Positions 1 through 64,000 of a DNA stretch of 64,000 nucleotides are shown here, one piece after another (within the stretch, counting starts at the first letter, position 1; the number at the start of each line of letters is the position of its first letter). The stretch is taken from assembly GCA_003388555.1 (NCBI GenBank), contig QQVD01000068.1, positions 62,001 to 126,000 on the forward strand. The letters are read 5' to 3'. The notes under the pieces were generated by a model that was given only the letters and a program-made list of their open reading frames with translations, searched no databases and had not been told where the DNA came from. This DNA is from Acidobacteriota bacterium (GTDB lineage Bacteria; Acidobacteriota; Thermoanaerobaculia; Multivoradales; Multivoraceae). A program made the position numbers and the translations under genes.

Positions 1-1964
1 AGAGCCGGCCCCTCGGCCCGGCTGCGCAGCATGACGTTCATGGTCCGAGGCACCATGCCGAAGAGAGCGGCGCTCTGCCCATAGTTGAAGTAGACCTCGG
101 TGCCGGCACGCTGCTCGAGACCGCGCTGGGGCACGTCCTCCAGCACGCCGACGATCTGCATCCACGGCATCTCTCCGAAGCCGGGGCGCAACCGGCGACC
201 CACCGCATCCTGGTTCGGATAGAAGACGTCGGCGAGGCGGCGATTGATCAGCACCACCGGCGTCTCGGCGCCCTCGTCCGCCGCGTGGAAGCCGCGGCCG
301 GCGATCACTCTCTGGTCGAGTACCTCCAGCGCGTCACTGGTCACGAACTGCCAGTAGTCGACGTTGTGGGCCGGCCCTTCGTCGGTCCGCTCGACGCCCT
401 CGAACTCCATGTCGTTGGCGTTCAGCACCCGCTGCGGAGGCAGGCCGCTGATCGCCGCGACCTCCTCGACCTCGGGCCGGCTCCGCAGCTGCCCGAGCAG
501 GCGGTCGTAGAAGGTCCGCTGCTCAGCGGTCTCCGGGTAGTCGCTCTGCGGCAGTCGGAGCTCGAAGGTCCAGAGCCGTTCGGAATCGAAGCCACGATCG
601 ACCTGGAGAAGCTCCCACAGAGTGCGCACCATCAGTCCCGAACCGACCACCAGGGCCAGCGCCAGACCGACCTCGAGTACCACCAGGCCGCCCCGGACCC
701 TCGACCAGGCCCGGTCGGAGGTGTTGCGCTGAGCTCCCTGGCGCAGCAGGGAGGCGACTCCGGTGCGTGAGAGGCTGACCGCGGGCAACAGCCCGAAGAG
801 CACCACCGAAACGATCGAGATCGCGGCAGTGAAGGCGATGACCTGGCCGTCGAGCCCGATCTCGTCGACCCGCGGCAGGCTGTCGGGGAATTCGCGCACC
901 AGCAGCTCGAGACCGAGATGAGCGAAGACCAGACCGAGCAACGCGCCGAGGAGCGCCAGGGCGAGATTCTCGGTCAGCAGCTGACGCAGCAGCGTGCGGC
1001 GGGACGCACCGAGCCCGGCGCGGACTGCCATCTCACGTCGGCGCGTGTCGGCTCGCGCAATCAACAGCCCTGCGACGTTGGCGCAGGCGATGAGCAGCAA
1101 GAACCCCACTGCGCCGAGCAGCGCGAAGAGAGCCGGCCGGGCACCGCCGACCACCTCCTCGTGCATCGCTGCGATATGCAGCGGATGCCCGTCCGGACTC
1201 GGACCGTGGCGCTCGCCGGCACGGTCCTCCCAGCCGGCAACCAGCGTCTGCAACTCGCTGCGAGCCTCCTCCAGAGTCACGTCCTCGCGCAGGCGACCGG
1301 CGACCCACAGGAAGTGGTTGCCGTTGCGCTCGCGATCCGACGGCCCGAAGGCCAGCGGACGCCAGATCTCGATGCCGCCCTCCTCGAGGTCGAATCCGGG
1401 GGGCATCACACCGACGACCGTGCACACCTCTCCGTTCACCGTCACGGTGTCTCCGACCAACGAATCCCTGCCGCCGAACGCTCGCTGCCAGAGCTCGTGC
1501 GACACCAAGGCCACCGGCGGTCCGCCGGCCGTGTCCTCCTCCTCGGTGAAGATCCGGCCAACCTGCGCCCTGACGCCGAAAGCCTCGAGCAGCGAGGCAC
1601 TGACCACCGCCGAGCGCACCCTCAGGGGTCGGTCCGGCGTCACCAGGCTCGACTCGCCGGCCCGGTAGGCGCCCAGTGCGCTGTAGGAGGTGCTCCACTC
1701 ACGCAGCGACATGAACTCCGGCGGATCGATCCAGAAGCGATCGAAACCCATCGTCGGGAAACTCGAGCTGATGATCACCAACCGGTCCGGCTCGGGGTAG
1801 GGCAGCGGCTCGAGCACGACGCCGCGCAGCACGCTGAACATGGCGCTGTTGGCGCCGATCCCCACCGCGAGTGTGAGAACCAGCACCACGGTGACACCGC
1901 GATCGCGGCGCAGGGCCTTGACGCCACCGAAGAGGTCGCGCACGAAACGCTCGATCGTCTGCAT
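1..1964 (-). CDS. MacB/FtsX-family (ADOP-type) ABC transporter permease, 3' end cut by window edge
   Basis: Large inner-membrane permease of the MacB/FtsX superfamily, of the acidobacterial duplicated orphan permease style. About 654 codons are visible and no stop lies inside the window. The frame starts at ATG 1964 (MQTIERFVRDLFGG) behind an AGGAG ribosome site. An N-terminal helix (LVLTLAVGIGANSAMF) is followed by a periplasmic MacB_PCD domain, an FtsX core with several helices (for example GFLLLIACANVAGLLIARA) and a second periplasmic domain that runs off the edge. No ATPase gene is next to it, as is usual for orphan ADOP permeases. Substrate cannot be told. It follows lpd on the same strand after 240 bp and may be separately transcribed. 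Confidence 0.85.
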   Translation of the reverse strand, partial: MQTIERFVRDLFGGVKALRRDRGVTVVLVLTLAVGIGANSAMFSVLRGVVLEPLPYPEPDRLVIISSSFPTMGFDRFWIDPPEFMSLREWSTSYSALGAYRAGESSLVTPDRPLRVRSAVVSASLLEAFGVRAQVGRIFTEEEDTAGGPPVALVSHELWQRAFGGRDSLVGDTVTVNGEVCTVVGVMPPGFDLEEGGIEIWRPLAFGPSDRERNGNHFLWVAGRLREDVTLEEARSELQTLVAGWEDRAGERHGPSPDGHPLHIAAMHEEVVGGARPALFALLGAVGFLLLIACANVAGLLIARADTRRREMAVRAGLGASRRTLLRQLLTENLALALLGALLGLVFAHLGLELLVREFPDSLPRVDEIGLDGQVIAFTAAISIVSVVLFGLLPAVSLSRTGVASLLRQGAQRNTSDRAWSRVRGGLVVLEVGLALALVVGSGLMVRTLWELLQVDRGFDSERLWTFELRLPQSDYPETAEQRTFYDRLLGQLRSRPEVEEVAAISGLPPQRVLNANDMEFEGVERTDEGPAHNVDYWQFVTSDALEVLDQRVIAGRGFHAADEGAETPVVLINRRLADVFYPNQDAVGRRLRPGFGEMPWMQIVGVLEDVPQRGLEQRAGTEVYFNYGQSAALFGMVPRTMNVMLRSRAEGPA

Positions 1965-2204
1965 GGGGGCTCCTTCCACGACGCCCCTCCAGCCGTCCGG
2001 ATCGCGTGACGGGGCCGCGGCGGCCCGACCGACCTCGGACTTCGATGAACGGGGCTCAGGCCCTACAACGCAGCCGGACCGGAGACGGTTGCGTCGGCGT
2101 GGATCGAGCGTGGATCGGGCGCGGCCCGGCGGCCCCGGCGGGAACGGTCGACACACGCAAGGCCCCTAGCCTCCTCACCCTCCGTAGCAGCGGCAAGCCG
2201 GCCC

Positions 2205-4157
2205 TTAGACCCGGTTTCGTCTCGACCGCTTCTGTTTCGGCAGATAGAGGTCGGTGATCGTGCCCTCGAACGCCTCGGCGGCGAAGGCGACCGTCTCGGA
2301 GAGGGTCGGATGCGGGTGCACGGTGAGACCGATGTCCTGGGCATCGGCCCCCATCTCGATCGCCAGGCCGATCTCGGCGATCAGGTCTCCGGCGCCGGGA
2401 CCGACGACCCCACCGCCGATCACCCTCTCGGTCTCGGGGTCGAAGAGCAGCTTGGTCAGGCCCTCTGCCCGCGCCATGCCGAGGGCACGACCGCTCGCCG
2501 ACCAGGGGAAGGTGCCCTTCTCGTATTCGACACCGCGCTCCTTCGCCTCGGTCTCGGTGAGACCGACCCAGGCGACCTCGGGATCGGTGTAGGCGACGCT
2601 GGGGATCACCCGCGCCTCGAAGCCGCTCTTCAGTCCTGCGGCGACCTCCGCCGCGACCTTGCCCTCGTGGGTCGCCTTGTGGGCCAGCATCGGACCGTGG
2701 GTCAGGTCGCCGATGGCGAAGATGTGCGGCACGTTGGTGCGCATCTGCTCGTCTGTGGCGATGAAACCGCTCTCCTCGACCTCGACGCCCGCCGCGGCGG
2801 CGCCGATGCGCCTGCCGTTGGGCCGGCGGCCGACCGCAACCAGCAGCGCGTCGAAGAGGGCGCCGTTGGGCGCGCCTTCGCCCTCGAGAGAGACCTTGAT
2901 GCCGTTCTTCTGCGCCTTGGCCTCGGTGAGCCGCGTCGCCAGCCACAGGTTCTCGAGACGCGGCTCGAGCTCCTTGCGCAGCGGCTTGACGAGGTCGCGG
3001 TCGGCTCCGGTCATCAGTCCGTCCAGCAGCTCGACCACCGAGACCCGCGCTCCGAGGGCGGCGTAGACCGTGGCCATCTCGAGTCCGATGATGCCTCCGC
3101 CGACGACCAGCAGGCGTTGCGGCACCTCGGCGAGGGCCAGCGCCCCGGTCGAATCGAACACCCGCGGGTCGTCGTTGGGCAGGAACGGCAGCTCGATCGA
3201 GTGCGATCCAGCCGCGAGGATCGCCTGGGCGAATGTGATCGTGCGTTCGGCGCCCTCGGCTGCGTCCTCCTCGGCGGCCTGCGAGACGCGGATCTCGTGC
3301 GACCCGACCAGCTCGCCGTGCCCGGTGACCACCTCGACCTGCCGCCGCTTCGCCATGCCCCCCAGACCGCTGGTGAGCCGCTCCACGACGCCGTCCTTCC
3401 ACCCGCGCAGCCGATCGAGCTCGATCTCGGGAGCGGCGAAGCGCAGGCCGATCTCCTCCGCCGCCCGCGCTTCGTCGATCACCTTCGCCGCGTGAAGCAG
3501 CGCCTTGGACGGGATGCAGCCGACGTTCAGGCAGACCCCTCCGAGGCTCGGGTAGCGCTCGACCAGACAGACCCGGAGGCCGAGGTCGGCGGCGCGGAAA
3601 GCGGCGGTGTAGCCGCCCGGACCGGAGCCGAGCACCAGCAGGTCGAAGTCGTACGAGTGCTCCTTCGGCCTCTCCGGCGCCTGCGCCGTCTGCGACGTTC
3701 TCGGCTTCTGCGGCGTCTGCGGCTTCTGCGGCTGCGCTCGACCTTCGGCCCGGTGGCTACCCGGCCGAGAGTCCTCGTCGCGCCCGCCGGCGCTCGCTTC
3801 CCGGCTCGGCTTCGGCTCCTCGGCGGGCCTCTTCGCACCGTCCGCCGGCGCTTCGTCCGCCGGCGCTTCGTCCGCCGGCTGCTGCTCGGCGAAGGTCTCC
3901 TGCCGGCCTGCCGCCTCCGACACCTCGATCCGCGCGATCACGTGCCCCTCACCGACCTTGTCGCCGAGCTTCACCTCCACCGACACGATCTTGCCGGCGA
4001 GCGGGCTCGGTACGTCCATCGAGGCCTTGTCGCTCTCCAGGGTGATCAGCGGATCCTCGAGCTCGACCTCTCGGCCCGGCTCGACCAGGACCTCGATCAC
4101 CTCGACCTCGTCGAGATCGCCGATGTCCGGCACCTTGATGTCGCGCGTCTCGGCCAT
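2205..4157 (-). CDS. lpdA: Dihydrolipoyl dehydrogenase (E3) with N-terminal lipoyl domain
   Basis: E3 of the pyruvate dehydrogenase complex, reoxidising dihydrolipoamide with NAD+. 650 aa. Residues 1-80 are a biotinyl/lipoyl domain with the lipoylation motif ESDKASM. A Pro/Ala/Glu-rich linker with short repeats (80-165) leads to the flavoprotein: FAD motif GSGPGG near 172, redox-active CLNVGC near 210, NAD motif GGGIIG near 352 and the HPHPTLSE acid-base site near 613. ATG 4157 follows GGAGCTCTGAC. It is the last gene of aceE-aceF-lpd. A lipoyl domain fused to E3 is known in some bacteria and explains the length above the usual 470 aa. Confidence 0.95.
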   Translation of the reverse strand: MAETRDIKVPDIGDLDEVEVIEVLVEPGREVELEDPLITLESDKASMDVPSPLAGKIVSVEVKLGDKVGEGHVIARIEVSEAAGRQETFAEQQPADEAPADEAPADGAKRPAEEPKPSREASAGGRDEDSRPGSHRAEGRAQPQKPQTPQKPRTSQTAQAPERPKEHSYDFDLLVLGSGPGGYTAAFRAADLGLRVCLVERYPSLGGVCLNVGCIPSKALLHAAKVIDEARAAEEIGLRFAAPEIELDRLRGWKDGVVERLTSGLGGMAKRRQVEVVTGHGELVGSHEIRVSQAAEEDAAEGAERTITFAQAILAAGSHSIELPFLPNDDPRVFDSTGALALAEVPQRLLVVGGGIIGLEMATVYAALGARVSVVELLDGLMTGADRDLVKPLRKELEPRLENLWLATRLTEAKAQKNGIKVSLEGEGAPNGALFDALLVAVGRRPNGRRIGAAAAGVEVEESGFIATDEQMRTNVPHIFAIGDLTHGPMLAHKATHEGKVAAEVAAGLKSGFEARVIPSVAYTDPEVAWVGLTETEAKERGVEYEKGTFPWSASGRALGMARAEGLTKLLFDPETERVIGGGVVGPGAGDLIAEIGLAIEMGADAQDIGLTVHPHPTLSETVAFAAEAFEGTITDLYLPKQKRSRRNRV

Positions 4158-4212
4158 GTCAGAGCTCCGGTGTCGGGAGTGTCGGTCGGGTCGGCAGTGC
4201 GGTGATGCCGAT

Positions 4213-4277
4213 CGTCGGTTTCGGGCGTCGGTTTCGGGCGTCGGTTTCGGGCGTCGGTTTCGGGCGTCGGTGTCGGT
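4213..4277. repeat. 13-bp tandem repeat between aceF and lpd
   Basis: Four perfect head-to-tail copies of CGTCGGTTTCGGG (4213-4264) followed by a fifth, degenerate copy (4265-4277). The array fills the middle of the 135-bp spacer between the aceF stop and the lpd start, and the preceding bases contain related GTCGG/GTGTCGG words. It lies inside the presumed operon transcript. Function unknown; it could be slippage product or affect mRNA processing. Confidence 0.9.
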
Positions 4278-4292
4278 CGCTTCGACGGACCG

Positions 4293-5708
4293 TCAGAGGA
4301 CCAGGCGACGGATGTCGGTGAGCACCGCCGCCAGCGCGGTGGTGAAGCGCACCGCCTCGGCGCCGTCGATCACCCGGTGGTCGTAGGAGACCGAGAAGGG
4401 CAGGATCAGCCGCGGCACGAACCCGCCCTCGCCCGCGTCGTCGCGATAGACCGGCTGCATCTTCGAACGTGCAACGCCCAGGATCGCCACCTCCGGAGCA
4501 TTGACGATCGGGGTGAAGCCGGTGCCGCCGATGCCGCCGAGGCTCGAGATGGTGAACGTCGCTCCCTGGATGTCGGCCGGGCGCAGCTTGCCATCGCGGG
4601 CCCTCGAGCTCACCTCACCGAGCTCCGCCGCGAGCTCGAGCACGCCCTTGCGGTCGACGTCGCGGATCACCGGCACCACCAGCCCGTTGTCGGTGTCCAC
4701 CGCGACCCCCAGATGGAAGTAGTGCTTGCGGATCAGGCGGTCGCCCTCGGGATGCAACGAAGAGTTGAAATCGGGGAAGTCGGCCAGCGTCGCCGCCGCC
4801 GCCTTGAGCAGGAAGGCGAGTGGTGTCAGCTTGACGCCGCGCTTCTCCGCCACCGGCTTCATCGCGGCCCGGAACTCCTCCAGCTCGGTGATGTCGGCCT
4901 CGTCGAACTGGGTGACGTGGGGCACGTTGAGCCAGCTGCGGTGCAGCGACGCCGCCGACAGCTTGCGGATGCGACTGAGCGGCACCTCCTCGACCTCGCC
5001 GAACTTCGAGAAGTCGACCGCTGGCACCGGCGGGATCCCGGCGCCGGCCGACGGGGTCGCGTCGCGCGGGGCACCGCTCAGGCTGCGCTTGACGTACTGC
5101 TGCACGTCCTCCTGCAGGATCCGCCCCTTCGCTCCGCTGCCCTCGACCCGGCTCAGATCGACGCCGAGCTGGCGGGCGAACCGCCTCACTCCCGGCGAGG
5201 CGTGCGGCAGGTCGGCAGCACTGCCCTTGGCAATCGGGGGCGCCGGGGCGGGCGGCCGCTCGTCTTCGTCACGCTCCACCGAGGCGACGCCGGGCGCCGG
5301 TTCTCCTTTGCTGGACCGCGCGGCAGCCGAGGGCTCTTCCGACCGTCTGTCGTCCGGCTCCTCTCCGCCGCCAGCCGTTTCTCGCGTCGACTCCCCCTCA
5401 CCGCCCTCGTCGCCCTCGTGGCCCTCGTCGCTGCCCTCTGCTCGAGAATCCTCCTCCTCGGCTCCGTCACCCCCGGCCTCGCCGGCCTCCAGCTCGAGGA
5501 TCAGATCGCCCTCGGCGACCTCGTCGCCGATCGAGACCGCGATGCTGCGCACCACTCCGCCCGACGGTGAGGGGACCTCCATCGACGCCTTGTCGCTCTC
5601 GAGTGTGATCAGCGAATCCTCGGCCGAGATCTCCTGCCCCACTTCGACGAGGACCTCGATCACCTCGACCTTGTCGAAGTCTCCGATGTCGGGGACGCGT
5701 ACTTCCAT
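4293..5708 (-). CDS. aceF: Pyruvate dehydrogenase dihydrolipoyllysine acetyltransferase (E2)
   Basis: E2 core of the pyruvate dehydrogenase complex, moving the acetyl group from lipoamide to CoA. 471 aa from ATG 5708; an in-frame GTG one codon earlier (5711) is also possible, and both sit behind GGAGGG. One lipoyl domain (about 1-80, ESDKASM), a long acidic/Pro-rich linker (80-170), a peripheral subunit-binding domain (SPGVRRFARQLGVDLSRV, about 170-210) and a 2-oxoacid acyltransferase domain ending with YDHRVIDGAEA, whose His and Asp are catalytic. Second gene of the operon, 104 bp after aceE. Single lipoyl domain, against three in E. coli AceF. Confidence 0.95.
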   Translation of the reverse strand: MEVRVPDIGDFDKVEVIEVLVEVGQEISAEDSLITLESDKASMEVPSPSGGVVRSIAVSIGDEVAEGDLILELEAGEAGGDGAEEEDSRAEGSDEGHEGDEGGEGESTRETAGGGEEPDDRRSEEPSAAARSSKGEPAPGVASVERDEDERPPAPAPPIAKGSAADLPHASPGVRRFARQLGVDLSRVEGSGAKGRILQEDVQQYVKRSLSGAPRDATPSAGAGIPPVPAVDFSKFGEVEEVPLSRIRKLSAASLHRSWLNVPHVTQFDEADITELEEFRAAMKPVAEKRGVKLTPLAFLLKAAAATLADFPDFNSSLHPEGDRLIRKHYFHLGVAVDTDNGLVVPVIRDVDRKGVLELAAELGEVSSRARDGKLRPADIQGATFTISSLGGIGGTGFTPIVNAPEVAILGVARSKMQPVYRDDAGEGGFVPRLILPFSVSYDHRVIDGAEAVRFTTALAAVLTDIRRLVL

Positions 5709-5812
5709 CACCTATTCCCTCCTCGCGGTGCGTCGTGCACGCACCCGATCCACCGAGTCTGCGCGAACGCCGGCGGGACGACCGACTCGCCAGGAGACCC
5801 GCGGCCGGCCGC

Positions 5813-8500
5813 TCACCGCGTCCACGGCGGCGCCGCCTCGGCGTCGATGCCGTACTTCTCGATCGCCTCCACCACCCGCTTCGCCGGCACAGCACCTGCC
5901 CGGTGCAGACCGTGCAGCGCCGCCACCACCACCTGGCGGCGGTCGACCTCGAAGAACTCGCGCAGCTTGCCGCGGGTGTCCGAGCGGCCGTAGCCGTCGG
6001 TACCCAGCACCTCGTACGGAGCGTCGACCCACGGGCGGATCTGGTCGGCGAAGGTGCGCATGTAGTCGCTGGCGGCGATCACCGGCCCTTCTCCCTCGGC
6101 CAGGGTCGCGGCGACGAAGGGCCGCCGCGGTTCCTGGTCCGGATGCAGCCTGTTCCAGCGCTCGCACGCGATGCCGTCGCGGCGGAGCTCGTTGAAGCTG
6201 GTGGCGCTGAACACGTCGGCGGCGACGCCCCACTCGTCGGCGAGCATCTCGGCCGCCGCCTCGACCTCGCGCAGGATCGCGCCGCAACCGATCAGTCGGA
6301 CCCGGTGGTCGCCACTCTTCGGCGCCGGGCGCAGCAGGTAGAGCCCACGGCGGATGCCCTCCTCGGCTCCCTCCGGCATCGCCGGGTGCACGTAGTTCTC
6401 GTTCAGCGTGGTGACGTAGTAGAAGACGTTCTCCTGCTCCGCATTCATCCGCCGCAGGCCGTCGTGGATGATCACCGCGAGCTCGTAGCCGTAGGTGGGA
6501 TCGTAGGAGATGCAGTTCGGGATGGTCGACGCCACCAGGTGGCTGTGGCCGTCCTGGTGCTGCAGACCCTCGCCGTTGAGCGTCGTGCGTCCGGAGGTGC
6601 CGCCGATGAGGAACCCGCGCGCCTGCATGTCGCCGGCGGCCCAGAGGAAGTCGCCCACCCGCTGGAAGCCGAACATCGAGTAGAAGGCGTAGAACGGCAC
6701 CATCTGGATGCCGTGGTTGGCGTACGACGTCGCCGCCGCCATCCACGAGGAGGTGGCGCCGGCCTCGTTGATCCCCTCCTGCAGGATCTGACCGTCGACC
6801 GCCTCCTTGTAGGGGGCGATCTGTCCGGCGTCGACCGGCTCGTACAGCTGTCCCGACGGGGCGTAGATGCCGAGCTGGCGGAACATGCCCTCCATGCCGA
6901 AGGTGCGCGCCTCGTCGGCGACGATCGGCACCAGGTGGGGGCGCAGATCGCGGTCGCGGGTCAGCAGCGTGAGGACCCGGACGAACGCCATCGTGGTCGA
7001 CATGTCGCGGTCGCCACTACCGGTGAGGAGCGGCTCGAAGGTCTCGAGCGGCGGGATGGCGAGCGCCGGAGCGCGCTCGGCACGAGCTGGCAGGAACCCT
7101 CCCAGAGCCTCGCGGCGCTCCCGCAGGTAGCGCATCTCGGGCGAGTCCTCGGCCGGCTTGTAGAACGGCACGTCGTCGAGCTGCTCGTCGGAGATCGGCA
7201 GGTTGTAGCGGTCGCGGTAGGCACGCACGCTGCTCTCCGCCATCTTCTTCTGCTGGTGGGTGATGTTCTGGCCCTCGCCGGAGACGCCCATGCCGTAGCC
7301 CTTGACCGTCTTGGCGAGGATCACCGTCGGCTGCCCCTCGTGCGCCACCGCCGCGGCGTAGGCGGCGAAGAGCTTGTGCGGATCGTGACCGCCGCGGTTG
7401 AGGCGCCAGATGTCCTCGTCGGTCATCGTGGCGACCATCTCCTTGAGCTCCGGGTACTTGCCGAAGAAGTGCTCGCGCACGAAGCCGCCGTCTCCCGAGG
7501 CCTTGTACGACTGGTACTCGCCGTCGAGCGTCTCCTCCATCCTCTTGCGCAGCAGACCCTTGTGGTCGCGTGCCAGGAGCGGATCCCAGTACGAGCCCCA
7601 GATCACCTTGATGACGTTCCAGCCGGCGCCGCGGAAGACACCCTCGAGCTCCTGGATGATCTTGCCGTTGCCGCGCACCGGGCCATCGAGGCGCTGCAGG
7701 TTGCAGTTGATGACGAAGATCAGGTTGTCGAGCTTCTCCCGCGCCGCCAGCGAGATCGCGCCCAGCGACTCGGGCTCGTCCATCTCGCCGTCGCCCATGA
7801 AGGCCCAGACCTTGCGCCCGGTGGTGTCCACCACCTTGCGATGGTGCAGGTACTTCATGAAGCGCGCCTGGTAGATCGCCATCATCGGGCCGAGGCCCAT
7901 CGACACGGTCGGGAACTGCCAGAACTGCGGCATCAGCCAGGGATGGGGATACGAAGACAGGCCGCCGGGCTCGACCTCGCGACGGAAGTTCGCCATCTCC
8001 TCCTCGCTGACCCGGCCCTCGAGGAAGGCACGGGCGTAGATCCCCGGCGAAGAGTGGCCCTGGATGAGAACCAGGTCACCGCCGTGCTCCTCGCTGGGGG
8101 CGTGGAAGAAGTGGTTGAATCCGACGTCGTAGAGCGTCGCCGCCGAGGCGAAGCTGGCGATGTGGCCGCCGAGGCCCGAGTCGTCCCGGTTGGCCCGCAC
8201 CACCATCGCCATCGCGTTCCAACGGATGATGCTGCGGATGCGCCACTCGAGCTCCGCGTCGCCCGGCGAACGCTTCTCGAGGTGAGGCGGAATGGTGTTG
8301 CGGTACGCCGTCGTCGCGTTGTACGGCAGGTAGGCCCCCGAGCGCCGCGCCTTGTCGATCAGCGTCTCGAGCAGGAAGTGGGCCCGCTCCGGACCCTCAC
8401 GCTCGAGCACCGCCTGGAGCGACTCGAGCCACTCGCGGGTCTCCTGCGGATCGACGTCGCGTCCGCCGGCGTCCGCCGCCTGTTCCTGACTGTCGCTCAC
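5813..8500 (-). CDS. aceE: Pyruvate dehydrogenase E1 component, homodimeric type
   Basis: Thiamine diphosphate-dependent decarboxylase of the pyruvate dehydrogenase complex. 895 aa, the length of the single-chain AceE family. GTG start at 8500 with a strong AGGGAGG site 7 bases upstream. The ThDP motif GDGEMDEPE...N lies at about 235-265, and family blocks such as HSSPGIYARAFLEGR and GYGMGVSGEGQN are present. First gene of aceE-aceF-lpd, transcribed from the 250-bp region shared with the divergent SDR gene. The operon feeds acetyl-CoA to central metabolism and, by inference, to the PUFA synthase further along. Confidence 0.96.
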   Translation of the reverse strand: MSDSQEQAADAGGRDVDPQETREWLESLQAVLEREGPERAHFLLETLIDKARRSGAYLPYNATTAYRNTIPPHLEKRSPGDAELEWRIRSIIRWNAMAMVVRANRDDSGLGGHIASFASAATLYDVGFNHFFHAPSEEHGGDLVLIQGHSSPGIYARAFLEGRVSEEEMANFRREVEPGGLSSYPHPWLMPQFWQFPTVSMGLGPMMAIYQARFMKYLHHRKVVDTTGRKVWAFMGDGEMDEPESLGAISLAAREKLDNLIFVINCNLQRLDGPVRGNGKIIQELEGVFRGAGWNVIKVIWGSYWDPLLARDHKGLLRKRMEETLDGEYQSYKASGDGGFVREHFFGKYPELKEMVATMTDEDIWRLNRGGHDPHKLFAAYAAAVAHEGQPTVILAKTVKGYGMGVSGEGQNITHQQKKMAESSVRAYRDRYNLPISDEQLDDVPFYKPAEDSPEMRYLRERREALGGFLPARAERAPALAIPPLETFEPLLTGSGDRDMSTTMAFVRVLTLLTRDRDLRPHLVPIVADEARTFGMEGMFRQLGIYAPSGQLYEPVDAGQIAPYKEAVDGQILQEGINEAGATSSWMAAATSYANHGIQMVPFYAFYSMFGFQRVGDFLWAAGDMQARGFLIGGTSGRTTLNGEGLQHQDGHSHLVASTIPNCISYDPTYGYELAVIIHDGLRRMNAEQENVFYYVTTLNENYVHPAMPEGAEEGIRRGLYLLRPAPKSGDHRVRLIGCGAILREVEAAAEMLADEWGVAADVFSATSFNELRRDGIACERWNRLHPDQEPRRPFVAATLAEGEGPVIAASDYMRTFADQIRPWVDAPYEVLGTDGYGRSDTRGKLREFFEVDRRQVVVAALHGLHRAGAVPAKRVVEAIEKYGIDAEAAPPWTR

Positions 8501-8604
8501 CGGAGACCTCCCTGCTGCTCGTCTTCCGGGCCCTTGCCCGCGGCGACCCGAAGCGGCCCACGATGGTACCCCGGAACCCTCACCCTCTGGGCATCGCTCG
8601 CAGC

Positions 8605-8631
8605 CGCGAACCGCCGTTCGCGAGCGCGAAC
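8605..8631. promoter_or_regulatory. Inverted repeat in aceE/SDR divergent intergenic region
   Basis: CGCGAAC (8605-8611) and its exact complement GTTCGCG (8616-8622) are separated by 4 bases, and a third CGCGAAC half-site follows at 8625-8631. It lies about 105 bp upstream of aceE and 120 bp upstream of the SDR gene, where an operator would be expected. No regulator can be assigned. Confidence 0.35.
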
Positions 8632-8750
8632 GCTGCGGCCCGACGTCGGGTCGCGACTGTGGCTAGACTCGAAGGTCCCGATGCGTCCTCGATGCGTCGA
8701 ACGGGAGGTAGCGATGCACCACGCCGAGCCCAGTCCGGGAGCACGGGCCG

Positions 8751-9569
8751 ATGGATGAGGCGGCCGACCGAGGAGCCGATCCCGCCGGGCGCACGCAGCT
8801 GACGCGGCTGAGCCGCTCGGTGAGCGGCTCGGTGGTGCTGGTGACCGGCGCCGCCAGCGGCATGGGCCGCGCCACCGCATTCGTCTTCGCCGAGCAGGGC
8901 GCCCGTGTCGCGGTCTGCGACCTCGATCGAAGCGGCGTCGAAGAGACCTGCGGGCGGATCGAAGCCGCTGGCGGCGAGGCCATCCCCCTGGTGTTCGACG
9001 TCGTCGACCGGGCCGCGGGCGAAGACGCGGTCGGGACCATCCGGCGTCACTGGGACCGACTCGACATCCTGATCAACAACGCGGGCATCTCCGCCCGCCT
9101 GGCGATCGATGGCGAAGGCTACTTCGAGGTCTGGGAGCGCACCCTCGCCGTGGTGCTCTCGGCCCAGGCCGCGATGGTGCGCGCCGCCCTGCCGCTGCTC
9201 CGACGGGCGCCACACCCACGCATCGTCAACATCGCATCCACCGAGGGCCTCGGCGCGACGCCCGGTATCTCCGCCTACACCGCGGCCAAGCACGGCGTGG
9301 TCGGTCTCACCCGCTCCCTGGCGGTCGAGCTCGGCCGCGAGGGCATCACGGTGAACTGCATCTGTCCGGGGCCGATCGACACCGCGATGACGGCAGCCAT
9401 CCCCGACGACCAGAAACAGACCTACGCCAGGCGCCGCACCGCGCTCGGCCGCTACGGCTCGGCCGAGGAGGTCGCACAGATGACTCTGAGCTGCTGCCTG
9501 CCGGCGGCCTCGTTCCTCACCGGAGCCTCGATCGTCGTCGACGGCGGCCTGACCGTTCGTCGGGCCTGA
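8751..9569 (+). CDS. Short-chain dehydrogenase/reductase (SDR)
   Basis: NAD(P)-dependent oxidoreductase of the classical SDR family, 272 aa. The Rossmann motif TGAASGMG is at about 32-39, NNAG near 110, the catalytic Ser in NIAST near 163 and the YTAAK pair at Tyr176/Lys180; the C-terminus ends with the common VDGGLTVRRA. The N-terminal 25 residues precede the usual start of the fold, so translation may begin slightly downstream. GGGAG lies upstream of ATG 8751. It is followed after 47 bp by a cupin gene in the same direction. Substrate unknown; family annotation as 3-oxoacyl reductase would not be safe. Confidence 0.88.
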   Translation: MDEAADRGADPAGRTQLTRLSRSVSGSVVLVTGAASGMGRATAFVFAEQGARVAVCDLDRSGVEETCGRIEAAGGEAIPLVFDVVDRAAGEDAVGTIRRHWDRLDILINNAGISARLAIDGEGYFEVWERTLAVVLSAQAAMVRAALPLLRRAPHPRIVNIASTEGLGATPGISAYTAAKHGVVGLTRSLAVELGREGITVNCICPGPIDTAMTAAIPDDQKQTYARRRTALGRYGSAEEVAQMTLSCCLPAASFLTGASIVVDGGLTVRRA

Positions 9570-9616
9570 ACGGAAGCGCTCTGGCGCGCTGCCGAACGAA
9601 CAGCGAAGGAGTCGTC

Positions 9617-10165
9617 ATGCCCGCATCTCCGAGACCCCTCGAGCGCCCTGAAGGACGCTCACCAGACGATGACGGCCGCGACCTCGCCGCCACCGACGGA
9701 GGCGGCGCCGCGGCGTCGACCGCAGCGATGGTCGAGGGGCGCGGCGAGGGCATCCTCACCCTGCGCCGCAGTCCCGACTGCCGGGGCTGGAACGGCATCC
9801 GCTACAAGGCCGGCATGGCCCGGCAGAACGTCGGGTCGACCCGGTTGTCGATGAACGTCGCCACCATCCCGCCCGGCGCCGTCGCCGCCGCCCACGTCCA
9901 CGTCGACTTCGAGCTGATGCTCTACATCCTGCGCGGCAAGGTGCGTCACTACTACGGCGCCGACCTCGACAAGGTGCTCGACAACGAAGCGGGCGACTTC
10001 ATCTACATCGAACCCGGAGTGCCGCACGAAGTGCACAACCTCTCGCACGATGAAGACGTCGTCGCGGTGGTCGCCCGCTCCGACGCCGACGAGTGGCAGA
10101 ACATCGTCGCCTACGAAGCTCCCGAATCGAGGCCCGGCGGGAGCGGAGGGGAGGAGAGATCTTGA
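9617..10165 (+). CDS. Cupin-domain protein
   Basis: 182 aa, ATG preceded by AAGGAG. Residues 1-60 are a disordered Pro/Asp/Ala-rich leader. The rest is one double-stranded beta-helix cupin with motif 1 PPGAVAAAHVHVDFE (metal ligands His, His, Glu) and motif 2 around EPGVPHEVHNL. Proteins of this type bind a metal and act as small-molecule dioxygenases, isomerases or sensors; which applies here cannot be told. Probably cotranscribed with the SDR gene upstream, so a joint catabolic step is a reasonable guess only. Confidence 0.8.
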   Translation: MPASPRPLERPEGRSPDDDGRDLAATDGGGAAASTAAMVEGRGEGILTLRRSPDCRGWNGIRYKAGMARQNVGSTRLSMNVATIPPGAVAAAHVHVDFELMLYILRGKVRHYYGADLDKVLDNEAGDFIYIEPGVPHEVHNLSHDEDVVAVVARSDADEWQNIVAYEAPESRPGGSGGEERS

Positions 10166-10253
10166 ATCGGCAACAGACTCGGCAGATCGACTCTCGCCGA
10201 CGGTCGCCGCCCCACTCCCTGGCTACAGCCTCGCTGCCATTCCTCGAGCGAAG

Positions 10254-13163
10254 ATGAACGACCCCTCCGTCCAGCGCCCGATGCCAGGCCCCCTGCCGAG
10301 CGGCCTGCTGCTGGCGGAGCGCTTCCGCATCGAGACCACGGTCGGCCGTGGTGCCGACGGAGTCGTCTACCGCGCCCTCGATCTCAGCCTCGACGAGCCG
10401 GTGGCGCTCAAGTCACTGCACGCCGAGGCGCACCCCGACGGGAGACTGGACAGGCTGCGTCGCGAGTTGCAGCTGGCGCGCCGGGTCTCCCACCCCAACG
10501 TCTGCCGCCTGCACGACCTCGTCACCACCACACACGACGGACAGACCCTGGTGCTGCTGTCGATGGAGCTGCTCTCGGGCGAGACTCTGCGCAGTCTCCT
10601 CGAACAGCGCCGAAGGCTGGGAGTCGACGAGAGCCTCGACATCGTCCGCCAGGTCGCCGCCGGGCTCGATGCGGCGCACGCCGCCGGCGTCGTGCACGGT
10701 GACCTCAGCGCCCGCAACGTCTTCCTCGAGGAAGACTCGAGCGCGCCGCGCCGGGTGGTCATCACCGACTTCGGCCTGGCACGCTCGATCCGTCCGAGCC
10801 TCTCGGGCGACCCGACCGGCAGTGTTTGGGAAAGCACCGACGAGGAGCTCGCCGAGACGCTCACCGAGGAGATCGCCGGCACCCCGGCGTACATGGCGCC
10901 GGAGCTGCTGCGGGGCAGACCGGCGAGCGTCGCCTCGGACGTCTACGCCCTCGGCGTGCTCGCGTACGAGATGCGCTCGGGCAGCCTCCCCTTCCGGGGC
11001 TCGACGCCGTTCGAGACCGCGCTGCAACGTCTGGTCGCCGACCCGCCACCGCTGCAGGCCGGAGCCGACGACGAGGTCTGGCGCTCGGCGATCGCCAGTG
11101 CCATGGCGCGCGAGCCGGAGCGGCGACCATCGAGCGCCGGCCAGTTCGCGCGCGCTCTCGAGCCCGCGGACGGCGTCGGCGGCTCCGGCCGAGCCCTGTT
11201 CGCCAACCGCACGCCGAAGCGCCGCGCCGCGATCCGGCTGGCAGCCGCCCTCGCTCTGCTCGCCCTGTTCTCCCTGATCGTCGCCCTGTTCTCCGTCGTC
11301 CTGCTCGACGACTCGGCGCCACCACCCGAACGCCGGCCGATGGAGCGGGGCGCAGCCGGCGACGTCACCCCCGGCGCTGCGGCTCCGCAGGGGCCGTTCG
11401 CCAACGAGGCGGAGTCCCGCCTCGCCGTGCTGCCGTTCGGCCACGACGATTCGGGCAGTGCCAGCTTCCTCGCCTACGGGCTCAGCCAGGCGGTGCAGCG
11501 CAGGCTCGCCGAGCTGCCTCGGGTCGGCGTGTTGTCGCCAGCCAGCGCCGAGGTCCTCGCCGCCCAGCTGGCCAGCGGCGGCGCCGGGTCCGTCAGGTCG
11601 GTCGCACACGGTCTCGGCCTGCGCTTCGTCGTCGAGGGTACGGTCTCCGCCGTGCCGTCGGCGGCATCGGCTGCCGGCACCGACGCCGGTGGCGACCTCG
11701 AGGCCGGTGACGAGATCGAGGTGCGGGTCTCCCTCCTCGACCTGGAGCTCGACCGCCGACTCGACGCACCGCTCCTGCGCGCGCCGGCGGCCACGGCCTT
11801 CGACCTGCAGGGCGACATCGCCGAGCAGGTGGCGACGTGGATCCGGCCGCAGACCGGGCCCGCAACAGCCGAACGGCGGCTCGACGGGGGCCCGGGCACC
11901 GACGACCTCCAGGCCTTCCGGAGCTTCGCTCGAGGGCACCAGCTCTTCCATTCGACCTACGGCGTCGGCGGCCTCGCCCAGCGCCGCGAAGGACTCTCAC
12001 GCGCCCGGCGGCTGTTCGTCGACGCGACACAGCACGACGAGGACTTCGCCGAGGCCTGGGCGTGGGCCGCCCTGTGCGACGTCAGCGTCGCCCTGCTGCC
12101 GGCGGCCGGTCGACCCGATCTGCTCACCACGGCGCTGGAGCTGGCGGAGCGTGCCCTGGCCCTCGATCCGGAGCTCGGCGAAGCGCACGCGGTGGTGGGC
12201 TTCGTCACCGGTTCGCGGGGTGACCTGATCACCGCCGAGGAGGCGTTCCGGCGCGCCCTCGCCGCGCGGCCGGGATCGGCGCTGGTGCGGGCCCTGCGCG
12301 CCCAGCTGCTCGAGCAGGCCCATCTCTGGGAGCTCGCTGCCGAGGAGTCGGCGCGGGCGGCCCAGCTCGACCCCTACAACCCGATCCTGCTCCAGCTCGC
12401 CGCCGGGTCGTTCCTCGTCCTGCGCGACTGGGAGCGGGCCGACCAGGCCTACAGGATCGCCATCGAGCGCTTCCCGGAGGTGCCGATCTTCTACGGCGGG
12501 CTCGCCGCCAACCTCTACTACTGGACCGGCGATCCGGCCGCCGCCCGCGAGGTGCTCGACGGCGCTCCCGGCGAACCCCGCGGCGACTACCTGAGCGCCT
12601 GGTTCCTGATGATCGAGCGTGAGTGGGAGCGGGCGATCGAGGAGCTGGAGGCGATTCCCGAACCGGTCTGGGACGCCGAGTTGTACCAGCCGCGGGCGCT
12701 GCTCGTCGGCTACTGCCTGCAGCAGCTCGGCAGGGAACGCGAGGCGACCGACGAGCTGGCTGAAGCCGAGTCGGTGGTGCGACAGGCGGCCCGCGAGCGC
12801 GCCGACTGGCGATTCGACGCTTCGCTCGCCGGCATCCACGCCCTGCAGGGGCGTCGACAGGAGGCGCACGCCGACCTCAGGCGGCTGGCAGACACGACGT
12901 CGATCTACGAGCAGCCGATCGAGAACCCCTCTCTCGCCCAGTCGGTCGCCTGGGTGCACGTCCTCATCGGCGAGCCCGACGTCGCGGTCTCGCTGCTCGA
13001 TCGACTCTTCGACGGGCCGGCGAACATCTCGCGTCAAGCGCTCACCTCCGACCCGCGCTGGTCCGGACTGCAGCAGCGGGACGACTTCCGGGAGCTGCTC
13101 GAGAAGGCCGATGCCGCGGAGCGTCGCTACGGCCTCGAGCTGGGGTCTCCAGGACCCCGTTGA
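10254..13163 (+). CDS. Serine/threonine protein kinase with TolB-like and TPR regions
   Basis: 969 aa from ATG 10254; the open frame extends upstream but would overlap the cupin gene. Kinase domain about 22-290: glycine loop GRGADGVVY, VALK lysine near 53, catalytic loop HGDLSARN near 148, DFG near 173, GTPAYMAPE near 209. One membrane helix follows (about 322-350), then a TolB/FlgO-like domain (RLAVLPF, about 385-520) and TPR-type helical repeats to the end. The catalytic loop has HGD instead of HRD and SARN instead of KPxN, resembling tyrosine kinase loops. Likely a membrane-anchored sensor kinase with the C-terminal part outside. Confidence 0.88.
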   Translation: MNDPSVQRPMPGPLPSGLLLAERFRIETTVGRGADGVVYRALDLSLDEPVALKSLHAEAHPDGRLDRLRRELQLARRVSHPNVCRLHDLVTTTHDGQTLVLLSMELLSGETLRSLLEQRRRLGVDESLDIVRQVAAGLDAAHAAGVVHGDLSARNVFLEEDSSAPRRVVITDFGLARSIRPSLSGDPTGSVWESTDEELAETLTEEIAGTPAYMAPELLRGRPASVASDVYALGVLAYEMRSGSLPFRGSTPFETALQRLVADPPPLQAGADDEVWRSAIASAMAREPERRPSSAGQFARALEPADGVGGSGRALFANRTPKRRAAIRLAAALALLALFSLIVALFSVVLLDDSAPPPERRPMERGAAGDVTPGAAAPQGPFANEAESRLAVLPFGHDDSGSASFLAYGLSQAVQRRLAELPRVGVLSPASAEVLAAQLASGGAGSVRSVAHGLGLRFVVEGTVSAVPSAASAAGTDAGGDLEAGDEIEVRVSLLDLELDRRLDAPLLRAPAATAFDLQGDIAEQVATWIRPQTGPATAERRLDGGPGTDDLQAFRSFARGHQLFHSTYGVGGLAQRREGLSRARRLFVDATQHDEDFAEAWAWAALCDVSVALLPAAGRPDLLTTALELAERALALDPELGEAHAVVGFVTGSRGDLITAEEAFRRALAARPGSALVRALRAQLLEQAHLWELAAEESARAAQLDPYNPILLQLAAGSFLVLRDWERADQAYRIAIERFPEVPIFYGGLAANLYYWTGDPAAAREVLDGAPGEPRGDYLSAWFLMIEREWERAIEELEAIPEPVWDAELYQPRALLVGYCLQQLGREREATDELAEAESVVRQAARERADWRFDASLAGIHALQGRRQEAHADLRRLADTTSIYEQPIENPSLAQSVAWVHVLIGEPDVAVSLLDRLFDGPANISRQALTSDPRWSGLQQRDDFRELLEKADAAERRYGLELGSPGPR

Positions 13164-13318
13164 GGACCCTCGCCATCGTCCACCAGGCACTGCTGCCGTC
13201 GGGCGGCGTCGAAGGTCCCGGCCGGGGCACGCTCCGGCTGTGATGTGATCGAAGACGGGCCGAGGTCCGCCGAGTTCCCGCGGCACGGCCAGGGCCCGAC
13301 GAGACTGGAAGGAGCCGT

Positions 13319-13633
13319 ATGAGTCAGCAGAAGAAGAAGGAAGAGCCCGCCGACAGGGTGCTGCGCCTCGAGCGGGTGCACAAGAAGCTCACCCGCTACC
13401 GGGGCTGGGACTACGACGACGATCTCGAGGCGCTGGTGCGCACCTATGAGTTCCCCTCGTTCCCCGCCGCCATCCGATTCGTCGCCTATGTCGCCGAGCT
13501 GGCGGAGCTGGCGCAGCACCACCCCGACATCGACATCCGCTACAGCAGGGTGAAGATGGCGCTCTCCACCCACGATGCTGGTGGCATCACCGACAAGGAC
13601 TTCGATCTCATCGACCAGATCGATCAGCGCTGA
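13319..13633 (+). CDS. phhB: Pterin-4a-carbinolamine dehydratase
   Basis: 104-aa protein of the PCD/DCoH family, which dehydrates 4a-hydroxytetrahydropterin. The full signature is visible: HHPDI (residues about 66-70), then Y..VKM.LSTHDAGGIT. ATG 13319 follows GGAAGGAG. The N-terminus is Lys/Glu-rich. No aromatic amino acid hydroxylase is nearby, so it may serve a distant partner. Its last 10 bases overlap the convergent phosphopantetheinyl transferase gene. Confidence 0.9.
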   Translation: MSQQKKKEEPADRVLRLERVHKKLTRYRGWDYDDDLEALVRTYEFPSFPAAIRFVAYVAELAELAQHHPDIDIRYSRVKMALSTHDAGGITDKDFDLIDQIDQR

Positions 13634-14433
13634 TCCGGCGGCGCCAGGTCCGTCGCGTCGCGCAGCCGCGTCGCCTCCTCGTCGAGGTAGGGCTCGGGTC
13701 GGGAGTCGAGCGTGCCTCGGAGGCTGGGCAGACAGAGCGCCGCCCGGTAGTGCGCGCCGACGTCGAGCTCGACGAAGCTCCACGCCTGCGGCCGGTCGCC
13801 GGGCATCTCGGTGCGCAGCAGGCGCGGCCCGGCCGGTTGCCCGGGGGGACCTCCCTCGCTGCGGCCCGCCTCCGCCAGCGCCACGGAGAAGCGTCTCGAC
13901 GAGAAGGTGAGCCCGGTGCCCCAGGACTTGAGGTACGCCTCCTTGAGCGTCCAGAGGCGGTAGAAGATGTCGGTCTGCCGACCTGGCGGCGCGGCGAGGA
14001 AGAAGGCCGCCTCGTCCTCGGCGAAGAAGCGTCTCGCCAGACGCTCCAGCCTCCGCTCCGGCGCCGCCCGTTCGACATCGATGCCCAGTCGGCCCCCCCA
14101 GCACGCAGCGCCCACCACCACCAGGGCGATGTCGGCGGAGTGCGACACGTTGAAGCTCAGCGTGCCGCCGGGCAGCGAGGGCTTGCCGTGCTCACCGGTG
14201 ACCAGCTTCACGGCGCCCGGCGCACAGCCGAGACGGCGCGCCAAGATGCGACGCAGTGCAGCGCGAGTGCGCACGAACTGACGACGCGGAGCCGGGACGA
14301 CGAAGCGCTCGGCGCGGTTCCGCTCGGCTGCACTGAGCAGGCCGACGTCGGCGTCGGTGCCTTCGGCCGCCAGGTCGACCCTCCACAGCTCGAGCCAGGC
14401 GTCGTCGGGGACGCGGCGACGCGACGCGCTCAC
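13624..14433 (-). CDS. Sfp-type 4'-phosphopantetheinyl transferase (PfaE candidate)
   Basis: Transfers phosphopantetheine from CoA to carrier-protein serines. 269 aa, GTG start at 14433, 10 bp after the oleD stop, so the two are probably cotranscribed. Family motifs: GEHGKPSLPGG, FNVSHSADIAL, the Mg-binding LGIDVE, and FFAEDEAAFF...LWTLKEAYLKSWG. The double-length Sfp form, unlike AcpS, activates secondary-metabolite carriers. It is the only transferase in the window, and pairing with oleD suggests that it activates the three ACP domains of PfaA 25 kb away. That link is inference. Confidence 0.92.
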   Translation of the reverse strand: MSASRRRVPDDAWLELWRVDLAAEGTDADVGLLSAAERNRAERFVVPAPRRQFVRTRAALRRILARRLGCAPGAVKLVTGEHGKPSLPGGTLSFNVSHSADIALVVVGAACWGGRLGIDVERAAPERRLERLARRFFAEDEAAFFLAAPPGRQTDIFYRLWTLKEAYLKSWGTGLTFSSRRFSVALAEAGRSEGGPPGQPAGPRLLRTEMPGDRPQAWSFVELDVGAHYRAALCLPSLRGTLDSRPEPYLDEEATRLRDATDLAPPDQR

Positions 14434-14443
14434 CGGGCTCGCC

Positions 14444-15496
14444 TCACCGTCCGTCCGCCGGCTGCGCGCCGGCCGCCTGCTGGCGCCGCAACCGCGTCAG
14501 CTCCTCGAGGCCGTCGGCGACGCTCCGTCGCGGCCGGTAGCCGAGCTCGCGCCGGGCGCTTTCGATCGAGAACCAGTGCGAGGTCGCCAGCTCGCGAACC
14601 ACCCAGCGGGTCAGTGGCGGCTCCCGTTCGAGGCGCAGGAGGGCCCAGACGACCTCGAGGGCCGCGGCGAGCGCCGTGGCGACCGGGACCGGGAGGCTCC
14701 GGCGTACCGGACCGAGACCCTGACTCGCCAGCATGCCGTCGATCATCTCCCAGGTCGCGATCGTCTCCCCCGAGGTGACGAAGTAGGCGCTGCCGGCGAG
14801 CTGCGGACGCTCGACGAGCGCACGCCAGGCCGCCACGTGCGACTCGACCGCGTCTTCGATGTGGGTCGGCGAGATCCGCGGCCGACCGGGCGCGGCGCCG
14901 ATCCTCGCCAGGCGCCCGGCGCGCGCCCTGGCGACGATGCGCGGCATCAGGTTGGTGTCCCCGGGACCCCAGATCAGGTGGGGGCGCAGCGCCACCGCCG
15001 CGACTCCTGCCCCGGCGGCGTGCTGCAGCAGCCAATGTTCGGCGAGCGCCTTGCTGCGCGGATAGTGCGCATGGTGCTCGAGGACGAGCGGCGCCTCCGC
15101 CTCGTCGACGCCCTCGAGGTCTTCGCCACGGAAGGCGACGCTGGGCGTCGAGGTGTGGACAAGCCTCGGCACTCCGGCTTCGGCACAGGCGGAGAGCACC
15201 TGCCGGGTGCCGATCAGGTTGGTGCGCTCGTAGTCCCGCCAGCGCCCCCAGGCGCCGGTGCGTGCGGCGACGTGGAAGACCACGTCGCAGCCCTGCGCCG
15301 CCTCGCGCAACGCCGCCTCGGCGTCGGCGCTTCCCAGGTCGACGGTGCACTGCTCGATCCCGAGGGACTCGAGCCGCGGCGACCGACTGCGGGAACAGGA
15401 GCGCACCTGGTGGCCGAGATCGAGCAGCCGGCGGGCCAGGGCACCTCCGAGAAAGCCGGTGGCGCCGGTCACCAGTGCCCGGCTCGGCGGCGTCAT
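14444..15496 (-). CDS. oleD: OleD-like NAD(P)-dependent 2-alkyl-3-oxoalkanoate reductase
   Basis: 350-aa extended SDR/3-beta-HSD family protein. NAD motif TGATGFLG (10-17), STPSVAFRGED, catalytic Tyr145/Lys149 (YPRSK) and LRPHLIWGPGD followed by RARAGRLARIG. As I recall the family, STPSV.F.GED and HLIWGPGD are shared with OleD of Shewanella and Xanthomonas, which reduces the 2-alkyl-3-keto acid made by OleA. It stands apart from the oleABC genes by 10 kb but on the same strand, directly before the phosphopantetheinyl transferase. A sterol-dehydrogenase-like role is the main alternative. Confidence 0.82.
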   Translation of the reverse strand: MTPPSRALVTGATGFLGGALARRLLDLGHQVRSCSRSRSPRLESLGIEQCTVDLGSADAEAALREAAQGCDVVFHVAARTGAWGRWRDYERTNLIGTRQVLSACAEAGVPRLVHTSTPSVAFRGEDLEGVDEAEAPLVLEHHAHYPRSKALAEHWLLQHAAGAGVAAVALRPHLIWGPGDTNLMPRIVARARAGRLARIGAAPGRPRISPTHIEDAVESHVAAWRALVERPQLAGSAYFVTSGETIATWEMIDGMLASQGLGPVRRSLPVPVATALAAALEVVWALLRLEREPPLTRWVVRELATSHWFSIESARRELGYRPRRSVADGLEELTRLRRQQAAGAQPADGR

Positions 15497-15527
15497 CCGG
15501 CAGCCCCGTCCGGAGTCGTTCGAGCGC

Positions 15528-18242
15528 TCACTCCGCTTCCGCCAGGCGCGACAGCAGGCCCTGGACCAGGATCATCTCGGCACCCCGACGTGGCGCCTCG
15601 ATGAAGAGGAGGAAGCCCTCGTCGTCGACGTCGAAGGAACGCCCCTCGCTGCCGTGGCGGTAGAAATCCAGCTCGAAGAGCTGCTGCGGGGCGGAGATCG
15701 GGGGATCCGACTCGGGTCGCAGCTCGACACTCCAGATCGAGTCGTCTCGGCGGTAGAAGATCCTCTCGCCATCGCGCGAGAAGACCGGCTGGTTGCCGCC
15801 ACCGACCGAGACCTGCCAGCGGGAGCGCGCCGGCTCTCCCTCGGGTCGGAACTCCTGCAGGAAGACCTCTGGAAGGTCCGCCTCCTCGGCGGCGAAGACC
15901 AGCCAGCGTCCGTCGGGCGAGATGTCTCCATTGCCCTCCGCGGCGGCGGTGCGCACCAGCGGCGTCTCGGCGCCGGTGGCGAGCTCGTAGGCATACAGAT
16001 CGGCGCCGGTCGACGGGTCCGTGGCGTTGAAGAGCAGGAAGCGCCCGTCCGGCGACCAGTCCTCGACGAACAGTACCCGCGTGCCGGTGGTCAGCGGCGT
16101 TGCCGGTTCTCCGGCCTCGAGCTCGATACGGAAGAGGTTCAGGCCGCCCTCGGGAGCGCCCTCGGAGGTCGGTCGGCTCGACGAGAAGGCCACGGAGCGC
16201 CCGTCCGGGCTCCACACCGGCGACATGTCCAGCTTGGAGTGCTCGGTGATCTCCCGCAGAACACCCGCCTCGTCGAGCAGCCAGATGTCCAGCAGATCCT
16301 CGAGGCTGACCAAGGCCCGCCCGTCGACCGGCGACAGTCGCGCCGAGAGGTACGGCTGCTCGGGCAGCGCGAGCGGCTCGAGCCGGCCTTCGAAGTCGAC
16401 CCTTGCTGCGGTGCGGCCCCGTCCGCTGTTGCCGGTGACCGGCACGTAGACGAAGCTGCCGTCGAGCCCGAAGGCGTACTGCACCGGCACCGAACCCGGG
16501 CTCGCCAGGTTCGGCTCGTCGAGCGTCCGCACGTCGTCGCCGAGCTGCAGCGTCTCGAGATCCAGCGGGCCGTACGACAGCCTGCCCTTGCGTGCGAAGA
16601 CCAGGTGCCCGCTCGGCAGGTAGCGTGGTCGGATGGCGCCGCGGACCAGCTCGCCGCGCTCGCCGGACTCGAAGTCGTAGACCATCACCCGGGCGAGGTC
16701 GACGTCCTGCCCGAAGACGCTGCTGTAGACGATCGCCCGTCCTCCCGGCAGGAGCTGGGGGTGCGCGTGACCGAGCTCGCCGGTCGGCGCGTCGAGGGGG
16801 ATCACCTCCTCGACATCGCCCCCAGCGGCCGCCACCGCCTGCATGCCGACGCCGAACTCGGACCAGTAGTAGATGCGGTCGTCCTGACCCCACGCGCCGC
16901 CGAGCGGCAGCGTCGCCCGGGCGATCTCGATCGGCTGTTGCGTGCTGCCCGGCGTCGCCCGGACCCGCTTCAACTTGCCGCCCGGGAGGGTGAAGAAGCC
17001 GATCCACTCGCCGTCGGGAGAGAAGAAGGGCTGGCGGGCGTTGCGCGTGCCGGGGATCTGCTCGGTCTGCAGCGATTCGTTGCTGCGCCGCACCAGGTGC
17101 CGGGCGCCGTCGATCTCCGCCACCCACACCAGCAGCGACCCGTCGGGAGAGAGGGCGAGGGTGTGATCGAAGGCTCCCGGGATCGGCAGTGGCGCCCAGT
17201 CCGGCAGGCTCATCGGGATGCGCCGCAGCTCCGCCGCTGGCGCCGCCGCCCGGTCGCCGAGCCCCCAGGCGACGAGCCCGAGCAGCGCGACCGCCGCCAC
17301 CGCGGCGAGGCCCACGGCGAGGCGCCGCACGCCACTCGTTCGGGGCCGTGTCACCACCGCAGGCATCGAACCGGTGGTGAGCATCGCCAGCGGCCTGAGG
17401 CGCTCGATCAGCTCGGTGGCGCTTTCGAGGCGACGCTCAGGGTCCTTCTCGAGCAGGTCTTCGATCACCTCGGAGAGCGGCTCCGGAATGGTCTCGATGC
17501 GCTCGCGCACCGGCTGCGGCTGGGTGCGCAGGATGGCTGCGATCCAGTCCGCCTGGGTGTCGCCGTCGAACGCCTTGACGCCGCTCGCCGCCTCGTAGAG
17601 CACGGCGCCGAACGAGAAGAGATCGGAGCGGCCGTCGAGGGTCTTGCCCTGCAGCTGCTCGGGCGACATGTACTGGACCGTGCCGAGCACCGTGCCGACG
17701 CTGGTCAGGGTGCCCGACGCCAGCAGATCCTCGACGTCGAGGTCCGAGGAGCCGCGCTCGCCGCGCCGGGTCGACTTGGCGACGCCGAAGTCGAGCAGCT
17801 TGGGCCCGGCCTCGGTCAGCATGATGTTGGCCGGCTTGAGATCGCGGTGCACCAGGCCGGCCCTGTGGGCGTGCGCCAGCGCCGCGGCGATCCCCAGCCC
17901 GACCTCAACCACCTGCTGCGGCGGCAGTGCGCCGGCCCGCAGGCGCTCCTCGAGGTTCTCACCCTCGAGATACTCCATCACCAGGTAGATCTGGTCGTCG
18001 ACGTCGAGCACGTCGTAGAGCGCGCAGATGTTGGGGTGCGAGAGCTGCGAGATCGCGCGCGCCTCGCGCTCGAAGCGCAGCCGCTTCTCCTGGTTCGTCT
18101 CGGCCGGCGGCAGGCGCTTGATGGCCACCGAGCGTTCGAGCTTCTGGTCGACGGCCCGATAGACCTCGCCCATGCCGCCGCCGCCGAGCAGGGCGAGAAC
18201 GCGGTAGCGCTGCTTGAGGAGTGTGCCGACCTGCAGGGTCAT
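15528..18242 (-). CDS. Serine/threonine protein kinase with C-terminal TolB-like beta-propeller
   Basis: 904 aa from ATG 18242 (MTLQVGTLLKQRYRV); the frame is open further upstream but the added residues look non-coding. PknB-type kinase domain about 10-285: GGGGMGEVY, VAIKRL, HRDLKPANIML, DFGVAKS, GTVQYMSPEQL. A single membrane helix (about 310-335) is followed by about 550 residues of PD40/WD40-like blades (repeated LSPDGS, FSPDGEWIGF, WSPDGRSVAF, ISPDGRWLVF). Thus a cytosolic kinase with an extracytoplasmic propeller sensor. It ends 31 bp before the oleD start on the same strand. Confidence 0.92.
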   Translation of the reverse strand: MTLQVGTLLKQRYRVLALLGGGGMGEVYRAVDQKLERSVAIKRLPPAETNQEKRLRFEREARAISQLSHPNICALYDVLDVDDQIYLVMEYLEGENLEERLRAGALPPQQVVEVGLGIAAALAHAHRAGLVHRDLKPANIMLTEAGPKLLDFGVAKSTRRGERGSSDLDVEDLLASGTLTSVGTVLGTVQYMSPEQLQGKTLDGRSDLFSFGAVLYEAASGVKAFDGDTQADWIAAILRTQPQPVRERIETIPEPLSEVIEDLLEKDPERRLESATELIERLRPLAMLTTGSMPAVVTRPRTSGVRRLAVGLAAVAAVALLGLVAWGLGDRAAAPAAELRRIPMSLPDWAPLPIPGAFDHTLALSPDGSLLVWVAEIDGARHLVRRSNESLQTEQIPGTRNARQPFFSPDGEWIGFFTLPGGKLKRVRATPGSTQQPIEIARATLPLGGAWGQDDRIYYWSEFGVGMQAVAAAGGDVEEVIPLDAPTGELGHAHPQLLPGGRAIVYSSVFGQDVDLARVMVYDFESGERGELVRGAIRPRYLPSGHLVFARKGRLSYGPLDLETLQLGDDVRTLDEPNLASPGSVPVQYAFGLDGSFVYVPVTGNSGRGRTAARVDFEGRLEPLALPEQPYLSARLSPVDGRALVSLEDLLDIWLLDEAGVLREITEHSKLDMSPVWSPDGRSVAFSSSRPTSEGAPEGGLNLFRIELEAGEPATPLTTGTRVLFVEDWSPDGRFLLFNATDPSTGADLYAYELATGAETPLVRTAAAEGNGDISPDGRWLVFAAEEADLPEVFLQEFRPEGEPARSRWQVSVGGGNQPVFSRDGERIFYRRDDSIWSVELRPESDPPISAPQQLFELDFYRHGSEGRSFDVDDEGFLLFIEAPRRGAEMILVQGLLSRLAEAE

Positions 18243-18468
18243 CGATCGTCGTCTCGTTCGGGAGGCGATGGCGTCAACGGGCAGCACCGCGCAGGTCGGC
18301 GCGGAGGGAGGCTTGCCGCGCGCCCGGATCGCGTCGATCCGCCGCCCGGGCGGCGCCACTCGGGCACCGGGACCTGCGGCGCGCGAGCTCGGCGGTGTCG
18401 CAGCGCCGCGCGCCGGCCGCGGTCGCCGGAGCGTTCGAGCCTCGCCGAGACGACTCGGCGACGCCGGG

Positions 18469-20232
18469 TCAGTAGGTCTTGAGGAATTCTAGCAACGCCG
18501 AGCGGTCGTCGGGCTCCAGGTCGGTGCCGTAGCCGGGCCCCTCGTGCCCGGCGTTGGAGTTGCCCTTGCCGGAGACGTCGAAGACGAAGGCGCCCTGGGT
18601 GTCCAAAGGCACCTGGACCAGGCCGACCGACTCGGGGTCGTACTCCCGCGTACCGACGACGAACCGCGGAGGTCTGCAGTCGTCCGGAGAGACGGAGCAG
18701 TCGGAGGGTTTCAGCAGATCCGCGAGGGTCGGCACCGAACCGTTGTGCAGATGCGGTGGCGTCGACCAGATACCGTGCAGACGGCGGGCCGGATAGCCCG
18801 TGATCGCCTCCTTCCACACCACGTTGGGTCGACCCCCGGCCCACTGATCGCGGAGGTCCTGCGGCACGTCGTTGTCGACCCAGTACTGCTCCTCGATCCC
18901 CTGCAGCGCCCTGGCGAGGGCGGAGGCATAGTTCGTTTCGCCCTGCCAGCCCTCGCCGAGCAGCGGCCGGTTGTAGTTGTCGATCTCGGTGCGGTCGGTA
19001 CCGATGTTCTCGATCGGCACCACCTTCAGCGAAACCAGCGATCCGTCCGGATTCGGCGCCACCTCGTGGCAGCCGGCGCAGCTGCGCGCGAAGATCTCCT
19101 CGCCGCGGGCGGCGAGATCGCGATCGATCGGACCGAGGATCTCCTCCGGCCACTGCGGTGGCTCGAACTTGTAGGAGATCCGCTCCAGTGTGTCCAGGTT
19201 CTCGAGTACCGCGCTGGTCCAGTTCGAGCGCCGGTCCCAGATCGCGCCGAAGGCCATCGCCTCGGCCATGTTGCGCCGCATCACGCCGTTGGTGTTGGCG
19301 ATCCAGTGCAGCCACTCGATGTCCTCGAACTGCCAGAGATTGGGAATGGTGACCGGCGCGTCCATCGACTGCGGCGTGAACATCATGTTGCGCGACGCGC
19401 CCCAGGCGTCGGCGCGGCCAGGACCGGCCGGGGTGGTCTCGACGGTGGTCGCCCACTTGAAGTAGGACACCGTCATCTCGAGCCTCGCCAGCAGGTGCTC
19501 GAGCCGCAGCGCCTCCTGCTCGAGATGCGCCGCCTCGTCGAGCACGCCATCGAGGAAATCGAAGCGCGCCTCGCGGTCTCCGTGGTCGTCCAGCCGATCG
19601 TCGAAATCGGCATCGGCGGCGACCACCTGCTGCTCTTCTTCGGGACTCAGCTCGGACTCGTCGTGAGGAGTCCCTTCGCAGGCGCTGCCCTCCAGATGGC
19701 GCACCCGCTTCCACATCTTCCACAGCTTGACCGGATGTGCCGCCAGGTGCGCGCTCGCCTCCACCAGCGCGTCTCGGAAGCCGAACAGATCGCCGAGGTT
19801 CGGCGCTCCGTCGATCAGCATCGACTGCCCCTGGTAAGTCAGCTCGCCGACGTGGCAGACCGCGCAGTTGAATCCCACCATGTCCATGTCGAGGTCCGAG
19901 GCGTGCGACACGGTGATGCCGATCGGCAGGCAGTTCCCCTCGGAGGGATCGGCGATGAAGCCGAAGCGCTCGAGGTTGTCCTTCAGCAGGGTGCCCGGCT
20001 GGGCCGGATCCTCGAGCACCGTGAACAGGCCGTACGGGAACAGCTCGGCTCCCTGGGTCAGGTGGTAGTACTGCTCGCGCTCGGCGTCGGTGAGTGCCCC
20101 GGCGGGCAGCGACGCCTCCTGCAGAGGCTCCGTCGCCGGCCGTTCGGCGCAGCCCCAGCAGGCGGCTGCCGCGACGATAAGGGGCGCCGCGGAGCGGACC
20201 GGGCGATGGCGATTGGGCGGCGAGCTGGGCAT
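18469..20232 (-). CDS. Secreted diheme cytochrome c, peroxidase/RoxA-like superfamily
   Basis: 587 aa from ATG 20232 behind GGAGGG. A hydrophobic signal (RSAAPLIVAAAACWGC) indicates export, possibly as a lipoprotein. Two c-type heme motifs, CAVCH near 122 and CAGCH near 385, are about 260 residues apart. Conserved text around them (VGFNCAVCHVGELTYQG; TPPHLHNGSVPTLADLL) is of the type seen in diheme peroxidase-like proteins and the RoxA/RoxB rubber oxygenases, which share the fold. Length is closer to RoxA (about 650 aa) than to CcpA (about 350 aa). Function remains open: oxygenase, peroxidase or electron carrier. Confidence 0.75.
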   Translation of the reverse strand: MPSSPPNRHRPVRSAAPLIVAAAACWGCAERPATEPLQEASLPAGALTDAEREQYYHLTQGAELFPYGLFTVLEDPAQPGTLLKDNLERFGFIADPSEGNCLPIGITVSHASDLDMDMVGFNCAVCHVGELTYQGQSMLIDGAPNLGDLFGFRDALVEASAHLAAHPVKLWKMWKRVRHLEGSACEGTPHDESELSPEEEQQVVAADADFDDRLDDHGDREARFDFLDGVLDEAAHLEQEALRLEHLLARLEMTVSYFKWATTVETTPAGPGRADAWGASRNMMFTPQSMDAPVTIPNLWQFEDIEWLHWIANTNGVMRRNMAEAMAFGAIWDRRSNWTSAVLENLDTLERISYKFEPPQWPEEILGPIDRDLAARGEEIFARSCAGCHEVAPNPDGSLVSLKVVPIENIGTDRTEIDNYNRPLLGEGWQGETNYASALARALQGIEEQYWVDNDVPQDLRDQWAGGRPNVVWKEAITGYPARRLHGIWSTPPHLHNGSVPTLADLLKPSDCSVSPDDCRPPRFVVGTREYDPESVGLVQVPLDTQGAFVFDVSGKGNSNAGHEGPGYGTDLEPDDRSALLEFLKTY

Positions 20233-20482
20233 GGTCGGGGTCCCTCCAACGCCCGCAATCCGATCTACGGGCGCGACACCCGTCGACCAGGCCGCGGCGG
20301 CGACGAGGCGCGGCGACGCCCCGGTACTTCCGTTCTGGTTGCGACTGACGGCGAGCATCAGAGCATCGGCGACCGAGGCTGTCAAGAAATCAGAGCGGCA
20401 GTCCGTCGAGCCGTCGTCGAGCCTCACTGGCCGGTCGGCGGGCCCCGATCGACCCAGCGGCCGGAGCCACGAGCCCCGCGGC

Positions 20483-20491
20483 TGCTAGACT
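20483..20491 (+). promoter_or_regulatory. Extended -10 promoter candidate for FHA-GGDEF gene
   Basis: TGCTAGACT fits an extended -10 (TGn plus TAGACT). It predicts a transcript start near 20498 and a leader of about 60 nt to ATG 20558. There is no convincing -35, as is common with extended -10 elements. Confidence 0.4.
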
Positions 20492-20557
20492 CGGGGGTCG
20501 TTCATGCGAGGAGCCGCACCGCTTCGCGTGGCTCGTCCGCCGACTCCACCGCCTGCC

Positions 20558-21430
20558 ATGAGCTCCGAGACAACGACCCGCATCACCCGCGTCGCCGCGA
20601 CCGATCCTGCAGTCGTGGAGCAGGCCTCGGTGGTGCTCATCTACGGCAACCAGCTGGGGCGCAGGTTCTCGATCGATCCCGAGCTGTCGGTCGGACGTGC
20701 GCTGTCGAACTCGATCGTTCTCGACGACGACAGCGTGTCGCGCCAGCACGCCCTCTTCTACCGTCGCGGTGACGGCTTCTTCGTCTCCGATCTCGGCAGC
20801 ACCAACGGCACCCTGGTCAACGACTTCCCGGTCGAGTCGGAGACACCGCTGCGCAACGGCGACTTGGTGACGATCGGCGGCGTGGTGTTCAAGTTCATCA
20901 GCGACAACACCGAAGCGCAGTACTTCGAAGAGATCTACCGCCTCACCATCATCGACGGGCTGACCCAGATGCACAACCGTCGCTATCTGTTCGAGTTCCT
21001 CGAGCGTGAGGTGCTGCGCTGCTCGCGATCGGGCTCCGATCTCGGTCTGGTGCTGGTCGACATCGACAACTTCAAAGCGATCAACGACACCCACGGCCAC
21101 CTCTTCGGCGACCGCGTGCTGAAGGAGATCGCGAAGCTGATACGCGACGTTGTGCGCAAGGAGCAGGTGCTGGCGCGCTACGGAGGCGACGAGTTCGCGG
21201 CGGTGCTCACCGACACCGATCCTGAAGGCTGCCGGATGTTCGCCGAGAAGGTGCGTCGACGGGTCGAGGATCACCCCTTCCGCAGCTCGGACGGCCTCGC
21301 CGTGGAGACGACCCTCAGCATCGGACTCGCTTCGCTCGACGGCCCCTGCACCCACGAACAGTTCTTCGAGCGTGCCGACGCCGCCCTCTACCGCGCCAAG
21401 CAGGCGGGACGCAACCGCGTCGCCGTCTGA
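20558..21430 (+). CDS. FHA-domain diguanylate cyclase (GGDEF)
   Basis: 290 aa. ATG 20558 is preferred over 20504 because codons between them lack the strong GC third-position bias of the gene and the likely promoter lies at 20483. An N-terminal FHA domain (about 25-110; VGRALSN, SVSRQHALF, LGSTNGTLV) recognises phosphothreonine. A GGDEF domain follows (about 130-290) with LTQMHNRRYL, DNFKAINDTHGH and an intact active site RYGGDEF, so it should make cyclic di-GMP. The product-inhibition site expected as RxxD five residues before GGDEF reads RKEQ. FHA suggests control by one of the Ser/Thr kinases of this genome. Confidence 0.93.
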   Translation: MSSETTTRITRVAATDPAVVEQASVVLIYGNQLGRRFSIDPELSVGRALSNSIVLDDDSVSRQHALFYRRGDGFFVSDLGSTNGTLVNDFPVESETPLRNGDLVTIGGVVFKFISDNTEAQYFEEIYRLTIIDGLTQMHNRRYLFEFLEREVLRCSRSGSDLGLVLVDIDNFKAINDTHGHLFGDRVLKEIAKLIRDVVRKEQVLARYGGDEFAAVLTDTDPEGCRMFAEKVRRRVEDHPFRSSDGLAVETTLSIGLASLDGPCTHEQFFERADAALYRAKQAGRNRVAV

Positions 21431-21584
21431 GCGGCTACTCTCCGTGCGGCGCAGACCCCGGGAAGGGGTCCGGAGGTCCGGACCGTGGACGCACACCGAG
21501 CACGGTCGAGAGACCGCGAAACCACTGGCCAGTCGATACCGGGACGTCGAGACGACGCCGTCACGGTGTGAAGGAGATGCAGCC

Positions 21585-22151
21585 ATGAAACCCTCGTCCC
21601 AGCAAGGTCCGAAGCTCCACCGACTGCGGAGTGCCTCCCGCCCGACGCTCCGGCAGCGGATGGTGTCGCCTCTCGTCCTGCTCCTGCTCGTCGCCGCCTC
21701 CGCGGCCGCACCGGCTGCCGCGCAGTCTGCCACCGACTCGGAACGACGGGCCGCGTTCGCCGAGCTGCTCGACGGCGCGCGCCTGGTCGGCCAGTTCACG
21801 GTGGTCAACCCGAGCACCGGCGAGACGATGCAGCGCGACGATCTCTACTCGGTTTCGCGTCTGCTCCCGGGCGACGGCGACGTCTGGGTGTTCGAGTACT
21901 CGATGAGCTACGGCGACAACGAGGCGAACACGCTCGAGATCCCGGTGCGGGTGCTGTTCGTCGAGGACACTCCGCTGCTCACCATGAGCGAACAGGAGGT
22001 GCCCGGTCTCGGCACCTTCTCGGTGCGCCTCGTGTTCCATGGCGACCGCTACGGCGGGATGTGGAGCAACGGCCCGGTCGGCGGCCACATGTGGGGCATC
22101 ATCGAACGTGACGAGGCGGCAGCGGCAGAGAAGGCGCCTCCGGGAGACTGA
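21585..22151 (+). CDS. Hypothetical secreted protein
   Basis: 188 aa, ATG 21585 with AAGGAG 9 bases upstream. Residues about 25-47 are a signal peptide (SPLVLLLLVAASAAAPAAAQ, likely cut after AAAQ or AAA). The mature part, about 140 aa, is beta-rich and has no cysteine; phrases such as FTVVNPSTGE, VRVLFVEDTPLLTMSEQEVPGLGTF and GGMWSNGPVGGHMWG suggest a compact periplasmic or lipid-binding barrel. I do not recognise a family with confidence. It stands between the GGDEF gene and prfC without a clear operon link. Confidence 0.75.
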   Translation: MKPSSQQGPKLHRLRSASRPTLRQRMVSPLVLLLLVAASAAAPAAAQSATDSERRAAFAELLDGARLVGQFTVVNPSTGETMQRDDLYSVSRLLPGDGDVWVFEYSMSYGDNEANTLEIPVRVLFVEDTPLLTMSEQEVPGLGTFSVRLVFHGDRYGGMWSNGPVGGHMWGIIERDEAAAAEKAPPGD

Positions 22152-22485
22152 GCGACCGGCGATGCTCGCCTTCCGCTAAGCTGCCCGGCGCCGACCCGGC
22201 GCGCTGGCGCGCCACCTCCCGATCCACGCCGACACCAGCGAGGCACGTTCGGCAACCGGGCCACGACCTGACCGCGCGGCCGCGGTCTCTGTCGCTGTCG
22301 CTGCCGCACGGCGACCGCAGCGGTGCGGTCGCCGTGCACATCGGGGCCCAACCCCAGAGGGATCGCGGCGGCGGCATCGACGGGCGCCACGGTTCCGACC
22401 CCTGCCGCGCCGACGAGGCCGCGGCGGTGCCCGTCCCAAAACCCCACCATCTCCGCGGCGCCTGCGCCGCGAGGCGAACCACTTC
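22152..22485. other. 334-bp intergenic region before prfC
   Basis: No open frame with plausible codon use. It contains a perfect 14-bp inverted repeat (22306-22337, listed separately) and a C-rich segment before the prfC start. The prfC ribosome site is weak (GAGGCG). Confidence 0.6.
22306..22337 (+). promoter_or_regulatory. Perfect 14-bp stem-loop in prfC leader region
   Basis: GCACGGCGACCGCA (22306-22319), a GCGG loop, then the exact complement (22324-22337). The stem is very stable but has no following T-run, so it is not a classical intrinsic terminator. It lies 150 bp before prfC and 155 bp after the upstream gene: it may be a factor-assisted terminator, a leader structure or a protein site. 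Confidence 0.6.
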
Positions 22486-24101
<1,616 letters not shown>

Positions 24102-24105
<4 letters not shown>

Positions 24106-25055
24106 GCGAGCGCGCGGCCATGCAGGACGAGGCCCTCACCCTGTTCACCGACGGTGGCGCCAGTCCCAATCCGGGTCCCGGCGGCTGGGGAGTCGTCGGC
24201 GTGGTCGGCGACGAAGTCGCCTTCGAGCTCTCTGGCGGGGAGCCCGACAGCACCAACAACCGGATGGAGCTCACGGCGGCGATCGAGGGACTGGCCAGCC
24301 AGCCGGCCGGGAGCAGGCTGCGGTTGGTGACGGATTCGCAGTACCTGCGCCAGGGCATCACCAGCTGGATCGCCTCGTGGCGGCGCAACGACTGGATGCG
24401 GGGCCGGCCGCCGCGCCTGGAACCGGTCAAGAACGCCGATCTGTGGCGGCGACTCGACGCGCTGAACCGCGAGCGCGACGTCCGTTGGGAATGGGTCAAG
24501 GGTCATGCTGGCCACCGCTTCAACGAGCGCGCCGACGAGCTCGCCAGCGCCGCGATCGCCGCCCTCGGCGAGTCTCGACCCGCCACGGCACGCGCCGACG
24601 CCGCAGAGAGCGCCAGCGCAGCGGCGGACGACGCCCCCGACTGCATCGTGACCGTGGCGGTGCGCTTCTCGCGCGGACGCGGCGCCTGGGCGCTGCACAT
24701 CGACGCCGGCTCGGAGAGCGAGACGGTCGTCTCCCAGGAGCGCGCGACATCGTCGGCGAATCGGTTGGAGCTCGCCGCCGCCCTCGAGCTGACCCAGCGC
24801 GCCGAGCGACTGCCGGCGCCGCTCGAGGTGCGCTGCGGCGACTACCTGCGCCGGGGCGTGCTGGAGTGGCTGCCCTCCTGGCAGCGCTCCGGCTGGCGCA
24901 CCGCGGGCGGCGACCCGGTGAAGAACCGCGACCTCTGGGAGCGCCTCGAGGCACGGCTGCGCCAGCTCGAGTCCTCCGGCCGCAGCATCTCTTTCGCCCG
25001 AGCCGACGGCGGATCACCCCAGGTGCGCGAGCTCAAGGCCGCGCTGCGGGGCTGA
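24102..25055 (+). CDS. rnhA: Ribonuclease H with degenerate second RNase H-like domain
   Basis: 317 aa, twice the usual RNase HI length. The N-terminal domain (about 10-150) is complete: FTDGGASPNPGPGG with Asp17, NNRMEL with Glu near 56, TDSQYL with Asp near 78, and GHRFNERADEL with the last Asp near 145. After an Ala-rich linker (150-180) a second RNase H-like fold repeats the pattern: ANRLELAAAL, CGDYLRRGVLEWLPSWQRSGWRT and DPVKNRDLWERL mirror the first domain, but the first and last catalytic acids are not recognisable. Overlaps prfC by 4 bp and ends 12 bp from the convergent oleC. Confidence 0.9.
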
Positions 25056-25067
25056 CCTCCGCCCCCG

Positions 25068-26765
25068 TCAGCCGCCGCCCTGGCCGCTGCCGGCGTCGAC
25101 GCCGAGACGCCGCGCCGCCCAGAGCGCCAACTGCTCGCGGAAGATCTTGGCGTTGTGTCGCACGTCGACCGGGAAGCTGCGGCGGAAGAGCACCGTCTCG
25201 ATCCGTCTGGTGCGCGGGTCACCGGCTCCGAGCTCGAGCAGCTCGCCGACCAGAGCGGTGCGCCGACCACGCCCGAGGCGTCGCCGCGGCTCGACGCAGA
25301 GAACCGGCCGCGCCCTGTCCGGAGGGCCGACGCCGACCAGCGCAGTGCGGCGTACGTCCGGGTGGCGGTTGAAGATCGCCTCGCAGGGGATGGTGAACAG
25401 GTCACCGCCCTCACAGCGGACCCGGTGAGTCAGGCGACCGCACATCCACAGGCGTCCCTGGTCGTCGAGCCAGCCGACGTCGCCCATGCGGTGCCAGAGG
25501 CGGCCGGCGGCGTCGCGGAGCTTGTGGTGGCGGGTGGCCTCGGGGCGCCCGAAGTAGCTCGGGCTGGTCTGGGCGCTCGAGACGACGATCTCGCCGATCT
25601 CGCCGGCCGGCAGAGGCTGCTCCAGCACGCTCGGTGCGACCTCGCCGTCCTCGATCGGCACGATCCGCAGCTCGACGCCCTCGAGAGCACGACCGACACA
25701 AACCCCCGCTCCCTTCTCGGTCTCGGCTCGGGTCTCGTCGAGCAGCTCGCGACTGCCGATCGTCGCCACCGGCAGCGACTCGGTGGCACCGTAGGGCGTG
25801 TGCACCTCGGCGGCGTCGTCGAGGGCGGCGGCGAAGCGCTGCAGTGACGGTAGCGAGGCCGGCGCCCCAGCCGACAGCGCACGCCGCAGCGTCGGCAGCG
25901 ACCTGCCCTGCTCGACGCAGTAGGCGCCCAGCTTCTCGACCAGGGCCGGTGAGGCGAAGAGGTTGGTGCAGCGGTAGGTGTCGAGCGCCTCGACGAGGCG
26001 GGCGGGATCGGCGCGGCCGGGGCGCGAGGCGTCCATCCAGGGAACCACGGCCGCCATGCCGAGCGCCGGCCCGAACAGCGCGAAGAGCGGAAAGGTCGCG
26101 AGATCCCGCTCGCCGGGCTGGATCCCCCACTGCGAGCGTAGCGCCGCGACCTGGGCACAGAACATGCCGTGGGTGTACAGAGCGCCCTTCGCCGGCCCGG
26201 TGCTGCCACTGGTGAACAGGATGGCCGCCGGACGATCGCGCTCGGCGGTGGCCGCGCCGGGCGCCTGCCCGGTTGCTTCGCATTCGCTGCCCTCGGGCGG
26301 TCCGCCGGCCGGCGGGCCCGCCGAGCTCACCCGCTGCACCAGCTCCACCTCCGGGACCCATCCGAAGAGGCGCCTCGCCAGGAGCGCCTTGCGCACGCCG
26401 AAGAAGGCGCGGGGCCGCGCCTCGGCGAGGCAGCGGCCGAGATTGCGCAGCCCCATGCCTGGGTCGACCAGCACCAGCACCGCACCCGAGCGCAGCAGCG
26501 CGAAGGTCAGCGCGAAGAAGTCGACCGAGGGCGGCACCATCAGCACGACGTGATCGCCCGGCACCACGCCGAGTCTCTCGATGACGCCGATCCACCCGCG
26601 GGCGCGGGCCTCGAGCTCGGAGAAGGTGAGCTCGTCGAAGCCGCCGCGGCGACGCGCCACCGCCACCGCGAGATCGTCGGGTCGCTCCCGCGCACGCGCC
26701 GCCAGCTCGAGTGCAACGTTGTCGCAGCTCGCCTCCACGTCGCGGCGGCGATCGCCGGGCTTCAT
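25068..26765 (-). CDS. oleC: OleC-like beta-lactone synthetase (ANL superfamily)
   Basis: 565-aa adenylate-forming enzyme. P-loop LFTSGSTGPAKGALYTHG near 185-202, the aromatic/hinge block YGATESLP, and a C-terminal part with MGDVGWLDDQGRLWMCGRLTHRV. Taken alone it resembles an acyl-CoA synthetase, but directly after oleA and oleB it fits OleC, which activates a 2-alkyl-3-hydroxy acid with ATP and closes it to a cis-beta-lactone. Phrases such as GDHVVLMVPPSVDFFALTFALLRSGAVLVLVDPGMG match what I recall of OleC. ATG 26765 overlaps the oleB stop. Confidence 0.9.
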   Translation of the reverse strand: MKPGDRRRDVEASCDNVALELAARARERPDDLAVAVARRRGGFDELTFSELEARARGWIGVIERLGVVPGDHVVLMVPPSVDFFALTFALLRSGAVLVLVDPGMGLRNLGRCLAEARPRAFFGVRKALLARRLFGWVPEVELVQRVSSAGPPAGGPPEGSECEATGQAPGAATAERDRPAAILFTSGSTGPAKGALYTHGMFCAQVAALRSQWGIQPGERDLATFPLFALFGPALGMAAVVPWMDASRPGRADPARLVEALDTYRCTNLFASPALVEKLGAYCVEQGRSLPTLRRALSAGAPASLPSLQRFAAALDDAAEVHTPYGATESLPVATIGSRELLDETRAETEKGAGVCVGRALEGVELRIVPIEDGEVAPSVLEQPLPAGEIGEIVVSSAQTSPSYFGRPEATRHHKLRDAAGRLWHRMGDVGWLDDQGRLWMCGRLTHRVRCEGGDLFTIPCEAIFNRHPDVRRTALVGVGPPDRARPVLCVEPRRRLGRGRRTALVGELLELGAGDPRTRRIETVLFRRSFPVDVRHNAKIFREQLALWAARRLGVDAGSGQGGG

Positions 26766-27736
26766 CGGCCCGCGGCTCCGCGCAGGTGCGAGACGATCGG
26801 CGCCGCCACGAGATCGAAGGCGTCCTCCAGCAGGTAGTGGCCGGCTTCGGGGGCCTCGACGTACGTGGCCTCCGGCAGGCGCTGCTTCCAGCCGGCGAGG
26901 AAGTGCTGGTCGAAGACGAAGTCCCGGCCCCCCCAGGCGACCAGGAGGCGCCCGCCGTCGAGCCCTCGCAGACCACGCGCCGTCGCCGCGACCCGTTGCC
27001 AGGAGCGGTGGTTCTCACCCAGCGGGATGTCGAGCACGAATTCGTGCACGGCGCGGCGATCCCGCCACGAGGAGTAGGGAGCGAGATAGCCCCGGCGGAC
27101 CTCACCCGACAGCGCCTGGGTGACGCACGATCGCGCCGCGCCACGCTCGAACAGGCCCAGACCGCGCACCAGCAGTGACCCGATGACGGGCAGGCGCGCG
27201 AGACGCAGCGCGAGCGGCACCCTGGCGCTCTCGGGCAGCGGGAAGCCCGCCGTGTTCATCGCCACGACGCGATCGCAGCGATCGAGGTGGTCGACGATCC
27301 AGGACAGCCCGATCATCCCTCCCCAGTCGTGCACCACGAAGGCGGCGCGATCGATCCCGAGTGCCGCGAGCAGCCGATCGAGATCGTGCACACGCGCCTG
27401 GAGCGAGTACGGGTAGTCGACGCGGGCGGGCCGATCGGAGAGCCCGCAGCCGAGGTGATCGGGAGCGATGGCACGGAACCCCCGGTCGGCGAGCAGCGAG
27501 ATCAGCCGGCGGTAGAAGAAGCTCCAGGTCGGGTTACCGTGCAGCAGGACGACAGGCGGCCCGTCACCTTCGTCGACGACGTGCATGCGGCCCGCATCGA
27601 GCTCGATCCAGCTCCCGTCGAAGGGGAACAGGCGACGCTCGATACCGAGAGTCGCCAGCGCCGAGGCAGTGCCGTCGACGAATGGCCTCGCCGCCGTCCT
27701 GCCGGGGTCGCCTGCCGATCGCGGCGCCACCGTCAT
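26762..27736 (-). CDS. oleB: OleB-like beta-lactone decarboxylase (alpha/beta hydrolase)
   Basis: 324 aa from ATG 27736, behind GGGAAGGGACG; a TTG 24 bases upstream is less likely. Haloalkane-dehalogenase-like fold: LLHGNPTWSFFYR (66-78), PDHLGCGLSDRP, nucleophile Asp137 in VHDWGGMIG, and the late His in EAGHYLLED. An Asp rather than Ser nucleophile is shared by dehalogenases and OleB. The neighbours oleA and oleC favour OleB, which removes CO2 from the beta-lactone to give the cis-olefin. Third step-gene of the ole segment. Confidence 0.9.
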   Translation of the reverse strand: MTVAPRSAGDPGRTAARPFVDGTASALATLGIERRLFPFDGSWIELDAGRMHVVDEGDGPPVVLLHGNPTWSFFYRRLISLLADRGFRAIAPDHLGCGLSDRPARVDYPYSLQARVHDLDRLLAALGIDRAAFVVHDWGGMIGLSWIVDHLDRCDRVVAMNTAGFPLPESARVPLALRLARLPVIGSLLVRGLGLFERGAARSCVTQALSGEVRRGYLAPYSSWRDRRAVHEFVLDIPLGENHRSWQRVAATARGLRGLDGGRLLVAWGGRDFVFDQHFLAGWKQRLPEATYVEAPEAGHYLLEDAFDLVAAPIVSHLRGAAGR

Positions 27737-27773
27737 CGTCCCTTCCCGGTGGGGCGGCAACGCCGGACCGGAC

Positions 27774-28841
27774 TCACCAGTCGACCCCCAGCATCAGACA
27801 GTTGAGGCCGCTGCCGATCCCGAGCAGGCCGACCCGGTGCCCGGAGGCGACGAAACCGCGCTCCTCGGCGACGGCGAGGGCGAGCGGCAGGGCCACCGTG
27901 CCGGTGTTGCCGAGATGCGAGTAGATGGCGAAATCCCGCTCCGGCGGCACCTCGAGCGCCCGCAGGATCTCCTGCCGGTGGCGCAGGCCGACCTGGTGGC
28001 AGATGGTGCGGTCGACACGGTCGGCCTGCCAGCGCAGCTCGGTGAGGAACCGCTGCCAGGTCCGCCGTCCGAGCGCCACGCCGTGCTCGAGCACGGAGAC
28101 GGCGTCGGTGACCATGAACTCGCGCAGGGTGCGGCTGCCGCCGGCGGACTCGCCGACGACCTCCGTCCCCCAGCGACAGAGGCGATGGTGCTCCGGCGCG
28201 GTCTCGAGCACTCCTCCGAGCAACCGTCGGGGCTCGTCCTCACCGCCGCGGCGGAGGATCATCGCCACCGCTCCGGAGCCTCCGGTCATCGTCGCCACCG
28301 AGCTCGAGAAGCGACGCAGGCTGGAGTCCTCGTGCAGCGCCGCGATGGTCGCCTCGACGATGTCGCGAGCGCTCTCGCTGGCCACCACCATCCCCGCCTC
28401 GATCTGCCCGAGCTCGATGCGGTTCGCCACGTCGAGCATCCCGTTGAGCACGCCGAGGCAGGCGTTGGAGAGGTCGAAGACCGCGGCGTGCAGCGGCACC
28501 TCGTGGCCGAGCGCAGCCAGCTCGCCGGCGACGACGCAGGCGGTGGCGGGCTCGTGGTGGTCGCGGCAGACGCCAGCGTAGATCAGCGCTCCGAGATCCT
28601 CGGCTCCCAGGCTCGAGAGCTCGAGCGCCTTGACGGCGGCGGCGACCGCTCCCTCCGAGACCCGCGTGCCGCGCTGCCACCAACGCCGCTCGTGGATGCC
28701 GGTCAGCGTGGCCAGCTGGCCCTTCGGGATGCGCAGGCGCTGGAAGACGGCAGACAGCCTCTCCTCCAACTCCTCGGTGGACACCACCACCGGAGCGAGC
28801 TCGTAGCCGATCGCCTCGATCACCACCCGTTCGTATCTCAT
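27774..28841 (-). CDS. oleA: OleA-like head-to-head acyl condensing thiolase
   Basis: 355-aa thiolase-superfamily enzyme, FabH-like in fold. OleA joins two fatty acyl thioesters by non-decarboxylative Claisen condensation to a 2-alkyl-3-keto acid. Key residues are visible: Glu97 in CRDHHEPATA, nucleophile Cys128 in SNACLGVLNG, His282 in CHQVG and Asn312 in HLGNTGTV. The RDxxxEPATA motif with its Glu separates OleA from FabH. GAGG precedes ATG 28841, 52 bp after pfaC. The position directly behind the PUFA synthase suggests that it takes polyunsaturated chains. Confidence 0.94.
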   Translation of the reverse strand: MRYERVVIEAIGYELAPVVVSTEELEERLSAVFQRLRIPKGQLATLTGIHERRWWQRGTRVSEGAVAAAVKALELSSLGAEDLGALIYAGVCRDHHEPATACVVAGELAALGHEVPLHAAVFDLSNACLGVLNGMLDVANRIELGQIEAGMVVASESARDIVEATIAALHEDSSLRRFSSSVATMTGGSGAVAMILRRGGEDEPRRLLGGVLETAPEHHRLCRWGTEVVGESAGGSRTLREFMVTDAVSVLEHGVALGRRTWQRFLTELRWQADRVDRTICHQVGLRHRQEILRALEVPPERDFAIYSHLGNTGTVALPLALAVAEERGFVASGHRVGLLGIGSGLNCLMLGVDW

Positions 28842-28893
28842 CGCATCCTCGCCGGCCCGGTGCCTGCTCCGCCGCCGCCCTCCGCCGAGCGGC

Positions 28894-31800
28894 TCACGGC
28901 GCCGCCGTCCGCGTTCCCTCGCGGCCAGCCTCGCTCCCCGTGCGAGCGTCCCTGGTCGCGAGCGACGTCGAGAAGTCGAAACCGAGCTCCTCGATCTGGT
29001 AAATGACGCGGCCGTCGACCGAGAGCAGGCCGTCGGCGAGCAGCGTGCCCTCGGTCTCCAGCTCGTCCGGCCCGCTCTGCGCGAGGCTCAGCTCGCGGAT
29101 CGAGGCCTCGACCACCACCCGACGGTCCCGAGGCGTCACCTGTCCGCGATAGGTCCAGCGGTGGGCGCGCCCTCGGGCCGCGGGCGTGAAGCGCCACTCC
29201 CCGCCGGGCCGCGCGACGTCCGCGGAGGCAGCCCGCGAGGCCCGCTCGGCAGCGTAGCGCGTCGCCCAGAGCTTGAGGAGCTGCTGGAAGGCCTCGAGAC
29301 CGAGCGATCCGGGCCAGACCGGATCCTGGAAGAAGTGCGCCTCGAAGAACCAGGCCGCGGGATCGACGTCGATGGTGCCACGCACGAAGCCGCGACCGTG
29401 GCGGCCGCCATCCCCGCACAGCACCTCGATGCGGTCGATCATGCGCCAGCTCGGCGCCGGGAACGGGGCCTCGCTCGGCAGCCGTGCGACCGGGTCGGAG
29501 CCGTCGCCCACCGACCCGGGCGAGTCGGCTGCAGGCTCCCAGGGTCGCGCCTCCCTCAAGCCCACCTGGTTGGCGAGCGCCGCCTGCGGGAAGAAGCCGA
29601 AGTACGTCGTGCCGCTGTACACCTCGCCGACACGGGCGCTGAGCACCCTGAAGCGGAAGTGCTGGATGATCATCCCGCCCGAGGCCGAGGTGCGGGTGAG
29701 CTCGACCTCGGTGGTCAGCACGTCGTCGCGGCGCTCGGGAACCGTTGCGAGCGTCGCCTCTCCGCCGAGGTTGCGGAAGCTGAGGTCCTGCTGCGAGGTC
29801 AGCGCCGATCCGCAGTAGGCCGCGAGCCATCCGCAAGGCTGCAGGGCGACCTCGAGCAGCGCGGCGAAGGCGAGCGAGTCCTGGCGGTTGGCCGAGAACG
29901 TCCAGTCCTCCGGCCGCTGCCGCCACTGCGCGGTGCAGCGCGCTCCGGCGGCCAGAACGAACGGTTCGCCGTGCACCTCGACGACGCGATCGAGGAACTG
30001 GTAGGGCGCCCGCGGCAGGCGCGCGATGCGACGTTCACGGTCGAAGACGCTGTAGGGCGCACCGAAGGCGCGCGAGGGGGCGCCGGAGGCAAAGGCGACG
30101 ATCGACTCGTGGTCGTAGACCGCCGGGCGCAGCGCCTGCTCGAGCGAGAAGTCATCGCTCGCCGCGCCCACGGCCTCCTGCCGCGACGACTCGCCGGACT
30201 GCGCGGCGCATCGAGCCGCGGGCTGGTCCTCCACCGCCGCTGCGGCGCCACGCCACAGTCGCTCCAACGACGCGCGATCGCTGCCGCTGAGCTGCAGGCT
30301 GAGATCCTGGATCTCGACGATCTCGCGACCGTCGGCGAGCAGCACCGCATCGGCCAGCACGTACGGAGCGGGGCCGTAGCCGATCTCTTTGATCTCCACC
30401 CGGTAGCCGGCGCGGCGCGTCTCGGGGAGCACCTGGCCCCTGCAGCGCAGGCGCGACGCGATCCCGGCGACCGGTTCCCAACACACCTCACCGCGACGTC
30501 CCACCCAGCCGAGCCGCAGCAGCAGCACGCGCAGGGTGTGCAGGCAGCATTCGTACATCAGGGTCCCGGGCATCACCGGATCGTCGACGAAGTGGCAGGT
30601 GAGGAACCAGTCGTCGGGGGCGATGTCGGCCTCGGCCTCGACCAGCCCGAGTCGGTGGCGACCGCCGAGCGGCTCCAATCGGGTGACGCGGTCGATCAAC
30701 TCCAGCTCGCCGCGCGGCAGGGTGACGACCGGCGCCGCCGCGGCAGCCGCCGGACCGTACCGGGGACCGAAGGCTGCGACGAGGTCGCCGCGACGCAGCG
30801 CCTCGAGACCGGCAGCGTCGAGAGCGCCGACCCCGTCTCCCGTTGCTCCGTCGTGCTCGACGGTCTCCGGCAGCAGCGGCCTCCAGCCTCGCGACACACC
30901 TCTCCCCTCGTTCCCGGCCAGGCGTCCGCGCACGACGCCGCGCCCCGCCGCCAGCTCGCTCGGCGAGAAGAAGCCGGCGCAGCCATCGCGCATGCGGAGC
31001 AACGGCTCGCCGTCGATCGTCGCGTCGAAGGCGAAGCGGAAGAGCCAGTTGTCGCCCTGCCTGAAGAATCTCTCGATGCGGATGTCGTAGTGCACCACCT
31101 CGCCGGCCCGCGGCAGACCGCGCTCGAAGGTCACCACCGCGTCGAGCAGCCGGTAGCGGCGTTCACCGCGAGTCTGCGAGTCGATGCCGAGGAAGGCGCT
31201 GAGCAGCAGGTCGGCCTGCCCCGCCTCGACCGCGATCGCGGTCGGCAACCGCCCCTCGTCGAGGTACCAGCCGGCTTCGAGCACGTCGTGCTCGGTAACG
31301 ATGCGCCCTGCCTCGAGACTGCCCGGTTGCCCTTCGATCACCAGTACGCGATCGACGAGCATGAGGGGCTCGTCCGGCAGCCGCACGCGGGTGGGGAAGA
31401 CGTCGACGTGAGCGAAGCTCGCTCCGAGCACGGCGCCGATCTCTCCGCGCGCGAACTCCAGGCACTTCGATCGATCGAGGCTACGCGGCACCCCCGCCGC
31501 GCCGTCGTCGACCACGCCGGCGCCGCAAGATGACTCGGATGACTCGGATGACTCGAATGGCTCGGAGGGCTCGCGGGTCGCGTCGGGTGGCGGCTCGGCC
31601 GAGGCCGCGGTGGCCGACCGCTGCGCCGTCGAGCGCCCGGCCGCGATCGCGTCGAGCGAGGCCTCGATCGGGCGGCGCGAGCGCACCCGCAGGCGGCGAG
31701 CCGCCATCCGTCCACCGGAGGCGGGATCGTGCTCGGCGGGCGCGGAGACGCCACCGAGGGCTCGCAGCGTGGCCGAGGGATCGACCGCGAACCCGCGGAC

Positions 31801-34800
31801 CCAGAGGTCGGCGACGAGCTGCAGCAGAGATCGTAGGGGCGGGGTCGTCGGCGGGGAGAGCGCCTTCACCAGCGGCGCGACCCGGTGCGGCCCGGCGGCC
31901 CCACTGCCGCCGGCAGCCTCGTCGAGAATCGAACGGATCATCCGGGTGCAGCTGGCACCGGGCCCGATCTCGACGAAGCCTCGCACGCCGTCCTCCCAGG
32001 CTCGGCGGATCACCGCCGGGAAGTCGAAGCCTTCCACTGCCTGCTCCAACAGCGAGTCGGCGCAGCTCTGGCGAGACGGTGCGTAGGCACGGGCCCAGGC
32101 GGCGCTGTAGACCCGGACCTCGACGTCCTCGGCGCAGTCGAGCTCGTGCAGGGCGCGGTAGCGGTCGCGCACCGGCTCCACCGCCGAGCAGTGCACCGCC
32201 GACACCGGCCCCAGGGGGTGCAGGCGGAGGTCGAAGCGGCGGCAGAACTCCTCGACGGCGGCGCGCTCGCCCCCGAGCACGCAGTCGCGGTCGGTGTTGA
32301 CGATCAGCCGCGCCAGCCGCGCCAACCGAGCCCCGCCGGCCCAGGACTCGAGTCGGCGATCGAGCTCTTCGCGCCCCACCGGCACCACCCCGGCCAACCA
32401 TTCGAAGTCGGACTCGGCGGCGACCGACCAGGCGCGCCGAGCGCTCTCGCAGCGACCGGCGAGCTGCACCGTGAACAGATCGTCCTGCCGCATCCGACGG
32501 TGCATCTCCTCGCCATCGCTCCATACGCCGCTGGCGAAGAGAGCTGTGGTCTCGCCGAGCGAGTAGCCCACGGCCGCCTGTTCGCGCACGCCGAGTCGGC
32601 GCAGCAGCCGTCGCTGCAGCACCCCCAGCTGCACCTGCGCCTGGATCTGCTCGGCGACGCTGCCCTGTCGCCACCCGAAGGCGACCGGCGGCACCAGCAT
32701 CTCGGCGAAGCGCCTCTCCTCGATCCCCGCGTGCACGAGATCCGGGAACCAGGCCAGCAGCTCGCCGAGCCGCGGGTCACCGAGGTTGCCCGAGCCGGGA
32801 TAGACGAAGGCCAGCTCACCGGGTTCGGCGACGGGGCGACCGAGAAACCAGCGCGATCCGCTCCGCCCCAGCCCGGCCTGGCCGTCGGCAGCCTCCCGCC
32901 AGCTGCCGACCGCACGCAGCAGCTCGTCCACGGCCCGGCGCAGCTCGGCGACATCGTGCGCGACGACGCCGCCGCGCAACGACGCACCGTGAGAGGCGGC
33001 GGCTCCGGGGCCGTCGGCGACGGGGTGCTCTCTCCGCCAGCGCCACGACAGCTCGGTCAGCCCGCTCTCGGGTGCTGTCTCGCACAGCTCACGCAGCCGC
33101 CCGACCGCAGCGGCCATTCCCGACGCTCCGGCCGCCTCGAACAGGAAGAGCGCGTGACCGGCTGCCCTGCGACTCCCTCGCTGCCCTGCGGCAGCCGCGC
33201 CTCGCGCCGCAGCGGTCGCCGGCGGGGCCTCTTGCAGCACCAGGTGGGCGCTGCCTCCGAGACTGCCCATGACCTGCACACCGGCCGACGCCGCTCCCGC
33301 CCCGCCCGCCGGAACCAGTGGGCTCGACGGACGCGGCGAGACGGCGAGAACTCCACCACTGCCGACGCGCAGCACCGCGCCGGCGGGGACGATCCCCTCG
33401 GCCAGCCCCAGCGCCGCGCGACAGATCGCCAGGAGACCGGAGGCGATCGGCGCGTTCCCCGTCGTGGCGCGCACGCTGGCGACCGGCAGGGCGGCCGGTG
33501 GCCAGGCCGTGCCGGACGCCCCGAGCCAGCGCTCGAGCGCCGCGTGCTCCAGCGCCTCCTGGTGTGGATCGCCGCCGGCATGCAGCTCGAGCCAGGCCGC
33601 GCGGTCGGGCTCGGCGCCGGCCTCCCTCCAAGCCGCACGGGCAGCTCGCACCGACGCGGCGACGGATCGCTCCCGGCGAGAGGGGCTGGCCAGCGTTTCG
33701 TCGAGCTCTCCTGATCCGCACACTGCCAGGCCGCTCAGGCGGGCGTACGGCGTCGCACCACCCTCCCGGCGAGCCGTCGTCCGAGGGCTGTGGAGGACCA
33801 GGCAGGCCGCGCCGTCGCCCCTGGCCCCGGAGTCGCGCAAGACCTCGAGTCGCGGATCGCACGCCAGATCGACACCGACGACCAGGGCGAAGTCGATCTC
33901 TCCCGCCGCCAGAGCCTGGCGAGCCATGTCGAGGGCCTGGGCACCACCCAGCTCGGCGGCAGCCACCCCGTGAGCGGGCCCGCCGATGCCGAATTCGCGC
34001 GCCACCCTGCTGGCCACGATGCCGCCGAGCGATCCGAGGGTGCGATCGGCGTCGAGCAGCTCGCAGAGGCGCCGCAGCCCGTCCGGGGCGTCGCCGTCGC
34101 GCCCGCTCACGGCCAGCCGATCGGCCAGCAGCCAGCGCAGGCTGAAGTCCCACGCCGACGGATCGAGCTCGAGCGCCACGTAGACGCCGCAGCGCTCACC
34201 CTCCGCCAGACGGTGACCGTCACGACGACACTCCGTCGGCAGCAGGCCGGCGTCCTGGAGCGCCGCCTTGCAGACCTCCAGCGCCAGCAGCTGCTGGACC
34301 ATCGAGGCCTGCAGCTCGCGGGGAGGGATGCGGAACTCGGTCGGGTCGACCTCGAGCTCCTCGATCGCGGCGTCGGCGCCGCCGGATCCCGGGCCGCCGA
34401 GCCCGAGTAGGGATCCCCAGAGGGCATCGCCCGAGCCGTCGCCGAAGCGGGCCGCCAGTCCGACGACGTCGCAGGCTGCGGCGAGTCGCTGCGGTCCCTC
34501 CGAGGCCACGGCGACTCGGCTCGGGACCTCGGAAGCGGACCGCCCCGACGGCCTCCGGCCACCATCGCCGAACCCATCGGCGGGCTCCTCCCACTCCTCG
34601 AGGACCAGGTGGGCGTTGATGCCGCCGAAGCCGAAGCCGTTGATGCCGGCCCGGCGGGGCCGATCGACGGGCCGACTCCACTCCTCGGGCGTGCGCAGGA
34701 TCCTCAACGGGCCGTGCCCGATGCCGAGCGACTCGCGCGCCTTCTCGAAATGGGCGACCGGTGGCAGCAGCCGGCGTTCGAGCGCGGTCAGCAGGTTGAC

Positions 34801-35943
34801 GAGACCGGCGGCGCCGGCTCCGGTGAGCAGGTGGCCGAGGTTGCCCTTGACCGCACCGAGGACGATCGGCCGACCGGTCGGCGGCGCGCCGCCGAGCGCC
34901 CGCAGCAGAGAGCCGATCTCGACCGCGTCGCCGAGAGGCGTCCCGGTGGCGTGGCATTCCACCAGGTCGACGTCCCCGGGGGCGATTTCGGCGCTGCGGT
35001 AGGCGGAGGTCAGGCACCGGGCCTGCCCCTCCTCGCTGGGCGCGAGCAGACCGCCCTCGCGATCGTTGGAGAGTCCGAAACCGAGCAGGCGGGCCAGGAT
35101 GCGGTCGCCCTGCTCGAGCGCCTCGGCGGCTCGCTTGAGTACGAAGACCGCCGCACCCTCGCCCACCAGCAGGCCATCGGCCCGCTGATCGAACGGAGCG
35201 CACCGTCCCGACCGCGACAACGCCTGCAGCGCCGAGAACCCGAGTTGCGTGTAGAGGCGGTCGCAGCCCGAGACTCCGCCGACGAGCACCGCGTCGACGT
35301 CGCCGCGCCGCAGCAGACGAGCGCCGTGAGCCACCGCGTGCAGCGACGAGGCGCAGGCGGCATCGATCGAGCAGAAACCGCCTGCCAGGCCGAGCGCCGC
35401 CGACACCGCCGCACCCGGCAGGCTCATCGCCCAGGCTCCGGCGCGGTGGGGGGCCGGCTCGAGATCGGACGGCCGAGGGCCGAACCGGGGCTCGAGGAGC
35501 AGGCGCGAGTTGAACCGGTTGGTGCTCTCGGTCGGCAGCGCGATCTGGCCCAGCACGGTGGCGACGCGGCTGCGATCGATCTGCTCCGTGCGAGCGGCAT
35601 CCCAGGCCTCGAGGGCTGCCCGGACCGCCAGCCGCGCCGAGCGATCGAGTCGGGCGAAGAGCTCCGGCGGGAGGCGACAGCCGGTGCGGGCCGCCAACGC
35701 CGGATCCCATCGCGGCAACTCGGCGACGCAGCCCCTGAGCGTGCGCGGAACCTCGAGGCCGCTGCGCTGCCAACCCCGCAGGGTCTCCGGCGAGACCAGG
35801 AGTCGCTCCTCCGGCAGCTCGGCGGCGGCATCGAGGCGGCCGTCGACCATGGAAGCGAAGCTCTCGCCGCGACACGACGGCAGCACGTGGCCATACGCGA
35901 CGATGACGACGTCGTCCGCTGCCGGCGCTCTCCGGCTGCTCAC
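28894..35943 (-). CDS. pfaC: PUFA synthase subunit PfaC/Pfa3-like: KS-CLF-AT-DH-DH
   Basis: 2349 aa, GTG start at 35943 behind GGAAGGTGAC. Domains in order: ketosynthase (1-450; Cys197 in DAACASS, HATGTPLGD, GNLGHLLTGAGA); chain length factor, a KS copy (about 495-905) whose Cys position reads Glu (AAAELGG, near 663); acyltransferase (about 1045-1355; Ser1128 in GYSLGE); then four hotdog modules forming two FabA-type dehydratases, with active His1784 (HFVDDPVMPG) and His2203 (HFFQDPVWPG) preceded by non-catalytic partners. As I recall, an AT inside this subunit is typical of myxobacterial Pfa3, which however ends with an AGPAT domain that is absent here. The protein stops just after the last hotdog. 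Confidence 0.93.
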   Translation of the reverse strand: MSSRRAPAADDVVIVAYGHVLPSCRGESFASMVDGRLDAAAELPEERLLVSPETLRGWQRSGLEVPRTLRGCVAELPRWDPALAARTGCRLPPELFARLDRSARLAVRAALEAWDAARTEQIDRSRVATVLGQIALPTESTNRFNSRLLLEPRFGPRPSDLEPAPHRAGAWAMSLPGAAVSAALGLAGGFCSIDAACASSLHAVAHGARLLRRGDVDAVLVGGVSGCDRLYTQLGFSALQALSRSGRCAPFDQRADGLLVGEGAAVFVLKRAAEALEQGDRILARLLGFGLSNDREGGLLAPSEEGQARCLTSAYRSAEIAPGDVDLVECHATGTPLGDAVEIGSLLRALGGAPPTGRPIVLGAVKGNLGHLLTGAGAAGLVNLLTALERRLLPPVAHFEKARESLGIGHGPLRILRTPEEWSRPVDRPRRAGINGFGFGGINAHLVLEEWEEPADGFGDGGRRPSGRSASEVPSRVAVASEGPQRLAAACDVVGLAARFGDGSGDALWGSLLGLGGPGSGGADAAIEELEVDPTEFRIPPRELQASMVQQLLALEVCKAALQDAGLLPTECRRDGHRLAEGERCGVYVALELDPSAWDFSLRWLLADRLAVSGRDGDAPDGLRRLCELLDADRTLGSLGGIVASRVAREFGIGGPAHGVAAAELGGAQALDMARQALAAGEIDFALVVGVDLACDPRLEVLRDSGARGDGAACLVLHSPRTTARREGGATPYARLSGLAVCGSGELDETLASPSRRERSVAASVRAARAAWREAGAEPDRAAWLELHAGGDPHQEALEHAALERWLGASGTAWPPAALPVASVRATTGNAPIASGLLAICRAALGLAEGIVPAGAVLRVGSGGVLAVSPRPSSPLVPAGGAGAASAGVQVMGSLGGSAHLVLQEAPPATAAARGAAAAGQRGSRRAAGHALFLFEAAGASGMAAAVGRLRELCETAPESGLTELSWRWRREHPVADGPGAAASHGASLRGGVVAHDVAELRRAVDELLRAVGSWREAADGQAGLGRSGSRWFLGRPVAEPGELAFVYPGSGNLGDPRLGELLAWFPDLVHAGIEERRFAEMLVPPVAFGWRQGSVAEQIQAQVQLGVLQRRLLRRLGVREQAAVGYSLGETTALFASGVWSDGEEMHRRMRQDDLFTVQLAGRCESARRAWSVAAESDFEWLAGVVPVGREELDRRLESWAGGARLARLARLIVNTDRDCVLGGERAAVEEFCRRFDLRLHPLGPVSAVHCSAVEPVRDRYRALHELDCAEDVEVRVYSAAWARAYAPSRQSCADSLLEQAVEGFDFPAVIRRAWEDGVRGFVEIGPGASCTRMIRSILDEAAGGSGAAGPHRVAPLVKALSPPTTPPLRSLLQLVADLWVRGFAVDPSATLRALGGVSAPAEHDPASGGRMAARRLRVRSRRPIEASLDAIAAGRSTAQRSATAASAEPPPDATREPSEPFESSESSESSCGAGVVDDGAAGVPRSLDRSKCLEFARGEIGAVLGASFAHVDVFPTRVRLPDEPLMLVDRVLVIEGQPGSLEAGRIVTEHDVLEAGWYLDEGRLPTAIAVEAGQADLLLSAFLGIDSQTRGERRYRLLDAVVTFERGLPRAGEVVHYDIRIERFFRQGDNWLFRFAFDATIDGEPLLRMRDGCAGFFSPSELAAGRGVVRGRLAGNEGRGVSRGWRPLLPETVEHDGATGDGVGALDAAGLEALRRGDLVAAFGPRYGPAAAAAAPVVTLPRGELELIDRVTRLEPLGGRHRLGLVEAEADIAPDDWFLTCHFVDDPVMPGTLMYECCLHTLRVLLLRLGWVGRRGEVCWEPVAGIASRLRCRGQVLPETRRAGYRVEIKEIGYGPAPYVLADAVLLADGREIVEIQDLSLQLSGSDRASLERLWRGAAAAVEDQPAARCAAQSGESSRQEAVGAASDDFSLEQALRPAVYDHESIVAFASGAPSRAFGAPYSVFDRERRIARLPRAPYQFLDRVVEVHGEPFVLAAGARCTAQWRQRPEDWTFSANRQDSLAFAALLEVALQPCGWLAAYCGSALTSQQDLSFRNLGGEATLATVPERRDDVLTTEVELTRTSASGGMIIQHFRFRVLSARVGEVYSGTTYFGFFPQAALANQVGLREARPWEPAADSPGSVGDGSDPVARLPSEAPFPAPSWRMIDRIEVLCGDGGRHGRGFVRGTIDVDPAAWFFEAHFFQDPVWPGSLGLEAFQQLLKLWATRYAAERASRAASADVARPGGEWRFTPAARGRAHRWTYRGQVTPRDRRVVVEASIRELSLAQSGPDELETEGTLLADGLLSVDGRVIYQIEELGFDFSTSLATRDARTGSEAGREGTRTAAP

Positions 35944-36004
35944 TCGTCACCTTCCCGGGTCACTACGGGCTGCGGCGCGCTGGGCGAGCTGCGCCTGCCG
36001 GAGC

Positions 36005-39000
36005 TCACTTCTCGCTCAGGTTGCGATCGCCCACCCGGTTGCGACGGAAGGGCATCGCGAGGGAACGATCGATGACGCATTCGTAGCCGCGCATCCGAGC
36101 CACCAGCTGGTCGCCGGCGAAGAAGTCGATGTCGGCACGAGCCCGGTTCGGACCCTGATCGACGATACGGCACTGCACCTGGACCGGGTCCTCGGAGCTG
36201 GCGGTGGCGAACTGCTCGTAGCGCTCGATGTGGGCCGGCAGCGACGGACTCTGGCGGTGACGCTGACTCCACAGGATCATCAGCTGGAAAGCGCCGTCGA
36301 CGAGCAGCGGATCGACCAGCCAGCGGGCACGCACCGGGTTGCGCATCCAGCGCGCCGGAACCGGCGCGCGGTCGACCCTGCCGAGGATTCCCTCGGGCCC
36401 GACCAGCTCCACCTGGCGGACGCCCTGCAGCATCTCGCCGTGGAAGAGGAACCTCTCGTAGAACTCCTCGGCAGACAGCGGATAGGCGTCGCCGTCGATG
36501 CGCTCCGGCGAGCCCTGCACCGCGGTCAGCTCGTCGACGACCAGCACCACGGCGGAAGCGTGCAGCACGTCGCTCAGGTCCCCGGACCGGACCTCGGTCT
36601 TCACCTCGACCCCGCCGGTGACCCGCTGGGCGGCGCCGCAGTGCACCCGCAGCAGACAGCTCTCGGAGGTCAGCCGCACCCCTTTGAAGACACGGAAGTC
36701 GCGCATCGAGTGGAAGTGGCGACCGGGCTGGCCGTGCAGCGCTCCGTGCGCCATCCACTCCATCATCACCGCTGCCGGCAGCACGGGATGACCGTCGAGG
36801 ACGTGGGACCTCAGGAAGTCGTGATCGTCGACGGTCAGCAGCCGCTCAAAGCACACCGTGCGTTGGTCGGCGCGCCGTTCCGGCGGCGCCGCCTGAGCCG
36901 TCTCGCCGTCGGTGTCGACCATGGGGATCGCGCTGCCCGCGCCCAGCAGCACCACCTCGACCTCCGGCCGCGCTGTGGCGAGCTCGACGAGGAACGCCGC
37001 ACCACCGGCCGCCGGGGGAATGGTCTCGATGTTCTCCTGGCGGAAGAGCTGCTTGAGCGAATCGTCGACCATGCCGCCGTCCCAGGGTCCCCAGCAGAAG
37101 GCGACCGAACGGCACTCGGGGCGCTGACGTGCCTCGCGCTGGGCGATCTTGTTGAGCACCTCGTTGGCTGCGGCATAGTCGGCCTGGCCGCGGCGTCCGA
37201 AACGTGCGGTGGTCGACGAGAACAGAGCGATCAGCCGCAGCGGATGGCCCTGCAGCGCCCCCAACAGATTGCGCAGGCCGACCACCTTGGTCTCGTAGAC
37301 ACGCTCGAAGTCCTCGAGGCTCTTCTGCTCGAGCATGCGGTCGGCGAGCACGCCGGCACCGTGAACCACCCCCGTGATCGGGCCCAGCGCACCGACCAGC
37401 TCGAGCACCGTCTCCTGCAGCGCCGCGCGGTCGCGCAGGTCGACCGAGCGGTAGACCACTCTCGCCCCCTGCGCTGCGATGCGCTCGAGGTTCTGCCGCG
37501 CCTCGCGCACCGCCAGGACGCGGCCGCACTCCGCATCGACCTCGCGCGGGGTACCGCCCCGCTCACGCGCCAACCAGCGTCGGATCGCGGTGGCGTCCTC
37601 GAGGGCCGCCAGAGCGGCGGGCTCCTCGCGCTCGAGATCGGTCCGGCCGAGCAGGACGATGCGGGGGTGCCCGCCGCGCGCCAGCGCACAGGCGACCTCG
37701 GCGGTGACGCCGCGGGCGCCACCGGTGATCACCAGCAGATCGTCGGTGCTCAACCGCGGACCGGCAGCCTCGCCGCCCTCGGCAGATCCCGCGTCGAGGT
37801 CGTCACGCCGCAGGGTCGGCGTCACGCGACCGTGAGGTCCGAGCCCGATCTCGAGCGGGCCGGGCCGCAGCAGCTCATCGGCCAGGCTGACGATCTCCCC
37901 GGTGTCGTCGGAGAGCTCTGGCGACCAGTCGACCACCCTGCACTGCACCTGCGGCCACTCCCACCGCGCGGTCTTGATCAGCCCCGCGACACCGGCCTCC
38001 TCGACACCGGTGAGGCTGGCGCTGCCGGTGAGCCCGAAGCCACCGTCGAGACGCACGATGCCGGCGAGCAGGGCGCCACGGCCGGCGTCCCCGGAGGCGC
38101 GTAGGGAGGTCGCCGCACGCTGCAGCCAGTGGAAAGAGTCGCGCACGAAGCGGTCGCCCGCCTCGCCTTCGACGCCACGCGGGCCGAGCAGGACCAGGCC
38201 GTTGAGGTCGGCAGGCACCGGTCGCTCACGGTGGATCTCGACCGCCTCCGCGAGGTAGCCGCGCTGCGACAGCTCCTGAGTCAGGCGGGTCGCGAACACC
38301 TCGTCGGGGCCGACGACCCAGATGCGGGAGCGGGCCGGCAGCAGCGGCTCCCGGCGCGAGGGCTCGAGCGCCGCCAGGCGCAGGGTGTAGCGATCCACTG
38401 CGCCGACGACCCCGGACTGCGGCGCCGCTTCCCCGGCGGATGTGCCGGCCGCGACCTCGACCGAGCCCGCCGTCGGATCCTCGTCGCCGGCTGCATCCCC
38501 GGCGGTATCCCCGGCGGTATCCCCGGCGGTATCGCGGGCGGCGTCGAGGGGGGCGTCGACCGTGGGTGTCGTGCTCTGCGGCTCCGGGCGCGGCCCGGTG
38601 CCGTCGCGCCGGCCGCCGGAGCCGAGAGAGGCCTGCAGACGTTCGGCGACCGCGGCCAGAGTGGTCAGGCGGACCACCTCGTCGGGCTCGGGCATCTCGA
38701 CTCCGGGGAATCGATCCTGCAGCGCCGAGAGGATCTCCACCCGCTTGATCGAGTCGATGCCGAGATCACCGTCCAGTTCCATGCCGGGCTCGAGCATCTC
38801 CGCCGGGTAGCCGGTGCGCTCCGCGACCACCGCGACGAGCTCGGCGTAGACCGCATCCGAATCGCCTCGAGTCCCGCCCTGGTCGGCCGGCGCCTCGATC
38901 TCGTCGCGGGCCGGGTGGTCCGAGCCGGACGGAGGGACCGCGACCGCGGCGCTCACCGACTCGCCCCGGCCAGCCGGAGCGGCGGCCGCCGCCGGCTGCC

Positions 39001-42000
39001 CGGCCGTGTCCGTCGTCACGCCGTCGAGCGCCTGCGCCACGTCGGCGAGCGTACGCAGGCCGGCGAGCGCCTCGGGGCCGGGCACCGCGACGTCGGGCAG
39101 GCGCTCCTGCAGCGCCGAGAGGATCTCCACCCGCTTGATCGAATCGATGCCGAGGTCGGCGTCGAGCTCCATCTCGAGCTCCAGCATCTCCTCGGGATAG
39201 CCGGTGCGCTCGGCGACCACCGCGAGCAGGAGACGCGCCGACGACGTGGGCCTCTCTGCCTCTGGCAACCCGTGGGCCGCCACCCCATCGGCCGGCACCC
39301 CGACGGCCGCCTCGGGCGCAGGCGCGACGTGCTCCACCGGAGCCTCGGCCACGGCGGCGTCGGAAGCCGCCGTGCCCGCCGAGGGGAGGGCCGGCGACCC
39401 GCTGCTCTCTCGCAGCACCGCCACGACCGCCGCCAGGGTGGTCAGCCCGGCGAGCTCGTCCGGCGCCGGCACCCGCGCTTCGGGCAGGCGCTCCTGCAGC
39501 GCCGAGAGGATCTCCACCCGCTTGATCGAATCGATGCCGAGATCGGCGTCGAGCTCCATCTCGAGCTCCAGCATCTCCTCGGGATAGCCGGTGCGCTCGG
39601 CGACCACCGCGAGCACGAGCTCGTCGATGCGATCGGCGGCCGTGTCCCGGCGAGCCGCCGGCGAAGTCGCCGCGGCCGCATCTCCCCCGGCAGGCGCGCT
39701 CGTCGCGGTGGCCGGCGCCACGGGCCCTTCGGTGGCCTCGGGCTGGGACCGCGTCGGCGAAGTCGCAGGGGCGGCGACCGGTCCGACGCCTTCCTCCTCG
39801 CCTCCCCATCCCGCGTCCTCCTCCCGGCTGCGCACCGCGCTCGCGGGTGCGGTCTCGCCGTGATCGGGGGCAGCACTGCCTCGCGAGAAGCGGACCGACG
39901 CCGCCAGCAGCCGCTCGACACGCTCGGCCGCCGCCTCGTGCGAGGCGAGGAACTCGCGGTGGGCCTGGGCGGCGACGTCCTGCAGGTGCAGCAGCGCCTC
40001 CAGGCCGCCGCGCAGCCAGTCGCCCTGGGCCGGCACCCCTCCACGACTGGCCGCGACGACCGGTTCACCCTGGTGTCCGCCCTGGGGTCGCTCGGCGGTC
40101 GGCGCCAGGTCCCGTGGCGCGCGCGGGGCGGTCATCGCCACGCCGTGCGCCGGCCGCGACCCGGTGCCCGCTGGCGCCGGCGCTCCACCTGCGTCCTCTG
40201 GCGGCGTCGCCTGCGACGCCGAGCCAGTCTCCGCAGACGCTCCCTCGTCGACTCCCGCCGCAGCTCCCTCACCGCTCCCGCTGCCTCCCGCCCCCGAGGC
40301 CGCCCGCGGCGGGGCCGCGGCGGCCGGCATCGACGGGATCGCCGGGATCGCCTTCGACGGGCGGGCGTTGGCCCCGCAGACCGGGACCGTGAACCTCCGC
40401 CGGACAGGCTCCTCGGCCTGGCGACGGGAATCCCAGCGGGCCAGCTCGAGCTCCACCCCGTCGACCGCCAGGCGACCGAGCAGCTGCGCCAGACCGACCT
40501 CGGCGTCGCCGCGCTCGAGCGGCAGAGCGACGACCGGCACGCTGCCGGCCATGTCGCCGATCTTCTCGATCAGGCCGCACATCTGGCGTCCGGGACCGAC
40601 CTCCACGAAGTGGGTGATGCCACGGGCGATTGCGTTCTCGACGCACTGCTGGAAGAGCACCGGCTCGGCGAGCTGCTGTGCCAGCAGCAGGCGCTGGGCG
40701 CCAGGGTTCTCGGGGTAGGTCTCGCCGGTGCTGTTGGCCAGCACCGGGAACTCACCGGCGCGCCATCGGGTGCGTTCGACCTCTTCGCTGAACGCCGGAA
40801 CCGCGGCGGCGACGAAGCGCGAGTGGAACGCGGCGGAGACGTTCAGGCGTGCGCAGCCGATCCCGCGCTCGCGACAAGCGGCCTGCAGCCGGTCGATCTC
40901 CTCACGACCGCCGCTGACCACCACCTGCTGGGGAGCGTTCAGGTTGGCGATCCGGCATGCGCTGCCGGTGTCGGCGAGCAGGCGCTCGGTCTCTGCGGCG
41001 CCGACGAGCAGCGCCAGCATGGCGCCGGAGTCGCCGTCGACGCGCGCCATCAGCTGGCCGCGCCGGAGCGCCAGGCGGTGGAGGTCGTCCTCCGCGATGC
41101 GTCCGGAGGCGGCCACCGCGACCAGCTCGCCGAAGCTGTGTCCCAACGCCACCTCGACCGGCAGACCGAACCGACGCAGCACCCGCCAGGCGGCGAGCTC
41201 GACCACGCCCAAAGCCGGTTGAGCGACGTCGGTGGCACGCAGTGCGGCCTCCTGCCGGCTGGCATCGCCGACTCCGGCGGCCGGATAGATGCGGTCGATC
41301 AGGGACCCTCCGGTGCGCGCCGCGTACTCGCGCTCGGCCGCGTGCAGCACCTCGGCTGCCTCCGGGAAGCGCACCAGCAGCTCGCGCAGCATGCCGATCT
41401 TCTGCGCGCCCTGACCGGGGAAGACGAGAGCGACCCGGGCAGCCGCCGCTCCCTCACCCAGATAGACCGACTCCGGGGCGGAGGATGCATCGCCGCGCTC
41501 GAGCCATCGACGCGTCGCGGCGGCTCGCTCGGAGTGATCGCCTCGCTGACGCTCGAGTACCAGGGCCAGGCGCACCGGATCGTCGTGGCGGAAGGCAGAG
41601 CGCCGTGCCGCCGCCCACAGTCGCAGCGCCCGCCAGTCGCGTTGCTCTTCGAGCTCGGCGAGCTGGGCGGCGATCGCAGGGCGATCCGCGCCACTGATCG
41701 CCACCAGCTGCACGGCGCCCGACCACGAGGCCTCGATCGACTCCTCGGAGCCCGCGCGGCCCGCCGCGTCGGGCGCCTCCTCGAGCACACAGTGGAAGTT
41801 CGTGCCGCCGAAGCCGAAGGCGCTCACCGCCGCGCGGCGCGGTTTGCCGTCGCGGCGCGGCCAGGGGCGCCCTACCCGGTTGGCGTAGAACGGCGAGCCG
41901 TCGAGTGCCTCGTTCGGGGACTCGACCTTGAGTGTCGGGGGCAGCACGCGGTGATGCAGCGCCAGCACCGCCTTGATCAGGCCCGCGGCGCCGGCCGCCG

Positions 42001-43198
42001 CCTTGGTGTGGCCGATGTTCGACTTCACCGAGCCGAGCGCGCACCACGCCGGCTCGGCTCTCGATTCGCCGAAGACTTCGCTCAGGGCCCGGACCTCGGT
42101 GGCATCGCCGACCCGCGTCCCCGTGCCGTGCGCCTCGACCAGCTCGACGGTTGCGGGATCGACGCCCGAGATCTCGTAGGCGTCGCGCAGGGCCCGCGCC
42201 TGACCCGCGGCGCTCGGCTCGTAGACCGCCACACCGCGGCCGTCGCTGGCGGTGCCGATGCCCCGGATCACGGCGTAGATCCGGTCGCCGTCGCGCTGGG
42301 CGTCGGCGAGCCGGCGCACCGCGAGCACACCCAGGCCCTCGCCGAGGATGGTGCCGTCGCCGTCGCGATCGAACGGACGTGCGTCTCCAGTCGGCGACAG
42401 GGCCGGAGTCTTGGAGAAGCACATGTACATGAAGATGTCGTTGAAGGTGTCGAGCCCGCCGGCGAGCACCATGTCGGCTCGGCCGGTCTCGAGCTCGAGC
42501 GCCGCCAGGTGCAGGGCGCTCATCGACGACGCGCACGCGGCGTCGACGACGCAGTTGGTGCCGTGCAGGTCGAGTCGACCGGCGATCCGACCCGCCGCGA
42601 CGTTGCCGAGCAGCCCCGGGAACGAGCTCTCCGTCCACGGCACGTAGGACTCGGAGATGTGCCGCAGCACCTCCTGGCTGGTCTGGGGGTCCACCCCGGC
42701 CGCGTCGAGAGCACGCTTCCAGTGCGGATGCCCGAGGCGAGCACCCAGCGGGATCACCAGCTCGAGAGCACCGGTGACGCCGAGCACGACGCTGGTGCGG
42801 CGGCGGTCCAGCTGGCGACCACCGGAGCCGTAGCCGGCGTCGTCGAGCGCCGCCTTCGCCACCACGAGGCCGAGCAGCTGGGTGGTGTCGGTGGACGCGA
42901 TGTCGGCAGGCGAGATCCCGAATTCGAGCGGATCGAAGTCGTACGGGTCTAGGAATCCTCCGCGCCGTCCGTAGGTGAAGTCTGGACGCCGGGGGTCCTC
43001 GTCGAAGTAGTCGCCAGGCGACCAGTGGCTGGGAGGGACCTCGCGGATCGAATCGACACCGTCGCGCACGTTGCACCAGAACTCGCGCACGCTCGCCGCG
43101 CCTGGGAACATCGCACCCAGACCGATGATGGCCAGCGGCTCGCTGCGCACACGGCGACGCTCCGGCGAGCTGTTCTCTGGCGATGTGACACTGCTCAT
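36005..43198 (-). CDS. pfaA: PUFA synthase subunit PfaA-like: KS-MAT-ACPx3-KR-DH
   Basis: 2397 aa from ATG 43198, overlapping the pfaD stop. Ketosynthase (about 15-470; Cys222 in DAACASS, EAHGTGTRVGD, SNIGHTKAAAGA), malonyl-CoA acyltransferase (about 585-880; FPGQGAQ, Ser688 in GHSFGE), a long Ala/Pro linker, three tandem ACPs with LGIDSIK serines at 1224, 1353 and 1483, a Thr/Gly/Asp-rich repeat, a ketoreductase (about 1815-2070; TGGARGVTAEVA, YAAAN) and a C-terminal polyketide-type dehydratase (His2132 in HVLDGHPVLP). This matches PfaA/Pfa2 in order. Three ACPs is at the low end for the family. Elongates with malonyl units together with PfaC and PfaD. Confidence 0.94.
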   Translation of the reverse strand: MSSVTSPENSSPERRRVRSEPLAIIGLGAMFPGAASVREFWCNVRDGVDSIREVPPSHWSPGDYFDEDPRRPDFTYGRRGGFLDPYDFDPLEFGISPADIASTDTTQLLGLVVAKAALDDAGYGSGGRQLDRRRTSVVLGVTGALELVIPLGARLGHPHWKRALDAAGVDPQTSQEVLRHISESYVPWTESSFPGLLGNVAAGRIAGRLDLHGTNCVVDAACASSMSALHLAALELETGRADMVLAGGLDTFNDIFMYMCFSKTPALSPTGDARPFDRDGDGTILGEGLGVLAVRRLADAQRDGDRIYAVIRGIGTASDGRGVAVYEPSAAGQARALRDAYEISGVDPATVELVEAHGTGTRVGDATEVRALSEVFGESRAEPAWCALGSVKSNIGHTKAAAGAAGLIKAVLALHHRVLPPTLKVESPNEALDGSPFYANRVGRPWPRRDGKPRRAAVSAFGFGGTNFHCVLEEAPDAAGRAGSEESIEASWSGAVQLVAISGADRPAIAAQLAELEEQRDWRALRLWAAARRSAFRHDDPVRLALVLERQRGDHSERAAATRRWLERGDASSAPESVYLGEGAAAARVALVFPGQGAQKIGMLRELLVRFPEAAEVLHAAEREYAARTGGSLIDRIYPAAGVGDASRQEAALRATDVAQPALGVVELAAWRVLRRFGLPVEVALGHSFGELVAVAASGRIAEDDLHRLALRRGQLMARVDGDSGAMLALLVGAAETERLLADTGSACRIANLNAPQQVVVSGGREEIDRLQAACRERGIGCARLNVSAAFHSRFVAAAVPAFSEEVERTRWRAGEFPVLANSTGETYPENPGAQRLLLAQQLAEPVLFQQCVENAIARGITHFVEVGPGRQMCGLIEKIGDMAGSVPVVALPLERGDAEVGLAQLLGRLAVDGVELELARWDSRRQAEEPVRRRFTVPVCGANARPSKAIPAIPSMPAAAAPPRAASGAGGSGSGEGAAAGVDEGASAETGSASQATPPEDAGGAPAPAGTGSRPAHGVAMTAPRAPRDLAPTAERPQGGHQGEPVVAASRGGVPAQGDWLRGGLEALLHLQDVAAQAHREFLASHEAAAERVERLLAASVRFSRGSAAPDHGETAPASAVRSREEDAGWGGEEEGVGPVAAPATSPTRSQPEATEGPVAPATATSAPAGGDAAAATSPAARRDTAADRIDELVLAVVAERTGYPEEMLELEMELDADLGIDSIKRVEILSALQERLPEARVPAPDELAGLTTLAAVVAVLRESSGSPALPSAGTAASDAAVAEAPVEHVAPAPEAAVGVPADGVAAHGLPEAERPTSSARLLLAVVAERTGYPEEMLELEMELDADLGIDSIKRVEILSALQERLPDVAVPGPEALAGLRTLADVAQALDGVTTDTAGQPAAAAAPAGRGESVSAAVAVPPSGSDHPARDEIEAPADQGGTRGDSDAVYAELVAVVAERTGYPAEMLEPGMELDGDLGIDSIKRVEILSALQDRFPGVEMPEPDEVVRLTTLAAVAERLQASLGSGGRRDGTGPRPEPQSTTPTVDAPLDAARDTAGDTAGDTAGDAAGDEDPTAGSVEVAAGTSAGEAAPQSGVVGAVDRYTLRLAALEPSRREPLLPARSRIWVVGPDEVFATRLTQELSQRGYLAEAVEIHRERPVPADLNGLVLLGPRGVEGEAGDRFVRDSFHWLQRAATSLRASGDAGRGALLAGIVRLDGGFGLTGSASLTGVEEAGVAGLIKTARWEWPQVQCRVVDWSPELSDDTGEIVSLADELLRPGPLEIGLGPHGRVTPTLRRDDLDAGSAEGGEAAGPRLSTDDLLVITGGARGVTAEVACALARGGHPRIVLLGRTDLEREEPAALAALEDATAIRRWLARERGGTPREVDAECGRVLAVREARQNLERIAAQGARVVYRSVDLRDRAALQETVLELVGALGPITGVVHGAGVLADRMLEQKSLEDFERVYETKVVGLRNLLGALQGHPLRLIALFSSTTARFGRRGQADYAAANEVLNKIAQREARQRPECRSVAFCWGPWDGGMVDDSLKQLFRQENIETIPPAAGGAAFLVELATARPEVEVVLLGAGSAIPMVDTDGETAQAAPPERRADQRTVCFERLLTVDDHDFLRSHVLDGHPVLPAAVMMEWMAHGALHGQPGRHFHSMRDFRVFKGVRLTSESCLLRVHCGAAQRVTGGVEVKTEVRSGDLSDVLHASAVVLVVDELTAVQGSPERIDGDAYPLSAEEFYERFLFHGEMLQGVRQVELVGPEGILGRVDRAPVPARWMRNPVRARWLVDPLLVDGAFQLMILWSQRHRQSPSLPAHIERYEQFATASSEDPVQVQCRIVDQGPNRARADIDFFAGDQLVARMRGYECVIDRSLAMPFRRNRVGDRNLSEK
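38493..38544. repeat. 12-bp coding minisatellite in pfaA linker
   Basis: Three exact copies of CCCCGGCGGTAT (38497-38532) plus diverged copies on both sides. It encodes the tetrapeptide DTAG repeated between the third ACP and the ketoreductase. The unit keeps the reading frame, so copy-number change would only alter linker length. Confidence 0.85.
39093..39615. repeat. 136-bp near-identical direct repeats encoding two ACP domains
   Basis: 39480-39615 (first ACP) and 39093-39228 (second ACP) are offset by 387 bp and differ at one base (39542 versus 39155). The third ACP (around 38752) has clearly diverged. The identity at synonymous sites points to recent duplication or gene conversion within pfaA. 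Confidence 0.9.
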
Positions 43199-45003
43199 GA
43201 CGATTCCCCTTCGATCCGCGCCCGGCGCTCGGGACGGATCCGCACGGCAAGCGAGAGCCCCTGCCTGCGAAGTTGGTTGGAGCGCGCCAGGACGGCCGCT
43301 CCGTGCATCAGGTTCAGGGCGATCTCCTCGACCGTGCGCTGGCGCCAGTCCTCGAGATGTGATCCACGCGCCCACTCGTTGAAGGCGCCCATCGCCGGTC
43401 CGCACCAGATCTGGTAGTCGGCCTGCCGCCCCGGCTCACCCGAGTTGGCCCAGTGCGACGACTTCCCGAGGTACCAGCGAAAGACCAGCGCCATGCGGTG
43501 CTTCGGGTCGTCCTCGGCCCGCTGCAGCTGCTTCGCGTCCCGCTGCTGCCAGAACTCCCGAGTCTGTCGCCAGACCTCATCGATCGGATGCCGGAAGACC
43601 GTCTTCTCGATCTTCTCGCGATCGCCTGCGGGCAGGAGGTCGAGACTGTCGTGAGCCCGATAGAGGTCGTAGAGCTTCTGGGCCCGGGACGCGAACAGAG
43701 TGCCTCGCTTGAGCACCTGGAGCTTGACGCCCATCTCGAACATGTCGGCGGCCGGAGCCATGGCGACGTCGGCCTGCTCGGCCTCGGCCAGCATCCGGCG
43801 CACCGCGTCGCAGGTTCCGGCCTCCAGGCATCCCTGGTTGACGGAGCCCGTGAGAACGTAGGCGGCGCCGAGCTCGAAGGCGGCGAGCACGGATCCCGGA
43901 GTCGAGATGCCCCCCGCGGCGCCGAAACGCAACGCTCGCTCGAATCGATGCTCGTCCTGGAGGCGGTCGCGCAGCGCCGCGAAGGTCGGCAACAAGGCGA
44001 TCGCCGGCCGGTTGTCGGTATGGCCACCCGAGTCGGCCTCGACGGTGACTTCGCGCGCCACCGGCACCGCCGCCGCCAACTCGGCCTGCTCGCTGCTGAT
44101 CGAGCCGTCGGAGCGTAGTGCGTCGACCATCGCGCGCGGCGCCGGCGCCCAGAACTGACGCGCCACCTCGACTCTCGAGACCTTGGCGAACACGTGGTGG
44201 TCGCACACCACCCGCCCCTGCCCGTCGCGGCGTAGGCCCGAGAGCCGATAGCGCACGATCGGCAGCGTCAACCGCAGGTAGGCCGAGGCCGAGACGCGCT
44301 GCACGCCGCGCTCCTGGTAGAGGCGGGAGACGGCGTCCTCGAGATCGGGCTCTGCCGGGCTGTGGATCAGGTTGGCGCCCCAGGGTCGATCCAGCAGCCT
44401 CGACCGCAGCGTCGCGATCGCCCGTTCGACCCTTCCGTACGCCAGGCCGCCGGCGCCGAAGAAGGCGAGCAGACCCCGGCGCGAAGCCGTCTCCACGAGC
44501 TCCTCGGAGGCGATCCCGTTGGCCATCGCGCCGACGACGTAGTTGAGGCGCAACCCATGGTCGGCGCGAAATCCCGCATCACCGAGATCTTCGAGCGGCA
44601 GCGGATCGGCGTGACCGACCAGAGCCCAGTCGCCGTCGCCGTCGGCCGTCGAACCGGGACCTTCGCCGGCTCTGCCGTCCAGCTCGACCCTGCCCGAGGT
44701 GGCGATGGCGAGACGAGCGGTCTCGACGGTGGAATCCGTCCGGTGCTCGGCCGAGCGGGCAAGCACCCAGACCGGCTCGCGCACGCGCCGGAGCGCCGCG
44801 AGCAGGCGATCGGGCTCGAGCGGAGTCGGTGCCGGGCCGCGGTAGATGCCGAGGCGGGCCCGTCGTGGCGCATCGACCTCCTGGCACGGCGAGGTCAAGG
44901 TCGGAGACTCCCTGACGCTTCGTGCGGCGATGCGAGGTCGAGCCAGCCCGACCGGGGTGCGACGAGGAGGTTCAGAGGCATCCGCGGACGACCGGCAAGG
45001 CAC
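43195..45003 (-). CDS. pfaD: PUFA synthase enoyl reductase PfaD/Pfa1
   Basis: 602 aa; FMN-dependent TIM-barrel enoyl reductase of the PfaD/2-nitropropane dioxygenase-like family that saturates selected double bonds during chain building. Characteristic blocks: NYVVGAMANGIASEELV, LLAFFGAGGL, VTVEADSGGHTDNRP, GAAGGISTPGSVLAAF, GAAYVLTGSVNQG and the C-terminal HPIDEVWRQTREFW...RWYLGKSSHWAN. First gene of the pfa-ole operon. The GTG start at 45003 has a poor ribosome site and the first 45 residues are unlike the family, so the true start may be downstream. Confidence 0.94.
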   Translation of the reverse strand: MPCRSSADASEPPRRTPVGLARPRIAARSVRESPTLTSPCQEVDAPRRARLGIYRGPAPTPLEPDRLLAALRRVREPVWVLARSAEHRTDSTVETARLAIATSGRVELDGRAGEGPGSTADGDGDWALVGHADPLPLEDLGDAGFRADHGLRLNYVVGAMANGIASEELVETASRRGLLAFFGAGGLAYGRVERAIATLRSRLLDRPWGANLIHSPAEPDLEDAVSRLYQERGVQRVSASAYLRLTLPIVRYRLSGLRRDGQGRVVCDHHVFAKVSRVEVARQFWAPAPRAMVDALRSDGSISSEQAELAAAVPVAREVTVEADSGGHTDNRPAIALLPTFAALRDRLQDEHRFERALRFGAAGGISTPGSVLAAFELGAAYVLTGSVNQGCLEAGTCDAVRRMLAEAEQADVAMAPAADMFEMGVKLQVLKRGTLFASRAQKLYDLYRAHDSLDLLPAGDREKIEKTVFRHPIDEVWRQTREFWQQRDAKQLQRAEDDPKHRMALVFRWYLGKSSHWANSGEPGRQADYQIWCGPAMGAFNEWARGSHLEDWRQRTVEEIALNLMHGAAVLARSNQLRRQGLSLAVRIRPERRARIEGESS

Positions 45004-45478
45004 GATGGAGCCTGTCGCGCAGACCGCACCGAGTCACCCCGAGCACCCGGCACGAGTCTCTGCTCGGCACGGAACCGAAGATCGCCTCGACAGACCCCGC
45101 CCCACCGGGCGCCGGCGGATCGCCACGGCGACCTGTGGGGGGCCGGGGTCAGGGTTGCGGCAAGGTGTTCGAGGACGGGTGGAGGTGGAGCTTGTGCTGG
45201 AGAGGGCAAGACGGTATCGGCGGTGGAAAGCAGATCCGGATCGGCGACCCGGACACCTCCTGCCCGTTCGCTGGCGCGACGGCTGGAGGACGAATCAGCG
45301 GACCTGGACTTCAGGCTGAGCGAGGCGAGTTCGCAGGCGGCGTGGAAGCCCCTGCGGCCCGCCGGAGCCCCCACGTCGAACAAGCCTTCATCGTATCAAC
45401 ACACCGGACGTCCCGGGGCGTGCTCCGGCGGTCGACGCCGACCGAGCGAGGCCGTTCGTGGAGCGCTGTGCGCGCCGC
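45004..45478. other. 475-bp non-coding region upstream of the pfa-ole operon
   Basis: No supported gene. On the minus strand it carries a promoter-like element (45390-45398) inside the only AT-richer patch (about 45378-45402). A transcript from there would have a leader of about 380 nt before pfaD. No clear terminator for the upstream DUF3014 gene is seen, so read-through from that operon is possible. Confidence 0.5.
45390..45398 (-). promoter_or_regulatory. Extended -10 promoter candidate for pfa-ole operon
   Basis: On the minus strand the bases read TGATACGAT: TG, one base, then TACGAT, four of six matches to the -10 consensus. It lies in the AT-richest stretch of the gap. No -35 hexamer at the usual spacing. 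Confidence 0.35.
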
Positions 45479-46447
45479 TCAGTCGAGACCGCTGGCGGCC
45501 AGCAGGTCCTCCATCTTCTCCAGCAGCCGTCGCCTGTTCTCGCTCCCCATGCGGAGCAGGATCTTCTGGCCCTCCGCCAGCTCTTCCAGTCGTGGGTCGA
45601 CGAACTGGAAGGTCCGCGGTCGGGTGCGCTCGAGCAGCGGCTGGGCCACGTCCGGAGTGGCGCGGAGCCTGGCCGCGGCTCGCCGCACGGCGTCGGCGAA
45701 GCTGCCCGGCAGCCCGAGGTCGGCGTACGCCTCGTCGAGCAGCGGGCGCAGCCGCCGGTGGAGCCGCGCCGTTCCCTCGCTGTCGAGCGAGGTGAACATC
45801 GCCACGGCGGCGTCGTAGCGGCGCGTGGTCTCCTCTCCGATCAGGAATCTCTCTCCGACGCCTCCCTCCACCTCGACCCGGTCGGCGACGAACGGGGACG
45901 CCGGAGCCAGGGAAGGCAGGTGGCCGCTCGGGTTCTCGTCGTAGGCCACGTTCGCCACCACCCGCACCGCCTTCTCGATCAGCCGGTCGGTGACCAGGAG
46001 CTGAGCCATGCGCGGATGCGACGACAGCGATGCGACCAGCCGCCGCACCATCTCGTCGCTGGCGTCGAGCGGCGGCAGCTCCTCGTCCGGTTGTGGCTCG
46101 GCCTCGGGCAGCGGCTCCTGCGGCGCCTCTGCGACCGGCGCCGGTTCGTCCGGCGGCGGCCCCTGGGCGAGCTCCGGAGGCAGGGCATCGCCGTCGCGCA
46201 GCCAGAGCCAGATGCCGACTCCCGCGACCGCTAGCACCAGCAGCAGCGCCAGCGCGCCGCGCAGCGCTCCCCGATTCGTCGGGTCGCTCTCCGAGTCGGC
46301 GACCAACGGATCCGGCGAGCTCGAACCATCGTAGAGGCCGTCGCCGGCCTCGTCGCCGCGCTCCTCGAACGAGGGCTCCCAGCCGTCGGCCTCGCCGCCG
46401 AGCTCGAGGCGGTCCCAGTCCGGTCGCTCTCCTCCGCTGCTGCTCAT
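45479..46447 (-). CDS. DUF3014 family membrane-anchored protein
   Basis: 322 aa from ATG 46447, behind a strong GAGGAGG site. The first 60 residues are acidic and disordered, one helix spans about 63-83 (LALLLVLAVAGVGIWLWL), then a Pro/Glu-rich stretch and a helical domain with SDEMVRRLVASLSSHPRMAQLLVTDRLI, VANVAYDENPSGHLP and YADLGLPGSFADAVRRAAARL, which I recognise as DUF3014. Function unknown; probably a periplasmic domain on a single N-terminal anchor. Third on the minus strand after moxR and the VWA gene, 213 bp behind the latter. Confidence 0.82.
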   Translation of the reverse strand: MSSSGGERPDWDRLELGGEADGWEPSFEERGDEAGDGLYDGSSSPDPLVADSESDPTNRGALRGALALLLVLAVAGVGIWLWLRDGDALPPELAQGPPPDEPAPVAEAPQEPLPEAEPQPDEELPPLDASDEMVRRLVASLSSHPRMAQLLVTDRLIEKAVRVVANVAYDENPSGHLPSLAPASPFVADRVEVEGGVGERFLIGEETTRRYDAAVAMFTSLDSEGTARLHRRLRPLLDEAYADLGLPGSFADAVRRAAARLRATPDVAQPLLERTRPRTFQFVDPRLEELAEGQKILLRMGSENRRRLLEKMEDLLAASGLD

Positions 46448-46660
46448 GCCACCTCCTCGACCCCGCCCGTCGGGGTCGCGCGGATCCCGGTGACGGCTGG
46501 GCCACCGGGTCGCGGCCCGGCTCCTCTCGTCACCTCCCACACCAACGTCGAGGACCGGGTCACTGTTTCCCGGCCGCCGCCTCCGCGCTCACCGTGCTTG
46601 CCGGCCCCGAGCATCCTCCCGCCACAGGGGAACGGCGCCGCTGCGCTCCGAGCACTCCCC

Positions 46661-47851
46661 TCAGGCGGCGAGGGCGCGGTTCGGCCGGGCGCCGCGGAGC
46701 ACGTCGACCGCCTCGGTCAGCCCATCGAGGGTGAGCTGGAACATCGGGAACACCTGACGGATGATGTGGATCGTCGGTGCGTTCCAGATCTTGCGAGGCT
46801 CGGGGTTCAGCCAGATCGAATTCGGACAGCGCTCGCGGATGCGCCGCAGCCACGTCAGGCCGGTGTCGGTGTTGCGGTGGTAGTAGTCGATCGCGCCGCC
46901 GCTGTGGGTGAGCTCGTAGGGGCTCATCCAGGCATCGCCGACGAAGACCACCGACCAGGTGTGGTCGAGGTTCTTCAGCACCTGCGAGGTGAGGTCACCG
47001 CGCCAGCGGGCGATGTCGGTGTAGAGCTTCTCGTAGACGCAGTTGTGGAAGAACCGATGCTCGAACTTCTTGAAGTGGTTGGCGGCGTGCGCGGCCGAGA
47101 AGAGCCGCTCACACAGCATGGTGTGCGGGTCCATCGATCCGCCGACGTCCATCAGCAGCATCAGCTTGATGCGGTTGCGCCGCGGCGGTCCGAAGACCAG
47201 ATCGATCTCGCCGCCGTTCCTGGCGCTCTTGTCGATGGTGCGGTCGAGGTCCAGCTCCTCGGGCCCTTCGACCTTGTCGAGCTTCTTCAGCCGTCGCAGC
47301 GCCACCCCGATCTGCCGGGTGTCGAGAACCCGATCCGAGCGTAGGTTGCGGAACTGACGCGACCCCGCCACCTGCACCGCCGAGCGGCCGCCACCGCTGC
47401 CGCCGACCCGGATGCCGGCGGGATTCTCACCGCCGTGTCCGAACGGCGAGGTGCCGCCGGTGCCGATCCACTTGTTGCCACCGTCGTGCCTCGAGTCCTG
47501 CTCGGCGAGCCGCTCCTTGAACTTCTCGCGCAACTCGTCGAGATCGAGAGCCTCGAGCTTGGCGCGCTCCTCGTCGGTGATCTCGGGCAGCTTGGGCTGC
47601 TCGAGCCAGGAGAGCAGCTCGTCGTCGATGTCGAACTGCGCCTCGATGTCCATGAAGAACGAGGCGAAGGCGCGGTCGTAGGCGTCGTAGTCCGTCTCCC
47701 GCTTGATCACGAGGGAGCGAGCCAGATGGTAGAAGACTCCCAGATCGGCGCGGCCATGCCCCATGGCGAGAGCCCGCATGAGGGTCAGCCACTCGGTGAT
47801 CGTCACCCGCAGACCAAAGCCTCGCAGGTGGTAGAAGAAGTCGACGAACAT
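46661..47851 (-). CDS. CoxE-like VWA-domain protein
   Basis: 396 aa, ATG behind GAGGAG. N-terminal helical region (YHLRGFGLRVTITEWL), a charged/Gly-rich middle (130-165) and a von Willebrand factor A domain with MIDAS motif DVGGSMD near 234. CoxE-like proteins work with MoxR AAA+ ATPases to insert metals or remodel complexes. The moxR gene is 31 bp upstream in the same direction. No CO dehydrogenase or other client gene lies nearby, so the target is unknown. Confidence 0.9.
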   Translation of the reverse strand: MFVDFFYHLRGFGLRVTITEWLTLMRALAMGHGRADLGVFYHLARSLVIKRETDYDAYDRAFASFFMDIEAQFDIDDELLSWLEQPKLPEITDEERAKLEALDLDELREKFKERLAEQDSRHDGGNKWIGTGGTSPFGHGGENPAGIRVGGSGGGRSAVQVAGSRQFRNLRSDRVLDTRQIGVALRRLKKLDKVEGPEELDLDRTIDKSARNGGEIDLVFGPPRRNRIKLMLLMDVGGSMDPHTMLCERLFSAAHAANHFKKFEHRFFHNCVYEKLYTDIARWRGDLTSQVLKNLDHTWSVVFVGDAWMSPYELTHSGGAIDYYHRNTDTGLTWLRRIRERCPNSIWLNPEPRKIWNAPTIHIIRQVFPMFQLTLDGLTEAVDVLRGARPNRALAA

Positions 47852-47882
47852 CGCTCCTCGCCCCGCTCCTCTCCTGCCGCGG

Positions 47883-48713
47883 TCAGTTCACCCGGCCACG
47901 TCGGTGGGCCTGCAGCGTGACCTGCAGATCATTCTCCCGCTTCATCAGCACGCCGAGGAACGGCAACTCCGACTCGATCGCCTCGGTGCTGACGCCGCCG
48001 CGGCGCAGAGCCGCGATCCAGTCGATCAACTCGGAGGTCGAGGGGCGCTTGCGGATCTCGGGCAGATCGCGCAGCCAGTAGAAGCGCAGCAGCACCTGTT
48101 TGAGCAGCTCGTCCTCGACGTCGGGATGGTGAACCCGAACGATGTCGGCCATCGTGTCGCGATCCGGGAAGCTGATGTAGTGGAAGACGCACCGGCGCAG
48201 GAAGGCGTCGGGCAGCTCCTTCTCGTTGTTCGACGTGATGATCACCACGGGCCTGTGCTTCGCGGTGTGGTGCTCGTTGGTCTCGTGCACCGAGAAGCTC
48301 ATCCGGTCGAGCTCGTGGAGCAGGTCGTTGGGGAACTCCATGTCGGCCTTGTCGATCTCGTCGATCAGCAGCACGACGCGTTGTTCGGCGAGCAGGGCGC
48401 GACCCATCGGCCCGTACTTGATGTAGAGGCCGATGTCGCTGATGTCCTTGTCGCCGAAACGGGCGTCGTTGAGTCGCTGCACGGTGTCGTAGACGTACAG
48501 CCCCTCCTGCGCCTTCGAAGTCGACTTGACGTTCCAGGTGAGCAGCTGCATCACCAGGTTCTCCGCCACCGCCTCGGCCAGCACGGTCTTGCCGGTGCCC
48601 GGCTCACCACGGATCAGGAGCGGCTTCTCCAGCGCGATCGCGACGTTCACCGCGTCGCGAAGCTCGGGAGTCACCAGGTATCGGTCGGTGCCGGTGAACT
48701 GCTGGAAGGACAT
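47883..48713 (-). CDS. MoxR-family AAA+ ATPase
   Basis: 276 aa. Walker A GEPGTGKT at 36-43, Walker B VVLLIDEIDKAD near 115-126, sensor 1 VIITSNNEKELPDAFLRRC, followed by the lid domain. Short MoxR type (280-330 aa typical). Acts as a chaperone-like ATPase with the VWA protein encoded 31 bp downstream. First gene of a likely moxR-VWA-DUF3014 operon. Confidence 0.94.
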   Translation of the reverse strand: MSFQQFTGTDRYLVTPELRDAVNVAIALEKPLLIRGEPGTGKTVLAEAVAENLVMQLLTWNVKSTSKAQEGLYVYDTVQRLNDARFGDKDISDIGLYIKYGPMGRALLAEQRVVLLIDEIDKADMEFPNDLLHELDRMSFSVHETNEHHTAKHRPVVIITSNNEKELPDAFLRRCVFHYISFPDRDTMADIVRVHHPDVEDELLKQVLLRFYWLRDLPEIRKRPSTSELIDWIAALRRGGVSTEAIESELPFLGVLMKRENDLQVTLQAHRRGRVN

Positions 48714-49069
48714 CGGATGGGCCTCTGGGTGGGGATTGGAGTGAGGGGGCCTCGAGCACGGTCGGCATCGACTGGGGTCGAGGATGCCTCGGGCGGGAGA
48801 TCGGGGTGGGCCCGAGGCGCCGGGCTCAGCGCCCGGGTCGGCCGGGAACGACCGAGAGGAGGCGAGAGACCGCCGACTCGAGCGCGCGTCGGAGCGGGAC
48901 CGCCGGCAGCCCCGCCTTCCGCGGCCGCTGCTGCGTCCGTCCTCCGCGGCGAGACGCCTGCGACGCTCGGGCGCGGAGACAGCTTCTCCGTCGCCGACGC
49001 CTCTGCGCTCCGCGACCCCTCTTGGACCGCATTGTGGACCGCATGGCGGGCGAGTCGGCAGCAGGCCAC

Positions 49070-49101
49070 GGGAATCGGATTCCCTACCGACCGATCGGTC
49101 G
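49070..49101. promoter_or_regulatory. Two adjacent perfect palindromes
   Basis: GGGAATC-G-GATTCCC (49070-49084) and CGACCGATCGGTCG (49088-49101) are 3 bases apart. On the minus strand a TACACT -10-like hexamer (49118-49113) stands just upstream, so both palindromes would cover the start of a transcript heading for moxR. They look like dimeric-repressor operators; no -35 is apparent. Confidence 0.45.
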
Positions 49102-49536
49102 TGCCGCGGCGGAGTGTACTACGACCTTTGCCACCCCCGCGGGCCCGTTCGAGGCCCGGGGGCTCGACTGCCACTGCCGATACCAGAGGCTGCGGCCGGT
49201 GGCGCTGGGATCTAGAGGGGCTCAAGACCTCCGGAGGTGAGATCTCAGGGGGAGCTGGGCTCGAGCATCACGACACCTGGGCATGGCCATCGGTGCAATG
49301 AGCCGGGAAGGCGGCAAGGCGCCGCTGAGGGTCAACGCTCGTCTCGGCTCGGGGACGCAGACGAGCTCCTCTGCCCGCGAGGCCTCGCGCCAGAGGGTGA
49401 CTCCGCCTGCCGCCCGGTGCTCGGCACGTCGCGCTGGCCCGGCACTTCATCCGCGCTCTGAGGGAGTGTGCCGGTCGGCGGGGGGCGGCGAGAGAGCGGA
49501 CCAACGTCGGCGGGCGCCCAGCACCTCACTCGCGGA

Positions 49537-49604
49537 GGCGAATAATATGCTTCGCCGAGAAGCAGATCCTGACTTGACTCTCTTCAGCTCATTCTCTTGA
49601 CTCT
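49537..49604 (+). promoter_or_regulatory. AT-rich control region of hsp20 with direct and inverted repeats
   Basis: GGCGAA...TTCGCC (49537-49556) flank an AT-rich loop. Behind it CTTGACTCT occurs twice (49573-49581 and 49596-49604), spaced 23 bp start to start. Both copies contain a TTGACT -35-like hexamer, but no good -10 follows. This is one of the most AT-rich patches of the window and lies 200 bp before hsp20. Confidence 0.4.
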
Positions 49605-49642
49605 GGAATATGCGCCTGCCACACTACGTTCGTACGGTCGAA

Positions 49643-49681
49643 GGCGCCGCCTCTCCCTCGAACCGGGTAGCTGGCGGCGCC
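49643..49681 (+). promoter_or_regulatory. Stem-loop in hsp20 leader
   Basis: GGCGCCGCC (49643-49651) pairs exactly with GGCGGCGCC (49673-49681) across a 21-nt loop, 120 nt before the hsp20 start. It could be part of an RNA thermosensor or a transcript-stability element; it does not itself cover the ribosome site. Confidence 0.4.
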
Positions 49682-49801
49682 GCTCCCGACCACGGACCGG
49701 CCGAAGCCGCAGGGCGGAGCCGGCGATCCAGGCCCCCGACAGGACTGGAAAGACTTCGAGACCACAGACCGCGAACCACCTATCCCAAGGAGGAACCGAC
49801 C

Positions 49802-50233
49802 ATGCTCCAGACCTCTCTGACCGCTCCCAACACCATGACCAGCCTGCTCGACAGCTTCTTCAACGACGGCTTCTTCGTCCGCCCGGGTCGCGCCGCCGAC
49901 AGCGATGCGCAGCAGTGGCGGCCGGTGGTCGATCTCAGCCAGACGGCCGACTCGTACACCATCGACGTCGAGCTGCCGGGCTTCAAGAAGGACCAGGTGT
50001 CGCTCAGCGTCGAGGACCACGTCCTGCGCATCAGCGGCGAGCGCAGCTTCGTCGAGCAGGAGGGTCGCAACTTCACCCGGGTCGAGCGTCGCTACGGGTC
50101 GTTCACCCGCACCTTCGAGCTGCCCAAGAACGCCAGCGTCGCCGACATCAGCGCCAGCTTCGAGGACGGCGTGCTCTCGATCGTCGTGCCCAAGGCGCCC
50201 GAGGCGCAGGCTCGCCAGATCACCATCGGGTGA
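49802..50233 (+). CDS. Hsp20/alpha-crystallin family small heat-shock protein
   Basis: 143 aa from ATG 49802, preceded by a strong AAGGAGG. ATP-independent holdase chaperone that binds unfolding proteins. The alpha-crystallin domain covers about 40-143, with VDLSQTADSYTIDVELPGFKKDQVSLSVEDHVLRISGER split by the usual strands, YGSFTRTFELP, and the A-x-x-x-n-G-V-L motif ASFEDGVLSIVVPK. The C-terminal IxI-type motif appears as ITI. Transcribed alone; an intrinsic terminator follows at 50302. Confidence 0.95.
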   Translation: MLQTSLTAPNTMTSLLDSFFNDGFFVRPGRAADSDAQQWRPVVDLSQTADSYTIDVELPGFKKDQVSLSVEDHVLRISGERSFVEQEGRNFTRVERRYGSFTRTFELPKNASVADISASFEDGVLSIVVPKAPEAQARQITIG

Positions 50234-50301
50234 GCCGAAGCTCGGGGCACGACCCACGCCCCGAGCACGAAGACCTCCGCTGGCGCCCGCCAGCGATCCA
50301 C

Positions 50302-50336
50302 CAGCCCGGCCGACAACGGCCGGGCTGTTCTTCTTT
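50302..50336 (+). terminator. Intrinsic terminator of hsp20
   Basis: CAGCCCGGCC and GGCCGGGCTG pair perfectly (10 bp) around GACAAC, followed by TTCTTCTTT. Located 69 bp after the hsp20 stop. Confidence 0.9.
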
Positions 50337-50347
50337 GACCCGGACAA

Positions 50348-50416
50348 GGGAAGAGGGAACAAGGGCAAAGGGGTTGGGGGCCGGGGTTTGGGGGTCTGGG
50401 GTTTCGGGGTCGGGGG
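50348..50416 (+). repeat. G-run array with strong quadruplex potential
   Basis: Seven runs of four or five G (50370, 50376, 50383, 50390, 50398, 50406, 50412) with 2-4-base spacers, preceded by GGGAAGAGGGAACAAGGG-type purine sequence from 50348. It exceeds the usual four-tract quadruplex rule. It lies just behind the hsp20 terminator. Confidence 0.85.
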
Positions 50417-50530
50417 TCGGTCTCGACCTCTCCATCTCTGCCCTCTCCCTGCACCGGTGCCGAGCCTGGATCCCGCGATCCTCCGCCCCGCGACCCTGGC
50501 TCCCCATCACCCTCTCCGTGCCAAGCGCCT

Positions 50531-50686
50531 CATTCCCTGAACCCCAATCCCCAATCCCCAACCCCCAGCCCCTCTTCCCCAGTCCCTCTTCCTTTCTCTC
50601 CCCTCCCTTCTCCCTCTCCCCTCTTCCCTCTGCCCTCTTCCCTCTGCCCTCTTCCCTTTTCCCTCTTCCCTTTTCCCTCTTCCCTC
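50531..50686 (+). repeat. Polypyrimidine tract with CCCTCTT/CCCTTTT repeats
   Basis: From 50583 to 50686 only two of 104 bases are purines. The tract repeats CCCTCTTCCCTTTT-like units and begins with CCCCAAT repeats (50532-50560). Its sequence is partly complementary to the G-rich array 115 bp upstream, so together they form a long imperfect inverted repeat. Triplex or slipped structures are possible. Confidence 0.85.
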
Positions 50687-50720
50687 GCACCTCTCCTCTT
50701 GTCCCTCGTGGTCGCGTCAC

Positions 50721-50729
50721 TGATACAGT
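50721..50729 (+). promoter_or_regulatory. Extended -10 promoter candidate for S1-domain gene
   Basis: TGATACAGT: TG, one base, then TACAGT (four of six matches). Predicted start near 50736 with a leader of about 160 nt. TTGTCC at 50699 is 19 bp upstream and is a possible weak -35. Confidence 0.45.
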
Positions 50730-50898
50730 CCAGGGTTCGCAAGAGGCGCGGAACCCTCTCTACCCCGGCGCCTCACCATCCCAGGACTCCGCCGGTCCAC
50801 CCCGCGGCGCCGCGACACCGCCGGGAGCCAGCGGCCTGCGCCGCTCGTCCTCCAGCGCCGAGCGCTGGGCCGGCGATCCTCTGAACTCGGAGCCGAAG

Positions 50899-52485
50899 AT
50901 GTCCAACGCAGTCCAGCCGCCCGCCGAAGGTGCGTCCACCGAGATCGACGCCGAAACCGCACCGAACGAGCCGGCAGCAAGCGCCGACGACGGCGGCGCC
51001 CAGAGCGAGCCGATGACCACCGAGACGGTCGCGGCTGAGACGGCTGAGACGGTCGCGGCGGGACCGGAGGCTGGCGCCGAAGCCGAGTCTCCCCGCACAT
51101 CCGAGACCCTTTCCGACGGCGGTGAAGTGACGTCCGAGAACGCGGAGACCGATGGCGAAACCGACCGCGAGAAAGCCCACGCCGCGGAGGCGGAGCTGTC
51201 GCCTCGAGCGAGCTCGTCGCCCCCGGCGGACGGCGCGGATGGCACGGATGGCACGGATGGCCCTGTGCCGTCGGCGGACGAAGGCTCGACGGTGGTCGAC
51301 AGCTCCGACGCCGCACCGCCGCCGAAGCCGATGTCGCCGGAGTTGGCCCGCATCAGCGCCGCGCTCGAAGCGAAAGAAAGGGTCGCCGGCAAGGTCATCG
51401 GCTGGAACAAGGGCGGCTTCCACGTCGCGGTGTTCGGCGTCGCGGCGTTCTGTCCCAAGAGCCAGATGGAGCTGGCCAATCCGAAGAAGGCCGCCGCCTA
51501 CCTCGACCGCGAGCTCGAGTTCCGGATCATCGACATCAAGGACGACGGCAAGCGGGTCGTCGTCTCGCGCGTACCGGTGCTGCGCGAGGACCGATCCGGA
51601 ATCCTGCAGCAGCTGCGCGACAAGGCGAAGAGCGGCGAGCCGGTCGAAGGCACCGTGCGCTCGGTCACCGACTTCGGCGGCTTCGTCTCCCTCGGCGGCG
51701 GACTCGAGGGACTGGTGCACCGCTCACAGATCACCCGCCACCGCTTCTCGGAGCCCCGCGAGGTGTTGTCGACCGGCCAGTCGGTGCGGGTGGTCGTGCT
51801 CAAGGTCGAGAAGAACGGCGAGCGCATCTCGCTGTCGATGAAGGCGCTCGAGCCCGATCCCTGGCAGGACGTCGAGGAGCGGGCGAAGATCGGCGACGCC
51901 TTCCAGGGCACGGTGGTCCGCAGGGCGGACTTCGGCGTCTTCGTCGAGGTGTTCCCGGGTGTCGAGGGCCTGCTCCACGAGTCGCAGCTGCCGATCGGCC
52001 GGAAGCTGAGCGACGACGACTACAGCGAGGGCAAGCAGGTCGAAGGCTGGATCCGCGAGGTCGACGCACAACGCAACCGCCTCTCGCTGTCGCTACGCGA
52101 AGTGGCGGCCACCGACCCCTGGAAGGGAATCCACGACCGCTACAGCGAGGGCCAGGATGCCGAGGGCATGGTCGAGCAGATCGCCAACTTCGGAGTCTTC
52201 GTGCAGCTCGAGCCCGGCCTCACCGGACTGCTTCCCGCCAGCGCCACCGGCGTCGCCGCCGGCGGACGCCTGGACCGCATGTACCGGCCGGGAAGCAGCG
52301 TGAAGATCGTCATCGACTCGATCGACGCCAAGCGCAAGCGGATCTCGCTGGCCCTGCCGGGGGCGAAGCTCGAGGGCACCAAGGCCGATCTTCGCGACTA
52401 CCAGAACAAGCTCAAGGAGGAGTCGGGACCGAGCCTCAACGCCATGGCGGCCGCCTTCGAACGCCTCAAGGGCTCGTCTTCGTGA
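50899..52485 (+). CDS. S1 RNA-binding domain protein (ribosomal protein S1-like)
   Basis: 528 aa from ATG 50899; the open frame upstream runs through the repeats and hsp20 and is not coding. Residues 1-145 are acidic and disordered (Ala/Glu/Thr/Asp) with a GTD mini-repeat. Four S1 domains follow: about 155-220 (AGKVIGWNKGGFHVAVFG), 250-315 (VEGTVRSVTDFGGFVSL), 330-400 (FQGTVVRRADFGVFVEV) and 420-485 (AEGMVEQIANFGVFVQL). True ribosomal S1 has four to six domains and no such leader, so this is a probable S1 relative acting in translation or mRNA binding. Confidence 0.85.
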   Translation: MSNAVQPPAEGASTEIDAETAPNEPAASADDGGAQSEPMTTETVAAETAETVAAGPEAGAEAESPRTSETLSDGGEVTSENAETDGETDREKAHAAEAELSPRASSSPPADGADGTDGTDGPVPSADEGSTVVDSSDAAPPPKPMSPELARISAALEAKERVAGKVIGWNKGGFHVAVFGVAAFCPKSQMELANPKKAAAYLDRELEFRIIDIKDDGKRVVVSRVPVLREDRSGILQQLRDKAKSGEPVEGTVRSVTDFGGFVSLGGGLEGLVHRSQITRHRFSEPREVLSTGQSVRVVVLKVEKNGERISLSMKALEPDPWQDVEERAKIGDAFQGTVVRRADFGVFVEVFPGVEGLLHESQLPIGRKLSDDDYSEGKQVEGWIREVDAQRNRLSLSLREVAATDPWKGIHDRYSEGQDAEGMVEQIANFGVFVQLEPGLTGLLPASATGVAAGGRLDRMYRPGSSVKIVIDSIDAKRKRISLALPGAKLEGTKADLRDYQNKLKEESGPSLNAMAAAFERLKGSSS

Positions 52486-52575
52486 GCCGAAGGCCGGGCG
52501 CCAAGCGGCGATGACTCTCCGAACGGTCCGGCGACGCCTCGACACGGTGCGCCGGCGCGTCCCCACGAAATCCCG

Positions 52576-52923
52576 ATGCCCGAACCGCAACGCATCTACA
52601 AGGTGATCTTCGCCTCGCAGGGGCAGATCTACGAGATCTTCGCCCGTCAGATCTCGCAGGGCGGCCTGTTCGGCTTCGTCGAGGTGGAAGAGATCCTCTT
52701 CGGCGAGCGTTCAAAGGTCGTCGTCGATCCCTCGGAAGAACGCCTCAAGCACGAGTTCGACGGCGTGCGCCGGACCTACCTGCCGATGCACGCCATCCTC
52801 CGCATCGACGAGGTCGAGAAGGAGGGCGCCGCGACGATCCGCGAAGGCAAGAGCGAGATGGCGGCGGCGGTGACGACGATCCCGTTCCCGATGATCCCCC
52901 CGAAGAAGAGCGGGCCCAAGTGA
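52576..52923 (+). CDS. DUF1820 family protein
   Basis: 115 aa. Recognised by the family blocks IYKVIFASQGQIYEIFAR, GLFGFVEVEEILFGE, VVVDPSEERLKHEF and RTYLPMHAILRIDEVEKEG. Cytosolic, no signal or membrane segment. Function unknown; the family is best known from Gammaproteobacteria. Start ATG 52576 has no strong ribosome site, 90 bp after the S1-domain gene, so it may be cotranscribed with it. Confidence 0.85.
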   Translation: MPEPQRIYKVIFASQGQIYEIFARQISQGGLFGFVEVEEILFGERSKVVVDPSEERLKHEFDGVRRTYLPMHAILRIDEVEKEGAATIREGKSEMAAAVTTIPFPMIPPKKSGPK

Positions 52924-53012
52924 GCGGTCGATCGCTCCGCCCCCGTCGACGGCCGTCGTGGCAAGCCCCTTCGACGCCCTCGCCCCACCGCATCTCTCAG
53001 TCAGGAGTCGTC

Positions 53013-53609
53013 ATGTCGATCGCCCTCCGCAACCTCTCCCCTTCCAACCCACCGGCAGCCGGAAGTGACGGCGTCGTCCCCCGCCTGCGCAAGTTGACCG
53101 CTGCCCTCCTGGCCGTGGCCGTCGCGGCGGTCGGCACCCTCACCGCGGCCGCGGCCCAGGAGCCGTCCGCGCAGAGCGCGCCGCGCACCGCGGTGCTCGA
53201 TCTCGAGGTGGCCTTCCTCGCCTCCTCGTTCGGCAAGAGCTTGAAGGGCACCCTCGACGAGCTGCAGAAGAGCACCGACGCGCAGCTCGACGAGAAGGCG
53301 AAGCAGGCCGAGGCCCTCGAGGCCGAGGCGGCGGGGAAGTCGCAGGCCGAGCTGGTCGCGCTGCAGCGCCGCATGGAGGACCTCGAGATCGAGGCCCGCC
53401 GGATCCGCGAGACCGCTCAGCGCAGCGCCAGCCGCGCCGAGGCCGAGCAGCGCGAGCTGTTCGGAAAGCGGCTCGAGGAGATCCTCACCGCGATCCAGGA
53501 GGAGCGGTCGTACGACCTGATCCTCAACAAGTCCGCCGGGGCCGTCATCTTCGCCGGGCAGTCGATCGACATCACCCGCGAGATCGTGGAGCGGCTCGGA
53601 ACCGAGTGA
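53013..53609 (+). CDS. OmpH/Skp-family periplasmic chaperone-like protein
   Basis: 198 aa from ATG 53013 behind AGGAG. A signal peptide with twin basic region and hydrophobic core (about 28-48, LTAALLAVAVAAVGTLTAAAA). The mature part begins with the Skp pattern RTAVLDLEVAFLASSFGK, has a long Lys/Glu/Ala coiled coil (about 75-150) and returns with ERSYDLILNKSAGAVIFAGQSIDITREIVERL. This is the tentacle architecture of Skp, which holds outer-membrane proteins in the periplasm. No bamA or lpx genes adjoin, unlike the E. coli locus. Confidence 0.88.
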   Translation: MSIALRNLSPSNPPAAGSDGVVPRLRKLTAALLAVAVAAVGTLTAAAAQEPSAQSAPRTAVLDLEVAFLASSFGKSLKGTLDELQKSTDAQLDEKAKQAEALEAEAAGKSQAELVALQRRMEDLEIEARRIRETAQRSASRAEAEQRELFGKRLEEILTAIQEERSYDLILNKSAGAVIFAGQSIDITREIVERLGTE

Positions 53610-53625
53610 CGCCTCAGCCGGAACG

Positions 53626-54120
53626 ATGACTTCGATCACCGCGCCGGCGACCGCCGACCTGGTCGACGACTTCCCCGACGAGGTGTCGGGAACCACGCTC
53701 CAGCTGCGCCTGCTCGGCCGCCGGACGCGCGCCTGCGGTGAGGTCACCACGCTGCGCGTCAGCGAGGACAACCTGCTGGTGCGACGGGTGCTCTCCGAGC
53801 CGGGCAACGACCGGGTGCTGCTCGTCGACGGCGGCGGCTCGCTGCACCGCGCGCTGCTCGGCGACCAGCTGGCGGAGCTGGCCCGCACGAACGGTTGGTC
53901 CGCCGTGGTGGTGCTCGGAGCCGTGCGCGACGCCGACCAGCTCGACGAGCTCGACTTCCACGTCAAGGCGCTGGGTACCCAGCCGCTCAAGAGCCGCAAG
54001 CAGGGAGATGGCGAACGCGACGTTCCCGTGCGCCTCGCGGAGACTTCGGTGACGGCCGGGCACTACGTCTACAGCGACGCCGACGGGCTGCTCGTGGCGC
54101 CGCGGCGGCTGCACGCGTGA
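53626..54120 (+). CDS. rraA: RraA-family protein (RNase E regulator / aldolase fold)
   Basis: 164 aa. Conserved blocks TADLVDDFPDEV, LVRRVLSEPGNDRVLLVDGGGSLHRALLGDQLAELARTNGWSAVVVLGAVRD are typical, broken here by normal variation, and HVKALGTQPLKSRKQGDGERDVPV follows. Family members bind RNase E or act as 4-hydroxy-4-methyl-2-oxoglutarate aldolase/oxaloacetate decarboxylase; the short form here resembles RraA. It starts 16 bp after the Skp-like gene, so the two form a pair. Confidence 0.9.
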   Translation: MTSITAPATADLVDDFPDEVSGTTLQLRLLGRRTRACGEVTTLRVSEDNLLVRRVLSEPGNDRVLLVDGGGSLHRALLGDQLAELARTNGWSAVVVLGAVRDADQLDELDFHVKALGTQPLKSRKQGDGERDVPVRLAETSVTAGHYVYSDADGLLVAPRRLHA

Positions 54121-54569
54121 GAACTCCCGGACCCCGCTCGATCTCGTAGGCCCCCGGGAACGACGCCGTCGCCCTCTCGAGGCGGACGCCGACGCTGCCC
54201 CTGCGGCTGGCGCTCGGCAGACCAACGCCATCCGACGCAGCCTCCGGCGGGGGCTCTGCGCCGACGATCAGCGCGGCCCGCAATCGGGGGCTGGGAACGT
54301 CCCCACGATGACGTCCCTGGCCTTTCCCGCATTGCCCCGGTAGGCGGCGGAGGGTCGAGCCGGGTCGTTTCGTGACCAAAGATCTGTCGGGTCGCCTTCG
54401 GCGTGTGCAACCGATGCGCCACAACCGTCGTTCCTGCAGCTCTTTCGGTGGCGTCGACGTCGACTACACTCGCCTCCTGAGCAGTCCGTGGCGGCCCTTC
54501 CACGAGACCACCGCAGGCACGCGGCACGCCGGCTCCTCGCGCGCGCTGCTCTGGCCGCGCCCAGCCCCC
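54121..54569. other. 449-bp intergenic region before the sigma factor gene
   Basis: No supported gene. A -10-like TACACT at 54465-54470 lies 100 bp before the sigma factor start without a good -35. The open frame of the sigma factor extends back to 54372, but codon bias before 54570 is weak. Confidence 0.5.
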
Positions 54570-55322
54570 ATGTCCAACTTCCCGCAGACCCGCTGGAGCG
54601 TCGTGCTCGCCTGTGGCGAGGACGACCTGCAGCAATCGCAAGCCGCCCTCGGTGCCCTCTGCGAGTGGTACTGGCGGCCGCTCTACGCCTTCGTACGTCG
54701 CCGCGGCTTCAAGCCGGACCCGGCGGCCGATCTCACCCAGGCCTTCTTCGTCCACCTGCTCGACAAGGACGCACTGCTGCGGGTGGATCCCGAGAAGGGA
54801 CGCTTCCGCTCCTTCCTGCTCGCCAGCCTGAGCAACTTCCTCAGCAACGAGTGGCAAAGGGAGCGTGCGGAGAAACGATCGCCGGGCACACCGCTGATCT
54901 CGCTCGACGCCGAGGACGAGGAGGTCTGGTACCGGCGCGAGCCGGTCGACGGCCTCACGCCGGAGGACGTGTTCGAGCGCCGCTGGGCGCTCACCGTCAT
55001 CGGCCGCGCCCTGCAGCGTCTCGCCGCACAGCAGCAGGAGCTCGGCCAGGCGGATCGCTTCGCGCTCCTGCGCGGCTACGTCACCGGCGCCGGGCCGCGT
55101 CCTGCCTACAGCGACGTGGCCAGCCAGCTCGAGATCACCGAATCCGCGGTGCGGGTGGCGGTACGCCGACTGCGCCAGAGCTTCGGCCGAGCCCTGCGCG
55201 CGGAGGTCGCAGAGACGGTCTCGGAGTCCGACGCCGTCGACGCCGAGGTCCGCCATCTGCTGCGAGTCATCGAGGCTTCGAACCAGAGCCTGGGACCCGA
55301 CGGAGCGCCGGGCGAGCCGTGA
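54570..55322 (+). CDS. ECF-type RNA polymerase sigma factor
   Basis: 250 aa from ATG 54570 (MSNFPQTRWSVVLACGEDD). Sigma-70 region 2 at about 25-95 (ALCEWYWRPLYAFVRRRG, DLTQAFFVHLLDKD, FRSFLLASLSNFLSNEW) and region 4 helix-turn-helix at about 175-215 (YSDVASQLEITESAVRVAVRRLRQSF), with a longer spacer than usual ECFs. The stop overlaps the GTG start of a kinase gene by 4 bases. As I recall, ECFs of this type in planctomycetes and acidobacteria are often paired with Ser/Thr kinases, which suggests control by phosphorylation. Confidence 0.88.
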   Translation: MSNFPQTRWSVVLACGEDDLQQSQAALGALCEWYWRPLYAFVRRRGFKPDPAADLTQAFFVHLLDKDALLRVDPEKGRFRSFLLASLSNFLSNEWQRERAEKRSPGTPLISLDAEDEEVWYRREPVDGLTPEDVFERRWALTVIGRALQRLAAQQQELGQADRFALLRGYVTGAGPRPAYSDVASQLEITESAVRVAVRRLRQSFGRALRAEVAETVSESDAVDAEVRHLLRVIEASNQSLGPDGAPGEP

Positions 55323-57814
55323 CCGCACCCGTCGATCGGCCGCCGGGCGATCGCCGCGACCTCTGCAGCGAGTGCGGCGTCGCAGTCGCCCTGTCTCCCG
55401 ACGGCGGAGCCTTCTGCCCTCGCTGCGTCGGCAGGCTGTTCGACTCCGACGAGCCCGAGACCATGGGCAGGTACCAGATCGAAGGGGTGCTCGGAGACGG
55501 CAGCGCCGGCCGCGTGCTGCTGGCGACCGATCCGGCACTCGGACGGCAGGTCGCGATCAAGGTCCTCTCGGAGCACGTCGCGAGACAAGGGCCGCTGCTC
55601 GACCGCTTCCGCCGCGAGGCGCGGGTGTTGGCGCAGCTATCGCACCAGAACATCGTGCCGATCTACGGCTTCGAGCACGAGGACGACCGCTGGTTCCTGG
55701 TCATGGAGTATCTCGCCGGCAGCTCGCTCGCCGAGCGACTGGCGGCTGATGGCCGACTCGGTCTCGACCAGACCCTGCACTTCGCGCGGCAGACGGCCGA
55801 GGGGCTCGCGGCGGCGCACGAGCGCGGGGTCGTGCACCGCGATCTCAAGCCGGCCAACCTGCTGCTCGACGGCGAGCGGCTGAAGATCGCCGACTTCGGT
55901 CTGGCCAAGAACGAGCTCCGCCCCTCCCGACGCATGGCGCCGTCCTCGGACTCGCTCTCCCAGGCCGGCCTGGTGGTCGGCACCGTTCCGTACATGTCTC
56001 CCGAGCAGGCCCGAGGGCGACCCGTCGACTCACGCACCGACGTCTTCTCGTTCGGCGTCGTGCTCTACGAGATGCTGACCGGGACCAGGCCGTTCGAGGG
56101 CGCCACCACCTTCACCCTGATGACCTCGATCCTCACCGACGAGCCGCGGCCGGTGCGCGAGCTGAGACCCGACACTCCCCGGGCGCTCGCGGCGCTGGTC
56201 GAGGCCTGCCTGCAGAAGAACCGTGCCCGGCGCCGCATCACCGCCATGCAGATCGCAGACCGACTCGCCGACCAGCAACGCCGACCGAGGTCGCGTCTCG
56301 GTCTGGCCGCCCTCGGGGTTCGGCTCCAGCGACTGGTGAGGCGTCGTCGATCCCTCTCGCGAGAGGCCGGCCCGACCTCGCACCCGGGCGCACCGGCCCC
56401 GCCGGACTGCTGCCTCGCGGTCCTGCCGCCCGAGCACGCCCAGCAGCCCGAGCTCGAGTTCCTCGCCTTCGGCATCGCCGATGCGCTCTCTCTGCGGCTC
56501 TCCGGACCCGAGATCGAGGTGCGCTCGGGCTCGATCGACGCCCTCCGCGGCCGCACCGCCGACTCCTTCGCCGACGCCCGCATGCTCGGCATCCAGTGGC
56601 TGCTCGTCGGCTCGCTCTCCGGCACCGTCGATCGTCTCGAGCTCTGCATCGAGCTGGTCGACGTGCGCACCGAGGAGGCCGTGTGGACGCGCGTCGTGCT
56701 GACCTCGGCGAGCCGGCTGCGAGAGCAGTACGACGAACTGGTGTCGGAGGTCCAGTCGCGGGTCCTCGGTCGCAGGCCCGACGCCAGGCCGGCGAGCGGC
56801 GTCGGCTCACCGGAAGCCGATCTGCTGGTGCTCAAGGGGCTCTACGCCTTCCGCCGGCTGACCCCCGACAGCCTGGAGCAGGCCAGCGAGCTGTTCGACC
56901 GGGCATGCGCGGTCGGTCCGGACTCCGCGCGCGCCAACGGCTGGTCGGCGATGAGCCTGCTGCAGCTGGGGCGGCGGCGCGACCGGCTGACGATCCGGGA
57001 GCGGGCCCTGCGCGCGGTGGAGATCGATCCCGACTCCTGCGAGCTCCAGTGCATCCTGGGCAACGTGCTCTGGCTGGTCGAGTGGGACTTCGCCTCGGCC
57101 GAGGCCGCCTTCCGCCGCGCGGCCCGCCTCTCACCCAGCTACCCGATGGTGTCGCACGGACTGTCGCTGCTCTACAGCTGCCTCGGCCGGCACGACGAAG
57201 CGTTGCTGCTCGCACGACGAGCGGTCGACCTCGACCCGCTGAACCCGATCACGAGCCTCGATCTGGGCCGACGACTGCTGCTCGCCGAGCGGGTACGGGA
57301 GGCGGAGGCGCCGATCCTCGAGACCTTGGACCTCCAACCGGATTTCCTGCTCGCGCGTGGCTTCCTCGGTCAGGTGCGGCTGCAGCAGCGACGCCACCAG
57401 GAGGCGGTCGATCTGCTCGAGCAGCATCAAGGCTCTCTCTGGCACGCTGGCTTCCTCGGCGCCGCGTACGCCGGTGCCGGACGTCCGCGCGACGCGGAGG
57501 CCGTGCTGCAGCGCCTCACCGATCGGCGCCGGCCTCTCGATGTGCAGAGCGCGATGATCCTCACCGCGCTCGGCCGCCACGACTCGGCGATCGAGGCCCT
57601 CGAGACCGCCAGCGCCCGGCGCGACGAGAACGTCCTCTGGGCCGGCGTGGAGCCCGTCTTCCATCCCCTGCGCAGGGACCGGCGCTTCCGCTCGCTGCTG
57701 CGCTCGCTCGGCCTGCCGCGCACGCTGTGGGGCGCGCTGGCGACCACAGCCGCGACCCTGCGGCGCAGCGACCCCTCCTCCGACCAGCGACCGCCAGCCG
57801 CCGCGGCCGGCTGA
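55319..57814 (+). CDS. Zinc-ribbon Ser/Thr protein kinase with TPR repeats
   Basis: 831 aa, GTG start at 55319 in a GTGA overlap with the sigma factor stop. This start is supported by an N-terminal zinc ribbon with Cys16, 19, 33 and 36 (CSECG...CPRC). Kinase domain about 50-310: LGDGSAGRVLL, VAIKVL, HRDLKPANLLL near 174, DFGLAKN, GTVPYMSPEQ. Next a TolB-like domain (CCLAVLPPEHA, about 360-480) and TPR repeats to about 780. No clear membrane helix, so it is probably cytosolic. Likely partner and regulator of the overlapping ECF sigma factor. Confidence 0.92.
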   Translation: MTAPVDRPPGDRRDLCSECGVAVALSPDGGAFCPRCVGRLFDSDEPETMGRYQIEGVLGDGSAGRVLLATDPALGRQVAIKVLSEHVARQGPLLDRFRREARVLAQLSHQNIVPIYGFEHEDDRWFLVMEYLAGSSLAERLAADGRLGLDQTLHFARQTAEGLAAAHERGVVHRDLKPANLLLDGERLKIADFGLAKNELRPSRRMAPSSDSLSQAGLVVGTVPYMSPEQARGRPVDSRTDVFSFGVVLYEMLTGTRPFEGATTFTLMTSILTDEPRPVRELRPDTPRALAALVEACLQKNRARRRITAMQIADRLADQQRRPRSRLGLAALGVRLQRLVRRRRSLSREAGPTSHPGAPAPPDCCLAVLPPEHAQQPELEFLAFGIADALSLRLSGPEIEVRSGSIDALRGRTADSFADARMLGIQWLLVGSLSGTVDRLELCIELVDVRTEEAVWTRVVLTSASRLREQYDELVSEVQSRVLGRRPDARPASGVGSPEADLLVLKGLYAFRRLTPDSLEQASELFDRACAVGPDSARANGWSAMSLLQLGRRRDRLTIRERALRAVEIDPDSCELQCILGNVLWLVEWDFASAEAAFRRAARLSPSYPMVSHGLSLLYSCLGRHDEALLLARRAVDLDPLNPITSLDLGRRLLLAERVREAEAPILETLDLQPDFLLARGFLGQVRLQQRRHQEAVDLLEQHQGSLWHAGFLGAAYAGAGRPRDAEAVLQRLTDRRRPLDVQSAMILTALGRHDSAIEALETASARRDENVLWAGVEPVFHPLRRDRRFRSLLRSLGLPRTLWGALATTAATLRRSDPSSDQRPPAAAAG

Positions 57815-58002
57815 GGGGAGCGCTCGGAGCGTCGTCGGACGACGTCGGCAACTCCTGCCCGGCGATCCGTTTCTCCAACAGTGCGTGCGCGGCGCAGACG
57901 GCGCTCCTCGGCGTCGAGGCGCCCCAAAGGCTGCGCACGTCTCCGCGGACGAGAGGACGATCCGCGACGCACCCGGAAGAACCATAGAAACGGAGACGGC
58001 TC

Positions 58003-58398
58003 ATGATCGGTGAAAGCTCCTGCCCCATCGCCACGGTGCTGCGCAACAAGCGCACCGCACAGCAGTTCTGGACCCGTGTGTTCAACGACGGCGATCTCGA
58101 CTACATCGACCAGACACTGGCGCCCGGCTACACCTACAACGGCTCCCCCGGCGGCGCCGACGGCCTCAAGGCCTGGGTGAAGGCGCTGCGTTCGGCGATG
58201 CCGGACCTCTTCTTCCGTGTCGAGAGTCTGCTCGGCGCGCACGACACGGTGGCGATCCGCTGGACGCTGAGCGGTACGCGGGACGGCAAGGAGGTCTTCC
58301 TGACCGGTGAGAACGTCCTGGTCTTCGACGACGACGGTCGCGCCGTGTCCAACTGGCAGTTCCTCGGCACACCCGACCTGACCCACCAGGCCTGCTGA
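58003..58398 (+). CDS. SnoaL/NTF2-like ester cyclase-family protein
   Basis: 131 aa from ATG 58003, GGAGAC upstream. A single cone-shaped NTF2-like domain: FWTRVFNDGDLDYIDQTLAPGYTYNG, a central LKAWVKALRSAMPDLFFRVESLLGAHDTVAIRWTLSG split by normal turns, and NVLVFDDDGRAVSNWQF. Small cytosolic proteins of this fold include polyketide cyclases, isomerases and many without known activity. No operon partner; isolated between the kinase and the matrixin genes. Specific function cannot be assigned. Confidence 0.8.
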   Translation: MIGESSCPIATVLRNKRTAQQFWTRVFNDGDLDYIDQTLAPGYTYNGSPGGADGLKAWVKALRSAMPDLFFRVESLLGAHDTVAIRWTLSGTRDGKEVFLTGENVLVFDDDGRAVSNWQFLGTPDLTHQAC

Positions 58399-58469
58399 GC
58401 GGGAGACGGACGGCGCCGCTGCCTCGAAGCGGGCAACCCCGGGGACCTCGCGGCCGGCGCTGGCGGCGG

Positions 58470-58478
58470 TGATAGAAA
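58470..58478 (+). promoter_or_regulatory. Extended -10 promoter candidate for matrixin gene
   Basis: TGATAGAAA: TG, one base, TAGAAA. It gives a predicted leader of about 60 nt to ATG 58547. Confidence 0.35.
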
Positions 58479-58546
58479 CTCCGCGCCGACTCCCAGGCCG
58501 GCCGCGCAGAGCTCTCTCTGCCGGCAGCCCGGGCGCGGACCACACC

Positions 58547-60901
58547 ATGCCGCCCTGTCCCGCTGGCCGCCACCGCCTCCGCGCCTTGCGGCGCGCCACC
58601 CGCGCCGAGACATCGCCTGCTCCGATCGGGCGCCACACCGGAGAGCGGAGCCGGTTCGGCTCGACCCTCGTCGCGATGCTGCTGGCTCTCGGCGGGCTGG
58701 CTCCGCTGCCGCCCGTAGCCGCGCTCACCCTGGTCGAGCCTGCGGACCCCGATCTGCTGAGAGGGGCCCACCTGGTGGTCGTCTGCCGGGTGGTCTCCGT
58801 GCGGGCATCGACCGACGCTCTCGCCACTGAGATCGAGGTCGAGGTGCGCCGTACTCTCAAGGGCACCGCGGCGGCCAGCGTGCTGACGGTGCGCCGTCCG
58901 GGGGTGCAGCTCGACCTCCTGGCCGACGCCGGCATCGCGGCGCTGGTGGTACCGGGTCTACCCTCCTTCTCGCCGGACCAGGAGCTGATCCTCTTCCTCG
59001 GACCCGAGCGCCTGGGACGTCATCCCCTGCACCAGTCCGCGCTCGGAGTGTTCGAGCGGCGGAGCAGCGACCATGGCGCGGCCGCGGTGCGCGATCTCTC
59101 GGCGGCGACGGTGCTCGCCGATCCCGAGCTCGCCGCGGGCGACCGGGGACCTTCGCGGCGACTGAGGGACTGGCACCGCTTCGCCGCCTGGCTCGAGGAC
59201 GCGACCGGCGACGCCGACTACCTGCTGCCCGACGAGGCTCGCCTGGTGCAGCAGATCGCCGAGCCGTTCACCTTCCTCGGCGGCAGCCCGGTGCGCTGGT
59301 TCGTCTTCGACGAGGGCGGCGGCGTGCGGGTACGCGGCCACGTCTCCGGCCTCGACGGCGCCAACCAGGACGTCTTCGCCTCGTTGAGCCGTGCGGCGCG
59401 CGCCTGGAGCGACGACCCCGGCAGCCTCATCGATCTCGCCTTCGGCGGCAGCACCACCGCCTCGTCCGGGCTCACCGCGAACGACGGTGTCAGCGCCGTG
59501 CTGTGGAACGATCCCAACGGCGAGGTGAGCGGCAGCTACGTGTGCGGCCAGGGTGGCGTGCTCGGCCTCGGCGGCGGTTTCACCCTCGGTTCGCTGCCCT
59601 TCGCCGGCGCCACCGCTCTGCGCCTCATCGAAGGCGACGTGGTGATCAACGACGGCGCCGCCTGCTTCTTCGACGGCGCCGGCGGGCTCGACGGCGAAGA
59701 GATCCTCGCGCACGAGCTCGGCCACACCCTCGGGCTCGGCCACACCAACGTACAGCCACAGCAGTCGCTGATGCGCGGCACCGCGCACGGCGACGGGCGG
59801 GGAGCGCGTCTCGGCCCCGACGACCGTGACGGTGTCGCCTTCCTCTACCCCCAGCCGGGGAGCGCCGGTGGCGAGATCGCGGTCAGTGCCGCACAACGCT
59901 CGGTCAGCGAGTCGGCGGCCGGCATCGAGCTGCTGGTCGAACGCCGCCTGGGCACTGCCGGCCAGGCGACGGTCGACTACTCCACCGTCGGCGTCGAGGC
60001 CCTGCCAGGCATCGACTTCGTTGCTGCCAGCGGCCAGCTCTCCTGGGCCGACGGAGAGGGCGGCACACGCACGGTCCTGGTGGGACTGATCGACGACGCC
60101 CTGAGCGAGCCGCCCGAACGCTTCCGGCTGCAGCTGCAGAACGCGGTGGGAGCTGTCCTCTCGGCGGCACAGACCACTGTGACGCTGCTCGACGACGACC
60201 AGGGCGGCGGCCAGGTCCGCTTCCGCGCCGGCGCCACCGTGGTGGACGAGAACGACGGGGCGGTGCTCGTCGAGGTGGAACGGATCGGCCCCGCGGCGAC
60301 GTCGGCCAGCGTCGGCGTGCGGTTGCGCGGCGGTAGCGCCCGTCGTGGTGAGGACTTCACGTTCGCCGACACCGTCGTCGCCTGGGGGCCGAACCAGGGC
60401 GGGGTCCGCACGGTGACCGTCGGTCTGCTGGTCGACGAGGAGATCGAGCCCGTCGAGACGATCGTGCTCGAGCTCCACGCCCCCACCGGTGGCGTGGCGA
60501 TCGGCGCACCGGACCGCCACGTGCTCGACGTGGCGGAGGCGATCGCGCCGGGACCCTGCGTCGAGGGACCCAGGACACTCTGCCTGCTCGGCGGCCGCTT
60601 CAGGATCGACGGCCAGTATGCGACCGCCGGCGGTGGTGGACTCGGCAACGCCGTACCGCTCACCGACGACACGGGCTATTTCTGGTTCTTCGCCCCGGAG
60701 AACGTCGAGGTGGCGCTCAAGGTACTCGACGGATGTGGCATCAACGACCGGATCTGGGTGTTCGCCGGCGGCCTGACCGACGTCGAGACACGACTGCGCA
60801 TCGTCGACACGGAGCGCGACGCCACCCGGGTCTACCTCGGACCGCTGGGCACCGCCTTCCAGCCGATCCAGGACACCGCCGCCTTCTCCACCTGCCCCTG
60901 A
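58547..60901 (+). CDS. Secreted matrixin-like metalloprotease with Calx-beta domains
   Basis: 784 aa from ATG 58547; a GTG at 58469 is in frame but lies at the putative promoter. Signal segment about 42-60 (STLVAMLLALGGLAPLPPVAA). The M10-type zinc site HELGHTLGLGHTN is at about 390-402, followed by a Met in SLMRGTAHGD and by DDRDGVAFLYP. Two Calx-beta domains follow (about 445-545 and 555-660), then a C-terminal domain (LCLLGGRF...GYFWFF...WVFAGGLTDVETRL) with four cysteines including the final SFCP-like STCP. Exported protease; the last domain is common in Acidobacteriota exoproteins as I recall. Confidence 0.85.
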   Translation: MPPCPAGRHRLRALRRATRAETSPAPIGRHTGERSRFGSTLVAMLLALGGLAPLPPVAALTLVEPADPDLLRGAHLVVVCRVVSVRASTDALATEIEVEVRRTLKGTAAASVLTVRRPGVQLDLLADAGIAALVVPGLPSFSPDQELILFLGPERLGRHPLHQSALGVFERRSSDHGAAAVRDLSAATVLADPELAAGDRGPSRRLRDWHRFAAWLEDATGDADYLLPDEARLVQQIAEPFTFLGGSPVRWFVFDEGGGVRVRGHVSGLDGANQDVFASLSRAARAWSDDPGSLIDLAFGGSTTASSGLTANDGVSAVLWNDPNGEVSGSYVCGQGGVLGLGGGFTLGSLPFAGATALRLIEGDVVINDGAACFFDGAGGLDGEEILAHELGHTLGLGHTNVQPQQSLMRGTAHGDGRGARLGPDDRDGVAFLYPQPGSAGGEIAVSAAQRSVSESAAGIELLVERRLGTAGQATVDYSTVGVEALPGIDFVAASGQLSWADGEGGTRTVLVGLIDDALSEPPERFRLQLQNAVGAVLSAAQTTVTLLDDDQGGGQVRFRAGATVVDENDGAVLVEVERIGPAATSASVGVRLRGGSARRGEDFTFADTVVAWGPNQGGVRTVTVGLLVDEEIEPVETIVLELHAPTGGVAIGAPDRHVLDVAEAIAPGPCVEGPRTLCLLGGRFRIDGQYATAGGGGLGNAVPLTDDTGYFWFFAPENVEVALKVLDGCGINDRIWVFAGGLTDVETRLRIVDTERDATRVYLGPLGTAFQPIQDTAAFSTCP

Positions 60902-60943
60902 GGCTGGCAGGCCGAGCGTCGCAGGGCGTCGGCGCGGTCTCCT

Positions 60944-62398
60944 TCAGGCTCCGCTCTCCGGAGGCACCACGCGACCGGGATTGAGGATGCCTCGCGGATC
61001 CAGGGCGCGTTTCAGCGTGCGCATGAGCTCGATCTCCGCCGGGCCCCGCGTCCACGACAGATAAGGCTGCTTCTCCAGGCCGATGCCGTGCTCCGCCGAG
61101 ACCGATCCGGCGCGGGGCCGCAGCGGCTCGTAGACACAACGTTCGACGGCGCGGCGAGCCTCCTTCGAGGCGTCTCCCACGCCGACCACGAGATGCAGAT
61201 TGCCGTCGCCGAGGTGTCCGAAGACCACCCACTGGAAGGACTCGAATCGCTCCTCGAGCGCCCGACCGACCTCCTCGACGTACGTCTCCATGGTCGCCAC
61301 CGGCAGGCTGACGTCGAAGGTGAAGATCGGCGCCATCCGTGCCAGCTGTTCGACGTCGTCCCGCATCGCCCAGATCCGGCGCCGCTCCGAGGCGGTGGTC
61401 GCCAACACCGAGTCGACGATCGTACCGTCGTCGATGCAGGCACCGACCACGGCGGCGAACGACTCCGGATCGCGCGCCGGATCGCTGCCGTAGGCCTCGA
61501 CGATCACGTAGTACGGCGATCCGTACTCGAGCGGCGGGGCGTTGCGCGCCGGTGAGGTCGTCACCAGGCGGTAGAACCCCTCCCACAGGACCTCGAAGGC
61601 GGCGAGGGCACCGCCGACGCCGCTGCGACAGGCCGCCAGGAAGCGGGTCAGGCGGTCGAAGTCCTCGACCGCGGCGAAGGCGGTCGAGACGCAGCGGGCT
61701 CTCGGATGCAGGCGCAGCACCGCACGGGTGACGACGCCGAGCGTGCCCTCGCTGCCGATGAACAGCTGCTTGAGGTCGTAGCCGGCGTTGTTCTTCAGCA
61801 TCTTGCTGAGGTCGGAGACCACGGTGCCGTCGGCGAGCACGGCTTCCAGGCCGAGCACCTGGGCACGCGTCATCCCGAACTTGATGACGTGGTTGCCACC
61901 CGCGTTGGTGGCGATGTTGCCGCCGATGGTGCACTGGCCGCGGGCGCCCAGATCGAGGGCGAACTGGAGGTCGGCGCTCTCGGCCGCCTGCTGGATCGAC
62001 TCGAGGGTCGCGCCCGCCTGGGCGGTCAGGGTGCTGCTGGTCGCATCGAGCTCCTCGATCGCGGTCATCCGCTCCAACGACAGAACCACCTCGTGCGAAC
62101 GCGCCACGGAGCCCTGCACCAGTCCCGTCTGGCCACCGTGCACAACCACCGGCTGCCCCGCCGCGTGGCAGGCGGCGAGGATGCGCGAGACCTGAGTCGT
62201 GTCACGGGGCCGCAGCAGCAGGCGCGCGGCGCAGGCCGCCTGGTGTCCCCACGCGGCCGGCCGCTGCGCCAGCTCCTCCCCCTCCAGCACGTCCTGCGGC
62301 AGCAGCAGGCCCCGCAGCTGGTCCGACAGCGCCCTCCAGTCGGCGCCGCTGAGCGATGCACCGTGCGCGGCGCCGACGCTGGACTGGCTCGACGTCAT
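60944..62398 (-). CDS. FAD-binding oxidase (GlcD / D-2-hydroxyacid dehydrogenase family)
   Basis: 484 aa from ATG 62398 behind GGGAGGAGAGG. N-terminal FAD_binding_4 domain (about 40-220: VVVHGGQTGLVQGS, GATLESIQQAA, CTIGGNIATNAGGNHVIKFG) and C-terminal FAD-oxidase domain (about 225-480: HLGDGNLHLVVG, the metal-binding His pair, and SAEHGIGLEKQPYL). Oxidises a D-2-hydroxy acid such as glycolate, D-lactate or D-2-hydroxyglutarate, passing electrons to a carrier. No glcE/glcF partners adjoin, which favours a stand-alone D-2-hydroxyglutarate or D-lactate dehydrogenase. Confidence 0.9.
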   Translation of the reverse strand: MTSSQSSVGAAHGASLSGADWRALSDQLRGLLLPQDVLEGEELAQRPAAWGHQAACAARLLLRPRDTTQVSRILAACHAAGQPVVVHGGQTGLVQGSVARSHEVVLSLERMTAIEELDATSSTLTAQAGATLESIQQAAESADLQFALDLGARGQCTIGGNIATNAGGNHVIKFGMTRAQVLGLEAVLADGTVVSDLSKMLKNNAGYDLKQLFIGSEGTLGVVTRAVLRLHPRARCVSTAFAAVEDFDRLTRFLAACRSGVGGALAAFEVLWEGFYRLVTTSPARNAPPLEYGSPYYVIVEAYGSDPARDPESFAAVVGACIDDGTIVDSVLATTASERRRIWAMRDDVEQLARMAPIFTFDVSLPVATMETYVEEVGRALEERFESFQWVVFGHLGDGNLHLVVGVGDASKEARRAVERCVYEPLRPRAGSVSAEHGIGLEKQPYLSWTRGPAEIELMRTLKRALDPRGILNPGRVVPPESGA

Positions 62399-62766
62399 GC
62401 CTCTCCTCCCCTCTCCACTCCACCCCATGGGCGGCGCCCTCGCGCGAGACCGTCCGCGGAGGCTGCAGCTGCTGCCGACCTGCGGTCACCAGCTACGCGG
62501 GCATCATAAGCGCTGACCCGGAGGTGCGGTCCGCGGCCGGCCGATCTGCTCCTCCGGGCCTCGGCGGTCCCGCTGGCGCGGTTGCCTCGGCACAAGGTGC
62601 AGCCAGAGAATCGAAAAAAGTGCTTTACTAGAATTCATGCTTTTGCTACTCTGCGGGTCGGAGAGAACACGACACCGCGTCGTCCACCCTCCTCCACGCC
62701 GCCCCCGCGGCCCGCCGACGCCGCGTCGGACACCGACAACGGACAAGCCGAACGGAGTACCCCGCA
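62399..62766. other. 368-bp divergent intergenic region with AT-rich promoter
   Basis: Separates the FAD oxidase (minus) from the response regulator (plus). Its centre, about 62608-62655, is strikingly AT-rich for this genome and carries the promoter listed next. No coding sequence is supported. Confidence 0.6.
62624..62652 (+). promoter_or_regulatory. Sigma-70-like promoter for response regulator
   Basis: TTTACT (62624-62629), a 17-bp spacer and TACTCT (62647-62652). Spacing is ideal and the hexamers match four and three consensus bases. Predicted leader about 107 nt to ATG 62767. Confidence 0.5.
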
Positions 62767-63408
62767 ATGATCAGAACCTTCCTGGTCGACGACCACCAGC
62801 TGTTCCGCGACGGCGTACGCTCCCTGCTCGCCGCGGCCGACGACATCGAGATCGTCGGCGAGGCCGCCAGCGGGCGCGAGGCGCTCACCCTCACCCCAGA
62901 CCTCGAGGTCGATGTCGTGCTGCTCGACCTGTCGATGAACGACCGCGGCGGACTCGATGTCGCCGAGGAGCTCAAGCAGCGCAGCGGCGCCTACATCCTC
63001 GTCTGCACCGGCTTCCCCGAGGAGCACTACGCGATGCGCTGCCTACGCGGCGGCGCCGACGGGTACCTCACCAAGACGAAGGCAGCGGAGGAGCTGGTGC
63101 AGGCGATCCGAAAAGTCGCCTCCGGGCGGAAGTTCATCAGCATGGAGCTCGCCGAGCGCGTCGCCACCTCGCTGTCGAGCTTCGACGACTCCAAGGCGCC
63201 GCACGAGCGTCTCTCCGACCGTGAATTCCAGATCCTCTGCCGCATGGGCAGTGGCCAGAGTCCCTCGGAGATCGCCGAGGAGCTATGCCTCAGCGTCAAG
63301 ACAGTGAGCACCTACCGTTCACGGATCCTCGAGAAACTGAGCCTCGAGAACAACGCGCAGCTCATGCGCTACGCCATCGAAGAGGGCCTGGTCGGCACGT
63401 CGCGCTGA
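62767..63408 (+). CDS. NarL/LuxR-family response regulator
   Basis: 213 aa. Receiver domain 1-120 with acidic pair Asp8/Asp9 and phospho-acceptor Asp54 (VVLLDLSMND), TGFP and a Lys near 102 (YLTKTKAAEEL). C-terminal LuxR-type DNA-binding domain about 148-210 (LSDREFQILCRMGSGQSPSEIAEELCLSVKTVSTYRSRILEKL). No sensor kinase lies next to it inside the window, but the STAS gene and a further gene follow, suggesting a signalling cluster that continues past the edge. Confidence 0.95.
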   Translation: MIRTFLVDDHQLFRDGVRSLLAAADDIEIVGEAASGREALTLTPDLEVDVVLLDLSMNDRGGLDVAEELKQRSGAYILVCTGFPEEHYAMRCLRGGADGYLTKTKAAEELVQAIRKVASGRKFISMELAERVATSLSSFDDSKAPHERLSDREFQILCRMGSGQSPSEIAEELCLSVKTVSTYRSRILEKLSLENNAQLMRYAIEEGLVGTSR

Positions 63409-63474
63409 CCTCCCACGGGCCAAGTCCTCCGTCCACCCGAGTCTCACCTCCACCCCCTCCGCCACGGAGACCCG

Positions 63475-63807
63475 ATGAACCTCAGCACCCATCAGGCCGC
63501 CGACTCGCTCGTCGTCCACCTCCACTCGCCGCGACTCGACGCCGCCCACACCGGTGCGTTCAGGGCGCGCATGGCCGAGCTCGTCGCCGGCGGTCACCGG
63601 CGCGTCGTCGTCGACCTCAGCGAAGTCGACTTCGTCGACTCGAGCGGCCTCTCGGCCCTGATCGCAACTCTCAAGCTGCTCGACGACGGTCGCGAGTTGA
63701 TGCTGGCGGGCCCCTCGCCGCCGGTGCAGTCGCTGCTCAAGCTCACTCGCTTCGACAGGATCCTGCGCATCTACGCCGATCCGGCGGAGGCGATCGCCGC
63801 CGCCTGA
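63475..63807 (+). CDS. STAS-domain anti-sigma factor antagonist
   Basis: 110-aa single STAS domain of the SpoIIAA/RsbV type. The motif VDFVDSSGLSAL holds the serine (56/57) normally phosphorylated by an anti-sigma kinase. HRRVVVDLSEV and ELMLAGPSPPVQSLLKLTRFDRIL complete the fold. It lies 66 bp after the response regulator. A partner RsbW-like kinase would be expected downstream, where the window ends. Confidence 0.92.
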   Translation: MNLSTHQAADSLVVHLHSPRLDAAHTGAFRARMAELVAGGHRRVVVDLSEVDFVDSSGLSALIATLKLLDDGRELMLAGPSPPVQSLLKLTRFDRILRIYADPAEAIAAA

Positions 63808-63834
63808 CCCGAGCCGGCCGATCGTCACCGCAAG

Positions 63835-63876
63835 CCGAGCCGGGAGCCGGCGCAGCGGCTCGGGGCGTGCAAGACT
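63835..63876 (+). promoter_or_regulatory. Hairpin and -10-like motif before the last gene
   Basis: CCGAGCCG (63835-63842) pairs with CGGCTCGG (63856-63863), without a T-run. TGCAAGACT follows at 63868-63876, one base different from the extended -10 at 20483. It may end the STAS transcript and start the next one. Confidence 0.3.
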
Positions 63877-63923
63877 CGCGCTGCCGCCGAGGTCCGTCGC
63901 CAGGGCCGCCGCGGGTCAGCGTC

Positions 63924-64000
63924 ATGTCGCCCCAGGACCCTCTCTCCTCTCGTCCCCCGCTCGGCGAGCCGCTCGAACAGGCCGTGTTGACCGCCTCCGA
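63924..64000 (+). CDS. Start of an unidentified gene, cut by window edge
   Basis: ATG 63924 opens a frame of 25 codons (MSPQDPLSSRPPLGEPLEQAVLT is the readable part in short) that is open to the edge and has GC-rich third positions. No ribosome site is convincing. Position after a STAS gene suggests a signalling protein such as an anti-sigma kinase or sensor, but nothing in the sequence proves it. Confidence 0.35.
   Translation, partial: MSPQDPLSSRPPLGEPLEQAVLTAS

Follow-up and report, generated by a model that had tools for sequence, protein, structure and literature searches.

An oleD gene set apart from oleABC and adjoining the sole Sfp-type phosphopantetheinyl transferase of an acidobacterial genome

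Genes of the pfa-ole locus

The window, by which we mean the whole stretch of 64,000 nt that was analysed, carries a pfa-ole gene cluster and, at some distance on the same strand, an oleD gene together with a gene for a 4'-phosphopantetheinyl transferase (PPTase). The features are listed below in the order of their coordinates.

13624-14433, minus strand: Sfp-type PPTase, 269 aa, GTG start (PF01648)
14434-14443, minus strand: gap of 10 bp between the oleD stop and the PPTase start (read from the sequence)
14444-15496, minus strand: oleD, 2-alkyl-3-oxoalkanoate reductase of the SDR family, 350 aa (NF042422, tree)
15528-18359, minus strand: Ser/Thr protein kinase with PD40 repeats (Pfam); its gene precedes oleD at a distance of 31 bp
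18469-20427, minus strand: di-heme cytochrome c peroxidase / RoxA-like protein (NF040606, 348 bits)
20504-21430, plus strand: FHA-GGDEF diguanylate cyclase (Pfam); orthologues in L099 and L100 are 62% and 56% identical
22486-24105, plus strand: PrfC (release factor 3), 72% in G042
23787-25055, plus strand: tandem RNase H protein (PF00075, two stretches); the true start lies at about 24087 inside the open frame
25068-26765, minus strand: oleC, beta-lactone synthetase (NF045785, 589 bits)
26762-27760, minus strand: oleB, beta-lactone decarboxylase (alpha/beta hydrolase), 37-48% identical to OleB of oleABCD loci
27774-28841, minus strand: oleA, acyl-acyl Claisen condensing thiolase (NF006720, 451 bits; OleA structures 3row/3s21)
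28894-35943, minus strand: pfaC-like gene (pfaBC fusion), KS-CLF-AT-DH-DH
36005-43405, minus strand: pfaA, KS-AT-3 ACP-KR-DH (TIGR02813, 1351 bits)
43195-45003, minus strand: pfaD, enoyl reductase (TIGR02814, 625 bits), start codon uncertain
45479-46540, minus strand: DUF3014 protein (PF11219), beyond the pfa-ole insertion, with a counterpart in L099
46661-48713, minus strand: VWA (CoxE-like) and MoxR genes, 85% and 84% identical in G043

The cluster at 25068-45003 is read in the order pfaD, pfaA, pfaC, oleA, oleB, oleC, and profile and domain matches revealed neither oleD nor a PPTase gene within it, as the sequence-only reading had noted. From the end of oleC to the start of oleD there are 9.57 kb with five genes, of which the RNase H, PrfC and FHA-GGDEF genes run opposite to oleD and the peroxidase and kinase genes in its direction; the PPTase gene is more than 14 kb away from pfaC. 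The coordinates, strand and 10-bp spacing that had been given for oleD and the PPTase gene are exact. No second OleD or second PPTase is encoded in the window, and oleD lies outside any oleABCD cluster there.

PfaA contains three GIDSIKRVEIL carrier sites. The corresponding ACP units at 38637-39619 form three repeats, each about 390 bp long and almost identical to the others (76-87% over 206 nt), which suggests recent duplication or gene conversion. At the other end of the locus a pterin-4a-carbinolamine dehydratase gene (13319-13633) is convergent with the PPTase gene, the 3' ends of the two overlapping by 10 bp.

Identity of the reductase and its pairing with a PPTase gene in a second genome

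Among the NCBIfam profiles the reductase scored best with OleD (NF042422, 340 bits), followed by the Shewanella OleD profile (300), HpnA (141) and SdmB (82). It stays below every strict equivalog cut-off, including the 580 bits of NF042422, a value which is tightly set around the Xanthomonas type. The motifs STPSVAFRGED and HLIWGPGD, on which the OleD assignment had originally been based, are present, as are the Rossmann motif GATGFLG (residue 11) and YPRSK (residue 145). A tree built from 59 reductases places the window protein inside a 53-row OleD group (SH-aLRT 93 for the group, 86 for the placement). Most members of this group are encoded next to oleC, and mouse NSDHL and the remaining SDR proteins of the genome fall outside it. 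Profile scores and tree thus rule out an HpnA or sterol-type 3-beta-HSD identity, the placement that would have told against the assignment.

A genome-wide search for another true OleD, whose presence beside ole genes of its own would also have told against the reading, found none, the next match reaching 66.9 bits at 32% identity, and only one OleA scored above the family cut-off. A remnant of oleD behind oleC can likewise be dismissed, as the stretch 24087-25055 encodes the RNase H protein on the opposite strand. On these sequence criteria the reductase is OleD and the only true one in the genome, and the separation of oleD from oleABC is therefore real. An OleD-like SDR enzyme that acts on a different substrate outside this pathway would agree with the score below the NCBIfam cut-off, with the long branch of the window protein in the tree and with the occurrence of OleD-like genes unlinked to oleC in unrelated contexts of several phyla. 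We nevertheless consider such an enzyme highly improbable, as the genome has a complete oleABC set and no further OleD candidate, the OleD profile exceeds all profiles of other families by 200 bits, and the same division into oleABC at one place and oleD at another recurs in a second genome, G435. As a separate observation, we noted OleD-like reductases of other phyla (L013, L019, L025, L029, L030, L035 and L044) with no oleABC in the fetched flanks and with varied neighbours.

To place the pair among its relatives, 396 genomes of the phylum were searched, and OleD was found at E <= 1e-60 in 15 of them, most with oleD directly behind oleC. The comparison took in 53 further OleD loci, 14 of the phylum and 39 on named genome contigs; contig ends cut many of these loci, and adjacency of oleD and a PPTase gene was seen in G435 only. 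Adjacency of the two genes is thus not the rule in related genomes. G435 belongs to the same phylum and to another family (loci C69 with L125, L126 and L120, and C176 with L144). Here oleD shares 1 nt with the PPTase gene, which is followed after 14 bp by pfaD; pfaA and pfaC follow downstream of pfaD on the same strand, with a gene for a ClC-type channel and other genes between pfaD and pfaA, and oleABC are located on another contig with no oleD. In G435 the pair thus stands in front of pfaD.

Regarding the descent of the two pairs, a sister relationship of the PPTases from the window and G435 was rejected (AU p 0.023), while for the two OleDs it was not (p 0.18). Inheritance of the pair as one unit by both genomes is ruled out by the result for the PPTases, and since these are not sisters the pairing probably had two separate origins. 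By our own estimate, oleD would come to lie beside one named gene by chance in a 6.8-Mb genome in roughly 1 in thousands of cases. The open-access literature yielded no report of an oleD that lies away from oleABC and adjoins a PPTase gene.

Two explanations of the adjacency have to be weighed here. It might be an accident of the insertion site of oleD and reflect no functional tie between the genes, and the lack of a PPTase gene near oleD at about 51 of the 53 other loci as well as the random neighbours of detached oleD-like genes in other phyla speak for this. We regard it as doubtful, given that there are two occurrences with unrelated PPTases, one of them with a 1-nt overlap, and that both genomes have pfa genes as well as an oleD lying apart from oleABC. 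Alternatively, the pairing could represent a recurrent, selected coupling in Acidobacteriota with at least two origins and unrelated PPTases, an idea that we offer tentatively and hold to be unlikely; if true, co-transcription of the reductase gene with that of the activator would link the formation of hydrocarbons to the amount of holo-ACP supplied.

The PPTase and the two insertions

The assignment of the PPTase to the Sfp type, already made from its letters, was upheld: PF01648 gave 66.6 bits against a cut-off of 25, the closest solved structure is Sfp (1qr0), and the motifs GIDVE, FNVSHS and WTLKEAYLK are present, so that the domain is combined with GIDxE and WxxKEAxxK as defines this type. 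It is the sole PF01648 match in the genome (6.8 Mb, 98.8% complete), the same search giving two matches in most sister genomes, and no AcpS was found genome-wide. A further PPTase may exist if it is very divergent or encoded in the absent ~1% of the genome. Bacteria that make fatty acids by the type II system all need holo-ACP. As the only PPTase detected, the enzyme must, on this reasoning, also serve the housekeeping ACP, and its dual use for the primary ACP and the ACPs of PfaA is deduced from the gene content.

A comparison with G042 and G043, which represent other genera of the family of the window organism, shows where the PPTase gene belongs. The order in G043 is PPTase(-), FHA-GGDEF(+), RNase H(+), DUF3014(-), VWA(-) and MoxR(-), and in G042 the PPTase gene is followed by divergent FHA-GGDEF, PrfC and RNase H. 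OleD is absent from both genomes, neither contains a PfaD above the cut-off, and the phylum search found no OleA in G042; the G043 genome is 92% complete, and a lost oleD there is conceivable. The window keeps these genes with their order and orientations, plus two added stretches. The first, of about 6.1 kb (14434-20503), lies between the PPTase and FHA-GGDEF genes and contains oleD, the protein kinase and the di-heme cytochrome peroxidase; the second, of about 20.4 kb (25056-45478), lies between the RNase H and DUF3014 genes and extends from oleC to pfaD. The PPTase tree joins the window enzyme with its counterparts in G042 and G043 (91/53, moderate support) and then with family f1. Because the neighbourhood is kept in the sister genera and the PPTase tree agrees, the PPTase gene is the older resident, to which the ole genes came as newcomers; since it sits exactly where genera without the pathway keep their orthologue, oleD and the PPTase gene did not arrive as a set.

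A search for mobile-element borders at both insertions found no flanking repeats, all repeats being either internal to pfaA or chance matches, and the GC content is just slightly higher in the pfa-ole cluster. The OleC of the window is sister to the OleC of L031. A grouping of OleD with relatives of the window OleC was not rejected (p 0.20), and the tree is compatible with a joint arrival followed by a move of oleD as well as with its separate arrival. The di-heme peroxidase (18469-20427) was inserted alongside oleD, and a tie to the oxidation of polyunsaturated products is conceivable.

The sequence-only reading had described oleD and the PPTase gene as the missing second half of a split biosynthetic locus. 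The division between oleABC and oleD stands, and the part concerning the PPTase does not. That oleD and a dedicated PfaE-type PPTase form a two-gene pathway module that became separated jointly from the pfa-ole cluster could be argued from the 10-bp spacing, from the tight oleD-PPTase-pfaD operon of G435 with oleABC elsewhere and from the nearby PPTase gene in most Type I clusters. For the window PPTase this is already contradicted, and overall we judge it very unlikely: no other PPTase was found in the genome, the gene holds a position that is conserved in genera without the pathway, and the AU test separates the enzyme from its counterpart in G435. In addition, the P0 motif hRxhLS, found by Shulse and Allen in the PPTases of Types A-D, F, I and L (PMC3098273), is replaced by DVGLLS with no Arg. 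The motifs P1a, x(G/D)xP, and P1b, (F/S)NxSH, occur as HGKP and FNVSH, which is weak evidence since they are common to many PPTases of the order. The enzyme is neither dedicated to the Pfa synthase nor encoded beside it. Judged by genome content, neighbourhood and motifs, we consider the window PPTase an old resident housekeeping gene and not a dedicated half of the pathway, which it nevertheless probably serves.

The PPTase gene of the sister genera is one half of a divergent pair and thus preceded by an upstream region of its own. The window gene has instead a gap of 10 bp to oleD, which makes a joint transcript likely. The kinase gene at 15528-18359 could possibly open the transcription unit, and oleD, or kinase and oleD, followed by the PPTase gene would most likely be co-transcribed. 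A consensus promoter scan of 13300-20600, which is uninformative for this organism, returned no site.

Predicted pathway and comparison with known systems

Taken together, we are fairly confident that a resident and sole PPTase loads both kinds of ACP, that Pfa-fed Ole genes were inserted at two points around it, and that oleD and the PPTase gene are likely co-transcribed. One genome holds pfaD, pfaA with ACP repeats, a pfaBC fusion, oleA, oleB, oleC, oleD and a PPTase gene, which is the gene set of a Type I-like system. Judging from family membership, the steps would be as follows. The PPTase would load the primary ACP and the ACPs of PfaA, and PfaD-A-C, a 'Type I'-like synthase with pfaBC fusion, would build polyunsaturated acyl chains on the three ACP sites. 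Head-to-head condensation of two acyl chains by OleA would be followed by reduction of the beta-keto acid by OleD, a predicted NADPH-dependent 2-alkyl-3-ketoacid reductase; OleC would close the beta-lactone, and OleB would remove CO2, with a long polyunsaturated olefin as the predicted product. As for the history of the locus, pfaDAC-oleABC and oleD entered at two points around the resident PPTase gene, oleD landing directly upstream of that gene and replacing its former upstream region.

In the 396 genomes of the phylum, PfaD and OleA were each found above the cut-off in 6 and together in 3 (Fisher p 4e-5). This co-occurrence fits the known link from Pfa to Ole: in Shewanella OleA was shown experimentally to join Pfa-made chains to 31:9 (PMC6463001), and Type I clusters are often found together with ole genes, those with a pfaBC fusion having been proposed to feed the latter (PMC3098273). 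Genomes of the same order (G003, G004 and G007; L091-L094) carry pfaD-pfaA-pfaC with no ole genes nearby.

The pathway itself is thus a known Pfa/Ole hydrocarbon pathway, and it is the gene arrangement that is uncommon, recurring once. The locus places a complete Pfa-fed Ole pathway, as predicted, in an acidobacterial lineage whose relatives are without it, and the two insertion points show it settling around a resident PPTase gene rather than bringing its own. It also cautions that a PPTase gene adjoining a biosynthetic gene need not be dedicated to it. Should the pairing prove recurrent, it would provide a simple test case for accessory pathway genes gathering at a housekeeping activation gene.

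The Pfa and OleABCD pathway to 31:9 in Shewanella and Photobacterium uses the same enzyme types with pfa and ole genes close to each other, and pfaE and the ole genes are found there inside or outside the pfa operon (PMC6463001). In contrast to the window, oleABCD form one operon in these bacteria; in the window oleD lies apart, the PPTase is the single one of the genome and pfaB is fused into pfaC. With the Type I clusters the locus shares pfaD, pfaA with ACP repeats, the fused pfaBC and the ole association, but their PPTase usually bears P0 and lies beside the synthase, whereas that of the window has an incomplete P0 and its own conserved neighbourhood, in the phylum Acidobacteriota (PMC3098273). 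Among the nearest clusters by sequence are the pfaDAC-oleABCD cluster of G147 from the same phylum (PfaA KS 64%, PfaD 57% to the window), with the order pfaD, pfaA, pfaC, oleA, oleB, oleC, oleD and an unbroken ole part, and the pfaC-oleABC...oleD cluster of L031 from the Planctomycetota (OleA 57%, OleC 53%). Unlike in the window, oleD stands behind oleC in both, directly in G147 and with one small gene between them in L031. Single broad-range Sfp-type PPTases serve primary as well as secondary metabolism, for example PcpS of Pseudomonas and the cyanobacterial Sppt. The window genome likewise possesses one Sfp-type PPTase and no AcpS, and a similar breadth for carrier proteins is predicted here.
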